From: Lactarius indigo
Taxonomy: Eukaryota; Basidiomycota; Agaricomycetes; Russulales; Russulaceae
Direction: 5' to 3'
Assembly: GCA_025766275.1 (NCBI GenBank)
Contig: JAFKAC010000006.1
Span: 2,294,001-2,358,000, forward strand
DNA length: 64,000 bases
The notes below the pieces were generated by a model. It did not search any database. It had not been told where the DNA came from and saw only the letters and a list, made by a program, of their open reading frames with translations. Both the position numbers and the translations under genes were made by a program. Positions 1 through 64,000 of this stretch are shown here, piece after piece (position 1 is the first letter of the stretch; every line of letters starts with the position of its first letter).

Positions 1-869
1 TGACGTCCTGGCTTCAGGTTGTTGTTTAGTTTGGGCTGACTCGATCAGGACAAACCTCGATCAGGGAAAACCCCAGACTCCTTCCCGATTCGATACTCCG
101 TGGAAGAGACTATCATTACTCCTCACGTAGTGTTTCCCACAGCACACTTTCCTTTTTTATTGCAACTTTGCGTCAGAAGTTGGGATATAAAAAACGCGGA
201 GCTTCGAATTGGGAAGGAGTCTGGAAAAACCCTGGCCCTCCGTGCGGGGCTACCCGTTTAAGTTACTGTAGCACTACTGAAAATGTCCAAAATGCATTGC
301 TGTATTGTAACGCGCTGTTACAGCAAGGATCTCACTGGGCTTGACGGGAGCGGGGCCTTGTCGATTGAAGTGTTCTGGACAATAATTATGCCAGAATTAT
401 GCTTGCATGGAAGCATTGGCCCCGACAGGTGTCAAAACTCAAGTGTTGATCCGAACAACTCGGAAGACGCTACACATCACCGCGCGCCATCCGCATTGCT
501 TCGTCGTGGCAGGTCTTTGGGGTCAGAAGCGCGGTGCGCTCGAGTTGTGCAATAGAACTTTGCGCTTGCACTTTGCTTCTCAAGTAGTATCGACCACTCG
601 AGACCCGTATTCAGTCGACCCGCTAATAAATGTTGCCACACTCAAGCACCGCATTCCTGAAGCTACGATTTACGTCGAGGACCCTTATTGCAATGTCGAG
701 AGATTATCGTCTCCAAGGAGTTTGGACGAGATAGCGATAGGGTCTGAGGTGCAAAGTCAAAATTGCTGGAATTCTGTCTGGTGATCATCGAGGCGCATAC
801 CTTGGCGCATACGGCTAAACTCACATCCACGGGTACGCGTTTCTGCCTAAGTGCCAACTGTGACGGCAG
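1..869. other. Unresolved left edge, no gene I can support
   Basis: Only short ORFs without recognisable domains are seen. Since the membrane-protein exons that begin near 870 need upstream coding sequence, one or more 5' exons probably lie here. I could not place them with confidence. Confidence 0.4.
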
Positions 870-1606
870 CTATCATTCGCATATACCGCTGTTGGCTGCT
901 CTGGTCCAGGAATTACTGGATCATTATCTTTCCGGATCTCACGTCGATCGGTGGGCTTGGTAAGCTATACCGACATTATTGGACCAAGGGTTGATACTGA
1001 TACTCCTCCGTGTCGCAGCATGTGTCGTGGTGGTCATACACTTAATGCTGGGAATAAACCCGTCTTCACCAATCAACCCGCCTTCCTTAGTGCCATTGGG
1101 TCTCGTGGGCTTCATTCTCCCGCTATGCACAAACGTGTTCGTGATGGCTCTCGTCGCCGCGCGCATCTGGCTGCTCTCTCCACGCAAGGTGCGCGACCTG
1201 CGCGGCGTGTACTTCCCAGAAGGAGCGGTGCGCACTGCAATCGACATTATCATAGAGAGCGGTGCGCTCTACCTCATCGTGCAGCTCGTATTTGTAGTCC
1301 TCTTCGCCATCCGGCACCCAGCGCAGGGAATCGTCGGCGTGATTGCCGTGCAGATGTACGTGCGTAATCCTATCGCGCGTTTTTTGGAAGCAGCTCCTGG
1401 ATTTATAGCCTCCCATCGTACAGGGTACCGCGCCAGCTCTCGTCATCATCCACGTTGCGCTTAGACTGTCAAATACACCGCCAGAGGGCCTAGCGCTAGA
1501 GCCGCGCCCTGGTCTCAATCTCCTCCGACTGAAGTGCGCATTGGGTACAGCACGGCGGCGTTCACTGATGCAGGTCAGCGCCTCAACCCCGCCGTGGTCC
1601 CCATGA
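870..1606 (+). CDS. Multi-pass membrane protein, 3' exons (basidiomycete 7TM-like family)
   Basis: Three exons are inferred: 870-959, 1019-1359 and 1409-1606, separated by introns 960-1018 (GTAAGC..GCAG) and 1360-1408 (GTGCGT..ATAG). The phases agree at both junctions. The product has long hydrophobic segments alternating with short basic loops. The order IYRCW..WSRNYW, then AARIWLLSPRKVR, then IIESGALY, then QGTAPALVIIHVALR resembles the integral membrane proteins that are abundant in agaricomycetes and have no known reaction. The 5' end is not resolved. In the frame used the stop is at 1604-1606, but another frame from about 1529 to the stop at 1675-1677 also looks like a plausible hydrophilic C-terminus, so a frameshift or a mis-set last exon is possible. 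It may be a pseudogene. Confidence 0.45.
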
Positions 1607-2640
1607 CTCACATGAAACCGAAGCCTGACGGCGAGGATTCGGGATCGAGCTATAGCTCCACCGAACATGTAGCTTAGAGGGCATGCGATTTTAGTTATTT
1701 TTTTTTTCCTATCGTTGGTCTCTGGTGACGCTGGGATATCCTTATTCGGTTCTTTCCTTAGGATTTGCACTGGTATGGTGCTTCATGATTTGTAAAAAGG
1801 CGACCAACTGTACGTTTTGGTGTTTCACATCTGGTTTCCATCAATGACATGAGTGATGTGCACCCTAAGTGAGTGCACAACGATTAAAAAAGCTCCTCGT
1901 AGCTCATCTAGAATCTACCTGGACAAATAGAAGCGACGTAAGACGGTTGACACCAAACCGAAAAGGGTGGATGGAACAGAGAGGGGGAGTGGGTGTGTCA
2001 AAAAAAAACAAAAAAATCACCGAAACTATTGTTCGTGAGCGGGTCATGCTCCAAAAGTGATCGGATCCACGAAAGAAACAAACCACTTGGTGTAAGGATC
2101 ATTACTGCCCTACATTCGCCCGACACCTGCGGACGCCTCAGCCACCTCAGCGCTTGCCTCGGCGTCAACACCAACGCCACCAAGCCTCGCTGTCATCTAA
2201 TACTAGCATGCATCGGTTCCCTTATAGATACCTCTGATACGCGCTAATGTGTACACTGCCTGTATATAAGACCTTGAGCCTGGTCTCACAATCGGTATCA
2301 GCCTTCGACTGATACTATTATCCTCTAAGTCCTCCTCTATCCGCATGCTTTGTCTTTGTATCAATTCCAGGATCGATTCCCGATTTGCTCATCGATTAGT
2401 CACTATTGCGGATTATCACCTCTATTTTTTGTCTACGTCTTTTCCTTGGGTCGACATGTTCATCCTTATACTCCATAATCATCTACATTGGTTCGCGAAG
2501 ATTTTCTCCCACAGGGGTCACACTCAGTAAAAAAGGAAAGCCGGAATTAGTCACCAGCGGTCCGGAGGTGGTCGAATCCAGGTCGAGCCGAGACTGCCGG
2601 TAGTCGAAAATTTTGCAAAGTCCGGCGTTAGTCATTTGGT
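1607..2640. other. Intergenic, no gene seen; TATA-like site near 2263
   Basis: Holds the possible 3' end of the membrane-protein gene, homopolymer tracts (for example around 2000-2020) and a TATATAAG at 2263-2270. Next comes an imperfect hairpin with GTATCAG/CTGATAC arms near 2297-2317. The TATA plus hairpin resembles the U3/R of the copia LTR family E in layout, but I found no matching LTR ends or TSD. Confidence 0.3.
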
Positions 2641-2642
2641 AG

Positions 2643-2692
2643 TCAGACCTAGTCTGAATACGAGTGATACTTAGGGCGCGAGACGCCCTAAG
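2643..2692. repeat. Two adjacent inverted repeats (hairpins)
   Basis: First hairpin: TCAGAC/GTCTGA arms around CTA near 2643-2657. Second: nine-base arms CTTAGGGCG (2670-2678) and CGCCCTAAG (2684-2692) around CGAGA. Both are perfect. They lie in non-coding sequence about 20 bases upstream of a T-run. No family is recognised. Confidence 0.55.
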
Positions 2693-2715
2693 ATTGTCTT
2701 TTTTTTACTTACATA

Positions 2716-4400
2716 ATGAAACTCGGTTATGATTGCCTTACTGTAATCCGAATCCGCGATTATCTGCACCAACCCGGCGATGTCTTAGTATTGAATAAGA
2801 CCAATCTCAACAACGCTGATGGAAACGACAAGGGCAATGGACGATACTAGTAACAATGATTGGGGGGACACGGGAACCCGCTGGGCAGTGCAGCAGATGT
2901 GAGTCTTTCCCTTTCCCTGGAGGGATGCTACTAGCTCGCTCATCTATTCTTCCTCTCATTACTCTGGAGCAGAATCGTCTTACCCATATCGTATTGATGT
3001 CGATGTCATTGACTAAACTCTCCGGGAACTGCATCGTCACAGCATTGATATCAGTCTCTACTTTGGTCAACATCCCCATCACCGACTGTTCCTCTGACCC
3101 TCTGACCATTCCGAGACCCTCTCCTTCCCTTCAAGGATTACCTCCGGCGGTGCTCTCGAAACCGGTAAGTTCTCACACCGAATCTCATCAAGCGTGTTGA
3201 ATGAGGCTCACTCTTACTTTGCAGGGGTCATTTGCGTCTTTGCCCCTCAGTCGGTTGAGGAACCCCTGCAAATCATCGTACAGCCTGTTGACGAAGAAGT
3301 TTAGGCTATCCCTGAGCCTGTCGAAGAGCCAGCCTCACCGCTTGTAGAAGGGGTCCATCAATTCTGTTCCGCCGTCCTTACCCGGTCCTTCTCCCATTGA
3401 CTGTCTGGAGTCGCTGCCAACGACGACGTTATTATCATCAGTTACTGAGTCTTACCCCAAGTACGATTCCTTTGCATCATCTTGTAAGCCCTCGAGTCCC
3501 CTCGAGCCTCTTGGTCTCGATTTCAAGATCCCACTGGGCACCAGAAACGGATGGTACGTATGAATCATTGATACTACGAGCGTCCCCTTCGGTTCACTCT
3601 ATAGCCTTCCCTGAGGGTCCAGATATCTCCTTCGACACGTCTTTCTTGCGACCCATGGCGTCTGCATGCACTTCTCAGGGACCCAGCTGGCTGAGTACCA
3701 CCGATGAAAGCCAGTCGGGCGAGTCACCACCAATTACCTATTTGTCACCATCCTCGCCTTCTCTCACGCCTATCATATCGATATCGGTCTCTGCGCCAGC
3801 AAAACCATCACCATCACCTACAGGGACTCGGCAACACCATCTCTGTCACCGAGCGCTCCTCCAACTGTCCCATCTCCATCCCTTCGAGCACCGTCTTGCA
3901 CGACAGTTTTAACACCCATACTGATCCCAGAATGGTCCTAGGTCACGTTGACTAGGACACTACCTTCGGTCTCGATGGCGTCTTCTATCTCTTTGGGGTT
4001 GGATATCTTAGACAACCGGTCTCTTTTTGGGGAGCCCATCTTGGAGGATGTTTCAACAGAACTGTCCCTCTTGTCGACGCACAGGACAACCGTCTCGATA
4101 CCAGTAAGTTCTGATCCAGTGGTGTTGGATGACACTCACTCAACTTCACAGATCTCGCTGGCGGAAATCCCTCTTCCGAGGACGCCTTCATTGTTGTCAA
4201 CGCCAACTGCTATCGCAAGTGTCAGCGTGAGTAGATCTCGTGGTAGAGTTCCGTCCGTCTGGTCTGATCTAGTGGGCATAACCCCCTTTTTTCACAGCAA
4301 TAAAGAAATACAAAAACGTGATTCTACTACAGGTAGTTTAGCGGACTGCATAAAATGAAAACGAAGAAACAGTCTCCACCAGAACCCGACACGGCAAATA
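2716..4400. other. Gene-like region with intron signals, product not recognised
   Basis: Serine/proline/threonine-rich reading frames on the plus strand are broken by well-formed fungal intron candidates: 3165-3224 (GTAAGT..GCAG, 60 nt) and 4104-4151 (GTAAGT..ACAG, 48 nt). I cannot chain the exons into one convincing protein, and nothing matches a family I know. It may be an orphan gene or a decayed one. Confidence 0.25.
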
Positions 4401-5299
4401 GTCACTAAGATGGTGAGAATATGATACGTGATAGACAAAAACAGGATTATAAGGTATGCTCAATCGTCATCGCTGGGTGTCAGATATTCGTCATCGCTGA
4501 TGATCTGCTTGTGTCCTGTCTTGGTCTTGGGCGGGGGCCGGCCCTCCTCTCGATCCTCGTCCATTGGCGTCAGGGCTTCCTCTAGACCGCCTCCACCAAC
4601 AGGGACTACTGAAACATCAGCGCCTGGTGTAGCGGTATGACTTATCGCGTACAACTAGACCAAGGTGAAGGTAAGTGAACTGAACTGGTATACGCCCAAG
4701 CCTAGCACGGAGACAAGTCACGCGCCGAACGTACAGTCACTGCGGAGGATAGACACACGTGAGGTCTTTATGCAAGACCAAAGGTCAGGTGATCACGCAG
4801 TGGCACGCTGAGTGGAGAACCAAGAGGACAAGTTAACATTGGAGAGGTAAGGGAGATACAAAGGAGATGCGTACCTGAGTGGAGAACCAAGAGGACAAGT
4901 TGGTTCCACTCAGGACGCTACATGAGGGTTTATATACATTGCTGCGGCTGAGTTTGAATTACTATAGAACCTTATTACTGAAGGTACGTGTAATAGTAAT
5001 GAGTCAGACGCTGACGCGTCGTGTCTAATAATAGCGTTATCTATTGTGCTGACTGATGTACGGTCATTAATGCTGACAGAACAATGACGTGTCCTTTATC
5101 TATGAGTCACAACCCTATGACAACGTAGTCTAGAACTATCTAGAATGTTCCCTGCTTATCGTCCAATGAGAAACTATTGTACTTAATGTGGAAGTGCCCT
5201 AAAGAGGTAACATCCGATAAGGAGTTACTATCCCAGGGTCACGTGCTTGTAGGTGCACATGTTGGCATCACGTGACTAACCATCTTATCATATCTAAGG
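4401..5299. other. AT-richer spacer without a gene
   Basis: No coding sequence can be supported. The stretch holds the duplicated hairpin block described at 4808-4914. The sequence ending GAGGTAACA near 5210 looks like a possible reverse-oriented LTR terminus, but no partner end or TSD was found. Confidence 0.35.
4808..4914. repeat. 27-bp direct repeat, second copy forming a long hairpin
   Basis: CTGAGTGGAGAACCAAGAGG and the seven bases after it occur at 4808-4834 and again, identically, at 4875-4901. The second copy pairs with TTGGTTCCACTCAGG (4900-4914) to make a hairpin with a 15-bp stem, two unpaired bases and a short loop. The block could be part of an unidentified LTR or a MITE-like remnant. 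Confidence 0.5.
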
Positions 5300-5500
5300 A
5301 CTTGGATATTTGAGTGCAACGTTGGAGTCTCGTATCTCCACCAAATAAATCCGTAAAAATACAGAAAAATAAGGTGAAAATAGAGCGTCCGTGACACCTG
5401 GGAGCCCCGAGTTGGCAACATGACGCGCGTATGTGGCGTCAAAGACCTTCTCCATCTCGACCGTATCGACGTACACCCACGAGCCCTCTTGGTTGTACGT
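5300..5500 (-). pseudogene. SNF2/STH1-like remodeller, bromodomain C-terminal end
   Basis: Read on the minus strand from 5500 this encodes TYNQEGSWVYVDTVEMEKVF followed by a stretch ending ..ANSGLPG, which is the distal half of the acetyl-lysine-binding bromodomain of SNF2/STH1-type ATPases and the short tail after it. The proximal half of the same bromodomain lies directly adjacent but on the plus strand (from 5501), so the two parts are head to head. After SGLPG the frame runs on without family similarity, so the true end is probably near 5395-5400, or an intron starts there. Inference: once a single minus-strand gene, now broken by an inversion. Confidence 0.7.
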
Positions 5501-6320
5501 GATATGAACAACGATGAGATTAACGGGCTCATCGTGCGATCAGATGAGGAGGAGCGTCTCTTCGCTGAGATGGATGTGCAACGCGATCGTGATGCAGCCA
5601 TGAACTGGAAAGCGGCTGGAAATCGTGGCAAGCCTCCTCCACCGCTCATCGCACTCAATGAGCTGCCAGATTGCTACCGCACCGATGAACCATTCGATGT
5701 CAAGGACGAGTCGGAAGAGGCCGAGGGTCGCGGTCACCGTCGTATGGCAGTCATCAACTATAATGATGGTCTCAGTGACGATCAGTGGACAGTGGTGGGC
5801 GCTTTATCACTGTCCGTTGCCTTTTCTCTGACAAATGTCAGGGTGAAGACATCCAGCAGCTATCTGAACAGGCTCGGCTCAAGCAAGCACAAAGGGCAGC
5901 TAAACTAGAGTCTGGCACTGGCACTCCAATGTCTGAGGGCGGCCGTGGGTGCGAACGTAAGGGTAAAGTGAAAGTGAACGAAGGGGACTTCGAACCTCTG
6001 AACGGGAAGCGGAAACGCGGTGGGAATAACAAGTTGATGTCTGTCACGCCCTCGGTGATGGACGATGAGGAGGAGGATTGTGACTCGGTATGTCATTTGT
6101 TGTGCGATCAAGGCGTTTCTTTGACACCGCTACAGAAATGTCGGAAAGTCAAGACTTCTGAACCGCCAACGGCGCTCAAGGAGCGAATGAAGAAAGCTTT
6201 CAATGAGTGTTACAAGGCGATCATGAACTGCGCCGACAAGAACGGTCGGAAACAGTGCGATCTCTTCCGCGAGCTGCCCAACAAACGCGAATACCCCGAC
6301 TATTACCGCATCATCCCGTT
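5501..6320 (+). pseudogene. SNF2/STH1-like remodeller, SnAC and proximal bromodomain (inverted segment)
   Basis: Three exons: 5501-5794, 5842-6087 and 6136-6320, with introns 5795-5841 (47 nt) and 6088-6135 (48 nt) in phase. The first exon has the SnAC-type signature DMNNDEIN..RSDEEERLFAEMD, which follows the helicase core in SNF2-family remodellers and couples ATP hydrolysis to nucleosome movement. A basic KRKRGGNN segment follows. The third exon starts the bromodomain (KKAFNECYKAI..ELPNKREYPDYYRII) and is cut at 6320 by element A1. The rest of the exon resumes at 14768. No helicase domain is present, so this is a fragment, not a working gene. Confidence 0.75.
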
Positions 6321-6842
6321 TGTCACGTTTCGACTCGGACGGACTATTATGCATGGACCCTTACTGTACCGGTTGCAGCTACGGCGGTAAGGTAGATTAG
6401 TTGCGGACTTACGATAGGCGATTACGAGTACGATAGGAGATTGCGCGCTGATTGCTGACTGAGGACTGTGCCACTAATACTAGTAGTAGTAGTATTAGGG
6501 TTCGAGCTACTTACGCGACACGTTGGACGCTACTTTACTGTGACTCATAGCAGCGCTTGAAAGCCTGCTCGACTTGTATTTAAACTGTCTTGTGAAGACC
6601 AAGATACGCCATCTTGGTCTTCTTGAATCGTCACTTTTCTCTTCTCTTCTCTTCTCTATCTTATCTGTGAGATCCCGACTTCGCCTGCAAAGCAATGTTG
6701 TGAAGAACCTGTCGGTGTGCCTTCGCGCATTCACTAAGACAGAGGCTTGGACCTTCGAGTCTTCAAGTTAGCGCCTCGATATATTGCTAAGTTGTTACTG
6801 CCTTTCGCGCTCAAGTCGAGCTAACGTCGTGGCGACGTTACA
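6321..6842 (+). repeat. A1 5' LTR
   Basis: Starts TGTCACG, ends GACGTTACA. Contains a perfect inverted repeat CTAATACTA..TAGTATTAG around (GTA)n, the core promoter, and a terminal hairpin AACGTCG-TGG-CGACGTT directly before the primer site. A C-to-T change near 6693 creates an ATG in the leader that is absent from the other family-A LTRs. Confidence 0.92.
6577..6621 (+). promoter_or_regulatory. A1 LTR core promoter and predicted transcript start
   Basis: TATA-like TATTTAAA at 6577-6584 lies 34 bases before ATCTTGGTCTT (6611-6621). That 11-mer is the exact complement of the primer site, so the mRNA very likely begins at or near 6611. A palindrome GAAGACCAAGAT/ATCTTGGTCTTC spans the start. Families B and C keep the same arrangement with 36 and 34 bases. 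Confidence 0.65.
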
Positions 6843-6855
6843 TTAAGACCAAGAT
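6843..6855 (+). promoter_or_regulatory. A1 self-priming primer-binding site
   Basis: AAGACCAAGAT (6845-6855) begins two bases after the LTR and is perfectly complementary to the predicted 5' end of the element's own RNA (6611-6621). There is no TGG start as expected for tRNA 3'-end priming. In Tf1/sushi elements an 11-nt self-primer works in this way, and the terminal U5 hairpin next to the site fits that model. Confidence 0.75.
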
Positions 6856-6879
6856 ACCATCGTGGCCGTAACAACCTGA

Positions 6880-8946
6880 GACCAGTGGACGAGTTTTCGT
6901 CCGTATTCGATCCCGAGAAGAGGAGAACGGAACGTTCCTACGCGCTTTTTACAAGCTGCCAGTTGGAGAGAACGACAAGAAGAAACCGGCTATTTTGTAG
7001 AGTTTAACGGACCTTCAAGGTTCCGCCCAGTTGAGTTCAACTTCGACCATCTGTGTTGGGTAGAAGTTACGTGGAACCCCATAGACTCTCAGTGGGACGT
7101 TATACGACCAGCCGGACCCAGATATCGTTGCGACATCGACGCACGAGAGCTCAACAGTCGAGCAGATTGGGGACCCATTGACGGACAAGCACGAGAACAC
7201 TCCACTGGAGAGGTAGTGTCAGACGAATCCGAAAGGTCGGAAGAAGACAGCGAAGGACGAGAACCGGAGCAAACCGAAACAAGCGGAGGAGCCATACAAG
7301 ATTTCCTAGTAGAACAAGCTGAGTCCGCACACATTACTGAACCCGAACCCATTCACATCCGATCCCCAGCAATTATGGCCACAATGACGCGAGCCATGGA
7401 AGAAGTCGCGCTGGAAGAAGCACGAATAGTACAGGAAGGAGCGAGGGCCACCCTTATGCCCATCAATCCTGAAACAGGGGTACGCATGACCGCAGACGAC
7501 GCCGCGATTTTCAGAGCAATCAGCTCTGATAGAGGAGACCCCCCATCCGGAAGACAACCGACAATGGAACTACCCCCCGGCATAGGAGGACCGGGAGACG
7601 ATCTGCCACCACCACCTGGGGGAGGTATCCCGTTTGACCTACGAAGAACCGAACCGCCGAGAAGACCACCCCATGCTCCGCCTGAAGGTAGTGGGGGAGG
7701 CGGCGGTGGCGGGGGAGGCGGCGATGGTGGGGGAGGCGGCGACGGAGGAAGAATAGGGGACAGAGGACACCCCAGTGAAAAATTAACCGGCGAGCTGCCC
7801 TCTATCTTTGACGGAGACCGACTTAAGGTCGACCAGTTTCTCACACAGTGGCATGTGTATTGGGGCATGAATCTAGACGCCCCCATCATGCGCAACGACT
7901 ATAGGAGATGCCTCCTATTCCTGTCCTACATCAAAGGGGGAGCAGTCAGCGAATGGGTCCTATCCTTCCTGAACTGGCTCAATCGACAAATACAACGGGG
8001 AATTAGCCCCTACACTCGAGGTTTGTGGGACGCCGTAGCAGACGGATTCAGCCAGCGCTTCGAAAATACGCTGGAAAGAGAGCAAGCACAAGCAATACTG
8101 TGGAAAGGATACAAAATGGTGGGGGAGGACATTGACAAGTACGTCAATGACTTCGAACAATTAGCACGGAAGGCTCACTACCACCTCAACGAACCGCAAA
8201 CCATCGACTTGTTTACGTCGGGTTTGCCCAAGGAACTGTTCAAAAACGCGTTCCAATTCGACGAGCCCGTGACGTTCGATGACTGGAAGAGGGCCGTCCT
8301 CAAGCGACAAAAGAATTACATCCACCTCAAGGCCAGACTCAACGAGTACAAGACTACGGCAACTCAACCAAAGAAGCAGACCGGCAACGCGGGATGGGCA
8401 TTGCCACAGAATTTGCCTCAAACCAACCCGTGGGCCATGGACACCTCCGCCGACCGCGCCAAAGTACGACTGGCCGGGTCCGAAGACATCGACTTCAACA
8501 AATTGCCCCATCACGATTGGCCGGCGCCACCCTTCCCCCCAAGAGGAGGCCCCGGAGCTCGGGGACGAGGGAGAGGCGGATCTAGGAGGGACCTCAGGAA
8601 CGTCCTCTGTTATAACTGTCACGCACCGGGGCATCTCTCACGAAATTGCCCATACCCTCGACAGCAGAGACAATGGCAGAACCCTCCATCCAGCAGTAGG
8701 ATGACGGAAACTGCCTGGCCGTCGCAATGGCCAGGATCCCTGGGACCCGTCTCTCAATACGAGCCATCGCTACCGGGGTACGCTACACCAGCACCCAGTG
8801 CAACGCCCGCACCGCAAATTAAAGCGGTAAAAACGGCGGGAGAACAGGCGAAGGAATGGCTTACACAGGTAGCCAACAGCACGGACGAGGTTAAAGACCT
8901 CATACTTCAAGACTTGTGGGGAAAGGAGGGTTTTCAGAGCACCTGA
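6880..8946 (+). CDS. gag: A1 Gag (capsid/nucleocapsid polyprotein)
   Basis: The coding region is taken from just after an in-frame TGA (6877-6879). Homology to families B and C begins even earlier, at a GTG (6862). The first ATG is only at 7375. Parts in order: a conserved N-terminal domain (RFRPVEFNFDHLCW, DIDARELNSRADWGPIDGQ), an acidic stretch, Pro/Gly-rich linker (about 7560-7760), a Retrotrans_gag-type capsid region (FLTQWHVYWGMN .. FTSGLPKELF), and one CCHC zinc knuckle CYNCHAPGHLSRNC (near 8610-8650) that binds the RNA genome. The frame ends at TGA 8944-8946, with pol reached by frameshifting. The protein would form the virus-like particle in the cytoplasm. Compared with A2, six extra glycine-run codons are present. 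Confidence 0.85.
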   Translation, partial: DQWTSFRPYSIPRRGERNVPTRFLQAASWRERQEETGYFVEFNGPSRFRPVEFNFDHLCWVEVTWNPIDSQWDVIRPAGPRYRCDIDARELNSRADWGPIDGQAREHSTGEVVSDESERSEEDSEGREPEQTETSGGAIQDFLVEQAESAHITEPEPIHIRSPAIMATMTRAMEEVALEEARIVQEGARATLMPINPETGVRMTADDAAIFRAISSDRGDPPSGRQPTMELPPGIGGPGDDLPPPPGGGIPFDLRRTEPPRRPPHAPPEGSGGGGGGGGGGDGGGGGDGGRIGDRGHPSEKLTGELPSIFDGDRLKVDQFLTQWHVYWGMNLDAPIMRNDYRRCLLFLSYIKGGAVSEWVLSFLNWLNRQIQRGISPYTRGLWDAVADGFSQRFENTLEREQAQAILWKGYKMVGEDIDKYVNDFEQLARKAHYHLNEPQTIDLFTSGLPKELFKNAFQFDEPVTFDDWKRAVLKRQKNYIHLKARLNEYKTTATQPKKQTGNAGWALPQNLPQTNPWAMDTSADRAKVRLAGSEDIDFNKLPHHDWPAPPFPPRGGPGARGRGRGGSRRDLRNVLCYNCHAPGHLSRNCPYPRQQRQWQNPPSSSRMTETAWPSQWPGSLGPVSQYEPSLPGYATPAPSATPAPQIKAVKTAGEQAKEWLTQVANSTDEVKDLILQDLWGKEGFQST
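8928..8934 (+). promoter_or_regulatory. A1 gag-pol -1 frameshift heptamer GGGTTTT
   Basis: In the gag frame it reads G GGT TTT, the X XXY YYZ pattern, nine bases before the last gag codon's stop. Slipping back one base continues in pol as S-E-H-L-N-P-S. The same heptamer at the same distance from the gag stop is present in families B and C and all five copies. Confidence 0.7.
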
Positions 8947-11900
8947 ACCCGTCAGTCTGGGTGAGGGCCTTAAAATGTAATTCTGTAATTGTGACGACAC
9001 GCTACCGATCTCTGCGAATTCCAGTGACTGTCCATACGAATTACCGAATGACTGAAACAAACGCATTGGTGGACTCTGGAGCCACCGACAACTTCATCAA
9101 ACCAGGGATGGCGACACGAGCTGGAATCCCCGTGCAGCCCTTAGAAACGCCTCGCAAAATATGGAACATAGACAATACGGAAAACAAAGCTGGGTTAATC
9201 ACTCATTATGTTAACCTCGAAGTGAAAACACACGGACAGATCAAGAAGATGACCTTCTTGGTGACCGACCTCGGCAGCGAAGACATGGTACTGGGATATC
9301 CATGGCTAAGCGCCTTCGAACCCACGATCAGTTGGGCAACCGCAACCGTGCATCCGGACATGCAGCCGGTAGTTCTGGCCACTACCGAAGAATTACTCAC
9401 GACGCCCACCATACGGGCCCTAATTACCACAGAAAAAGAGGCAATCATTCAAGAACTAGAAGACGAATCAACATTTGCCCGTGCCACCACTTCGACAGAG
9501 CTGGCCATAGCGGCAAAGCAACAACAAACGGCAGCTGTGTTGCCCCCAGTATACGCTGAATTTGACACGCTATTTAACGAACAGGCCTCGCATCGTTTTC
9601 CCCCATCACGGCCATGGGATCACGCCATCGACTTCAAGCCATCTGCGCCAGCCGCGATCGACTGCAAGATATACCCAATGACACAACGAGAAGAAGGCGA
9701 ACTAAAAGAGTTCCTTGATGAAAAGCTAAAGCAGGGGTATCTACGCCCTTCCATCTCCCCGTACGCCTCATCCTTCTTTTTCATTAAAAAGAAGGACGGA
9801 AAACTACGCCCAGTACAGGACTATCGCGTCATCAACTCCCACACAATACGGAACCAATATCCGCTGCCGTTAATCCAGGACCTCATCCTGGACCTCAGCA
9901 ATGCACACATCTACACGAAACTAGATATCCAGTGGGGCTACAACAACATTCGCATCCGTGACGGCGACCAGGAGAAGGCGGCATTCAAAACCAAATTCGG
10001 TCTCTTTGAGCCCACAGTCATGTTTTTCGGCCTTACAAACTCCCCCGCGACCTTCCAAGCAATGATGAACCACATCTACCGTGACACGATTGCGAAGCAC
10101 GAGCGCTTGGGAACGACAATACGTGTTTATATGGACGATATTGGTATCGCCACTCATTTTGACCACGATTTGGCAGCCCACATAGCGGCGGTACGCGACG
10201 TTCTCAGCGTCGCGCGGGAGAACGACCTCTTTTTCAAACTCGAGAAGTGCCTTTTCCATCAACCGCGGATGGATTACCTGGGGGTAATCCTTGAAAGGGG
10301 GGTGACCCGCATGGACCCCGTAAAAGTTCAAGGCATCAAAGATTGGCCAACGCCAACGAAAGTCAAGGATGTTCGTTCATTCCTCGGCTTTTGCAACTTT
10401 TACAGACTCTTCATCCGCGGATTCGCAAACCACGCAAAACCACTCACCAAACTAACGCGAAAGGACACAGAATGGAGGTGGACGGACGAAGAAAATAATG
10501 CGTTCGAAACCCTCAAACGCCTAGTAACGGAAGAACCAGTACTGGCGCATCCGGTTCTTCAAGACCCATTCGAGTTGGAGGTTGATGCCTCCGGATACGC
10601 GGTGGGAGCTGTACTACTACAGAAAAAATCTGACGGAAAGCGACACCCTATAGGCTACTACTCCGCCACGCTCTCGGAGGCAGAGCGAAATTACGACATT
10701 TACGACTTAGAGCTGCTCGCGATAGTCAAGGCGCTGCGGAACTGGAGACCGCTGCTCGCTGGAGCCCCGCACAAAATCAAAATATACTCGGATCACCTCA
10801 ACCTTCAATATTGGAAGTCACCACAAAAGATCAGTCGACGGGTTGCTAGGGAAGTGCTCGAACTCTCGGAATATGACTTCGAGATTCACCACATCAAGGG
10901 AAAGAGTAACGGCAGAGCAGACGCACTTTCGCGACGCCCAGACTACGACCAAGGAGCGAGCGACAACAGTGAAGTCGTCGTTTTGCCCCCTGAAGTCTTC
11001 GTAAGAGCCCTCAACACCGCATGAACCTTTACGGCAAACCCAAATCTGCTGCAACCAAGACATCAACAAGACGACGAGGTAATTAAGATGTGGGTAGACC
11101 CCCATCGCCTCAAAAAAATAGAAGGGGAGTGGTACAAGGACGGCAGGTTCGTGATAACTGGACCTGCATCCACATATCGGGTGCTGATACACGACCACCA
11201 TGATCTGCCGGTACACGGGCACCCCGGCATCGCGAGAACACAACGGATTCTGGAACGACATTACTGGTGGCCCCGACTGCGAAGAGATGTATACGAGTAC
11301 GTCCAAGGCTGTGCGGAGTGCCAAAGGAACAAGATCAACACGAGGCCCATACGGGCTGCGCTACACCCTATCACACCAGAGCTAGAAGCGACCCCCTTCC
11401 AAACAGTCGCTATAGACTTCATCACCAAGCTCCCGCTGTCGAAGGAATACGACAGCATACTGACGATCACAGATCACGACTGCAGCAAAGCCTCAGTCTT
11501 TATCCCATGCAAGGAGGAGATAACCGCAGAAGAAACGGCCGCCCTGTACGTTGCCCACGTGTTTAAGCGTTTCGGATTACCTCGCAAATGTATCAGTGAT
11601 CGGGACCCCCGGTTCGCGTCAAAGTTCACCAGAGAAGTATGCCGCATCTTGGGCATTCAGCAAAACATATCGACGGCGTATCATCCGCGCACTGACGGGC
11701 AGTCCGAGCGCACCAATCAATGGTTGGAGCAGTATCTGCGCTTTTGGGTAAACGAGCGGCAAGATAACTGGGCCACTTATCTACCAATCGCCGAATTCGT
11801 GCACAACAACTGGCCACATGAGAATACGAAACAATCACCGTTTCAACTCCTGATGGGGTACAACCCACAAGCGGACTGGACTGATAAGCCATCTCCCCTT

Positions 11901-13661
11901 CCTCAGGTCACAAGACGGCTAACCCAGCTAAAAGAGGCAAGAGAAGACGCCCAACGGCTCATGAAGAAGGCACAAGAGGCGTGGGTCCGTAACAAAGATA
12001 CGCCCAAGTTCAAGATTGGAGACCTCGTATGGCTAGAAGGCAAACACCTCCGCACCAATCAGCCCACAGCAAAATTAGCGGCGCGACGCCACGGACCCTT
12101 CCGGGTGACACAGGTGATGTCCCCCTATAATTATCGATTGGAACTTCCCACGCAGTGGAGCATCCACCCAGTGTTTCACATCGATCTTCTCACACCATAC
12201 AAACAAACGCCTCTTCATGGCGAGAATTTCACACGACCACCGCCCAAACTGATCGATGGAGAAGAAGAATATGAAGTCGAGGCCATTCTGGACTCCCGGC
12301 ACTTCGGCAGAGGACGGCGACTTCAATACCTCGTCAAATGGAAGGGGTACCCGGACTCGGAGAATCAGTGGGTCGACAAAAATGACGTCTTCGCGCCAGA
12401 AGCGCTTCGTCTCTATCAGGAAGCGCAAGCGCGTGGGGTCGTAGTTAAAAGGACTTCCATCCGGACAGAGGAAAGTCATCCCCTATTCCTTCGCTCTACA
12501 ATCTCCTCTCTCATGCCCACTTCCCCTCTGCGACATGTCACCCAAGCGATCCTCCTCGACTCCCTTGCAGAAGACGCTCGGGCCCTCCTCGCTGAAGATG
12601 ACGAGACTGAGATTCCCAATGCCCAAATCACCCCGTACACACCTGTTGGCCAGCCAGAGGGCCGCATCACCGCACAAGAATGGGCGAACGTCCTCACCCG
12701 ATTTCCAGATCCCACGCAACAGCCCGACGACGAATCCGCCGTCGTCCACGTCTTCCGTGACGAACGAGGGGAGCGCGAACCCATCGCTGCCATCCCCCCA
12801 AGCGACGACCTCATCGGCGTTCGCGGAGTTTTCCCGCGCGACGACGAGCGTTCAAGCTCTCCTGGAGTACGAGTTGGACGGCTGGAGGAGGGTAGCGGCG
12901 GAGTGGCAGAAGGAACAGTTAGACTCAGCCGCGGCCCGACTGAGAGAGATGCGCGAGCGGCGGCAGCGATGGAGGCTGCTGAGGCTGGCCATGACGACGA
13001 CGATTACTACCCGGCACGCCACGCCTTCCTTCGAACGAAAGGCGACCCTACTAATCCCCGCATCACACCCTGGCTCGTCAACTCCGACGGGTCCGCCATG
13101 TACCGAGGACGTGTGCGTGTACCAGGCGCTGCCGACCACCGTCCCTTCACCGCCGCTGACGACCCGGCGCACGTTATTGCGCCTGAAGGGTTCCGGGCGA
13201 ATAGAAGACCCCATCACATTCCATACCCCATCACCGGGCCCGACGGAGTAGAGAGGGACGCATCGCACGTCCAGATCATCGGAGGGGCGGACCCCCTTAT
13301 ACTTGGAGTCATACCGGGCTCCCCTCACTTGTACGGTAAGCCCCTTTACGCCGAACCCCACGTCAGCGCCGCGCTGCGCCCCACGTACCCCCACGAAGAC
13401 CTCGTCATCTTCGCCGCGGACCGAATCACTGACCGCGCCCTCAACCGCATCAACGACGAGACACTCACCGCGGAGGTCACACGCTACCGCGCGGCCAGCT
13501 TCGAGCTGGAACGACTTCGAGCGAGAGTGGCGCAGCTGCGGGACATGATCGCATGTGCCCAAAGCGACCGTCAAGACTCCATCTATAGGTTGGAGCGCGC
13601 CACCGCACTTGAGCGCATTGCGGATGAACAGAGGGACTGGCCGGCTCGAGATTTTCGGTGA
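8934..13661 (+). pseudogene. pol: A1 Pol polyprotein (PR-RT-RNH-INT-chromodomain-tail), one nonsense codon
   Basis: Aspartic protease motif ALVDSGATDNF (near 9060). RT with YMDDIGIAT (near 10130). RNase H with LEVDASGY, DLELLAIVKAL and SDHLNLQYW. Integrase with an HHCC zinc module (HGHPGI..RHYWW..CAECQ, near 11215-11330), DDE residues in AIDFITKLP, SDRDPRFASKF and HPRTDGQSERTNQWLEQYL, a GPY/F-type region (RRHGPF..YNYRLELP) and a chromodomain (YEVEAILDSRHF..LVKWKGYPDSENQWV, about 12271-12400). A ~400-residue tail follows to 13661. TGA at 11022-11024 interrupts the frame just before integrase; copy A2 has CGA there, so it is a CpG C-to-T mutation. RT also has Q for the usual R in KLDIRWGYNN. 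Confidence 0.88.
12535..13251 (+). CDS. A1 overlapping +1-frame ORF, conserved across families (unnamed)
   Basis: 238 codons in +1 relative to pol, inside the post-chromodomain tail. ATG has G at -3. Composition: Ser/Pro/Thr-rich first 105 residues; a basic amphipathic helix at about 108-152 with W-x6-W-x2-EQL-x2-A-x2-R; a C-terminal motif LRLKGSGRIEDPITF. ORFs with the same start point, helix and C-terminal motif occur in A2, C, B1 and B2. Pol is poorly conserved across families in the helix part, so selection there appears to act on this frame. No known domain is recognised and the mode of expression is unknown. Confidence 0.6.
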   Translation: MSPKRSSSTPLQKTLGPSSLKMTRLRFPMPKSPRTHLLASQRAASPHKNGRTSSPDFQIPRNSPTTNPPSSTSSVTNEGSANPSLPSPQATTSSAFAEFSRATTSVQALLEYELDGWRRVAAEWQKEQLDSAAARLREMRERRQRWRLLRLAMTTTITTRHATPSFERKATLLIPASHPGSSTPTGPPCTEDVCVYQALPTTVPSPPLTTRRTLLRLKGSGRIEDPITFHTPSPGPTE

Positions 13662-13692
13662 GTCTGGGGCCTCACGCTAAAAAGGGGGGTGA

Positions 13693-14762
13693 TGTCACGT
13701 TTCAACTCGGACGGACTATTATGCATGGACCCTTACTGTACCGGTTGCAGCTACGGCGGTAAGGTAGATTAGTTGCGGACTTACGATAGGCGATTACGAG
13801 TACGATAGGAGATTGCGCGATGATTGCTGACTGAGGACTGTGCCACTAATACTAGTAGTAGTAGTATTAGGGTTCGAGCTACTTACGCGACACGTTGGAC
13901 GCTACTTTACTGTGACTCATAGCAGCGCTTGAAAGCCTGCTCGACTTGTATTTAAACTGTCTTGTGAAGACCAAGATACGCCATCTTGGTCTTCTTGAAT
14001 CGTCACTTTTCTCTTCTCTTCTCTTCTCTATCTTATCTGTGAGATCCCGACTTCGCCTGCAAAGCAACGTTGTGAAGAACCTGTCGGTGTGCCTTCGCGC
14101 ATTCACTAAGACAGAGGCTTGGACCTTCGAGTCTTCAAGTTAGCGCCTCGATATATTGCTAAGTTGTTACCGCCTTTCGCGCTCAAGTCGAGCTAACTGT
14201 TGAGACGCGACTGTTAAAGTCACATGTCTCGTGGGATCTGATTGAGTCAGCCCACATACTATATACGGTATCTGTCCCTTATGGACTTATGGACATTCCG
14301 GACTCATACGGACCGCTTTTGTTTATCTTTATTGTTAGATCCATATATGGTTCTTATTGTTCTTTCTATTGTTAAGATACCGGTATTGTCTGCTTTAGGC
14401 AGCTATTGTTCTCTGCCATCCAATGGCATTTCTCCCTCTGGCGCACAGACCACCTGTATTGTGTTTGGGTCACCAGTGCGCACAGACCATCATTAGCTAA
14501 GCGTCCTGTATATAAGGACTGCTGTTTTCGCCTCTACACTTCAGAGTTCCTTCTACCTCTGAAGTGTAAGTTCCTTCTTTCTACCTTACTCTTTCACCTT
14601 TACTTATAAGACGTTCTATAGAACTTGTCTGTCTTTAGGTGTGTAGTAATGGTATTAGAGTTCCTTCTACCTCTGAAGTAACTTGTCTGTCTTTAGCTCC
14701 CCAAGCTTAACACCTTGCTTGTTAGTTCTGCGCTTCAACACTAACGTCGTGGCGACGTTACA
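13693..14762 (+). repeat. A1 3' LTR, split by a copia solo LTR
   Basis: 13693-14197 plus 14746-14762 make a 522-bp LTR matching the 5' LTR. The middle, with one TSD copy, is the solo LTR at 14198-14740. Confidence 0.92.
14198..14740 (+). mobile_element. Solo LTR of copia family E
   Basis: 543 bp, TGTTGAGACG..CTTCAACA, flanked by TSD CTAAC (14193-14197; 14741-14745). Same length and nearly the same sequence as both LTRs of element E (43113-43655, 49415-49957). No internal sequence is left, so it arose by LTR-LTR recombination after inserting into the A1 3' LTR. Confidence 0.93.
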
Positions 14763-14767
14763 CCGTT

Positions 14768-14866
14768 GCCCATTGCGCTCTCGCACATACGCAAGCGCAT
14801 CAACTCACACCAGTACAAGACCGTGACGGCGTTCCGTGACGACGTGCGGCTGATGTTCACCCAACG
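14768..14866 (+). pseudogene. SNF2/STH1-like bromodomain exon, continuation after A1
   Basis: Joins in frame to the exon ending at 6320 (one TSD copy ignored). It encodes LPIALSHIRKRINSHQYKT followed by a FRDDVRLMFT segment, the ZA-to-BC region of the bromodomain. Similarity stops at about 14866, the right breakpoint of the inverted segment. Confidence 0.75.
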
Positions 14867-14923
14867 ACCGGCTTCCTTGTTTTCCTCCTCTTGGTCAGCT
14901 TTGAGAATCGAACGCAGGAACAC
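14867..14923 (-). pseudogene. SNF2/STH1-like fragment just upstream of the SnAC segment
   Basis: On the minus strand this reads FLRSILKADQEEENKEAG, which in SNF2-type remodellers immediately precedes the DMNNDEIN motif. That motif now lies at 5501 on the opposite strand. The match defines the right inversion breakpoint at 14866/14867. Further upstream (above 14923) no helicase sequence is seen, so the gene is also truncated. Confidence 0.7.
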
Positions 14924-15968
14924 ACACCTCTAACGCCCCAAGGCACTTTCCAGGCTTACCCCTCGGCGATAACGTCGTCCTTTGTCGCCAAGCAAGGCCT
15001 CAATCAATCGCACTCGGTCTAAACAAATGACATCCAGTCGCTCAGGTGTCTTAAACACTCTCACTTTCCCCTCTACCCCTCGTCATTCACCATGTTCCTC
15101 CTGGGCCTATTCGACTCGCCTACCTACGCGAACAAACCTAACGACGTCTTATCCGATCGAGACACAACCATGCAAATTCGAACTGGTCGCCGCCGGTCAG
15201 TGGAGGTTGTTCGACCGATGCAATTTTTGGTGAGTGTGCTTATTCCCAGTCTAAGCCGAAACTGAACTTAGCGTTTCTCGGATATCCTTTATGTTTGCCG
15301 TCGACTCGGAACCTGGAAATTTCACGACAGCAGGTCTTCAAGTTCTTCAAGACCGTCCAGCTTTGTGTCGTCATTGGGTACGAATGGTTGAGGCAGGCGA
15401 GACCGCCAAGATGGCGCTGAGCGCGGTGCTGGCAAGGAAGATGAGCGCGAAGCCCGATGCAGGAATGGGCACTGCTCAGGTGTAAGCACCGTCGTCACAT
15501 TCGGGTCGCCGGTGAGTCGGTCATCCGAGTTGACGCGTTGACGGCAAACCCAGAGACTGCACGACAGCAGGTCTTCAAGTCCTTCGAGACCGTCCAACTT
15601 TGTGCCATCATCGGGTATGAATGGTCGAGGCAGGCAAGACCGCCAAGATGGCGCTGGCGAGGACGTCAAGCGTGAAGCCCAACGCAGGAATGGGCAGGTG
15701 TAAGCACCATCGTCACGTTCGGGTCGCCGGCCATCTGCGTTGTTCTTCCCACTAACATTTACAGGCGCTCCACTTGATTGCGTTTGGGATGGTGCCTTTC
15801 TTTGGGGAGACCGCCTTCATCTCTCACCATGGCCCTTGCAGCCCGCACATTAGTAGGTGCGGGCAGAGGTGGACTCTGAATACTCAAGACACAAGCTCAG
15901 CCGGTATGTCATTTCCGCAATCACAGTTTCTGTAGCTAAACATGTTGGTCTTGTAAATACAGATGAGT
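14924..15968. other. Unresolved region with one spliced gene-like piece
   Basis: An ATG at 15091-15093 opens a frame beginning MFLLGLFDSPTYANKP with a good intron candidate at about 15230-15271 (GTGAGT..TTAG), then loses coherence. I do not recognise the product. The rest is the tandem duplication (15310-15740) and the 3' flank of the Tnp2 gene. No CACTA-type terminus could be identified. Confidence 0.3.
15310..15740. repeat. Diverged tandem duplication, period about 240 bp
   Basis: The block starting ACGACAGCAGGTCTTCAAGT (near 15323) recurs near 15562 and stays similar through GACCGCCAAGATGGCGCTG, GCAGGAATGGGCA and CAGGTGTAAGCACC to TTCGGGTCGCCGG. The copies differ by substitutions and small indels. 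Neither carries a long ORF. Confidence 0.65.
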
Positions 15969-18787
15969 CTAGTACGACAATTCCAAGTCAACTTCACCAT
16001 CAAGACCACATTCATCTGGGGTTAGTAGGGTAAGTCCAGGATGTCTTCGCAAAATATGAACATGATCTTTGTAAGTCCAAATCCCAATAAGGCTGACTAT
16101 AGCTGATGTCTCAAGGGTAAGTACTTCTGATGACCACTTCCCAGACCATCTTCCAAACTTTTGGTGGCGCTCTATCAATGGATGATAGACAACAAGGGAG
16201 AGGCCAGAAACAGTATAGAAGGCTAAGGCCTCTCCAAATATTGGTTTGGTCTTCTCTACCTCTATCTCTGTTTCATCTATAGGCTTATCTTTTGACTGTA
16301 ACAGCCCTAGCTGAGCCTCAAAGTACCTTGAGGAGCGTGAAGTCCTTTTTGAAAGCTCAAAGAGCTGGCTTGTAAGGGTAACACCATCAGGAAGAGGGCA
16401 CTTTCCCCAGCGCAAGTATGTGGAACCTGGCTTTATTTCAGGATAAGACAGAATTGCCTGTGAGTGGTCCTTCAAGTCAGGGTGCTTGTTGGTGATAGGA
16501 ATTTTTTTGAATAGTGAAGTCCTTTGAGCCCTTGCTTGTGGTTCTGGGGAGAGTGTTGGATAAGAGAGATGTAGGATTCTAACAGACTGTTTGTCTGTCT
16601 TGTATGAGACAATATTTTTGAAGGGGGACTTTTTTGACTTTATACCATGTCCAATATCTCCAATGGCCCGCTCACATGTAGCTTGGGAGCCAAATCTGAT
16701 AGAGCCATTATATGAAATATGGAAGGGAATATGGATGAGCTGAAAGATGCATAGTCTGCAGCGGGAAACTTTGGATGGGTCATTGCCAACATAGAGATGT
16801 TCAAATCCTTGAAGAAAAAGGACAATCTTGTCATAAAGCTTGGCTAAATCATCTCTTGTTCGAGGGACAGCTGTCATAGCATACTCCACTACATTTGAGA
16901 ATATAGCAAAGTTCTTGATCACTTCTGGATTGAATCCAAGCTCCAATGTAATAGGGACAATATACCAGTGGAGGAGGGCCATCCATTCAAATATCTTATA
17001 TTGACTTTGTCGCTTTTTAAATGGATCCCGAATAGGTCCACAGAAGGAGGGGGGGAGTGTCGCCATAGCACTTTCAACCTCTGCTCCAAGCTTTGAAGCC
17101 ATATCTTGACCCATAAAGACATCTTCTGACTCAGAGCTAAATGAGACCCATATATCCCAGATATGTGGCATGCAGTTTTCATAGAAGAGATGGAAGGGGT
17201 CAAGTGGGAAAAAGAAGGGATGTGAAAAGGCAGGGCTGGCTGCACAAATGGGAAGACCAGAGACACCAGTTTCCTTTACAATTGCTGCATACTGTGTCTT
17301 ATTGCTCTTTGCAGCTTCAAGCCTCTTGACAATTGCCCAGTAGTCTTCTAGAGTTCGAAGTGGCAAGGCAAAAATGTCATAATCAGGACGATCACTATTG
17401 ATCTCCTGTTTTTGAGGTGGAGAGATGGGATAGTACTGGGATTTAGCACCTAAGATAAAATAGTAAGATAAAATGATACAATAATATTTAAGAAATATAC
17501 TCATACCTCTGTCTTTACTAGTGCGTGCACCCCGCACCATACTAAAACGGCACCCATATATAGCCATATGTCCCGCCATTCTGCTGAGTTTTGCAGAACC
17601 AAGCATATCTCCAAGAACACCACAAAGAAAGACCTTTAAGAGGAAGTGTTGTTCTGAGAGTGCATCCCAAGACCATACACCAACACTGAGCCTTGCAAGT
17701 TCCTCATAGAGGACATAAATGAATGACTCCACATTTCCAGGTGAAGAGGGCCCAGGAATGACAAGTGGAATGATGATGTTGGCAGCCTTAGACCGCATGT
17801 TGGGAGGAAGGTTTAAAATTGTGACAACAAGGACCCATACATCAGACTGCTTCTTCATAGTGAGCTGAGCGCCATCACCTGAGATAGTTATTGCAGTGTC
17901 TCTGGGATCTTGGAATAAATAGGAGTGATTAATATGACTAATGGAGTCAGAGAAATCTGAGTGTGTGGTGGGGGATAAATCAGGCTCTAGCTCTTTCAGA
18001 GCCTTTTGTAAGTGCTCATGTCGGTATCGCATAGCTTTCGCCATGTTCTGATTCATATAGAATGACTGGATAATAGGGGCAATGGGGGTGTAGAACATTT
18101 GAGCCCTTGGATGACCATTCTTGTCATAGCGCTGCTGGCCACATGGCCCAAGCTGTTTGTTGCGAATATAGGTGCATGAAGAAAGGTCTTTAAACTCTCC
18201 AGTGAAGGCCATGCAGCTTTTAGGGCACATGTCAACCAGCTGAGATGACAGCCCTGTAAGCTCTATGGCAAGCTTCCGCACCATATATAGGCTGAGGATC
18301 TCAATGCCTGTAGCCTCTTGAAGGACATGTGCATGGAGCTTGTATGCCTTCACAGTACCGCGTGAGTCGACCCAGGCAATGTAGTGCTTTAAAGACAGTG
18401 CCTCATCTTGGGTAAGCATACGACCTCGAGGGTCATCAATGGGTGGGTGATTGGGAAGGGTATAGCCAGATAAAAGCTGTGTCCGAAGTTGTCTCACAAC
18501 TTCTGGAAAGTCAGCACCACCAAAGTCATCGCCCTCATCAGAACTGACATCAGCTGGCTCCCCCTCAAAAAAGGAGCTGGGGGACACCAAAGCAGGATGA
18601 AGCTCAGCCTCAGCCTCATCATCAGAGTCAGAGTCAGAGCCAGAGCCAAAGCCAGAGCCCACAAATCCAGAGCCAGCCTCAGACAGTGCAGTGGGGTCCA
18701 TCTCTGAGTCAGAGACATTCGGGTCCATCCCTAGATAAGCCAGATCAGGAGAGCCTAGATCAAAGTCCATATCAGGACTAAAAAGAT
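15969..18787 (-). CDS. Tnp2-type (CACTA/EnSpm-like) transposase, main part
   Basis: Exons 18787-17507 and 17449-15969, with a 57-nt in-frame intron 17450-17506 (GTATGA..CTTAG). Joined to the two 5' exons at 55493-55898 the CDS is 3,108 nt (1,035 residues) with matching phases. An acidic N-terminal stretch is followed by CPKSCMAFTG..CTYIRN..CGQQRYD (zinc-ligand-like cysteines) and the core ISGDGAQL..SDVWVLVV .. PLVIPGPSSPGNVESF .. YGCRFS seen in fungal Tnp2 proteins. Such transposases cut and paste DNA elements with CACTA termini. The reading frame is intact, but retroelement A2 now separates it from its first exons, lying in the intron between 18788 and 55492. Terminal inverted repeats were not found. 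Confidence 0.75.
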
Positions 18788-18814
18788 CTAACATCATGCA
18801 GCAGTAAGCATGGA

Positions 18815-19336
18815 TGTAACGTCGCCACGACGTTAGCTCGACTTGAGCGCGAAAGGCGGTAACAACTTAGCAATATATCGAGGCGCTAACTTGAAGACTC
18901 GAAGGTCCAAGCCTCTGTCTTAGTGAATGCGCGAAGGCACACCGACAGGTTCTTCACAACGTTGCTTTACAGGCGAAGTCGGGATCTCACAGATAAGATA
19001 GAGAAGAGAAGAGAAGAGAAAAGTGACGATTCAAGAAGACCAAGATGGCATATCTTGGTCTTCACAAGACAGTTTAAATACAAGTCGAGCAGGCTTTCAA
19101 GCGCTGCTATGAGTCACAGTAAAGTAGCGTCCAACGTGTCGCGTAAGTAGCTCGAACCCTAATACTACTACTACTAGTATTAGTGGCACAGTCCTCAGTC
19201 AGCAATCATCGCGCAATCTCCTATCGTACTCGTAATCGCCTATCGTAAGTCCGCAACTAATCTACCTTACCGCCGTAGCTGCAACCGGTACAGTAAGGGT
19301 CCATACACAATAGTCCGTCCGAGTCGAAACGTGACA
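18815..19336 (-). repeat. A2 3' LTR
   Basis: Reverse-oriented, TGTAACGTCG..ACGTGACA on the plus strand. The polypurine tract (plus strand CACCCCCCTTTTTAGCG) follows at 19338-19354. Confidence 0.92.
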
Positions 19337-19367
19337 TCACCCCCCTTTTTAGCGTGAGGCCCCAGAC

Positions 19368-22300
19368 TCACCGAAAATCTCGAGCCAGCCAGTCCCTCTG
19401 TTCATCCGCAATGCGCTCGAGGGCGGTGGCGCGCTCCAACCTATAGATGGAGTCTTGTCGGTCGCTTTGGGCACATGCGATCATGTCCCGCAGCTGCGCC
19501 ACTCTCGCTCGAAGTCGTTCCAGCTCGAAGCTGGCCACGCGGTAGCGCGTGACCTCCGCAGTGAGTGTCTCGTCGTTGATGCAGTTGAGGGCGCGGTCAG
19601 TGATTCGGTCCGCGGCGAAGATGACGAGGTCTTCGTGGGGATACGTGGGGCGCAGCGCGGCGCTGACGTGGGGTTCGGCGTAAAGGGGCTTACCATACAA
19701 GTGAGGGGAGCCCGGTATGACTCCAAGTATAAGGGGGTCCGCCCCTCCGATGATCTGGACGTGCGATGCGTCCCTCTCTACTCCGTCGGGCCCGGTGATG
19801 GGGTATGGAATGTGATGGGGTCTTCTATTCGCCCGGAACCCTTCAGGCGCAATAACGTGCGCCGGGTCGTCAGTGGCGGTGAAGGGACGGTGGTTGGCGG
19901 CGCCTGGTACACGCACACGTCCTCGGTACATGGCGGACCCGTCGGAGTTGACGAGCCAGGGTGTGATGCGGGGATTAGTAGGGTCGCCTTTCGTTCGAAG
20001 GAAGGCGTGGCGTGCCGGGTAGTAATCGTCGTCGTCATGGCCAGCCTCAGCAGCCTCCATCGCTGCCGCCGCTCGCGCATCTCTCTCAGTCGGGCCGCGG
20101 CTGAGTCTAACTGTTCCTTCTGCCACTCCGCCGCTACCCTCCTCCAGCCGTCCAACTCGTACTCCAGGAGAGCTTGAACGCTCGTCGTCGCGCGGGAAAA
20201 CTCCGCGAACGCCGATGAGGTCGTCGCTTGGGGGGATGGCAGCGATGGGTTCGCGCTCCCCTCGTTCGTCACGGAAGACGTGGGCGACGGCGGATTCGTC
20301 GTCGGGCTGTTGCGTGGGATCTGGAAATCGGGCGAGGACGTTTGCCCATTCTTGCGCGGTGATGCGGCCCTCTGGCTGGCCAACAGGTGTGTATGGGGTG
20401 ATTTGGGCGTTGGGAATCTCGGTCTCGTCGTCTTCAGCGAGGAGAGCCCGAGCGTCTTCTGCAAGGGAGTCGAGGAGGATCGCTTGGGTGACATGTCGCA
20501 GAGGGGAAGTGGGCATGAGAGAGGAGGTTATGGAGCGAAGGAATAGGGGATGACTTTCCTCTGTCCAGATGGAAGTCCTTTTAACTACGACCCCACGTGC
20601 TTGCGCTTCCTGATAGAGGCGAAGCGCTTCTGGCGCGAAGACGTCATTTTTGTCGACCCACTGATTCTCCGAGTCCGGGTACCCCTTCCATTTGACGAGG
20701 TATTGAAGTCGCCGTCCTCTGCCGAAGTGCCGGGAGTCCAGAATGGCCTCGACTTCGTATTCTTCCTCTCCATCGATCAGTTCGGGCGGTGGTCGTGTGA
20801 AATTCTCGCCGTGAAGAGGCGTTTGTTTGTATGGCGTGAGAAGATCGATGTGGAACACTGGGTGGATGCTCCACTGCGTGGGAAGTTCCAATCGATAATT
20901 ATAGGGGGACATCACCTGTGTCACCCGGAAGGGTCCGTGGCATCGCGCCGCTAATTTTGCCGTGGGCTGATTGGTGCGGAGATGTTTGCCTTCTAGCCAT
21001 ACGAGGTCTCCAATCTTGAACTTGGGCGTATCTTTGTTTCAGATCCACACCTCTTGTGCCTTCTTCATAAGCCGTTGGGCGTCTTCTCTCGCCTCTTTTA
21101 GCTGGGTTAGCCGTCTTGTGACCTGAGGAAGGGGAGATGGCTTATCAGTCCAGTCCGCTTGGGGGTTGTACCCCATTAGAAGCTGAAACGGTGATTGTCT
21201 CGTGTGTTCATGAGGCCAGTTGTTGTGCGCGAATTCGGCGATTGGCAGATAAGTGACCCAATTGTCTTGTCACTCATTCACCCAGAAACGTAGGTACTGT
21301 TCTAGCCATTGGTTGGTGCGTTCGGACTGTCCATCAGTGCGTGGGTGATATGCAGTCGATATGTTCTGCTGAATACCCAGAATACGGCATACTTCTCTGG
21401 TGAACTTTGACGCGAACCGGGGGTCTCGATCACTGATGCATTTACGAGGTAATCCGAAATGCTTAAACACGTGGGCAACGTACAGGGCGGCCGTCTCTTC
21501 CGCGGTTATCTCCTCCTTGCATGGGATAAAGACTGAGGCTTTGCTGCAGTCGTGATCTGTGATCGTTAGTATGCTGTCGTATTCCTTCGACAGCGGGAGC
21601 TTGGTGATGAAGTCCATAGCAACGGTTTGGAAGGGGGTCGCTTCCAGTTCTGGTGTGATAGGGTGTAGCGCAGCCCGTATGGGCCTCGTGTTGATCTTGT
21701 TCCTTTGGCACTCCGCACAGCCTTGGACGTACTCGTATACATCTCTTCGCAGTCGGGGCCACCAGTAATGTCGTTCCAAAATCCGTTGTGTTCTCGCAAT
21801 GCCGGGGTGCCCGTGTACCGGCAGATCATGGTGGTCGTGTATCAGCACCCGATATGTGGACGCAGGTCCAGTTATCACGAACCTGCCGTCCTTGTACCAC
21901 TCCCCTTCTATTTTTTTGAGGTGATGGGGATCTACCCACATCTTAATTACCTCGTCGTCTTGTTGATGTCTTGGTTGCAGCAGATTTGGGTTTGCCGTAA
22001 AGGTTCGTGCGGTGTTGAGGGCTCTTACGAAGACTTCAGGGGGCAAAACGACGACTTCACTGTTGTCGCTCGCCCCTTGGTCGTAGTCTGGGCGTCACGA
22101 AAGTGCGTCTGCTCTGCCGTTACTCTTTCCCTTGATGTGGTGAATCTCGAAGTCATATTCCGAGAGCTCGAGCACTTCCCTAGCAACCCGTCGACTGATC
22201 TTTTGTGGTGACTTCCAATATTGAAGGTTGAGGTGATCCGAGTATATTTTGATTTTGTGCGGGGCTCCAGCGAGCAGCGGTCTCCAGTTCCGCAGCGCCT

Positions 22301-24095
22301 TGACTATCGCGAGCAGCTCTAGGTCGTATATGTCGTAATTTCGCTCTGCCTCCGAGAGTGTGGCGGAGTAGTAGCCTATAGGGTGCCGCTTTCCGTCAGA
22401 TTTTTTCTGTAGTAGTACGGCTCCCACCGCGTATCCGGAGGCATCAACCTCCAACTCGAATGGGTCTTGAAGAACCGGGTGCGCCAGTACTGGTTCTTCC
22501 GTTACTAGGCGTTTGAGGGTTTCGAACGCGTTATTTTCTTCTTCCGTCCACCTCCATTCTGTGTCTTTTCGCGTTAGTTTGGTGAGTGGTTTTGCGTGGT
22601 TTGCGAATCCGCGGATGAAGAGTCTGTAAAAGTTGCAAAAGCCGAGGAATGAACGAACGTCCTTGACTTTCGTTGGCGTTGGCCAATCTTTGATGCCTTG
22701 AACTTTTACGGGGTCCATGCGGGTCACCCCCCTTTCAAGGATTACCCCCAGGTAATCCATCCGCGGCTGGTGGAAAAGGCACTTCTCGAGTTTGAAGAAG
22801 AGGTCGTTCTCCCGCGCGACACTGAGAACGTCGCGTACCGCAGTTATGTGGGCTGCCAAATCGTGGTCAAAATGAGTGGCGATACCAATATCGTCCATAT
22901 AAACACGTATTGTCGTTCCCAAGCGCTCGTGCTTCGCAATCGTGTCACGGTAGATGTGGTTCATCATTGCTTGGAAGGTCGCGGGGGAGTTTGTAAGGCC
23001 GAAAAACATGACTGTGGGCTCAAAGAGACCGAACTTGGTTTTGAATGCCGCCTTCTCCTGGTCGCCGTCACGGATGCGAATGTTGTTGTAGCCCCACCGG
23101 ATATCTAGCTTCGTGTAGATGTGTGCATTGCTGAGGTCCAGGATGAGGTCCTGGATTAACGGCAGCGGATATTGGTTCCGTATTGTGTGGGAGTTGATGA
23201 CGCGATAGTCCTGTACTGGGCGTAGTTTTCCGTCCTTCTTTTTAATGAAAAAGAAGGATGAGGCGTACGGGGAGATGGAAGGGCGTAGATACCCCTGCTT
23301 TAGTTTTTCATCAAGGAACTCTTTTAGTTCGCCCTCTTCTCGTTGTGTCATTGGGTATATCTTGCAGTCGATCGCGGCTGGCGCGGACGGCTTGAAGTCG
23401 ATGGCGTGATCCCATGGCCGTGATGGGGGGAAACGATGCGAGGCCTGTTCGTTAAATAGCGTTTCAAATTCAGCGTATACTGGGGGCAACACAGCTGCCG
23501 TTTGTTGTTGCTTTGCCGCTATGGCCAACTCTGTCGAAGTGGTGGCTCGGGCGAATATTGATTCGTCTTCTAGTTCTTGAACGATTGCTTCTTTTTCTGC
23601 GACAATTAGGGCCCGTATGGTGGGCGTCGTGAGTAATTCTTCGGTAGTGGCCAGAACTACCGGCTGCATGTCCGGATGCACAGTTGCGGTTGCCCAACTG
23701 ATCGTGGGTTCGAAGGCGCTTAGCCATGGATATCCCAGTACCATGTCTTCGCTGCCGAGGTCGGTCACCAAGAAGGTCATCTTCTTGATCTGTCCGTGTG
23801 TTTTCACTTCGAGGTTAACATAATGAGTGATTAACCCAGCTTTGTTTTCCGTATTGTCTATGTTCCATATTTTGCGAGGCGTTTCTAAGGGCTGCACGGG
23901 GATTCCAGCTCGTGTCGCCATCCCTGGTTTGATGAAGTTGTCGGTGGCTCCAGAGTCCACCAATGCGTTTGTTTCAGTCATTCGGTAATTCGTATGGACA
24001 GTCACTGGAATTCGCAGAGATCGGTAGCGTGTCGTCACAATTACAGAATTACATTTTAAGGCCCTCACCCAGACTGACGGGTTCAGGCGCTCTGA
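19368..24095 (-). pseudogene. pol: A2 Pol polyprotein, at least three nonsense codons
   Basis: Same domain order as A1, from the frameshift heptamer (24101-24095) to 19368. Stops: TGA at 22097-22095 (A1 has CGA, after RADALS), TGA at 21272-21270 (A1 has CGG, in integrase), TGA at 21041-21039 (A1 has CGT). Each is explained by C-to-T or G-to-A changes at CpG sites. A2 keeps CGA where A1 has its own pol stop. The element cannot make full-length integrase. Confidence 0.88.
19778..20494 (-). CDS. A2 overlapping +1-frame ORF, intact
   Basis: 238 codons, same start and end as the A1 ORF, and uninterrupted although pol upstream has three stops. Substitutions relative to A1 are mostly in the Ser/Pro-rich half, while the helix and the GSGRIEDPITF motif are unchanged. 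It overlaps the in-frame part of the pol tail, so both frames are open here. Confidence 0.55.
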   Translation of the reverse strand: MSPKRSSSTPLQKTLGLSSLKTTRPRFPTPKSPHTHLLASQRAASPRKNGQTSSPDFQIPRNSPTTNPPSPTSSVTNEGSANPSLPSPQATTSSAFAEFSRATTSVQALLEYELDGWRRVAAEWQKEQLDSAAARLREMRERRQRWRLLRLAMTTTITTRHATPSFERKATLLIPASHPGSSTPTGPPCTEDVCVYQAPPTTVPSPPLTTRRTLLRLKGSGRIEDPITFHTPSPGPTE

Positions 24096-25997
24096 AAACC
24101 CTCCTTTCCCCACAAGTCTTGAAGTATGAGGTCTTTAACCTCGTCCGTGCTGTTGGCTACCTGTGTAAGCCATTCCTTCGCCTGTTCTCCCGCCGTTTTT
24201 ACCGCTTTAATTTGCAGTGCAGGCGTTGCACTGGGTGCTGGTGTAGCGTACCCCGGTAGTGATGGCTCGTATTGAGAGACGGGCCCCGGGGATCCCGGCC
24301 ATTGCGACGGCCAGGCGGTCTCCGTCATCCTACTGCTGGATGGAGGGTTCTGCCATTGTCTCTGCTGTCGAGGGTATGGGCAATTTCGTGAGAGATGCCC
24401 CGGTGCGTGACAGTTATAACAGAGGACGTTCCTGAGGTCCCTCCTAGATCCGCCTCTCCCTCGTCCCCGAGCTCCAGGGCCTCCTCTTGGGGGGAAGGGT
24501 GGCGCCGGCCAATCGTGATGGGGCAACTTGTTGAAGTCGATATCTTCTGATCCGGCCAGTCGTACTTTGGCGCGGTCGGCGGAGGTGTCCATGGCCCATG
24601 GGTTGGTTTGGGGCAGATTCTGTGGCAGTGCCCATCCTGCGTTGCCGGTCTGCTTCTTTGGTTGAGTCGTTGTAGTCTTGTACTCGTTGAGCCTGGCCTT
24701 GAGGTGGATGTAATTCTTCTGTCGTTTGAGGACGGCCCTCTTCCAGTCATCGAACGTCACGGGCTCGTCGAATTGGAACGCGTTTTTGAACAGCTCCTTG
24801 GGCAAACCCGACGTGAATAAGTCGATGGTTTGCGGTTCGTTGAGGTGGTAGTGAGCCTTCCGTGCTAGTTGTTCGAAGTCATTGACGTACTTGTCAATGT
24901 CCTCCCCCACCATTTTGTAGCCTTTCCGCAGTATTGCTTGTGCTTGCTCTCTTTCCAACGTATTTTCGAAACGCTGGCTGAATCCGTCTGCTACGGCGTC
25001 CCACAAACCTCGAGTGTAGGGGCTAATTCCCTGTTGTATTTGCCGATTGAGCCAGTTCAGGAAGGATAGGACCCATTCGCTGACTGCTCCTCCTTTGATG
25101 TAGGACAGGAATAGGAGGCATCTCCTATAGTCGTTGCGCATGATGGGGGCGTCTAGATTCATGCCCCAATACACATGCCACTGTGTGAGAAACTGGTCGA
25201 CTTTAAGTCGGTCTCCGTCAAAAATAGAGGGCGGCTCGCCGGTTAATTTTTCACTGGGGTGTCCTCTGTCCCCTATTCTTCCTCCGTCGCCGCCTCCCCC
25301 GCCACCGCCGCCTCCCCCACTTCCTTCAGGCGGAGCATGGGGTGGTCTTCTCGGCGGTTCGGTTCTTCGTAGGTCAAACGGGATACCTCCCCCAGGTGGT
25401 GGTGGCGGATCGTCTCCCAGTCCTCCTATGCCGGGGGGTAGTTCCATTGTCGGTTGTCTTCCGGATGGGGGGTCTCCTCTATCAGAGCCGATTGCTCTGA
25501 AAATTGCGGCGTCGTCTGCGGTCATGTGTACTCCTGTTTCAGGATTGATGGGCATAAGGGTGGCCCTCGCTCCTTCCTGTACTATTCGTGCTTCTTCCAG
25601 CGCGACTTCTTCCATGGCTCGCGTCATTGTGGCCATAATTGCTGGGGATTGGATGTGAATGGGTTCGGGTTCAGTAATGTGTGTGGACTCAGCTCGTTCT
25701 ACAAGAAAATCTTGTATGGCTCCTCCGCTTGTTTCGGTTTGCTCCGGTTCTCGTCCTTCGCTGTCTTCTTCCGACCTTTCGGATTCGTCTGACACTACCT
25801 CTCCAGTGGAGTGTTCTCGTGCCTGTCCGTCAATGGGTCCCCAATCCGCTCGACTGTTGAGCTCTCGTGCGTCGATGTCGCAACGATATCTGGGTCCGGC
25901 TGGTCGTATAACGTCCCACTGAGAGTCTATGGGATTCCACGTAACTTCTACCCAACACAGATGGTCGAAGTTGAACTCAACTGGGCGGAACCTTGAA
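24083..25997 (-). pseudogene. gag: A2 Gag, main part (5' end cut by element C)
   Basis: From the C insertion (TSD TTGAA 25993-25997) to the gag stop at 24083. N-terminal RFRPVEFNFDHLCW domain, acidic and Pro/Gly-rich linkers, capsid region, CCHC knuckle CYNCHAPGHLSRNC. The first ~45 codons are left behind at 54765-54898. The only ATG starts are internal, the first near 25637 (MATMTRAMEE), as in A1. Confidence 0.85.
24095..24101 (-). promoter_or_regulatory. A2 gag-pol -1 frameshift heptamer
   Basis: Minus strand GGGTTTT, identical in position to A1 relative to the gag stop. Confidence 0.65.
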
Positions 25998-26485
25998 TGT
26001 AACGCTGTCACAGCGTTAGCTCGACTTGAGCTTGGGTGAAGGCGACTGTTACTCAGCTAATCACGCTCAAGGCGTATGGCACGAAGGCAGTTTCTTAGAT
26101 GTTCGCAGACACTAAGGCACGACGACACTCTGATCAGAGATGATAAAAAGGCAAAGTAGGCAGGAGATAGGACAAGACAAGTGACGATTGAAGAAGACCA
26201 AGATGGCGAGTCTTGGTCTTCCGTAGCTACTTTAAATACAGAAGAAGCAGGCTTTCAAGCACTGCTATGAGTCACAGTAATGTAGCGTCCAACGTATCGC
26301 GTAAGAGACGCAATCCTAGTACTACTACTACTAGTATTAGGATCGAGTCAGAGTCCAGTCAGCAATCGCGCGCAATCTCCTATCGTACTACATCGTAAGA
26401 CCCTAAGGCCGTGAGTCCGTGACTAATCTACCTTACCGCCGTAGCCACAACCGGTACAGTAAGGGTCCAGTGCGGAAACGTAACA
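25998..26485 (-). repeat. C 3' LTR
   Basis: TGTAACGCTG..AACGTAACA on the plus strand. The polypurine tract complement CCACCCCCTTTTCAG follows it. Confidence 0.92.
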
Positions 26486-26519
26486 CCACCCCCTTTTCAG
26501 CGTGAGACCCCAGACTCAC

Positions 26520-29500
26520 TTACTGGAAGTCCCGCGCGATCCACTCACGCTGCTCATCTTCGATACGTCGGAATACGTCTGCTCGCTCCAAGCGGTATAC
26601 ACAGTCCATCTTGTCCTCGCGGGCGACAAGGACCATACCGCGGAGTTGGCGGATACGCGCCTGTAGGCGCGACTCCTCGTGGGCCGCGGCGCGATACCGC
26701 GTCACCTCCGCAACCAGGGACTCATCCCCTATGCGGTTAAGTGCGCGATCCGTGAGTTTGTCGGCGGCGAGGATTACAAGATCCTCGTGGGCAATGAAGG
26801 CGCGGTTCGCGGCCGAGAGGCGAGGGGCGGCATAAAGGGGTTTGCCGTAAAGATAGGGGGATCCCGGGATGACTCCCAGGACAAAGGGGTTCGCACCTCC
26901 GACAATCTGTATATGACTTGCCTGTAACTCTACTCCGTCCGGCCCGGTGATGGGGAAGTGAATGTAATGGGGCTGTCGATTCGCCCGGAACCCTTCAGGC
27001 GCAAGGACCTGCGCGGGGTCCTCGTCGCGCGTGATGGGGGTGTGTAGTGCGACGCCGGGCAGTCGCACACGTCCTCGAGACATGGGGGTTCCGTCGGTGT
27101 GCAAGAGCCACGGGGTGATTCCGGGATCAGCAGAGTCGCGGTTCGTTCGAAGGAGGGGGTGGCTGACCGGGTAGTAATCTCCGTCGTCATGGTCAACTTG
27201 GTCCGGCATCGCTGCCTGCGCTGCCGCAACTCGCTCAATCTCTCTTGCGCCAACCTCAACTGTTCTCTGGCCCATTCCTGAGCCGTCTTCCGCCAAACCT
27301 CCTCCGCTTCCATCTCCTCCCGGTCCTTCGTTAGATCGATCGGTCGGGAAAACTCCCCTAGTACCGATAAGAGCGTCGTCTGGGGGGATGATTGCGATGG
27401 GTTCCCGCGCCCCGCTGTCGTCTCTGAAGATGTGAGCGATGGCAGGCTGCTGCTCGTTGCTGGGCTGGCGCGTGGGGTCTGGGAACCTCTGTAGGAGGCT
27501 AGACCATTCTTGAGCGGTGATATGCCCCGTTCGCATGTTTGCAGGTGTGTACGGAGTGAGCTGGACCGCTGGAACCACGGTTTCTTCGTCGTCTTGGATG
27601 ATGGCGGCGGCGTCTTGTGCGACTTGGTCGAGGAGGATCGCCGTGGTGACATGTCTGAGAGGAGAAGTGGGCATAGACGTAGAAGTAGATCGGAGGTAAG
27701 AGTGATACTCTCCCTGACACTCCTCGGTCGCGTTTTTAAGTCCTCGTACGGCTGTTCGGGCTGTCTGGTATGCCTCTATCGCTTCTGGGGCAAAGACGTC
27801 ATCTTTATCGACCCACTGATTCTCCGAGTCGGGGTATCCCTTCCATTTGATGAGATACTGGAGTTTCTTGCGGCGGCCGAAATGCCGCGAGTCCAGAACG
27901 GCCTCGACTTCGTATTCTTCTTCCCCTTCCACAAGATCCGGCGGCGGTCGAGGGAAATTTTCACCATGCATAGTCGTGTTTTTGTATGGCGTGAGAAGAT
28001 CTGTGTGAAACACCGGATGGATGCTCCACTGTGTGGGAAGTTTGAGGCGGTAATTGTATGGGGACATCACCTGGACTACTTCAAACGGGCCGTGGCGTCG
28101 CGCCGCGAGTTTCGCCGTAGGCTGATTGGTTCGAAGGTGTTTTCCTTCTAGCCATACTTGGTCGCCTATTTGATATCGCGGGGTGTCTCGGTGTTTCACC
28201 CAACTATCCTGGGCCTTTTTGATGAGGGTCTGAGCCAGCTGTCGCGCTTCTTTAAGCTGTGTGAGTCGGGTGATAACGTTTGGGATAGGGGATGGCTTAT
28301 CCGCCCAATCAGATACGGGATCGTAGCCCATAAGTAGCATGAATGGTGATTGCTTCGTATGCTCATGGGGCCAGTTATTGTGAGCGAATTCTGCTATGGG
28401 AAGGTATGCTGCCCAGTTATCTTGCCGCTCGTTGGCCCAGAATCGCAGGTATTGTTCTAGCCACTGATTAGTTCGTTCCGATTGTCCATCGGTTCGTGGG
28501 TGATACGCCGTCGAAATGTTCTGCTTGATGCCCAAGATTCGGCACACTTCTTTAGTGAACTTGGACGTGAATCGGGGGTCGCGGTCACTGATAATCTTGC
28601 GCGGCAGCCCGAACCGTTTGAACACGTGATTGACGTACAAGATAGCAGTTTCCTCCGCCGTGACTTCTTCATTGCACGGGATAAATATGGAAGCTTTGCT
28701 GCAGTCGTGATCGGTGACGGTAAGAACGCTGTCATAGGACTGGGACGCTGGTAGTTTAGTAATGAAATCCAGCGCAATGGTATGAAAGGGGGGAGCGTCT
28801 GTCGCCGCAGTAATGGGATACAGTGGCGCACGCGTTGGCCTTGTATTGACTTTGTTTCGCTGACAATCGGCGCACCCCGTAACGTATTCGTACACGTCTC
28901 GACGGATACGTGGCCACCAGTAGTGTCGTTCCACTATTCGTTGAGTCCTACTGATGCCGGGATGTCCGTGAATAGGGGGATCGTGATGGTCATGTATGAT
29001 TGTCCTGTACACAGATGTAGGCCCCGTGATCACCAGTCGTCCGTCCTTGTACCATTCTCCTTCGATTTTCTTCAGCTGATGGGCGTCGACCCATCCCTGG
29101 ATGATTTTTGGGTCTTGCCGCCGTTTCGGTGTTTGCAGCATTGGATGTATTTCCAAGGCGCGCGCAGCATTAGCAGCTCGTACAAATACTTCTGGGGGTA
29201 GGACCACTACACCTTGGTTATCCCCTTCTCCCTGGTCGTAATCCGGTCGCCTAGATAAGGCATCTGCTCTTCCATTGTTTTTTCCCTTGATGTGATGGAT
29301 CTCGAAATCATATTCCATCAGTTCCAATACTTCCCTGGCAACCCTTCGACTGATCTTCTGGGGGGTCTTCCAGTATTGAAGATTGAGATGGTCGGAGAAT
29401 ATTTTAATTTTGTGTGGAGATCCTGCGAGCAAGGGTCTCCAGTGTCGAAGGGCCTTGACGATGGCTAGGAGCTCCAGATCGTAAATGTCGTAGTTTCGTT

Positions 29501-29998
29501 CAGCTTCACTTAGCGTGGCAGAGTAGTACCCTATTGGGTGCTTGCGACCGTCATTTTTCTTTTGGAGAAGTACGGCACCTACTGCGAATCCGGACGCGTC
29601 GACTTCTAGCTCGAATTGGTCTTGTAAATTGGGATGTGCCAGTACCGGTTCCTCCGTGACGAGGCGTTTGAGGGTTTGGAATGCACGATCTTCGTTTTCT
29701 GTCCATTTCCACTCTGCATCTTTTCGGGTGAGTTGGTTCAATGGTCGTGCGTGTGTCGCGAAACTGCGGATAAAAAGGCGGTAAAAGTTGCAAAAGCCCA
29801 AGAAGGATCGTACGTCCCTGACCTTGGTCGGAGTTGGCCAGTCCTTGATGCCGCGAACTTTTACCGGGTCCATGCGTGTTACCCCCTTTTCAAGGATTAC
29901 CCCCAGGTAATCCATCCGCGGTTGATGAAATAGGCACTTCTCGAGCTTAAAATAGAGATCGTGGTCCTGGGCGACGCGGAGAACGTCAGTCACAGCAG
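26520..29998 (-). CDS. pol: C Pol, 3' part (RT thumb to tail)
   Basis: Continues the C pol frame interrupted by D; one TSD copy and the phases (1+2) restore the frame. Contains the end of RT (KLEKCLFHQPRMDYLGVILE), RNase H (LEVDASGF, DLELLAIVKAL, SDHLNLQYW), integrase (HGHPGI..CADCQ; ALDFITKLP; SDRDPRFTSKF; HPRTDGQSERTNQWLEQYL), GPY/F-like region, chromodomain (YEVEAVLDSRHF..IKWKGYPDSENQWV) and a ~420-residue tail to 26520. No nonsense codons. Confidence 0.88.
26930..27652 (-). CDS. C overlapping +1-frame ORF, conserved across families
   Basis: 240 codons in +1 to pol. Starts MSPRRSSST, G at -3 of the ATG; helix at about 111-150 aligning without gaps to the A and B ORFs (W-x6-W-x2-EQL-x2-A-x2-R); ends with LRLKGSGRIDSPITF then S/P-rich. 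A pyrimidine-rich tract with CTCTCAG lies just upstream of the ATG, a possible splice acceptor in this family only. Confidence 0.6.
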   Translation of the reverse strand: MSPRRSSSTKSHKTPPPSSKTTKKPWFQRSSSLRTHLQTCERGISPLKNGLASYRGSQTPRASPATSSSLPSLTSSETTAGRGNPSQSSPQTTLLSVLGEFSRPIDLTKDREEMEAEEVWRKTAQEWAREQLRLAQERLSELRQRRQRCRTKLTMTTEITTRSATPSFERTATLLIPESPRGSCTPTEPPCLEDVCDCPASHYTPPSRATRTPRRSLRLKGSGRIDSPITFTSPSPGRTE

Positions 29999-30003
29999 CA
30001 ATA

Positions 30004-30625
30004 TGTTGATAAGTGACCCTTGCGCACTTAGCGGCTCGTACGGACCGGACTTGCAGCATGGACTGCCTTAGATTAGATATACAGGACTTGTAGATTAGAT
30101 ACTATTTGATCTGTACAATCTGGACTTACCATTGCGTCATCTATGACATCACTGTACTTCTATGACATCATACATCCGGACTCTGCGTTGTATAACGCTT
30201 TTGTACTTCTCTTTGTTCTTTACTTGGAATTATCTTTATTATGATGTCAGTATGATATCATCTAGTTCTGGACTCTCCTTGTTCTCCTTTCCCTTGTTCT
30301 CAAAGTGTCCACTCTTTTGTCCCTTTGTAGAACAATAGCACCTTTGTATTCTGTAACTAGCGTTACTTACCTTGTACTACTGTCACCCTCTGTAGGAGTA
30401 TAAGTAGAGTACCATGTACGCTCCTGGTCCACATCAGTTCTCACTGTTTGTGTGCCAGGTAAGCTCCCTTCTCTCCAATGTAACAACATCAGTTCTCACT
30501 GTTTGTGTGCCAGACACTCTGCTTCACTTTGCTAGATTCCTGTTTGCTGCTTCCAGCCACCCAGCTTGTCTCACCACAGTCTACTTTGTCTCTGTGAGTA
30601 AGCTATCTATGTGTGCTGTTCATCA
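30004..30625 (+). repeat. D 5' LTR
   Basis: Contains a 28-bp direct repeat ATCAGTTCTCACTGTTTGTG..CCAG at about 30434-30460 and 30489-30514. The first copy ends in CCAG-GTAAGC (5' splice-like) and the second in GTGCCAG (3' splice-like). A TATA-like AGTATAAGTAGAG lies near 30396-30408. Confidence 0.9.
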
Positions 30626-30639
30626 GGTTATGGGCCCTG
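30626..30639 (+). promoter_or_regulatory. D primer-binding site (internal tRNA-iMet type)
   Basis: GGTTATGGGCCCTG immediately after the LTR. It matches the Drosophila copia primer site, which pairs with the anticodon region of initiator tRNA-Met (half-tRNA primer) rather than its 3' end. Confidence 0.75.
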
Positions 30640-31407
30640 GTGCCCTAGCCACTCCACTTGGCTGGTCACTGTCTTCCTAGGAGGACACACCAGGCTAAGG
30701 TCTGTCTGGGGCCTTACCAGCCTTGCCCAAGGCAGAGGACAGTGGGGCGCCACTTGTCTCTGCTAAGGAACCTCCTGTGTATGTACTGCCCAGTAGTCCT
30801 ACTTTCACCCCTACTGTTTTCCTAGCCCCTGCGCTATGCGCAAGGAGACTGGGTCTGGTAGCCCCTTAACTTCAAAATATCCAGGCGTGCATGACCCACT
30901 GGGTTGTGTATTGTGGAGCTTAGCGCCAGCTGTCTCTGGTGCTCCACACTGGGCGCAGGATCTCCTCACCATGGGAGTGTAAAACCTGGTTCAGGCTCTG
31001 GGGGGTGTTCACCACTATGGTGTTCTGCAACCAGATACCTGCCTTGTAGCGGCAATGGGAAAGGATTCAGTAAAGCCACTTGTGGCGATGAGGCAACCAA
31101 CAGGCCGAGAAGGCTGAGGTAGACAGCCTTGGGCTCTGAAAGCATTCCCTTCACCTTCCCCCTGACGCAAACCATTTGAGCTGTGTCATAGACACATCCT
31201 GGCTGGCAGCTAGCTCATGGTATGGCAAAGGGACTCTCTCAACCTGGGCCTAGCCCTTGTATCACTGGCATACTATCAGGAGGCAGGACGTGTTAGCGTT
31301 CTGGCCTTACAGAATCACAGACAGGAGTGGTATCTCCCTCTATCCTTGTCTTGCAAACTATGAAGCACTGTCGCTGACTGCTCCTCGGCGATAGATAAAT
31401 CATCCCA
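30640..31407 (+). other. D untranslated leader
   Basis: About 770 bases between primer site and the gag ATG at 31408. No long ORF is seen. Probably holds packaging and translation signals, by position only. Confidence 0.5.
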
Positions 31408-33982
31408 ATGTCTTCTCGCGCACCATCTCCCACTGGCGCTGCTGCCGGTGCTACTGCTACTGCGGGGGGCTCTACACTTCCCCCCACTGGATCCTCACCC
31501 TCTGCTCGTATCTCTGCTGCCTATGGCGCAACGTTTGGCATGCCATCTGGCATTCGCCTTGAACAGTTCGACGGCACTCACTGGAATGAGTGGTCTGGGA
31601 CGATTGAAGCCATCCTCACGCTGCATGAAGCAGAGGATGTGTTCACCCTCCACCATGGACCAGTCGACGTCCCTCAAGACGAATGGGACTCAGTACAGCG
31701 TCGGGCGAAGGCGTATCTCCGCCTTTACCTCAAACCTGACGTCTACTCCCTCGTTGCCGACAATGCCGCCTATCCCACCTTCAAAGCCAAATGGGACAAG
31801 CTCAGAGACGTATACGCTGGTGCTTCGGGCAGCACCACTATCTTCAATTTGTGGATCCAGCTAACTCAAGCCCGCCTCGACGACTCCGCACCCATGGCCT
31901 CTCAATTGGCCAAGCTCAATGAGCTACGGGTTGCCCTTTCCAACGCACAGATGGGTGTCACTGACACTCAATTCTGTCTCATTCTCCTCCACGCACTGCC
32001 ACCCTCTTATGAGGTGTTGGCCTCTACCATCCTCGCCAGTGGGGCCCCGTCTGCACTCAAGCACGCTGAGATCATAGCGCGCATAGTGTCAGAAGAAGCT
32101 TGCCGCTCCGGGCCCTCTGGCTCCTCCCTCAACAAGGTGGCCCCCGTCAAGTCGACGGGCAAGAAGGGCAAGAAGGACCACTCTGGTCTAACTTGCCACT
32201 ACTGCAACAAAAAGGGCCACATCAAGCCTGATTGCAGGAAGAGGAAGAAGGATGAGGCTGATGCAAAGGAGAAGGAGAAAGCAGGCAACAAGGCTGCCAA
32301 TAGTCATGTCCTAGTACCTACCACCGCCTCCATTACAGAGGTCGTAGAGCCCAAGATAGACTGGGCCTCTGAATCAATTAGTGTTGCCTTGTATGCTGCC
32401 TCGCGTGTGCGTTGGATGATGGACAGTGGTGCTACACACCACATCACCCCACATCGGTCTGACTTCAAGGACTACACCCCAACTAAAGGCACTGTACGCC
32501 TGGGTGATAAGTCCACAATAGACCAAGTGGGTGTCGGGTCTGTCGTCTTTACTACGAGCCAGGGTATCTCTATCACCCTCAGTAATGTGCTACACCTACC
32601 ACAGGTGAAGACGCGCTTCTTGTCGACACGCGCCCTAGCACAAAAAGGTGCTGAGATTGCCTTTGATAGTGGCTCATTTAAAATATCTATCAATCAAAAG
32701 TGTGTGGCCAAAGGCTACCTTGAGGACAACCTCTACTGGTTGGACGCAGCCAGCGTCGGCCTCAACGCCCACACAAAATCAAGTGCTGCCACACTTGATA
32801 TCTGGCATCAACGCATGGGACACATCTCCTCTGCGGCGCTGAAGGCGCATGGTCCCTCTGCCACTACTGGCATGGACATAGATAGCTCTACCACGGCCCA
32901 CACAGTCTGCCGTGGGTGCGAGATGGGCAAGTCCACTCGCCAACCTTTTTCTGCGTCCTCCAACAAGAGGACAACTCGTCAATTTGAGATTGTGCACAGT
33001 GACCTCGCCGGTCCTATGCAGACTCAGTCCCTGCAAGGCTCGACCTACACTGCCACCTTCATAGACGACCACACTAAGTTCACTGTGGTCCACTTCCTTA
33101 AGTCGAAGGATCAGTTTGCTAAGTCGCTGCAAATGTATTTGGCCTGGGGTGAAACCCAGTCTGGCCATAAACTGCGCGCTCTGCACTCTGACCGCGGTGG
33201 CGAGTACATGTCGAGTGTCACGCAGGACATACTTAAGCAGAAAGGGATAGAGCATCACCTTACGATGCCGGGTTCACCACAGTCCAACGGTAAAGCCGAG
33301 CGGTTTAACCGCACCATTATGGATAAGGCAATGTCCATGCTCCACACAGCTGGCATGTCTAAAGGCTTCTGGGAGCATGCAGTGTGCGCAGCTGTGCACA
33401 TCTATAATCGCTCTCCAGTCTGTGGGCTTAAGTGGCGCACTCCTTATGAGCTCTGGCACTCTGGCAAAGTGCCTGATGTTTCACATCTTCGCGTCTTCGG
33501 ATGCAAGGGGTACATGCACGTACCCGCTGATAAGCGTCGCAAATTGGATGCGAAGGCCATTGAGGTCACGCTTATCGGGTTTGAGCCCGAATCTAAGGGC
33601 TATAAGCTCTGGGACCGCTCAACCCGCTCCGTCCGAGTGTCCAGGGATGTGACATTCGACGAGAGTAGCTTCCCGTCCCTTCAGGGTGTTGAGACACACC
33701 CCACACCTTCACCACCAGTCGTGCCTAGCACAACAGTGACTGCCGTGCCTCACCCGCCGGCGTTACCACCAATGCGAGCCCCCTCCCCTGCACACTCCAG
33801 TAGTAGTGAGGAGGAGGATGTTGAAAAGCTCTTAGACCCCCCACAAGTCCAACCACGCCCCACCACTCCACCACCTGCTCTGCCAGCTCCGCCCACCACA
33901 CCTAAGCGTGAGCAAGCCACTCCCACTTCACCCCCGCCACGTCCTAGTGCAACGCGCATTATGCGCCATGTCCCTCCTCCCT
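31408..33982 (+). CDS. D gag-pol, 5' part (Gag, protease, integrase)
   Basis: Starts at ATG 31408. Gag capsid-like region (FDGTHWNEWSGTI..), CCHC knuckle CHYCNKKGHIKPDC (about residue 262), protease WMMDSGATHHITPH, pre-integrase HQRMGHIS..CRGCEMGKSTR, integrase DDE residues in VHSDLAGPM, LHSDRGGEY and SPQSNGKAERFNRTIMDKA, then a Pro-rich linker cut by B1 at 33982. Single-frame gag-pol without frameshift, typical of many copia elements. The frame continues exactly at 41792. Confidence 0.88.
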
Positions 33983-34491
33983 TGTTACGGTACGGACTTG
34001 ATGACTCATTACACACGACTCATGACCGGTTATGACTACGGTCCGGTATTGATATTAGTCATGGACTCTTACATCGTATCAGTCAGCATAGTAGTTCGCA
34101 TGTGATTGTGACTCATGTATGACTCATTCCTAGGATAGCGGTACTAGGGTTCGAGCTAGTTACGCTATTGGTTACCTACTATTCCAGCGGCGCTTTAAAG
34201 CCCGCGCGTATTTGTATAAGTAGTCGACTCGGAAGACCAAGAGTCCCCATCTTGGTCTTCTTCAATCCACCTTCTGAATCGTCTCTTGTCTGCCTTAGTC
34301 TTCGACTAAGTGTGCTTCCTCTAAGTGTCTGCCAAGGGACACTTCTCTTTATCCTTTTGCTGCAGCGTGTGCTAGTGTGCCCCTGTTCAGCCTGCGTTGG
34401 GTTGACACGTGATCCCCATTCGCCTAACTTTCGCTAAGTCGATTACGCCTTTCACGAGTCCAAGTCGGACTGACGCCGGTGGAGCGTAACA
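33983..34491 (+). repeat. B1 5' LTR
   Basis: Includes TATA-like TGTATAAG at 34213-34220 and the predicted RNA start ATCTTGGTCTT at 34249-34259, 36 bases apart. No ATG occurs between that start and the primer site. Confidence 0.92.
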
Positions 34492-34504
34492 TTAAGACCA
34501 AGAT
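34492..34504 (+). promoter_or_regulatory. B1 self-priming primer-binding site
   Basis: AAGACCAAGAT at 34494-34504, complementary to 34249-34259. Same two-base gap from the LTR as in A and C. Confidence 0.75.
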
Positions 34505-34511
34505 CCTCATC

Positions 34512-36467
34512 GTGGCGTATTCGACCAGAGACCAGTGGACGTCCTTCCGTCCCTATCATATTGAACGACGAGGAGATCGCAACGTACCTACAAGATTCTT
34601 AGGAGCAGCCCAGTGGAGAGAACGAGGAGAAGACACTGGATACTTTGTGGAGTTTAACGGTCCCAACCGTTTCCGACCTGTTGAGTTCAACTTCGACCAC
34701 CTCTGTTGGACCGAAATTACTTGGAACCCCATAGATCATCGCTGGGATATTGTGCGACCAGCCGGAAGAAATTATAACTGCGACATCGACGCGCGAGAAC
34801 TCAACAGTCGCGCAGATTACGGTCCTATTGACGGACAAGCACAAGAACATACAGACGAAGGGGTCAGTGGAGAAGAAGCCTCCGAAAGTCAGTCCCCAAG
34901 CAGAGGAGCAACGCCAGCAGAAGAAGCCAGTTTGGGAGCAATTGGGGATCACATCATACAGCGAACTGAGTCCCTTACTATTCATCAACCTGAACCTGAA
35001 GCAATCCATATTCGTAGCCCAGCAGTCGTAATGGCAACTGCCACTATCACACAAGAGGAACTACTCGACGTAAGGGATCAAATAGCTCTGGAAGAACAGA
35101 GACGTATTGCAGAAGAATCGCGAGCCAACTTAGCTCCCATTAACCCATATACCGGACATCGAATGACTGCCGACGACGTAGCAATCCACCGCGCAATCGG
35201 ACCCGATGTAGCGGACCCTCCTAGCGGAGGAGGTGGACCCCCCGGTGATCTACCCGGAGGAGGAGGAAGACCACCAACAAGAGGACCCGGGTTTCAAGGA
35301 TTCCCTGGAGGGTTTCCTGGAGGACCACCAGGTGGAGGACCACCAGGAGGAGGATTACCAGGTGCAGGTCCTATCGTTCCCCCCTTAAGTAATAAACTAG
35401 CTGGCGAAGCACCCACAGTATTCGACGGAGAACGCACCAAAGTCAAGGCGTTCCTCACCCAATGGCACGTCTACTGGGGCATGAATGCAGATGAAGGCAT
35501 AATGGCCACACCATACCGACGCGCTCTACTCTTCCTATCATACATCAAGGGCGTCAATGTCAGCGAATGGGTGTTGGCAATGCTCACCTGGCTTAACGGC
35601 CAGATACAAGCCGGCATACCCCGAACTAGTGAAGGGTTATGGAACGAAGTTACGCGCAGCTTCATGCAGCGCTTCCGCAACACGATGGAACAAGAGCAAG
35701 CTCAATACGAGCTCAAGAAAGGAGTCAAAATGATTGGGGGAAATTTAGATGAGTATTGTACCCAATTCGAACAGTTAATACGCCGCGCCCAGTACAGGCT
35801 TGATGATCCGCAAACATTGGATCTATTTGCAAGCGGGCTACCAAAAGACCTATATGAAAAGGTCTACACCCTCGACAATCCCCGCAACTATCGCGAATGG
35901 AAGGAAGCCGCGACCACTCGCCAACAGCAATACCTCCACCTCAAAGCAGTATTAAACAAAGGAGTACCGCCAGGACAGGGACAAGGACGCCCGCGCCAAT
36001 CGCGGCAGTGGCAAGGACCGCCAAGAAGCTCTTGGCAACCAAGAAACCTACCCCGCGACCCAAATGCCATGGACACTTCCGCGGACCGAATCCGAGGGCG
36101 ACTTGCAGGGGCTGAAGACATACTCGCCCCTCGTCCCCCATATCGACCAAGGGGAGGATTTTTGCAGAGAGGAGGAGGACGTAATAACCCAAGGCCAGTC
36201 ACTTGCTACAATTGTAGAAAGGACGGACATATGGCACGAGATTGCAGACAACCGCGAGAAGGATATCAATCTCAAGCGTCTACTAGTCGGTATGTTGACA
36301 CCGACTACCATCAGCAAGAACCCGAGGTCGCTACCAGGGCGGTCCAAGACATACCCCCTCAACAGCGCGCCAGCGATTGGCTTAACGGAGTAGCAGGAGA
36401 ATCGGACGACGTGAAGGACATCATCCTCCAACAATTGTGGAAAAAGGAGGGTTTTCAGGACGCCTGA
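34512..36467 (+). CDS. gag: B1 Gag
   Basis: The start is taken at GTG 34512 (ATC GTG GCG), the first codon of the region conserved with C, eight bases after the primer site. The frame is in fact open through the primer site, and the first ATG in any frame after the RNA start is 35031 (MATATITQEELL). Conserved N-terminal domain (RFRPVEFNFDHLCW, DIDARELNSRAD), acidic linker, Gly/Pro repeat region (about 35220-35370), capsid region (FLTQWHVYWGMN..FASGLPKDLY), CCHC knuckle CYNCRKDGHMARDC. Stop TGA 36465-36467. Confidence 0.85.
   Translation: MAYSTRDQWTSFRPYHIERRGDRNVPTRFLGAAQWRERGEDTGYFVEFNGPNRFRPVEFNFDHLCWTEITWNPIDHRWDIVRPAGRNYNCDIDARELNSRADYGPIDGQAQEHTDEGVSGEEASESQSPSRGATPAEEASLGAIGDHIIQRTESLTIHQPEPEAIHIRSPAVVMATATITQEELLDVRDQIALEEQRRIAEESRANLAPINPYTGHRMTADDVAIHRAIGPDVADPPSGGGGPPGDLPGGGGRPPTRGPGFQGFPGGFPGGPPGGGPPGGGLPGAGPIVPPLSNKLAGEAPTVFDGERTKVKAFLTQWHVYWGMNADEGIMATPYRRALLFLSYIKGVNVSEWVLAMLTWLNGQIQAGIPRTSEGLWNEVTRSFMQRFRNTMEQEQAQYELKKGVKMIGGNLDEYCTQFEQLIRRAQYRLDDPQTLDLFASGLPKDLYEKVYTLDNPRNYREWKEAATTRQQQYLHLKAVLNKGVPPGQGQGRPRQSRQWQGPPRSSWQPRNLPRDPNAMDTSADRIRGRLAGAEDILAPRPPYRPRGGFLQRGGGRNNPRPVTCYNCRKDGHMARDCRQPREGYQSQASTSRYVDTDYHQQEPEVATRAVQDIPPQQRASDWLNGVAGESDDVKDIILQQLWKKEGFQDA
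36449..36455 (+). promoter_or_regulatory. B1 gag-pol -1 frameshift heptamer GGGTTTT
   Basis: Read G GGT TTT in the gag frame, nine bases before the stop codon; -1 slippage enters pol (SGRLNPSAW). Confidence 0.7.
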
Positions 36468-39400
36468 ACCCATCGGCCTGGGTGAGGGCAGTTAATTGTA
36501 ACAGTGTAATCATGACTCGCTATCGTTCTATGAGAGTTCCAGTATCGATTCGCACCAGTTACGCAATGGCCGACATACGCGCATTAGTCGACTCAGGAGC
36601 AACCCATTGCTTCATGAAACCATCATTCGCAAAAAGGATGGGACTTGGGACTAAACTACTCGATGTCCCAAAGAAAATATGGAATATCGACAACACAGAA
36701 AACAAATCGGGGCGTATCACCCATTATACTGATGTCGATGTCCAAACTAAAGGCATTCACAAGGAAATCCGCTTCCTTATTACGGACATTGGAAACGAAG
36801 ACATCGTATTAGGCTACCCCTGGCTTGCCATTTATGATCCACATATCAAATGGTCGCAAGCAGCCATACATGAGGATATGCTCCCTATCATTATTCGATC
36901 TACCAACCCTTACATCAAAACCACGCCAGTAATAGCGACAACTACCATTCAAAATGATGACTACGAGGTCGTACACTCCTGTGTTATCACTGACGAACAA
37001 CGACAACAATTTAAAGAAGGATGCCGAATCAGGGCCACTGCCACCGATCTCGCCATCGCCGCCCAACAATATGTCACGAAAGCTGAGTTACCCTCTGAAT
37101 ACCGCGAATTTGAACGCCTTTTCAGCGAAGAGGCATCGGACAGGTTTCCACCCAGCAGGCCCTGGGATCACGCCATCGAATTCAAACCAGGGACAGCCGA
37201 CGCAATTGACTGCAAAATATACCCCATGACACAGGAAGAAGACAAGAAGTTACGCGAGTGGATTGATGAACAGCTCAAGAAAGGGTATATAAGACCCTCT
37301 AAATCCCCTTACGCATCATCCTTCTTCTTCATCAAGAAAAAAGATGGAAAACTAAGACCCGTTCAAGACTATCGAAAAATCAACGCGGTCACCATTCGCA
37401 ATCAATACCCTCTTCCTCTCATCTCCGACCTTATTACCGACCTCAGTAACGCCCACATCTACACTAAGCTCGACGTTAGATGGGGGTATAACAATATACG
37501 CATCAAAGAAGGAGATGAGGAGAAAGCGGCGTTCAAAACACGTTACGGTTTATTCGAACCCACGGTGATGTTTTTTGGCCTAACCAACTCTCCGGCGACG
37601 TTCCAGACTATGATGAACTTTATCTTCAGGGACGTCATTGCAAAACACGAAAAACGCGGCACGGTTGTTCGCGTCTACATGGATGATATAGGTATCGCCA
37701 CCGGGCTTAACCATTCGCTGCAGGACCACATCGAAGCTGTCAAGGACGTACTCCGCGTATCCGCAGAGCATGACTTGTATTACAAGCTTGAAAAATGCCT
37801 ATTCCACTCCCCACGCATGGATTACCTGGGGGTAATCCTTGAAAAGGGGGTGACGCGTATGGACCCCGTCAAAATTTCGGGCATCAAGGACTGGCCCACA
37901 CCAACGAAGGTTAAAGACGTCCGCTCCTTCCTCGGATTTTGCAATTTTTACCGTCCTTTTATACGAGGTTTCGCGACCAAAGCACGCCCCCTCAACAAAC
38001 TTACCCGTAAAGACACCGAATGGCATTGGGGCATCGAGGAAGAAAAAGCATTCCAAGACCTCAAAACCCTTGTCACCAGCGAACCAGTTCTCGCGCACCC
38101 CGACCTCACACAACAGTTTGAACTAGAAGTTGATGCGTCTGGATTCGCCACCGGAGCCGTCCTCCTACAGCGCAAGGCGGATGGTAAACGACACCCCATC
38201 GGCTACTATTCGTCCACCCTCAATGAGGCCGAACGCAACTATGACATTTACGACCTCGAACTCTTGGCGATTGTCAAAGCCTTCCGCCACTGGAGACCCC
38301 TCTTAGCGGGCTCCCCTCACAAGATCAAAGTATTCTCCGATCACCTTAATCTACAATACTGGAAGTCGCCACAAAAGATTAGCAGGCGTGTAGCCAGGGA
38401 AGTACTCGAACTTTCGGAATACGACTTCGAAATTCACCACATCAAAGGTACCTCCAATGGGCGCGCCGATGCGCTATCCCGAAGACCAGACTACGATCAA
38501 GGAGAAAATGACAACGAAGGTGTAACAGTATTACCGGAGAACGTATTCGCACGCGCCACCACACTAGAAGAACCGCGACACCCACATTGGAGGCCCGAAA
38601 TCCTACCAGTAGAAATGACCCCAGAACACCCAATCTACGAACAGGACATAGCTAAGCTAAAACCCTGGGTTGACGCTCACAAACTAAAAGATATTGAAGG
38701 GACGTGGTATAAAGATGGATGACGAGTGGTCACTGGTGGCATTCACGACAAACGCACCATCATTGCCGCTCACCACGACTCTCCTGTCTATGGTCACCCG
38801 GGAATCAAGCGCACTCTCCAACTCACTGAACGACACTATTGGTGGCCACAAATGAAGAACGATGTCCAAGACTATGTTAAAGGCTGTGCGGAATGCCAGC
38901 GGCACAAAGTCAACCTTCGTCCCATTAGAGCGCCTCTGCAACCTATTTACCCTAAACCGGAAGCCCTGCCATTCGAAACTATTGCAGTGGACTTTATCAC
39001 TAAGCTCCCTATCTCTCGAGGCTATGACTCTATTCTCACGATAACAGACCATGACTGCACCAAAGCGGCCGTTTTTATCCCTTGCAATGAGGATGTAACA
39101 GCCGAAGGAACGGCCGCCCTGTACGTTTCACATGTATTCCCACGATTCGGACTCCCCTCGCGCGTTATCAGTGACCGAGACCCCCGCTTCGCATCTAAGT
39201 TCATGCGGGAGATATGCAAAATCCTTGGCATCAGCCAAAACATCTCAACTGCCTATCACCCCAGAACCGACGGCCAATCGGAGCGAACGAATCAATGGCT
39301 AGAGCAATACCTCCGCTTCTGGGTAAATGAGCGACAGGACGACTGGGTTCGCTATCTGCCAATGGCGGAATTCACGCATAACAATTGGCCTAATGAAACC

Positions 39401-41245
39401 ACACGGGAGTCCCCCTTCTTTCTCTTATCTGGATTCAACCCTCGCGCTGATTGGACCGATAGGCCTTCCCCTATCCCGCAAGTGTCGTTGAGGCTAGACC
39501 AATTCAAGCAAGCGCGACAGCGCGCTTTCTCCTGTATGCTCCGAGCACAAAAGTCATGGGTCAAGCACAAAGATACGCCCAAGTTCAAAGAGGGAGACCT
39601 CGTATGGCTAGAAGGACGCCACTTACGCACCCATCAACCAACCGCAAAACTAGCGGCTAAACGACATGGACCATTTAAGGTCATCCAGGTGATGTCCCCT
39701 GTCAACTATCGCCTTGAACTTCCCACACAGTGGAGCATCCATGATGTCTTCCACATAGATCTTCTCACGCCTTATCGTGAAACACCCACGCACGGACCAA
39801 ACTATCAGCGCCCACCACCTGATTTGGTCGATAACGAAGAGGAATACGAAGTCGAGAAGATTCTAGACTCTCGGCGATTCGGCAGAAGGCGTCGGCTCCA
39901 ATACCTTGTCAAATGGAAGGGCTATCCAGACTCGGACAATCAATGGATAGATAAGGATGACGTATTTGCCGACGAAGCCGTACGGGAGTTCAAATATTCC
40001 AACCCCGACCGGGAAACACATATAAGGGCGACCTCTTGCCGCGATAAGTCCCCAACTCCCATTCACTCCATGTCCTCTACTCGACGCAATGACCAGCTTG
40101 CCCTCCTCTCTACCCTCGTCAACGACTCCTCCGCCACGCTTGTCGACCCCGACACCACCGACAACACCGCAGCCAATAGAGTTGCAGATGGAGGCCGTAC
40201 CACCCTGCAGCATGAGGAAGACGGCCCTATCACTAGTGAAGAACTGCACCAGACACTGCAACGATTCCCTATGCCCGTACAGGGAATTGTCGACGACGAT
40301 CCAGCAGCAACTCAACCAGCACCTCCGCCGCCAATGTACGCCCTCACAAACCCCAACACCGGTGAGCCCGAAGCCTTCCTCACCGAAGACGAGTTGTTTC
40401 GGCTTCAAGCAGCTGTCCCGCGCGGTGAAACCACCGAACGCTATGCAGAAGTACGAGCAAGAATGGAAAGAGACGGCGGCGCGGTGGCAGCGGGAGCAAC
40501 TGCATATCGCCGCCTGCCGACGACGGATGATGAAGGAACGCAGGGAGTATTGGACGAAGATGAGGATGAAGACGAGCTTGGAGACCACTACCCCATCAGG
40601 CACGCATTCCTTAACCATGAATTCTACGCTGAAGATCCAGCCGCCACTCCCTACCTCGTCGACGCAGCGGGGGGACCTCTACACAGAGGACGAGTCGCCG
40701 TGGCACAAGCGGCTCGTTATACACCAATGGGCGAACGAGACCCCGCAACCAGGGCCGTCGTCCCTGAGGGGTTCCGGATCAATCGAGGACCCGATTACAT
40801 TCCGTTCCCGATCAAACTCCCCAACGGACCGACGGTACAAGCATCCCACGTACAGGTTATCCGAGGAGGAGACCCCTTCGTACTCGGATTAGCTCCGGGA
40901 TCGGGTTTCCTCTACGGTAAACCTCTCTACGCCACTCCGCATCTCCCCAAAAATAACCGCGCCTTCATCCCACACGAGGAGTATTTTATGCTCCGCGATC
41001 GACACCCCACGGACCTGCTGCTCATGCGCATTGGGGATGTCACCCTCATTCAAGAATTGCGCCGGTTCCGGCAGTTCGCCTTTGCTGAAGAGCAACTGGA
41101 GAAGCGGATAAGGCAGTTGCGGCTAGAACAAGAGATGGTGGTGCAGGATAAAAAGGACAGTCTCTATCGTCTGGAGCGCGCTAACATATTGGCAAGGATG
41201 GAAGATGAGGCGGAACGGATGAGGAAAGAATCGATAGCGGATTAG
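36455..41245 (+). CDS. pol: B1 Pol polyprotein with one in-frame TGA
   Basis: Protease (ALVDSGATHCF), RT (YMDDIGIAT), RNase H (LEVDASGF; SDHLNLQYW), TGA at 38720-38722 after WYKDG, then in the same frame integrase (HGHPGIKRT..CAECQ; AVDFITKLP; SDRDPRFASKF; HPRTDGQSERTNQWLEQYL), GPY/F-like region, chromodomain (YEVEKILDSRRF..LVKWKGYPDSDNQWI, about 39848-39960) and a ~415-residue tail ending in a predicted coiled coil. The single TGA is shared with B2; it may be a readthrough site or an inherited defect supplied in trans. Confidence 0.87.
40089..40892 (+). CDS. B1 overlapping +1-frame ORF, conserved across families
   Basis: 267 codons in +1 to pol, starting at the position homologous to the A and C ORFs (G at -3 of the ATG). 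Ser/Pro/Thr-rich first half, basic helix at about 118-162 (W-x6-W-x2-EQL-x2-A-x2-R), GSGSIEDPITF motif, then a 24-residue extension not present in A or C. Identical length in B2. Confidence 0.6.
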   Translation: MTSLPSSLPSSTTPPPRLSTPTPPTTPQPIELQMEAVPPCSMRKTALSLVKNCTRHCNDSLCPYRELSTTIQQQLNQHLRRQCTPSQTPTPVSPKPSSPKTSCFGFKQLSRAVKPPNAMQKYEQEWKETAARWQREQLHIAACRRRMMKERREYWTKMRMKTSLETTTPSGTHSLTMNSTLKIQPPLPTSSTQRGDLYTEDESPWHKRLVIHQWANETPQPGPSSLRGSGSIEDPITFRSRSNSPTDRRYKHPTYRLSEEETPSYSD

Positions 41246-41277
41246 TGAGGTGGGCCTCACTCCTGAAAAGGGGGTGA

Positions 41278-41786
41278 TGTTACGGTACGGACTTGATGAC
41301 TCATTACACACGACTCATGACCGGTTATGACTACGGTCCGGTATTGATATTAGTCATGGATTCTTACATCGTATCAGTCAGCATAGTAGTTCGCATGTGA
41401 TTGTGACTCATGTATGACTCATTCCTAGGATAGCGGTACTAGGGTTCGAGCTAGTTACGCTATTGGTTACCTACTATTCCAGCGGCGCTTTAAAGCCCGC
41501 GCGTATTTGTATAAGTAGTCGACTCGGAAGACCAAGAGTCCCCATCTTGGTCTTCTTCAATCCACCTTCTGAATCGTCTCTTGTCTGCCTTAGTCTTCGA
41601 CTAAGTGTGCTTCCTCTAAGTGTCTGCCAAGGGACACTTCTCTTTATCCTTTTGCTGCAGCGTGTGCTAGTGTGCCCCTGTTCAGCCTGCGTTGGGTTGA
41701 CACGTGATCCCCATTCGCCTAACTTTCGCTAAGTCGATTACACCTTTCACGAGTCCAAGTCGGACTGACGCCGGTGGAGCGTAACA
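41278..41786 (+). repeat. B1 3' LTR
   Basis: 509 bp, preceded by the polypurine tract GAAAAGGGGGTGA (41265-41277). Confidence 0.92.
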
Positions 41787-41791
41787 TCCCT

Positions 41792-43112
41792 CACCAGAAA
41801 TGCCTGGGGGATTTGAGGATCGTGCACAGCGTAGCCAGCTGTTGCGCGAGATGGACAATGCACCAAGGCGCACTGCTCGTGTCCCTGTGCCTAATCCGCG
41901 TTACTTCAATGCGGACAATGCGGCATGGCGCGGCAGGCGTCTGGGGTATGCGGAGTTACTGGCTGCTGCCTTTGTGGGCCGAGACCCTGCAACTTATGCA
42001 GAGGCCATGAGGTCTGCAGCTGCAGATGAGTGGACTAAGGCGTGTCAATATGAAATGGACGCCCTAGCTAAGAACGGGACTTGGGAGTTAGTGGATCTCC
42101 CGCCTAATCGCAAGGCAGTAAAATCCAAATGGGTCTTTAAGCTCAAAGCGGATGGCCGCTACAGAGCTCGCTTGGTGGCTAAGGGATTCACGCAGATCCC
42201 TGGCGTAGATTTTGATGAAACCTTCTCTCCCGTCGCACGATTTGAGTCGCTACGTTTACTTCTGGCGTTGGCCGCGCTGGAGGACTGGCACATCCATCAG
42301 ATGGATGTTAAGTCTGCTTTTCTCAATGGCGTGCTTGACGAGGAGATTTACATGGAGCAGCCACAAGGTTTCACTGTCACTGGCTCTGAGACGAAGGTGT
42401 GTCGCCTGGTTAAGGCGATCTATGGTCTCAAACAGGCCTCCCGCGCATGGAACTTGCAATTTCATGGAGTGCTCACTGCACTCGGCTTTAAGCGGACGTT
42501 TGCTGATGCTGGCATATATGTGATGCCTCAACGGGAGGGGTATGATCCACTCTTCGTTATTGTCTACGTTGACGACATCACTATACTGGGTCCCTCGCTG
42601 AGTGGTATCAAGCGTTTGAAGTCAGATTTGTCTGAACGCTATGAGATGACAGATCTCGGGGAGATAGAATCTTATCTTGGTATGCGCATTGTGCGCGACC
42701 GCTCCCTTAGACGCATCGAAATAGATCAGTCTGGCTACATCAAGGATGTCCTTGAACGCTTTGGCATGTCTGATGCCACACCACACAACACACCCTTGCC
42801 TGCTGGTGCTGACGAGCACCTAGTTAAATATACGTCGCAGGCAACTGCCTCAGATATTTCCCACTATCAATCCTTGATTGGGAGTCTGCTTTATGTGCAG
42901 ATTGGCACTAGGCCAGATATCTCCTTCGCTGTGTCACGTTTGGCGCAGTACGCAGCGAATCCCTCACCACAACATCTGCGACTTGCGCAGTATGTCCTGT
43001 CCTACTTAGTGGGAACTATGGATATGCGTATTGTCTATGATGGCGCCAATGGCGATGGCCTTCATGGCTACACTGATTCCAGTCTGGCTGATCAGACTGA
43101 TGACCGCCACTC
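41792..43112 (+). CDS. D gag-pol, middle part (reverse transcriptase)
   Basis: Continues D in frame after B1 (phase 1 + 8 nt reaches ATG 41800 in frame). Copia RT: WVFKLKADGRYRARLVAKGF, FSPVARFESLR, QMDVKSAFLNG, GLKQASRAW and YVDDITIL, then IGSLLYVQIGTRPDI and the start of RNase H (LHGYTDSSLADQ) cut by E at 43112. Confidence 0.9.
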
Positions 43113-43655
43113 TGTTGAGACGCGACTGTTAAAGTCACATGTCTCGTGGGATCTGATTGAGTCAGCCCACATACTATATACGGTATCTGTCCCTTATGGA
43201 CTTATGGACATTCCGGACTCATACGGACCGCTTTTGTTTATCTTTATTGTTAGATCCATATATGGTTCTTATTGTTCTTTCTATTGTTAAGATACCGGTA
43301 TTGTCTGCTTTAGGCAGCTATTGTTCTCTGCCGTCCAATGGCATTTCTCCCTCTGGCGCACAGACCACCTGTATTGTGTTTGGGTCACCAGTGCGCACAG
43401 ACCATCATTAGCTAAGCGTCCTGTATATAAGGACTGCTGTTTTCGCCTCTACACTTCAGAGTTCCTTCTACCTCTGAAGTGTAAGTTCCTTCTTTCTACC
43501 TTACTCTTTCACCTTTACTTATAAGACGTTCTATAGAACTTGTCTGTCTTTAGGTGTGTAGTAATGGTATTAGAGTTCCTTCTACCTCTGAAGTAACTTG
43601 TCTGTCTTTAGCTCCCCAAGCTTAACATCTTGCTTGTTAGTTCTGCGCTTCAACA
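43113..43655 (+). repeat. E 5' LTR
   Basis: TATA-like CCTGTATATAAGG near 43420-43432. A 23-bp direct repeat AGAGTTCCTTCTACCTCTGA.. occurs at about 43458 and 43572; GTAAGT follows the first copy, and CTGTCTTTAG occurs both before and after the second. Confidence 0.92.
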
Positions 43656-43669
43656 GGTTATGGGCCCTG
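43656..43669 (+). promoter_or_regulatory. E primer-binding site (internal tRNA-iMet type)
   Basis: GGTTATGGGCCCTG directly after the LTR, identical to the D site over 14 bases although the two LTR families are unrelated. Confidence 0.75.
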
Positions 43670-44661
43670 ACGCCTAATAACTAACTTGCTTTATCAGATC
43701 TACTTGTGTCATCTTGCTCTCTCAGCCGACCACACCTTTTTTGTCGTCACCACACTTTCAGTGAGCATCCTCTATCCTCTTTCGACACACCCTCTTCTTC
43801 TTGTCCACCATGACTTCGGTCATGTGCCATTTTGGCTAGCCTCCTAAGGAGGTTCTCATGAGAGGTTTTACATAACCTCAAATTCCTCTGTGCGCACTAC
43901 TATATCTTCATTACCCAGTTTTCGTCTGGAAGTGCTTTCATAGGCCAATAGGGGAAGACCCTTGCGGCTATAGGCCTCTCTAATGGTTGGGTGATACTCG
44001 GTTAATACCTGGGTCACTTTAAGGGGTGTGAAGGCCTGGTTAATAGTCAAACCCAGAAGTCCTTCCCTCTGACACAACTAGGAGACGCTACTTAGTACTA
44101 TACACAGTAGCTATGACTAGACCTCTGCTAGGAGAAGTATTCGCTCCCTTTGTGCAGGATTCGCTGCATAGCAAGTATCACTAGTCTAGTTACTTAGTAC
44201 CAAGACCCTTAATGGTCTGTTCTAGAGACTCCACAGACGGAAGATTCAGTTGTTATGGGAGTTGATCCCTATCACTGTCTCTTGAACTCGCTGTTGGCTC
44301 CTCTCTAGGGTACTACCCTTTACTATAGATCCTTAGTAGCCCCAGCATCAAGGCTGTAAGGCTGAGGGATACAGAGACTTAGTAGTCCTTCGCCGGACCA
44401 AAAGCTCCTATTCCGTCGAAGCCAACAAAGCTGTTGCATGACTATTACCCATAGTAACATTTGGGCTTTGTGGGTCTTAGTATAAGGCAGCCATCAGTAC
44501 AATGATTCCACTATACAATTATACCCAAGTCGCACATACTTGAGGCATGACACCATATGTGTTATGGAGTATAGCGCTCCTATGGCTGGACCATTACTTT
44601 CTCTACCAAGATCTGAGCTGGTTCTGACTGCTCCTCGGAACCAGATTTACAAACATCTCAA
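43670..44661 (+). other. E untranslated leader
   Basis: About 1 kb without a plausible coding region between the primer site and the ATG at 44662. Rich in short inverted repeats (several CTAGTC/GACTAG and TACTTAGTA pieces). Confidence 0.5.
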
Positions 44662-47600
44662 ATGTCTTTCCACCTTGTCTTCCCTCCGTCCGTCACCCTC
44701 GCCAAGTTGGATGGCACCAACTGGCAGACTTGGTCCGCCACCTTCACCTCCCTCATGTTGATGAACGGGTGCAGCAGGCACCTTACACACGGTGCTCCTG
44801 CCTCTGTGCCCCAACATCCCCCTCTTGCAGCAGGTGCTGTAGGGCCCACTGGTCCTACAGATGAGGGACTTGCCATGCTTGCCCTTTGGGCAAAACAAGA
44901 AGAGGTCATTACTGGCCTCCTATTTTTATCAGTGACAACGGAGGTCCTGTCCGGTATTCACTCCTCCCACATCTTCCCAACTGTCCATGACAAGTTTGTG
45001 GAGTTGGAGAACCTCTATGGTCAGGTTGGCTCTATGGCCACCTTCAATATTTGGGTGGGCTTGGCAAATACCAAGCTTCAGGAAGGTAGCCCCTTCCTGC
45101 CTCAGCTCCAAAAAATGCTGGACCTGAGGAACACCCTGGTGGAGCAGGGAATGCCCGTCTCGGACATGCAAATGTCCTTCATTCTTCTAGACGCGCTCCC
45201 CCCATCCTACAGCACCATAGCTGGTACCATCCTGGCCTCCGGCCCCCCTTCTAATCTACAACCTCAGGACCTCATCAATAGGTTCATCAATGAGGAATCC
45301 CGACTCGCTGGTCCCGTGGCGTCCTACAATAAGGTCGCCCCCGTCAAGAAATCTTCGGCCCCTCACGCTCATGAGGCGCGGCCATCGGGCAGCTCTGTGT
45401 CTTCGGACATAATCTGCCACTACTGCAAAAAGCCTGGCCATAAAAAGCCAGAATGTTACAAACTCAAACGGGACCAGGAGAATGCCAAGAAGGGGAAGGC
45501 AGGACAGCGGGCAAAGGCGGCCCAGAATACCACAGTAGAGGTGCCGGACTCACTTCCGGCAAACAGGTTAAATAGCATACCTGTACCAAAGAGCCGACTA
45601 TTTACCATAGTCAATGGCTCTGGCAAAATAGAGGAGGTACATGAAGTACCTCAGGTTTCCCTTTACACGATGGGTACACATAGTACCCAGATTGCATCAA
45701 AATGGATGATGGACAGTGGGGCGTCAGCACACTTCACCCCTCACATAGAAGACTACGACACCTACACCCCTCACAAAGGTGTTGAAGTACTTCTAGGAGA
45801 TAACTCCTTGCTAAGGAGTGTTGGCACTGGAACAGTTACAATCCACACCAACTTTGGGTATGACCTAAAGATCTCCAATGTGCTGCACCTACCTAACACG
45901 CACTCGCGTATACTGTCCACCCCTGCCCTAACAGCCAAGGGGGCCATAGTAAGTTTTGATGCCACTACCTTTGCTATAAGGTATGATGGGAAAACCATTG
46001 CGGAAGGACACAAGGCTTCAGGCCTATATTGGCTTGATGGGCACCATAAAGTAAATGCCCAAGCAACTGCATCTGCTAGCCTTGATGTCTGGCATCAGCG
46101 CATGGGACATATGTCCAAAGAAGCGCTCCAAAGATATGCTCCAAAGTCCGTGAAAGGACTCAACATAAATGAATCCCCTGAGGAAGAAGGTCCCTGTCAC
46201 GGGTGTGAACTTGGCAAGTCCACCCGCAAACCTTTTCCTCCTTCCCAGAAGCGTGCACAAGAATCCCTCGAACTTGTGCACAGTGACCTTGTTGGCCCAC
46301 TACAGAGTAATTCTATTCAGGGCAACAAATACTTCGCCACCTTCATAGATGATTTCTCAAAAGCTGCAGTAGTCATCCCTATGAAATCTAAGGACGAGTT
46401 CACAGGTGCCTTCCTACACTACAAGGCATGGGCTGAAAAACAACAAAATAAGCCCATTAAAACCTTACACTCGGACCGTGGTGGCGAGTATGTCAACAAT
46501 GTCTTAAAAGACATTCTTCTAGAAGAAGGGATTGAGCATATGCTTACGATGCCTTATTCTCCACAACAGAACGGGAGAGCCGAGCGGTTTAACCGCACCA
46601 TCATGGAAAAAGGCACCAGCATGCTTCATCATGCTGGCCTAAGCCTTGGCTTTTGGGAACAAGCAGTTCAAACTGCAGTGCACATCTACAATCGCACTCC
46701 CACCCGTTCTAATGAGTGGAAAACTCCGCTGGAGCTCTGGGATGGTACAGTCCCAGATGTCTCTTACTTTAGAGTATTCGGCTGCAAAGCCTACTATCAT
46801 GTACCAGAACACAACCGGCGCAAATTAGATCCTAAATCAAAGGAAGCCGTGTTTGTGGGCTATGAACCCAATTCAAAGGGTTACAAACTCTGGGATAGAC
46901 ATAGCCGGTGCTTCGTCTCTTCACGAGATGTTACATTTGACGAAGCTACCTTCCCATCCCTGAGTGACCTGACTAGTCACTCCAAACAATCCAATACTTC
47001 TCCCGAGTCCGGCGAACCTGCTAAAGGGGCTGCTGTTGCCGGTGAGATATTCTTCGTAGTGCCTAGTCAGCCTACGCCAGCTGTTGCCCCTGCGGCACCT
47101 CAGACACCAGTCTTTATCCTACCACCTGTCCAGGTGCCCGCAGTACCAGTACAACAGCCTAGCACACCCCCCAACACCTCTCCAAACCCTGCAGACCAGA
47201 CTATATACCACACTCCTCCATCCCAAGCACCTGCCCCTACAACTCCAAGGCGCCCTCGCACTCGCTCGCAAGGGAGACCGCCTGTAGTAACTGCCCCAAT
47301 CCCTGCACCCAACTTCAATAGGGATATCTCTCCTCCTAGGGAAACACCTAGATCTCCGAGAAATGGGCAACTTACCTCACCCCCTCGCCCAAGGCGTGGG
47401 ACAAGGGTACGATTCACAAATCCTCGCTACTACACAGAGGAAAACGATGAATTTGTGCCTGGGAGCAGTAGGCTGGGAATGTTGGACTTGCTGAACGCTG
47501 CCGAGGTTCCTGGCTACAAGGACCCGCAGACATTTAAGCAAGCCATGGAGTCTGACCAAGCTGTCGATTGGCTTGAAGCGTGCCAGTATGAACTGGACGC

Positions 47601-49065
47601 TCTCGACAAGCTTGATGTCTGGAGACTTGAACCCCTTCCTGAGGGAAGGAAGGTGGTTAAGTGTAAATGGGTGTTTAAAAAGAAAGCAGATGGACGCTTT
47701 CGTGCTAGGCTAGTGGCAAAAGGGTTCACCCAACTAGAGGGGGTGGACTTTGACGAAACATTCTCCCCAGTTGCCCGCTTTGAGTCCCTGCGACTCCTTC
47801 TCGCATTGGCTACGCTTGAAGACTGGCATATTCACCAGATGGATGTCAAGTCGGCATTCCTTCATGGGGAACTGGAGGAAGAAATCTATATGGAGCAACC
47901 AGTCGGTTTCGTCACTGCTGGCTCCGAGCACCTTGTGTGCCGGTTACAGAAGGCCCTTTATGGCCTGAAACAGGCTTCCCGCGCATGGAATGTGCAGTTC
48001 CATGGGGTCCTAGTTGACCTAGGCTTTACGCGGACGTACTCAGATGCAGGAGTATACGTGTATCATCTTCAAGAGGGGGGTGATACACTTTTCGTGATCT
48101 TATATGTAGATGACATCACTATACTCGGAAGCTCCTTATCAAAGATTAAAGATCTGAAGGCCTCTCTATCTAGTCGATATGAGATGACCGATCTGGGAGA
48201 GATCCAGTCCTATCTTGGTGTTAACATCACCAGAGATCGTGCTAATCGCACTATGGAGATCAACCAGTCAGACTACATCCGTGATGTAGTGGAACGCTTT
48301 GGAATGTCTGATTCCAATCCAGTATATACCCCTCTTCCCTCTGGCGCCGAGGCACACTTGATCAAGTACACAGATCAGGCCTCTACTTCTGAGATTAAGA
48401 AGTATCAACAGATTATTGGGTCTCTGCTATATGCGCAGATTGGAAGCAGACCTGATATTTCCTTCGCTGTTGTGCGCCTTAGCCAATTTGCTTCCAACCC
48501 CTCACCTCAGCATTTACGCCTAGCCAAGTATGTCCTAGCTTATCTAAATAGCACCAAGGACTACTCGTTACGCTATGCTGGAGGGAATGGCAATGGTGGT
48601 GAAGGCCTTCATGGCTACTGCGACGCTTCCTGGGGAGATCAGGAAGAAAAGCACTCCACCTCAGGTTTTGTCTACCTGCTTGCAAATGGAGCCATTTCCT
48701 GGTGTACCAGAAAGCAAAAGACAATTGCGCAGTCAACCACTGAGGCAGAGTACATGAGCCTCTCAGACGCCTCTAATCAGGCTCAGTGGTATGCCACTTT
48801 CCTTGGAGAACTGGGGTATGAGGTATCCTCCCCCATTCCTCTGCACTGTGACAATAAGGGTGCTGTGGACCTAGCTCTCAACCCTGTCACTGGGAGACGT
48901 TCCAAACACATCCTGATCAAACACCATGTAGTCAGGGAGTACGTAGAAAACAAGGTCATACACCTGATACGTACACCCACAGGGGAAATGGTTGCAGATG
49001 GACTCACTAAGTCACTGCCCAGAGAACCCTTTGAAAAAATGGTTACTGATCTAGGAATGGTGTAA
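44662..49065 (+). CDS. E gag-pol polyprotein, 1,467 aa
   Basis: Gag (LDGTNWQTWSATF..), CCHC knuckle CHYCKKPGHKKPEC (about residue 253), protease WMMDSGASAHFTPH (about 350), pre-integrase HQRMGHMS..CHGCELGKSTR (about 478-520), integrase with DDE residues in VHSDLVGPL, LHSDRGGEY and SPQQNGRAERFNRTIMEKG, Pro-rich linker (about 780-900), RT (WVFKKKADGRFRARLVAKGF, QMDVKSAFLHG, YVDDITIL) and RNase H (GYCDASWGD, TTEAEYMSLSDA, HCDNKGAVDLALNP). All catalytic motifs that I can check are present and there is no stop. Gag would be made in one frame with Pol, so protease or mRNA processing must set the ratio. Confidence 0.95.
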   Translation: MSFHLVFPPSVTLAKLDGTNWQTWSATFTSLMLMNGCSRHLTHGAPASVPQHPPLAAGAVGPTGPTDEGLAMLALWAKQEEVITGLLFLSVTTEVLSGIHSSHIFPTVHDKFVELENLYGQVGSMATFNIWVGLANTKLQEGSPFLPQLQKMLDLRNTLVEQGMPVSDMQMSFILLDALPPSYSTIAGTILASGPPSNLQPQDLINRFINEESRLAGPVASYNKVAPVKKSSAPHAHEARPSGSSVSSDIICHYCKKPGHKKPECYKLKRDQENAKKGKAGQRAKAAQNTTVEVPDSLPANRLNSIPVPKSRLFTIVNGSGKIEEVHEVPQVSLYTMGTHSTQIASKWMMDSGASAHFTPHIEDYDTYTPHKGVEVLLGDNSLLRSVGTGTVTIHTNFGYDLKISNVLHLPNTHSRILSTPALTAKGAIVSFDATTFAIRYDGKTIAEGHKASGLYWLDGHHKVNAQATASASLDVWHQRMGHMSKEALQRYAPKSVKGLNINESPEEEGPCHGCELGKSTRKPFPPSQKRAQESLELVHSDLVGPLQSNSIQGNKYFATFIDDFSKAAVVIPMKSKDEFTGAFLHYKAWAEKQQNKPIKTLHSDRGGEYVNNVLKDILLEEGIEHMLTMPYSPQQNGRAERFNRTIMEKGTSMLHHAGLSLGFWEQAVQTAVHIYNRTPTRSNEWKTPLELWDGTVPDVSYFRVFGCKAYYHVPEHNRRKLDPKSKEAVFVGYEPNSKGYKLWDRHSRCFVSSRDVTFDEATFPSLSDLTSHSKQSNTSPESGEPAKGAAVAGEIFFVVPSQPTPAVAPAAPQTPVFILPPVQVPAVPVQQPSTPPNTSPNPADQTIYHTPPSQAPAPTTPRRPRTRSQGRPPVVTAPIPAPNFNRDISPPRETPRSPRNGQLTSPPRPRRGTRVRFTNPRYYTEENDEFVPGSSRLGMLDLLNAAEVPGYKDPQTFKQAMESDQAVDWLEACQYELDALDKLDVWRLEPLPEGRKVVKCKWVFKKKADGRFRARLVAKGFTQLEGVDFDETFSPVARFESLRLLLALATLEDWHIHQMDVKSAFLHGELEEEIYMEQPVGFVTAGSEHLVCRLQKALYGLKQASRAWNVQFHGVLVDLGFTRTYSDAGVYVYHLQEGGDTLFVILYVDDITILGSSLSKIKDLKASLSSRYEMTDLGEIQSYLGVNITRDRANRTMEINQSDYIRDVVERFGMSDSNPVYTPLPSGAEAHLIKYTDQASTSEIKKYQQIIGSLLYAQIGSRPDISFAVVRLSQFASNPSPQHLRLAKYVLAYLNSTKDYSLRYAGGNGNGGEGLHGYCDASWGDQEEKHSTSGFVYLLANGAISWCTRKQKTIAQSTTEAEYMSLSDASNQAQWYATFLGELGYEVSSPIPLHCDNKGAVDLALNPVTGRRSKHILIKHHVVREYVENKVIHLIRTPTGEMVADGLTKSLPREPFEKMVTDLGMV

Positions 49066-49414
49066 AGATGGGTTCTAGGACGTCGAACTGTTGTGTATAC
49101 TAGCAACAGAACTCCTAGTTTAATAGCTAAGAAAAACCCTTCTTAGAGAACTGAAGAAGTTGGACCTGTTCCATCTTATCTCCCAGCTCACGGCTCTTCA
49201 AAAAGTAGTTCTTCAGAACTACATTATCCTCATAGAGCAGTGCATGAAGACCTCCAAAAAGTTGTCCTTTATCAGGACTTCTGCGTACATAGATTCTTTC
49301 TAACCAGAGAATCGAAACATTTCTCATAGTACAGTAAAGCAATAAAGTACCCTGCCAAGGCACTTTCACTCAATGCTTGTACCACTCTTGTGGACTGTCT
49401 CTATCATGGAGGGA
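49066..49414 (+). other. E 3' untranslated region
   Basis: No ORF on the plus strand. Contains a hairpin GTAGTTCTTCAGAACTAC (49204-49221) and ends in the polypurine tract. Confidence 0.5.
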
Positions 49415-49957
49415 TGTTGAGATGCAACTGTTAAAGTCACATGTCTCGTGGGATCTGATTGAGTCAGCCCACATACTATATACGGTATCTGTCCCTTATG
49501 GACTTATGGACATTCCGGACTCATACGGACCGCTTTTGTTTATCTTTATTGTTAGATCCATATATGGTTCTTATTGTTCTTTCTATTGTTAAGATACCGG
49601 TATTGTCTGCTTTAGGCAGCTATTGTTCTCTGCCGTCCAATGGCATTTCTCCCTCTGGCGCACAGACCACCTGTATTGTGTTTGGGTCACCAGTGCGCAC
49701 AGACCATCATTAGCTAAGCGTCCTGTATATAAGGACTGCTGTTTTCGCCTCTACACTTCAGAGTTCCTTCTACCTCTGAAGTGTAAGTTCCTTCTTTCTA
49801 CCTTACTCTTTCACCTTTACTTATAAGACGTTCTATAGAACTTGTCTGTCTTTAGGTGTGTAGTAATGGTATTAGAGTTCCTTCTACCTCTGAAGTAACT
49901 TGTCTGTCTTTAGCTCCCCAAGCTTAACATCTTGCTTGTTAGTTCTGCGCTTCAACA
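49415..49957 (+). repeat. E 3' LTR
   Basis: Begins TGTTGAGATGCAACTG against TGTTGAGACGCGACTG in the 5' LTR. Confidence 0.92.
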
Positions 49958-49962
49958 CACTC

Positions 49963-50377
49963 CACCTCTGGTTATGTGTTCTTACTAGCTAACGGTGCAA
50001 TAAGCTGGTCTTCACGCAAGCAAAAGACTGTTGCCCAAAACACAACGGAAGCAGAATACATGGCCATGACTGACGCGGCTAACCAGGCTGCGTGGTATCA
50101 GAGCTTCCTCACGGAACTCGGGTACGAGGTCGACGACCCCATCCCATTACATGGTGACAATAAGGGTGCCATTGACTTGGCTTTGAACCCTGTCACTGGG
50201 AGACGGTCTAAGCACATTGCCATACGGCATCATGTCATTCGGGAGTACATCGAAAAGGGGACCATCACCCTCATTAGAACTCCTACTGTGGATATGGTTG
50301 CGGATGGCTTTACAAAGTCACTACCGCGTGTCCTGCTACAGAAGCACAACGATGACATGGGACTTGTGTGTACTTAG
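49963..50377 (+). CDS. D gag-pol, 3' part (RNase H)
   Basis: Resumes D in frame after E (total 4,311 nt, 1,436 codons plus stop over the three pieces). RNase H segments SGYVFLLANGAISW, NTTEAEYMAMTDA, HGDNKGAIDLALNP and ADGFTKSLPR. Stop at 50377, only 19 bases before the LTR; the polypurine tract is ACGGGGAGA. Confidence 0.9.
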
Positions 50378-50396
50378 ATTGTAGATCACGGGGAGA

Positions 50397-51018
50397 TGTT
50401 GATAAGTGACCCTTGCGCACTTAGCGGCTCGTACGGACCGGACTTGCAGCATGGACTGCCTTAGATTAGATATACAGGACTTGTAGATTAGATACTATTT
50501 GATCTGTACAATCTGGACTTACCATTGCGTCATCTATGACATCACTGTACTTCTATGACATCATACATCCGGACTCTGCGTTGTATAACGCTTTTGTACT
50601 TCTCTTTGTTCTTTACTTGGAATTATCTTTATTATGATGTCAGTATGATATCATCTAGTTCTGGACTCTCCTTGTTCTCCTTTCCCTTGTTCTCAAAGTG
50701 TCCACTCTTTTGTCCCTTTGTAGAACAATAGCACCTTTGTATTCTGTAACTAGCGTTACTTACCTTGTACTACTGTCACCCTCTGTAGGAGTATAAGTAG
50801 AGTACCATGTACGCTCCTGGTCCACATCAGTTCTCACTGTTTGTGTGCCAGGTAAGCTCCCTTCTCTCCAATGTAACAACATCAGTTCTCACTGTTTGTG
50901 TGCCAGACACTCTGCTTCACTTTGCTAGATTCCTGTTTGCTGCTTCCAGCCACCCAGCTTGTCTCACCACAGTCTACTTTGTCTCTGTGAGTAAGCTATC
51001 TATGTGTGCTGTTCATCA
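50397..51018 (+). repeat. D 3' LTR
   Basis: 622 bp, matches the 5' LTR, including the 28-bp internal direct repeat. Confidence 0.92.
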
Positions 51019-51023
51019 CAATA

Positions 51024-52270
51024 TGGTCAGCTGACGTGGAGCCTTCCCGCGTAGCGATGCCAATGTCGTCCATATAGACTCGGATGACTGTTCCCCGCAG
51101 TTCGTGTTTTGCAATAGTGTCGCGGTAGATGTGGTTCATCATGGTCTGAAAGGTGGCTGGGGAGTTTGTGAGGCCAAAGAACATGACCGTTGGTTCGAAG
51201 AGACCAAATTTGGTCTTGAAAGCCGCTTTTTCTTGGTTGCCATCACGTATGCGGACGTTGTTATACCCCCAGCGGATATCAAGCTTGGTATAAATATGAG
51301 CGTTGCTGAGGTCGTAAATAAGGTCTTGAATAAGGGGAAGTGGGTATTGGTTGCGTATGGTGTGGGAGTTAATGACGCGATAATCCTGAACAGGGCGTAG
51401 CTTTCCGTCCTTCTTTTTGACAAAGAAAAATGATGAGGCGTACGGGGAAATAGACGGTCGAAGGTACCCTTGTTTGAGCTTTTCGTCCAGGAACTCTTTA
51501 AGCTTCCCCTCTTCTTCTTGCGTTAGTGGGTATATCTTACAGTCTATCGCGGAGGGGGTGCCAGGTTTGAAGTCGATAGCGTGGTCCCAGGGTCTCGCTG
51601 GGGGGAATCGTTGAGATGCCTCTTCGCTAAAGAGCCTTTCGAAGGCTGTGTATACTGCCGGCAGTTCAACGGGCTCCTCTTTTGTTTTCGCCTGGATGGC
51701 CAGCTCCGTGGACGTGGTTGCCCGTAGGTACGTGTCTTCTTCGTCCATATCGAGGACAATCTCCTCCTTTTCGTCGTTAGTGAGCGCAGCTGCGATAACG
51801 GTATGTCGGTTTAGACTGTCCTGTGTGCTGATCACGACCGGCATGATCTCCTCGTGTATTGCGGCGTCTCGCCAGTTGATAGTTGGCTCATAGGTCGCCA
51901 GCCAAGGATATCCTAGGACAATTTCTTCACTTCCGAGGTCGGTGATGAGGAAACGCATGGTCCTGTGATATCTTTTGGCGTATACGTTTAGGTCGGTGAA
52001 GTGAGTGATGGACCCAGCTTTATTCTCTGTGTTATCTATATTCCAGATTTTTCGTGGTGTGGACAGGGGTTGGATTCCGATGCCTAACTTCTTGATAAAG
52101 GTTGGATGTATGAAGTTATCGGTCGCCCCTGAGTCAACTAGTGCTTTTATGTCGGCCATTCGGTAATTCGTGCGAATCGAGACTGGAATTCGAAGAGAAC
52201 GAAAGCGCGTCATGATTACAGAATTACAATTTAGAGCCCTCACCCAGGCCGATGGGTTCAGGCGCTCCGA
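51024..52270 (-). CDS. pol: C Pol, 5' part (protease and RT palm)
   Basis: From the frameshift site to the D insertion. Protease ALVDSGATDNFIHP; RT through KLDIRWGYNNVRIRDG, FGLTNSPATFQTMMNHIY and YMDDIGIATREG. Continues at 29998. Together the two parts are free of stops. Confidence 0.88.
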
Positions 52271-54252
52271 AAACCCTCCTTCCCCCACAAATCCTGCAGT
52301 ATCAGGTCCTTTACGTCGTCGGGGGCATTGGCTACTCCGGTGAGCCACTCCTTGGCTCGTTCTTTGGCAGTTTTACTTGCAGTGGCAGCCTGTATCTGGG
52401 CTGGCGGCATTTCTTGTGTGTGATAGTCTGTCTCCGTCATTCGGACGTTAGATGGCCTGGGGTGTTGTGGCTGCCATTGCTGTGGCTGTCGCGGATGGGG
52501 GCAATTTCGTGAGAGGTGGCCTGGTGCGTTACAGTTATAGCACAGGACTGTCCTTAGGTCACGGCGCATTCCTCCCCGTCCCCGTCCTCGTACACCCGGT
52601 CCTCCCCTCGGGGGAAACGGGGGTGTATTGGTGTAGGGTGGCTTCCCATAGTCGATTTCTTCTGATCCTGCCAGCCTTGCCTTTGTTCGATCGGCGGACG
52701 TATCCATCGCCCAAGGGTTTGCAAGATTCTGCGGAACGGTCCAGTTAGCGTTACCCGTTTTCTTGGGTTTGGTATCCTTGTACTCGTCCACTCTTGCTCG
52801 AATATGAATGTAGTTCCGCTGTCGGCGGAGCGTCGCTCGCTTCCATTCATCGAAAGTCTCTGGTTCATCCAGATCGTAGGTTTTCTCGTATAGCTTCTTC
52901 GGCAGTCCTTTCGTGAATAAGTCGATGGTTTGTGGGTCGTTGAGGCAGTATCCTGCCTTCCTAGCTGCTTCTTCGAACTCATTGACGTATTTGTCGATGT
53001 CGCCATCGATCATCTTGAGTCCTTTTCTTAACAGGGCTTGAGCCTGTTCTCGCTCGAGGGTATTGACGAACCTTTGGTTAAAGCCCTCTGCTATGGCATT
53101 CCATAGATCCCTGGTGTGTTGGTCTATCCCTCGTTGTACCTGTCGATTGAGCCATTTGAGGTACGAAAGTACCCATTCGCTGACGGTCGTCCCCTTGATG
53201 TAGGAGAGGAACAGAAGACATCGCCGGTAGTCGTTGCGCATGATGGGGGTGTCGAGGTTCATTCCCCAGTACACGTGCCATTGTGTAAGAAATGAGTCCA
53301 CTTTGGTGCGGTCTCCGTCGAAGATGGTGGGAGGTTCACCTGTGAGTTTCTCATGCCCATGTGCTCCTCCTCCACCTCCCCCTCCGGCAGGTGGGTGTCC
53401 TTCCCCATCGCCTCCTCCTCCTGGAGGTCCTCCGTGAGGGAGGTCGGGTGGATTCCCTCCTCCTCCTGGTCGTCGGGGGAAGTCCCCTCCTGGAGGGCCA
53501 CCCCATCCTGGCGGAGGGTCGAGTGGTAGTCCTTGCCGCGGTCTTTCTCCTGATGGGGGGTCGCCTTGGTCTGGTCCGATGGCGCGAAAGATTGCTGCGT
53601 CGTCGGCGGTCATTCTGTGTCCCGTTTCAGGGTTGATGGGCATGAGGTTTTGCTGGGATTCCTGTCTGATTGCTTCTGCCGCTTCTCGTGCTGCTTGTTC
53701 CCTGACTATCATAATTTCTTCTGCCGTCATCGTCGTTGTTGCCATTTCTGCTGCGGGCGATCGTACGTGGATTACTTCTGGTTGCTCTGAGATTTGGAGG
53801 GACTCAGCTCGTTGAAGTGTATATTGTTCAATGGGTCCAACGCTTGCCGGACGATGTTCCTCGCTTTGTTCTTCCTCCTCAGTTTCTTCGCTTACTGCTT
53901 CCCCGGTCGAGTGTTCTCGTATTTGGCCGTCAATTGGCCCCCAATCTGCGCGTGAATTAAGTTCTCGTGCGTCGATATCGCACTGATATTGTCTTCCTGC
54001 TGGTCTAATGACGTCCCAGCGATGATCTATCGGGTTCCACGTAATTTCCACCCAGCACAAGTGGTCGAAGTTGAACTCAACTGGTCGGAACCTTGTAGGT
54101 CCGTTAAATTCAACAAAGTATCCGGTTTCGTCTCCTCGGTCTCTCCAACGGGCTGCCCCTAGGAACCGGGTTGGTACGTTGCGGTCTCCTCTTCTCTCTA
54201 GATAATAGGGACGGAAGTTCGTCCACTGATCACGGGTATTGACAGTCGCCAC
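52258..54252 (-). CDS. gag: C Gag
   Basis: Start taken at GTG 54252-54250 (ATT GTG GCG), seven bases past the primer site. No ATG in any frame lies between the predicted RNA start (54478) and the ATG at 53744 (MATTTMTAEE). N-terminal domain (RFRPVEFNFDHLCW, DIDARELNSRADWGPIDGQ), acidic linker, Pro/Gly region, capsid (FLTQWHVYWGMN..FTKGLPKKLY), CCHC knuckle CYNCNAPGHLSRNC. Frame intact to TGA 52258-52260. Confidence 0.87.
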   Translation of the reverse strand: MATVNTRDQWTNFRPYYLERRGDRNVPTRFLGAARWRDRGDETGYFVEFNGPTRFRPVEFNFDHLCWVEITWNPIDHRWDVIRPAGRQYQCDIDARELNSRADWGPIDGQIREHSTGEAVSEETEEEEQSEEHRPASVGPIEQYTLQRAESLQISEQPEVIHVRSPAAEMATTTMTAEEIMIVREQAAREAAEAIRQESQQNLMPINPETGHRMTADDAAIFRAIGPDQGDPPSGERPRQGLPLDPPPGWGGPPGGDFPRRPGGGGNPPDLPHGGPPGGGGDGEGHPPAGGGGGGGAHGHEKLTGEPPTIFDGDRTKVDSFLTQWHVYWGMNLDTPIMRNDYRRCLLFLSYIKGTTVSEWVLSYLKWLNRQVQRGIDQHTRDLWNAIAEGFNQRFVNTLEREQAQALLRKGLKMIDGDIDKYVNEFEEAARKAGYCLNDPQTIDLFTKGLPKKLYEKTYDLDEPETFDEWKRATLRRQRNYIHIRARVDEYKDTKPKKTGNANWTVPQNLANPWAMDTSADRTKARLAGSEEIDYGKPPYTNTPPFPPRGGPGVRGRGRGGMRRDLRTVLCYNCNAPGHLSRNCPHPRQPQQWQPQHPRPSNVRMTETDYHTQEMPPAQIQAATASKTAKERAKEWLTGVANAPDDVKDLILQDLWGKEGFRSA
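52270..52276 (-). promoter_or_regulatory. C gag-pol -1 frameshift heptamer GGGTTTT
   Basis: Minus-strand GGGTTTT, nine bases before the gag stop; enters pol as SERLNPSAW. Confidence 0.7.
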
Positions 54253-54258
54253 AATGGA

Positions 54259-54269
54259 ATCTTGGTCTT
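54259..54269 (-). promoter_or_regulatory. C self-priming primer-binding site
   Basis: Minus-strand AAGACCAAGAT, two bases inside the LTR, complementary to the predicted RNA start at 54478-54468. TATTTAAA (54512-54505) lies 34 bases before that start. Confidence 0.75.
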
Positions 54270-54271
54270 AA

Positions 54272-54759
54272 TGTAACGCCGTCACAGCGTTAGCTCGACT
54301 TGAGCTCGGGTGAAGGCGACTGTTACTCAGCTAATCACGCTCAAGGCGTATGGCACGAAGGCAGTTTCTTAGATGTTCGCAGACACTAAGGCACGACGAC
54401 ACTCTGATCAGAGATGATAAAAAGGCAAAGTAGGCAGGAGATAGGACAAGACAAGTGACGATTGAAGAAGACCAAGATGGCGAGTCTTGGTCTTCCGTAG
54501 CTACTTTAAATACAGAAGAAGCAGGCTTTCAAGCGCTGCTATGAGTCACAGTAATGTAGCGTCCAACGTATCGCGTAAGAGACGCAATCCTAGTACTACT
54601 ACTACTAGTATTAGGATCGAGTCAGAGTCCAGTCAGCAATCGCGCGCAATCTCCTATCGTACTACATCGTAAGACCCTAAGGCCGTGAGTCCGTGACTAA
54701 TCTACCTTACCGCCGTAGCCACAACCGGTACAGTAAGGGTCCAGTGCGGAAACGTAACA
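54272..54759 (-). repeat. C 5' LTR
   Basis: 488 bp, pairs with 25998-26485. Contains TATA, R-start palindrome and a U5-terminal hairpin next to the primer site. Confidence 0.92.
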
Positions 54760-54764
54760 TTGAA

Positions 54765-54935
54765 GGTCCGTTAAACTCTACAAAATAGCCGGTTTCTTCT
54801 TGTCGTTCTCTCCAACTGGCAGCTTGTAAAAAGCGCGTAGGAACGTTCCGTTCTCCTCTTCTCGGGATCAAATACGGACGAAAACTCGTCCACTGGTCTC
54901 AGGTTGTTACGGCCACGATGGTATCTTGGTCTTAA
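54765..54935 (-). pseudogene. A2 primer site and Gag N-terminal remnant
   Basis: The upstream piece of A2 cut off by C. Minus-strand primer site AAGACCAAGAT at 54933-54923, then GTG GCC .. ACC TGA (stop 54901-54899, also present in A1) and the first codons of the conserved Gag domain up to GFVEFNG-like sequence (YFVEFNGPS). Joins exactly to 25992 when one TTGAA is ignored. Confidence 0.85.
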
Positions 54936-55457
54936 TGTAACGTCGCCACGACGTTAGCTCGACTTGAGCGCGAAAGGCGGTAACAACTTAGCAATATATC
55001 GAGGCGCTAACTTGAAGACTCGAAGGTCCAAGCCTCTGTCTTAGTGAATGCGCGAAGGCACACCGACAGGTTCTTCACAACGTTGCTTTACAGGCGAAGT
55101 CGGGATCTCACAGATAAGATAGAGAAGAGAAGAGAAGAGAAAAGTGACGATTCAAGAAGACCAAGATGGCGTATCTTGGTCTTCACAAGACAGTTTAAAT
55201 ACAAGTCGAGCAGGCTTTCAAGCGCTGCTATGAGTCACAGTAAAGTAGCATCCAACGTGTCGCGTAAGTAGCTCGAACCCTAATACTACTACTACTAGTA
55301 TTAGTGGCACAGTCCTCAGTCAGCAATCATCGCGCAATCTCCTATCGTACTTGTAATCGCCTATCATAAGTCCGCAACTAATCTACCTTACCGCCATAGC
55401 TGCAACCGGTACAGTAAGGGTCCATACACAATAGTCCGTCCGAGTCGAAACGTGACA
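54936..55457 (-). repeat. A2 5' LTR
   Basis: 522 bp, pairs with 18815-19336; differs from it at five CpG sites I can see. Confidence 0.92.
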
Positions 55458-55492
55458 ATGGACATCACTTTATATTAGAATAATACACTTAC

Positions 55493-55898
55493 CAGGCTCC
55501 ACAGCATCCCCTTGATGGTGATCAGGCTGCCCGAAATCCTCAGAGTCGGTGTTAGTCAGCTGGACTGGTGGATCTGTGCCGCTTTAGGGTTAAAAATAAT
55601 AATAATAATAATAATAATAATCGTAATACATACCTTCTGGTTCCTCTGAGCGAGATCTATCAACATCTGGTACTGCAGAAAGCAGCCCAGAGCCTCCATG
55701 GAGTTGGGACAGAAGGTGGATGGTCTGGTCAACGTGCGATTGCACAAGATGGGCAGAATCGGTGTCCGGTGGGAGGGATTGTAGAAAGAGTCGATCTTGA
55801 TCCAAATGGGCCTCAATTGTGCGTTTGGTGACACGTTTTGAACTTCCATAGCACTTGGAGCATGGGCAGGTGTGTCTTGAAGTAGCTTGAGGCGTCAT
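55493..55898 (-). CDS. Tnp2-type transposase, first two exons
   Basis: Exon 1 55898-55634 starts MTPQATSRHTCPCSKCYGSS: a short N-terminal cysteine/histidine module (CPCSKC..RTIEAHLDQD) common at the start of fungal Tnp2 proteins. Intron 55633-55574 (GTATGT..ACAG) contains an (AAT)n run. Exon 2 55573-55493 leaves one base, G, that completes an Asp codon with the AT starting exon 3 at 18787. The joining intron, without A2, is exactly 57 nt. An AATATAC TATA-like site precedes the ATG by about 30-40 bases. Confidence 0.72.
55592..55621. repeat. (AAT)n microsatellite
   Basis: About ten AAT units inside the first transposase intron. Confidence 0.85.
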
Positions 55899-56088
55899 AG
55901 TTACACAGTTGATGAGAGTACGGTATATTTGTGTAGGCGTGAGGGCGACCGCGAGGGCAAGCGGACTTTGGTGCGGAGCGTGAGTACGGCACGTGTTCGT
56001 ATGACTTCTGCTCGCCTCAGTATAATTTTTTTCTGTCTTGCCTCTATACACGCATATAGCTCATACAGCCGCCTCGCCTCCAAACAAA

Positions 56089-58502
56089 ATGTCTGACCTT
56101 GAGGAAGATGGAAATGAGTATGGCGATGACTTCGACGACACCCCTCCCGGGCTCTTTCTGCCGCACTCGGAAACGGTACCCAACCGTGATGACGAGGACG
56201 AGTACATGCCAAAACCCCCACTGAGGAGGTCAAGACCCCCAATAGACTTTTCTGCACGACGCTCAACCGCCAACACCGACCTGAACTTCTCTGCGACTGG
56301 TTTCGCTCCTTCACGTTCCCACATGTCGGGCTCGACATTACACTCCAGTCTTCGTCCTTCAATGGCACATTCGTTTCCGCGCAACACCTCTCTTAATTCG
56401 GATCCACTGGCAAGGCTCTCTCTTGATGCTATCGCGGCACTCACCGACTCTGAACTTCATCATAACCCTCACTACCGCAAACTTTGCCGAGATCATGACC
56501 ACCTGGCCTCCGTCCTTTCCACGTACGTAGAACGGGATCTCGCAGAGTATCGTACCGCGAAGAGCGAAGGCCTGGTCCCTGACATGTACCAAGGTGCGTG
56601 GTAACTTGCTTCTGAACCCAGGTAATCACTGACTCGACTCCATGGCAGGGGTACCCCGCAGTGTGAATTCCTGCCGCGCGGACTCTCGTAGTGCAGACTC
56701 TCGTGCATCATCATTGGGGCCAAGCGATTCCGCTTCACAACAGACAGGAACGGACGTCGTTCCGGGCAAGTCCCTCCGAAATATCCTTGACGGCATGGAG
56801 GTGCCGTACGAGCGCCCAGATTTTCTTCCAATAACCGTGCTTTGGGATTTCGAAGACTGTCAAACCGACAAGACGCAGGGAGATATCATCACGAAGAAAA
56901 ACAAATGTCGACCGAAAATGGCTATCGCTCTCCGCCGCCCGAACGGCAAGGTAGTCTCAAGCCTTGAATACTCAAACATACGACATTCGGCAGACATTAT
57001 CGTTCAGAAACTTATCAGCTTTGTTAACTCGGACCCCCGGTCAGCCGCGTGTGCTAGTGGCCGGATCAAGACGTTCATCAAGAAGCATTTTGCGGCCGAG
57101 TATGGTCAAGCCATGCTCGACCTTGAAGCTGAGCAGAAGCTCCTTCATCTGTGTTCGGCTCATTGGAAGGCTGATGCCATGATCACCAAGGTCTTCGTGC
57201 AGCGAGCGAAAGCCGAGGCAGAGGCAAATTCCGCACCTCCCACATCCCAACAGTTCAACCAATCCCTGGAGCCACCGACTGCGTTCATCCCGCAAATTCA
57301 GGAGGTGGCGCCCACGAAGGCGGCGAAGCAGGCTTTTGAGTTGAGCCCTGGCCCCAAATCACCTTCGGCATCACACGCTCAAAAGCGCAGCAAAGACAAC
57401 ACCGTGCCAGTGGTCTCCGGACAGAAGACTGCAAACTCTACAGTGCCCTCAATCCGTGAGTGCTCTGCTCGATAAAGTCCAAACCCGCTGACAAGTGGTA
57501 CTCGTGCACAGAGAACCATCGTCCCACTGCACGCAAGATCACTCCCACATTCCTTAGCCGCACCAAGGTGACCTGTGCGGAACCTGCGGCAACGAGTCTT
57601 CGTTCTCTTCACGTCGACCCATCAGGTGCGTCTCTCACGTGTACGCGTATACACTTACAGTATACTGATATGAAGTTGAATAATTCTTAGTCGACAACCT
57701 CATTGGTGAGTCAAAATGCCATGCACCCACGCACCCACTGACTACGTCCTTGCAGCGGTCCTCACGTCAGAATTTCCTTCCCTGACCAACGCCCCCCCAC
57801 TTCTTCGCTCTATGAACGCACAGTCATCGTTCAAGGAAGGCGAACCGTCAAAGCAAGTCACAACGCTCCTTGAGCGTGTCCAATTTGTGGACCCATGTTC
57901 ACCCGACATCGACGAGGACAACACGTGCCAAAGCTGGGGGCATTATCAGTTCACGGCGGGTGGTATTAGCCCGGCATCTTCACTTACCAATTGGCAGGAG
58001 GTCGGCAATGTCGCTACTGCCTTCAAGCTCGTGGCAGCTGCCATCAAAACGTGCCAAGAAGCAAGGCTGATGTGCTCAAATGCCGGAACACCGATGACGA
58101 GTGGGTTCATTAGCAATATATACCTCGAGAAGATCCTCGAGTGTCTCGAGAATTGCTGGGTTGCTGCTGGTGGGGTACGTATACAATACACTCTCTGCGT
58201 TTTTTTAATCAATCTATTCTAGGTCCTTACTTCCCAAAAGCGTCTCCCGCCAATTCCCACTACTCCTTCGTATTGTGACGTCGCAAAGTCCCCTCCACGT
58301 GTGCCCACGATCAAGATCAAGCGGCCAGCTCCTTCCGTCGACGTCGCAAGCAAAATCTCAGACGTTCCCACCAGAACCGACTCTCCTATCCAGTCCACCG
58401 CCACCACGGAACCTTCAACAGGGCTAGATGAGGTGCGTCAGTGCTTGGTAGTGATACCCTCTCTCACCCACAGCCTCTAGGGCACTCGCGCAAGTGCCGC
58501 GT
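56089..58502 (+). CDS. Unrecognised seven-exon gene, divergent from the transposase, cut by B2
   Basis: Exons 56089-56593, 56649-57455, 57512-57625, 57691-57705, 57756-58174, 58223-58432 and 58474-58502; all introns are GT..AG of 41-65 nt with consistent phases, giving about 700 codons before B2 interrupts. The 15-base fourth exon is unusually small. N-terminus acidic and Ser/Arg-rich (MSDLEEDGNEYGDDF); the middle has a conserved-looking globular part (PITVLWDFEDCQTDK..SLEYSNIRHSADIIVQKLI); the rest is Ser/Pro-rich with a Cys-containing part near IKTCQEARLMC. I know no family for it. Only 190 bases separate its ATG from the transposase ATG, so the two share a divergent promoter; TATAATTT lies at about 56019. 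It could be a second gene of the CACTA element or an ordinary host gene. Confidence 0.6.
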
Positions 58503-59011
58503 TGTTACGCTCCACCGGCGTCAGTCCGACTTGGACTCGTGAAAGGCGTAATCGACTTAGCGAAAGTTAGGCGAATGGGGATCACGTGTCAACCCAACGC
58601 AGGCTGAACAGGGGCACACTAGCACACGCTGCAGCAAAAGGATAGAGAGAAGTGTCCCTTGGCAGACACTTAGAGGAAGCACACTTAGTCGAAGACTAAG
58701 GCAGACAAGAGACGATTCAGAAGGTGGATTGAAGAAGACCAAGATGGGGACTCTTGGTCTTCCGAGTCGACTACTTATACAAATACGCGCGGGCTTTAAA
58801 GCGCCGCTGGAATAGTAGGTAACCAATAGCGTAACTAGCTCGAACCCTAGTACCGCTATCCTAGGAATGAGTCATACATGAGTCACAATCACATGCGAAC
58901 TACTATGCTGACTGATACGATGTAAGAATCCATGACTAATATCAATACCGGACCGTAGTCATAACCGGTCATGAGTCGTGTGTAATGAGTCATCAAGTCC
59001 GTACCGTAACA
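58503..59011 (-). repeat. B2 3' LTR
   Basis: TGTTACGCTCC..GTACCGTAACA on the plus strand, 509 bp, followed by the polypurine complement TCACCCCCTTTTC. Confidence 0.92.
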
Positions 59012-59043
59012 TCACCCCCTTTTCAGGAGTGAGGCCCACCTCA

Positions 59044-62000
59044 CTAATCCGCTATCGATTCTTTCCTCATCCGTTCCGCCTCATCTTCCATCCTTGCCAA
59101 TATGTTAGCGCGCTCCAGACGATAGAGACTGTCCTTTTTATCCTGCACCACCATCTCTTGTTCTAGCCGCAACTGCCTTATCCGCTTCTCCAGTTGCTCT
59201 TCAGCAAAGGCGAACTGCCGGAACCGGCGCAATTCTTGAATGAGGGTGACATCCCCAATGCGCATGAGCAGCAGGTCCGTGGGGTGTCGATCGCGGAGCA
59301 TAAAATACTCCTCGTGTGGGATGAAGGCGCGGTTATTTTTGGGGAGATGCGGAGTGGCGTAGAGAGGTTTACCGTAGAGGAAACCCGATCCCGGAGCTAA
59401 TCCGAGTACGAAGGGGTCTCCTCCTCGGATAACCTGTACGTGGGATGCTTGTACCGTCGGTCCGTTGGGGAGTTTGATCGGGAACGGAATGTAATCGGGT
59501 CCTCGATTGATCCGGAACCCCTCAGGGACGACGGCCCTGGTTGCGGGGTCTCGTTCGCCCATTGGTGTATAACGAGCCGCTTGTGCCACGGCGACTCGTC
59601 CTCTGTGTAGAGGTCCCCCCGCTGCGTCGACGAGGTAGGGAGTGGCGGCTGGATCTTCAGCGTAGAATTCATGGTTAAGGAATGCGTGCCTGATGGGGTA
59701 GTGGTCTCCAAGCTCGTCTTCATCCTCATCTTCGTCCAATACTCCCTGCGTTCCTTCATCATCCGTCGTCGGCAGGCGGCGATATGCAGTTGCTCCCGCT
59801 GCCACCGCGCCGCCGTCTCTTTCCATTCTTGCTCGTACTTCTGCATAGCGTTCGGTGGTTTCACCGCGCGGGACAGCTGCTTGAAGCCGAAACAACTCGT
59901 CTTCGGTGAGGAAGGCTTCGGGCTCACCGGTGTTGGGGTTTGTGAGGGCGTACATTGGCGGCGGAGGTGCTGGTTGAGTTGCTGCTGGATCGTCGTCGAC
60001 AATTCCCTGTACGGGCATAGGGAATCGTTGCAGTGTCTGGTGCAGTTCTTCACTAGTGATAGGGCCGTCTTCCTCATGCTGCAGGGTGGTACGGCCTCCA
60101 TCTGCAACTCTATTGGCTGCGGTGTTGTCGGTGGTGTCGGGGTCGACAAGCGTGGCGGAGGAGTCGTTGACGAGGGTAGAGAGGAGGGCAAGCTGGTCAT
60201 TGCGTCGAGTAGAGGACATGGAGTGAATGGGAGTTGGGGACTTATCGCGGCAAGAGGTCGCCCTTATATGTGTTTCCCGGTCGGGGTTGGAATATTTGAA
60301 CTCCCGTACGGCTTCGTCGGCAAATACGTCATCCTTATCTATCCATTGATTGTCCGAGTCTGGATAGCCCTTCCATTTGACAAGGTATTGGAGCCGACGC
60401 CTTCTGCCGAATCGCCGAGAGTCTAGAATCTTCTCGACTTCGTATTCCTCTTCGTTATCGACCAAATCAGGTGGTGGGCGCTGATAGTTTGGTCCGTGCG
60501 TGGGTGTTTCACGATAAGGCGTGAGAAGATCTATGTGGAAGACATCATGGATGCTCCACTGTGTGGGAAGTTCAAGGCGATAGTTGACAGGGGACATCAC
60601 CTGGATGACCTTAAATGGTCCATGTCGTTTAGCCGCTAGTTTTGCGGTTGGTTGATGGGTGCGTAAGTGGCGTCCTTCTAGCCATACGAGGTCTCCCTCT
60701 TTGAACTTGGGCGTATCTTTGTGCTTGACCCATGACTTTTGTGCTCGGAGCATACAGGAGAAAGCGCGCTGTCGCGCTTGCTTGAATTGGTCTAGCCTCA
60801 ACGACACTTGCGGGATAGGGGAAGGCCTATCGGTCCAATCAGCGCGAGGGTTGAATCCAGATAAGAGAAAGAAGGGGGACTCCCGTGTGGTTTCATTAGG
60901 CCAATTGTTATGCGTGAATTCCGCCATTGGCAGATAGCGAACCCAGTCGTCCTGTCGCTCATTTACCCAGAAGCGGAGGTATTGCTCTAGCCATTGATTC
61001 GTTCGCTCCGATTGGCCGTCGGTTCTGGGGTGATAGGCAGTTGAGATGTTTTGGCTGATGCCAAGGATTTTGCATATCTCCCGCATGAACTTAGATGCGA
61101 AGCGGGGGTCTCGGTCACTGATAACGCGCAAGGGGAGTCCGAATCGTGGGAATACATGTGAAACGTACAGGGCGGCCGTTCCTTCGGCTGTTACATCCTC
61201 ATTGCAAGGGATAAAAACGGCCGCTTTGGTGCAGTCGTGGTCTGTTATCGTGAGAATAGAGTCATAGCCTCGAGAGATAGGGAGTTTAGTGATAAAGTCC
61301 ACTGCAATAGTTTCGAATGGCAGGGCTTCCGGTTTAGGGTAAATAGGTTGCAGAGGCGCTCTAATGGGACGAAGGTTGACTTTGTGCCGCTGGCATTCCG
61401 CACAGCCTTTAACATAGTCTTGGACATCGTTCTTCATTTGTGGCCACCAATAGTGTCGTTCAGTGAGTTGGAGAGTGCGCTTGATTCCCGGGTGACCATA
61501 GACAGGAGAGTCGTGGTGAGCGGCAATGATGGTGCGTTTGTCGTGAATGCCACCAGTGACCACTCGTCATCCATCTTTATACCACGTCCCTTCAATATCT
61601 TTTAGTTTGTGAGCGTCAACCCAGGGTTTTAGCTTAGCTATGTCCTGTTCGTAGATTGGGTGTTCTGGGGTCATTTCTACTGGTAGGATTTCGGGCCTCC
61701 AATGTGGGTGTCGCGGTTCTTCTAGTGTGGTGGCGCGTGCGAATACGTTCTCCGGTAATACTGTTACACCTTCGTTGTCATTTTCTCCTTGATCGTAGTC
61801 TGGTCTTCGGGATAGCGCATCGGCGCGCCCATTGGAGGTACCTTTGATGTGGTGAATTTCGAAGTCGTATTCCGAAAGTTCGAGTACTTCCCTGGCTACA
61901 CGCCTGCTAATCTTTTGTGGCGACTTCCAGTATTGTAGATTAAGGTGATCGGAGAATACTTTGATCTTGTGAGGGGAGCCCGCTAAGAGGGGTCTCCAGT

Positions 62001-63834
62001 GGCGGAAGGCTTTGACAATCGCCAAGAGTTCGAGGTCGTAGATGTCATAGTTGCGTTCGGCCTCATTGAGGGTGGACGAATAGTAGCCAATGGGGTGTCG
62101 TTTACCATCCGCCTTGCGCTGTAGGAGGACGGCTCCGGTGGCGAATCCAGACGCATCAACTTCTAGTTCAAACTGTTGTGTGAGGTCGGGGTGCGCGAGA
62201 ACTGGTTCGCTGGTGACAAGGGTTTTGAGGTCTTGGAATGCTTTTTCTTCCTCGATGCCCCAATGCCATTCGGTGTCTTTACGGGTAAGTTTGTTGAGGG
62301 GGCGTGCTTTGGTCGCGAAACCTCGTATAAAAGGACGGTAAAAATTGCAAAATCCGAGGAAGGAGCGGACGTCTTTAACCTTCGTTGGTGTGGGCCAGTC
62401 CTTGATGCCCGAAATTTTGACGGGGTCCATACGCGTCACCCCCTTTTCAAGGATTACCCCCAGGTAATCCATGCGTGGGGAGTGGAATAGGCATTTTTCA
62501 AGCTTGTAATACAAGTCATGCTCTGCGGATACGCGGAGTACGTCTTTGACAGCTTCGATGTGGTCCTGCAGCGAATGGTTAAGCCCGGTGGCGATACCTA
62601 TATCATCCATGTAGACGCGAACAACCGTGCCGCGTTTTTCGTGTTTTGCAATGACGTCCCTGAAGATAAAGTTCATCATAGTCTGGAACGTCGCCGGAGA
62701 GTTGGTTAGGCCAAAAAACATCACCGTGGGTTCGAATAAGCCGTAACGTGTTTTGAACGCCGCTTTCTCCTCATCTCCTTCTTTGATGCGTATATTGTTA
62801 TACCCCCATCTAACGTCGAGCTTAGTGTAGATGTGGGCGTTACTGAGGTCGGTAATAAGGTCGGAGATGAGAGGGAGAGGGTATTGATTGCGAATGGTGA
62901 CCGCGTTGATTTTTCGATAGTCTTGAACGGGTCTTAGTTTTCCATCTTTTTTCTTGATGAAGAAGAAGGATGATGCGTAAGGGGATTTAGAGGGTCTTAT
63001 ATACCCTTTCTTGAGCTGTTCATCAATCCACTCGCGTAACTTCTTGTCTTCTTCCTGTGTCATGGGGTATATTTTGCAGTCAATTGCGTCGGCTGTCCCT
63101 GGTTTGAATTCGATGGCGTGATCCCAGGGCCTGCTGGGTGGAAACCTGTCCGATGCCTCTTCGCTGAAAAGGCGTTCAAATTCGCGGTATTCAGAGGGTA
63201 ACTCAGCTTTCGTGACATATTGTTGGGCGGCGATGGCGAGATCGGTGGCAGTGGCCCTGATTCGGCATCCTTCTTCAAATTGTTGTCGTTGTTCGTCAGT
63301 GATAACACAAGAGTGTACGACCTCGTAGTCATCATTTTGAACGGTAGTTGTCGCTATTACTGGCGTGGTTTTGATGTAAGGGTTGGTAGATCGAATAATG
63401 ATAGGGAGCATATCCTCGTGTATGGCTGCTTGCGACCATTTGATATGCGGATCATAAATGGCAAGCCAGGGGTAGCCTAATACGATGTCTTCGTTTCCAA
63501 TGTCCGTGATAAGGAAGCGGATTTCCTTGTGAATGCCTTTAGTTTGGACATCGACATCAGTATAATGGGTGATACGCCCCGATTTGTTTTCTGTGTTGTC
63601 GATATTCCATATTTTCTTTGGGACATCGAGTAGTTTAGTCCCAAGTCCCATCCTTTTTGCGAATGATGGTTTCATGAAGCAATGGGTTGCTCCTGAGTCG
63701 ACTAATGCGCGTATGTCGGCCATTGCGTAACTGGTGCGAATCGATACTGGAACTCTCATAGAACGATAGCGAGTCATGATTACACTGTTACAATTAACTG
63801 CCCTCACCCAGGCCGATGGGTTCAGGCGTCCTGA
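59044..63834 (-). CDS. pol: B2 Pol polyprotein with the same in-frame TGA as B1
   Basis: Protease (ALVDSGATHCF) to chromodomain and tail as in B1. The TGA at 61569-61567 after WYKDG is identical to that in B1, and no other stop is seen. Differences from B1 include S-to-L in integrase (RFGLPLRVISDRD) and I-to-V and K-to-E before RT. Confidence 0.87.
59397..60200 (-). CDS. B2 overlapping +1-frame ORF
   Basis: 267 codons, with no residue difference from the B1 ORF that I can find. Confidence 0.55.
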   Translation of the reverse strand: MTSLPSSLPSSTTPPPRLSTPTPPTTPQPIELQMEAVPPCSMRKTALSLVKNCTRHCNDSLCPYRELSTTIQQQLNQHLRRQCTPSQTPTPVSPKPSSPKTSCFGFKQLSRAVKPPNAMQKYEQEWKETAARWQREQLHIAACRRRMMKERREYWTKMRMKTSLETTTPSGTHSLTMNSTLKIQPPLPTSSTQRGDLYTEDESPWHKRLVIHQWANETPQPGPSSLRGSGSIEDPITFRSRSNSPTDRRYKHPTYRLSEEETPSYSD

Positions 63835-64000
63835 AAACCCTCCTTTTTCCACAATTGTTGGAGGATGATGTCCTTTACGTTGTCCGATTCTCCTGCTACT
63901 CCGTTAAGCCAATCGCTGGCGCGCTGTTGAGGGGGTATGTCTTGGACCGCCCTGGTAGCGACCTCGGGTTCTTGCTGATGGTAGTCGGTGTCAACATACC
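63822..64000 (-). CDS. gag: B2 Gag, C-terminal end (truncated by window)
   Basis: Last ~59 codons of Gag (..VATRAVQDIPPQQRASDWLN..) ending at TGA 63824-63822; the frameshift heptamer is at 63840-63834. The rest lies outside the window. Confidence 0.8.
   Translation of the reverse strand, partial: YVDTDYHQQEPEVATRAVQDIPPQQRASDWLNGVAGESDNVKDIILQQLWKKEGFQDA

Follow-up and report, generated by a model that had tools for sequence, protein, structure and literature searches.

The window, i.e., the whole stretch of 64,000 nucleotides of Lactarius indigo DNA that was analyzed, contains nested retroelements. Three families, A (copies A1 and A2), C, and B (copies B1 and B2), are Ty3/gypsy chromoviruses according to Pfam, with the integrase zinc finger, the SH3 domain and the chromodomain above the cut-off and rve below it. 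The pol ORF of C showed, in this order, the RNase H of the reverse transcriptase, Integrase_H2C2 and Chromo above the cut-off, with rve below. Integrase and Chromo were also matched in the pol of A1 and B1 in a Pfam scan without the RT parts, and the presumed 5′ part of C contained gag with a zinc knuckle (Pfam). As LTR repeats are present, the features that characterize Ty3/gypsy chromoviruses (LTRs, zinc-knuckle gag, RT-RNase H/integrase order, chromodomain) were all found. The features discussed below are the following:

11088..13661, plus strand: piece of the A1 pol ORF (ORF, Pfam) with integrase zinc finger, rve (below cut-off), SH3, chromodomain and tail
12445..12450, plus strand: TTAAAA, the A1 TATA-like box of the internal promoter that we propose from conservation
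12477..12480, plus strand: A1 initiator CATC, with the A at 12478 as the proposed start, lying 33 nt from the first T of the box
12513..13661, plus strand: A1 Pol tail (382 aa), read in the pol frame from the conserved ATG1, which has a pyrimidine at -3
12535..13251, plus strand: A1 +1 ORF, 238 aa, with a Ser/Thr/Pro-rich disordered N-terminus, a long helix (predicted, residues 92-159) and a C-terminal GSG.I..PITF
19778..20494, minus strand: A2 +1 ORF, 238 aa; box 20584-20579, proposed start A 20551, ATG1 20516
26930..27652, minus strand: C +1 ORF, 240 aa; box TTAAAA 27739-27734, proposed start A 27706, ATG1 27674
26520..27674, minus strand: C Pol tail from ATG1, 384 aa
40089..40892, plus strand: B1 +1 ORF, 267 aa; box TATAAG 40021-40026, proposed start A 40054, ATG1 40070
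40070..41245, plus strand: B1 Pol tail from ATG1, 391 aa
59397..60200, minus strand: B2 +1 ORF, 267 aa; box 60268-60263, proposed start A 60235, ATG1 60219

Element C (region 26000-54569) is apparently split into a gag part at 50996-54252 and pol at 26520-30059. Between its halves lies a block bounded by a 300-bp identical repeat (at 30003 and 50396), and a copia element inside this block (31408-34032 and 41800-43287) was itself apparently split by B1. Also, a copia-type polyprotein of 1467 aa (gag, integrase, RVT_2) is open in one frame at 44662-49062, and a 942-aa ORF with a Transposase_21 (tnp2) domain, probably belonging to a DNA transposon, occupies 15972-18797.

The 90.3-Mb assembly yielded 150 (A), 151 (C) and 144 (B) scored matches from 1396, 1340 and 1345 first-look candidates, respectively. 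The pol frame was open over about 1590-1620 codons, running through the linker that follows the chromodomain, in many of the copies listed. From these long open frames, the three families look recently active. Beyond the chromodomain, pol continues into the tail, for which Pfam gave no match above the cut-off. The tail has a pI of about 5 and is itself conserved, with identities to A1 of 61% in C and 39% in B. Its structural model was poor (mean pLDDT 41.9), with a long predicted C-terminal helix, and searches with the tail as query matched only L. indigo proteins, three per search. Given the open linker in many copies, the tail is presumably made at least also as the C-terminus of Pol, and perhaps also alone from ATG1.

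A second ORF lies within this tail, in the +1 frame relative to pol. The first-pass annotation had described five such ORFs, each with a G at position -3 of its ATG, and all five were found at their places, with 238 (A1, A2), 240 (C) and 267 (B1, B2) codons and the announced G. Across 97 distinct copies of the families this position was always a purine (G in 93, A in 4). The length of the ORF was set aside as proof, as synonymous shuffles of the pol codons equaled it in 81 (A), 33 (C) and 2 (B) of 2000 trials. The helix W-x6-W-x2-EQL-x2-A-x2-R and the GSG.I..PITF end could both be aligned across the families, in agreement with the same annotation, which had also called the pol frame divergent in the helix stretch. 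Indeed, identity along the helix was higher in the +1 frame than in pol for A1-B1 (48% vs. 30%), C-B1 (31% vs. 10%) and A1-C (49% vs. 35%). Conversely, pol was the better conserved frame before the helix in these three pairs, and also after the helix in comparisons with B (44% vs. 35% for A1-B1, 41% vs. 29% for C-B1); the two frames were about equal there between A1 and C (64% against 67%). Within the window, a loose GSG.I..PITF pattern (at 13189 in A1) matches these five ORFs only; we take this end to be reminiscent of SUMO-interacting peptides.

The +1 protein is predicted to be a disordered chain with a single long helix (residues 92-159); the mean pLDDT is 56, with more than 90 in the helix core. 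This product had been proposed to be a small basic, perhaps nucleic-acid-binding protein. Its charge lends no support to that idea, and was dropped as a hint of such binding, as pol codons shuffled synonymously gave +1 products about as basic as the real ones (mean pI of shuffles vs. observed: 11.11 vs. 11.11 in A, 10.74 vs. 10.39 in C, 9.94 vs. 9.70 in B). The high pI thus appears as a by-product of the frame. Pfam returned no family above the cut-off for the +1 protein, and no relative was found in the PDB (best match 4rfx_A, E = 0.86). With a profile of the ORF, the 8000 best candidates out of 5.8 billion proteins were scored and none matched at E ≤ 0.01, and no relative was matched in the viral_contigs and genome_contigs (bacteria, archaea) sets; in these protein and contig searches, no relative was found outside the L. 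indigo genome.

To follow substitutions in both frames, a first comparison used the 60 of 82 sequences with unbroken pol (3 without the end motif and 19 with pol stops were dropped), paired within families (18 A, 23 C and 12 B copies). These sequences had been ranked by similarity to the ORF, a possible source of bias, so that copies were sampled again using only the part of the pol tail located after the ORF. This gave 33 copies: 16 of C (15 alignable), 8 of B, 4 of a C-related group (C′) and 5 of A, the only A copies sampled independently of the ORF. The single C copy that could not be aligned (L082) was left out of the two-frame rates, the frame controls and the column test, and the four C′ copies served for the counts of ORF integrity only.

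All of the 32 alignable copies retained both the ATG and the TAG of the ORF, and 29 of them had neither stop nor frameshift in it, one C copy among these having lost 63 bases in frame. The three breaks were a stop in one C and one A copy and a frame-breaking length change in one C′ copy. Over the same copies, the third frame contained 7-17 stops each, and the pol frame of the overlap had a stop in 5. Thus, the frequent stops or frameshifts which, according to the first-pass annotation, would speak against a gene were not observed in further family members. In the lists ranked by ORF similarity, rows with a stop numbered 22/150 (A), 9/151 (C) and 13/144 (B).

Differences at pol third positions dropped sharply over the ORF. 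For C, they amounted to 0.26 before and 0.30 after the ORF; most of the ORF gave 0.02-0.06, and its last 37 codons 0.10. Corresponding values for B were 0.18 before, 0.31 after and 0.04-0.08 inside. The helix of A reached 0.007 against 0.24 and 0.29 in the flanks, contrary to the absence of any reduction in the helix region that had been named as a refutation, and the other parts of the A ORF gave 0.07-0.14. Pol position 1 showed no fall inside the ORF. In windows of 12 codons, the drop began at the ORF ATG (0.266 at -15, 0.034 from -3) and ended at its stop in C; in B, it began some 20 codons into the ORF and ended with the longer B ORF. The first half of the A ORF is only mildly constrained (0.11-0.21 per window vs. 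0.13-0.36 upstream). Counted by column, variable pol third positions were 58/239 inside vs. 113/135 after the ORF in C (15 copies, p = 6e-30), 58/266 vs. 84/116 in B (8 copies, p = 8.5e-21), and 63/237 vs. 42/79 in A (5 copies, p = 2.8e-5).

Changes were also classed by their effect in the two frames. Changes silent in pol and missense in the ORF had rates of 0.068 inside vs. 0.34 before and 0.41 after in C, and of 0.094 vs. 0.29 and 0.46 in B. Changes silent in both frames were at 0.50 (C) and 0.54 (B), on few sites (1.7-5.5 per pair). Reciprocally, changes missense in pol and silent in the ORF (0.062 in C, 0.136 in B) exceeded double missense changes (0.017 and 0.026) by 3.6- and 5.2-fold. 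The ratio of the pol-silent rate inside to that after the ORF was 0.17 (0.12-0.21) in C, 0.20 (0.15-0.26) in B and 0.45 (0.32-0.60) in A, i.e., pol-silent changes are 5-6 fold lower inside the ORF in C and B and about 2-fold lower in A. Among the five second frames tested, +1 gave the fullest dual-coding pattern; the Ns/Nn contrast also exceeded 1 after the ORF in C (2.12), so that this measure alone is not decisive in that family. As judged from these substitution patterns, the pol and +1 frames are both under purifying selection between the ORF ATG and its stop, more weakly in A. The three families share ancestry, and their agreement does not therefore represent three independent events. Altogether, these data strongly support a real, dual-coded +1 ORF kept by purifying selection. 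Antisense ORFs were also noticed over the Pol tail (12852-13574 and 39863-40618), where pol third positions are unconstrained beyond the +1 stop.

The linker between the chromodomain and the tail evolves almost freely, except for two islands. The first is a TATA-like box, which reads TTAAAA in A and C and CATATAAGG in B; the second lies downstream of it. In C and B, no other 6-nt stretch of the linker varies as little as the box, which ranks in A next after windows of the second island. At the third positions of the box, variation is 0.0 for both C and B and 0.074 for A, vs. 0.281 (C), 0.205 (B) and 0.327 (A) in the rest of the linker. The bases of the CATC initiator were invariant in the 26 ungapped A copies used. 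Measured from the first T of the box, the YA of the initiator lay 33 nt away in 91 of the 97 distinct copies (A 25/28, a variant A′ 4/5, C 35/37, C′ 9/9, B 18/18), duplicate upstream stretches being counted once and two copies without the ATG1 anchor (L009 and L082) not entering the linker counts. When spacings of 20-49 were scanned, 33 alone exceeded 80% in A, C and B. Two of the six exceptions were without a box by the pattern used, two had another box at the position taken as the start of the count, and two had a spacing of 32. The 33-nt spacing persists where indels shift the pair relative to ATG1 (-71, -68, -65, -49). As a control, the LTRs carry a box, TATTTAA or TATAAG, with a CATC at 34 nt, a spacing found in 25/29 A LTRs with the anchor motif, in 30/30 C LTRs and in the one B LTR read. 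TTAAAA is a poor match to the TATA consensus. Nevertheless, we infer from this conservation that the islands form a core promoter laid out like the LTR promoter.

Downstream of this candidate promoter, position -3 is a pyrimidine for the pol-frame ATG1 and a purine for ATG2, where the ORF starts, in 97/97 distinct anchor-bearing copies. The two codons are separated by 22 nt in A and C and by 19 nt in B. With a start site that is itself predicted, the leader to ATG1 would measure 35 (A), 32 (C) or 16 (B) nt. A short predicted leader, a weak first AUG and a stronger second AUG nearby are thus found together, and the arrangement would be that expected for leaky scanning. The annotated gene model P0005 begins at ATG1, and the models P0006, P0007 and P0008 do not. 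The first-pass annotation had overlooked what is likely the expression apparatus of the ORF, namely this core promoter and the two-ATG layout upstream.

We propose that the candidate core promoter of the linker, with its TATA-like box and a YA initiator 33 nt further on, would start a short capped mRNA, with a leader of 32-35 nt in A and C and of 16 nt in B ahead of the weak pol-frame ATG1. Leaky scanning would then yield two products, the Pol tail as a free protein (ATG1) and the +1 protein (ATG2). This model of a dual-coded accessory gene nested in the pol tail, expressed from an internal promoter through a short mRNA, appears to us, from sequence comparison, the probable one. A further step is weaker: our guess is that the +1 protein, mostly disordered with one long helix, would act in trans as a factor of regulation or assembly, by way of contacts between helices. 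Its partner may be the Pol tail, at the end of which a long helix is likewise predicted.

Several other explanations were considered. The +1 ORF could be produced from a spliced subgenomic RNA, as are many retroviral accessory genes, with the box as branch site and the second island as acceptor. An AG is retained in this island by 80 of the 83 copies from A, C and B (26/28, 36/37 and 18/18), about 26-30 nt from the box, and 14 of 18 B copies have no other AG between the two; the conservation of this AG slightly lowered our confidence in the model proposed above. Against a splice site, every A and C copy has other AGs in this interval (means of 1.9 and 4.1), which is also not rich in pyrimidines (0.41 in A, 0.26 in C; 0.54 in B), whereas the pyrimidine-rich part sits further downstream (0.74-0.83 up to ATG1). 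Moreover, the layout from box to YA is that of the LTR promoter, and a donor in the leader would imply an intron of several kilobases, which is very unusual in basidiomycetes. Splicing seems to us unlikely. We assign a similarly small chance to the islands being kept for the amino acids of pol, with the +1 ORF translated from the genomic RNA by another internal entry. The box does encode a hydrophobic and basic pair in all three families (V-K, L-K, I-R), but its nearly invariant third positions are not explained in this way, one C copy has TTATAA, still box-like, with an altered pol residue, and the spacing of 33 survives indels which move the pair relative to ATG1.

A +1 frameshift on the full-length mRNA would give a Pol fusion with an alternative C-terminus and leave ATG2 incidental. 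The +1 frame is indeed open upstream of ATG2 over about 20 to 90 codons in many of the listed copies; yet this upstream stretch is variable except for the two islands, the constraint in C begins at ATG2 and not before it, and ATG2 was never lost in the 32 alignable sampled copies, which makes a frameshift quite improbable. Finally, there might be no second protein at all, the lower third-position variation being due to gene conversion, to an antisense gene, or to an element acting as RNA or DNA. An antisense ORF of 240 codons (12852-13574) overlaps the +1 ORF, and its register leaves pol position 1 free too. This ORF was rejected as the source of the constraint, which halts at the +1 stop while the antisense ORF extends further; also, changes silent in both frames reach only 0.37 (A), 0.18 (C) and 0.26 (B) in the antisense register, vs. 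0.84, 0.50 and 0.54 in +1. Gene conversion or a frozen element does not fit the two-frame rates, with position 1 unreduced and both-silent sites varying about neutrally. We therefore hold the absence of a second protein to be highly improbable.

Dual-coding genes nested in others are characteristic of compact viruses. In hepadnaviruses, the envelope is produced from subgenomic RNAs that arise at internal promoters. The envelope ORF of these viruses is nested in the polymerase P (PMC5604429), and the likeness to the present case is that a reverse-transcribing element has one gene located wholly within its replicase ORF. However, the product there is an envelope and here a small, mostly disordered helix protein, in an LTR retrotransposon whose host frame is a tail following integrase and chromodomain. 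Foamy viruses possess an internal promoter with a TATA box and a cap site at the 3′ end of env, which drives tas and bet (PMC3798896). The resemblance is that an additional promoter lies toward the 3′ end of the coding region, within another gene and upstream of accessory ORFs; that promoter is at the end of env, whereas our candidate is in pol, with an ORF wholly within pol. The likeness described is one of layout, and the promoter here is a predicted one.

Among LTR retrotransposons, yeast Ty1 uses an internal second promoter for the Ty1i RNA, from which the trans-acting p22-Gag is made (PMC5834202; see also PMC8458377 and PMC4599808). It shares with our elements a fungal host, together with a second promoter inside the coding region, a short RNA and a trans-acting protein, these three being predicted here, but p22 is a truncated Gag, while the present product has a sequence of its own, encoded out of frame in pol. 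The maize element Grande is reported, in a paper cited by PMC11963269, to carry an accessory gene between pol and the 3′ LTR, with its own promoter and a nuclear protein; the gene is antisense according to PMC11963269 itself. It resembles our families as an LTR element with an accessory gene having its own promoter (here predicted), and differs in that the gene is antisense and beyond pol instead of nested in it. The Tcn1-like clade groups fungal Ty3/gypsy chromoviruses with a chromodomain (PMC2864245). Families A, C and B are similar as chromodomain-bearing Ty3/gypsy elements; their additional Pol tail of 382-391 aa and the nested ORF may set them apart.

A +1 gene nested in the pol of a Ty3/gypsy element was not described in the open-access full-text matches listed. 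The first-pass annotation had spoken of a real and undescribed dual-coded protein: the first adjective is strongly supported by selection in two frames, and the second is consistent with the searches, among the matches listed. Thus, a gene nested in a polymerase and an accessory gene with an internal promoter are known in kind, and the novelty, consistent with these searches, would be a selected +1 gene in Ty3/gypsy pol together with a candidate promoter of its own. As a doubtful extension, a clade of mushroom chromoviruses may have independently evolved a regulation like that of complex retroviruses, with an internal promoter laid out like that of the LTR and a bicistronic mRNA for two overlapping proteins, of which the +1 protein, a long coiled-coil-like helix within a disordered chain, would act in trans, for example in copy-number control or as a transactivator.

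If the nested gene is expressed as proposed, "simple" gag-pol elements can conceal accessory genes that annotation misses. As the genome contains many copies, transcripts and peptides should be easy to seek. Also, these families offer a natural test case for two proteins sharing one sequence, as the helix is kept mainly in the +1 frame and the stretch that follows, in comparison with B, mainly in the pol frame.
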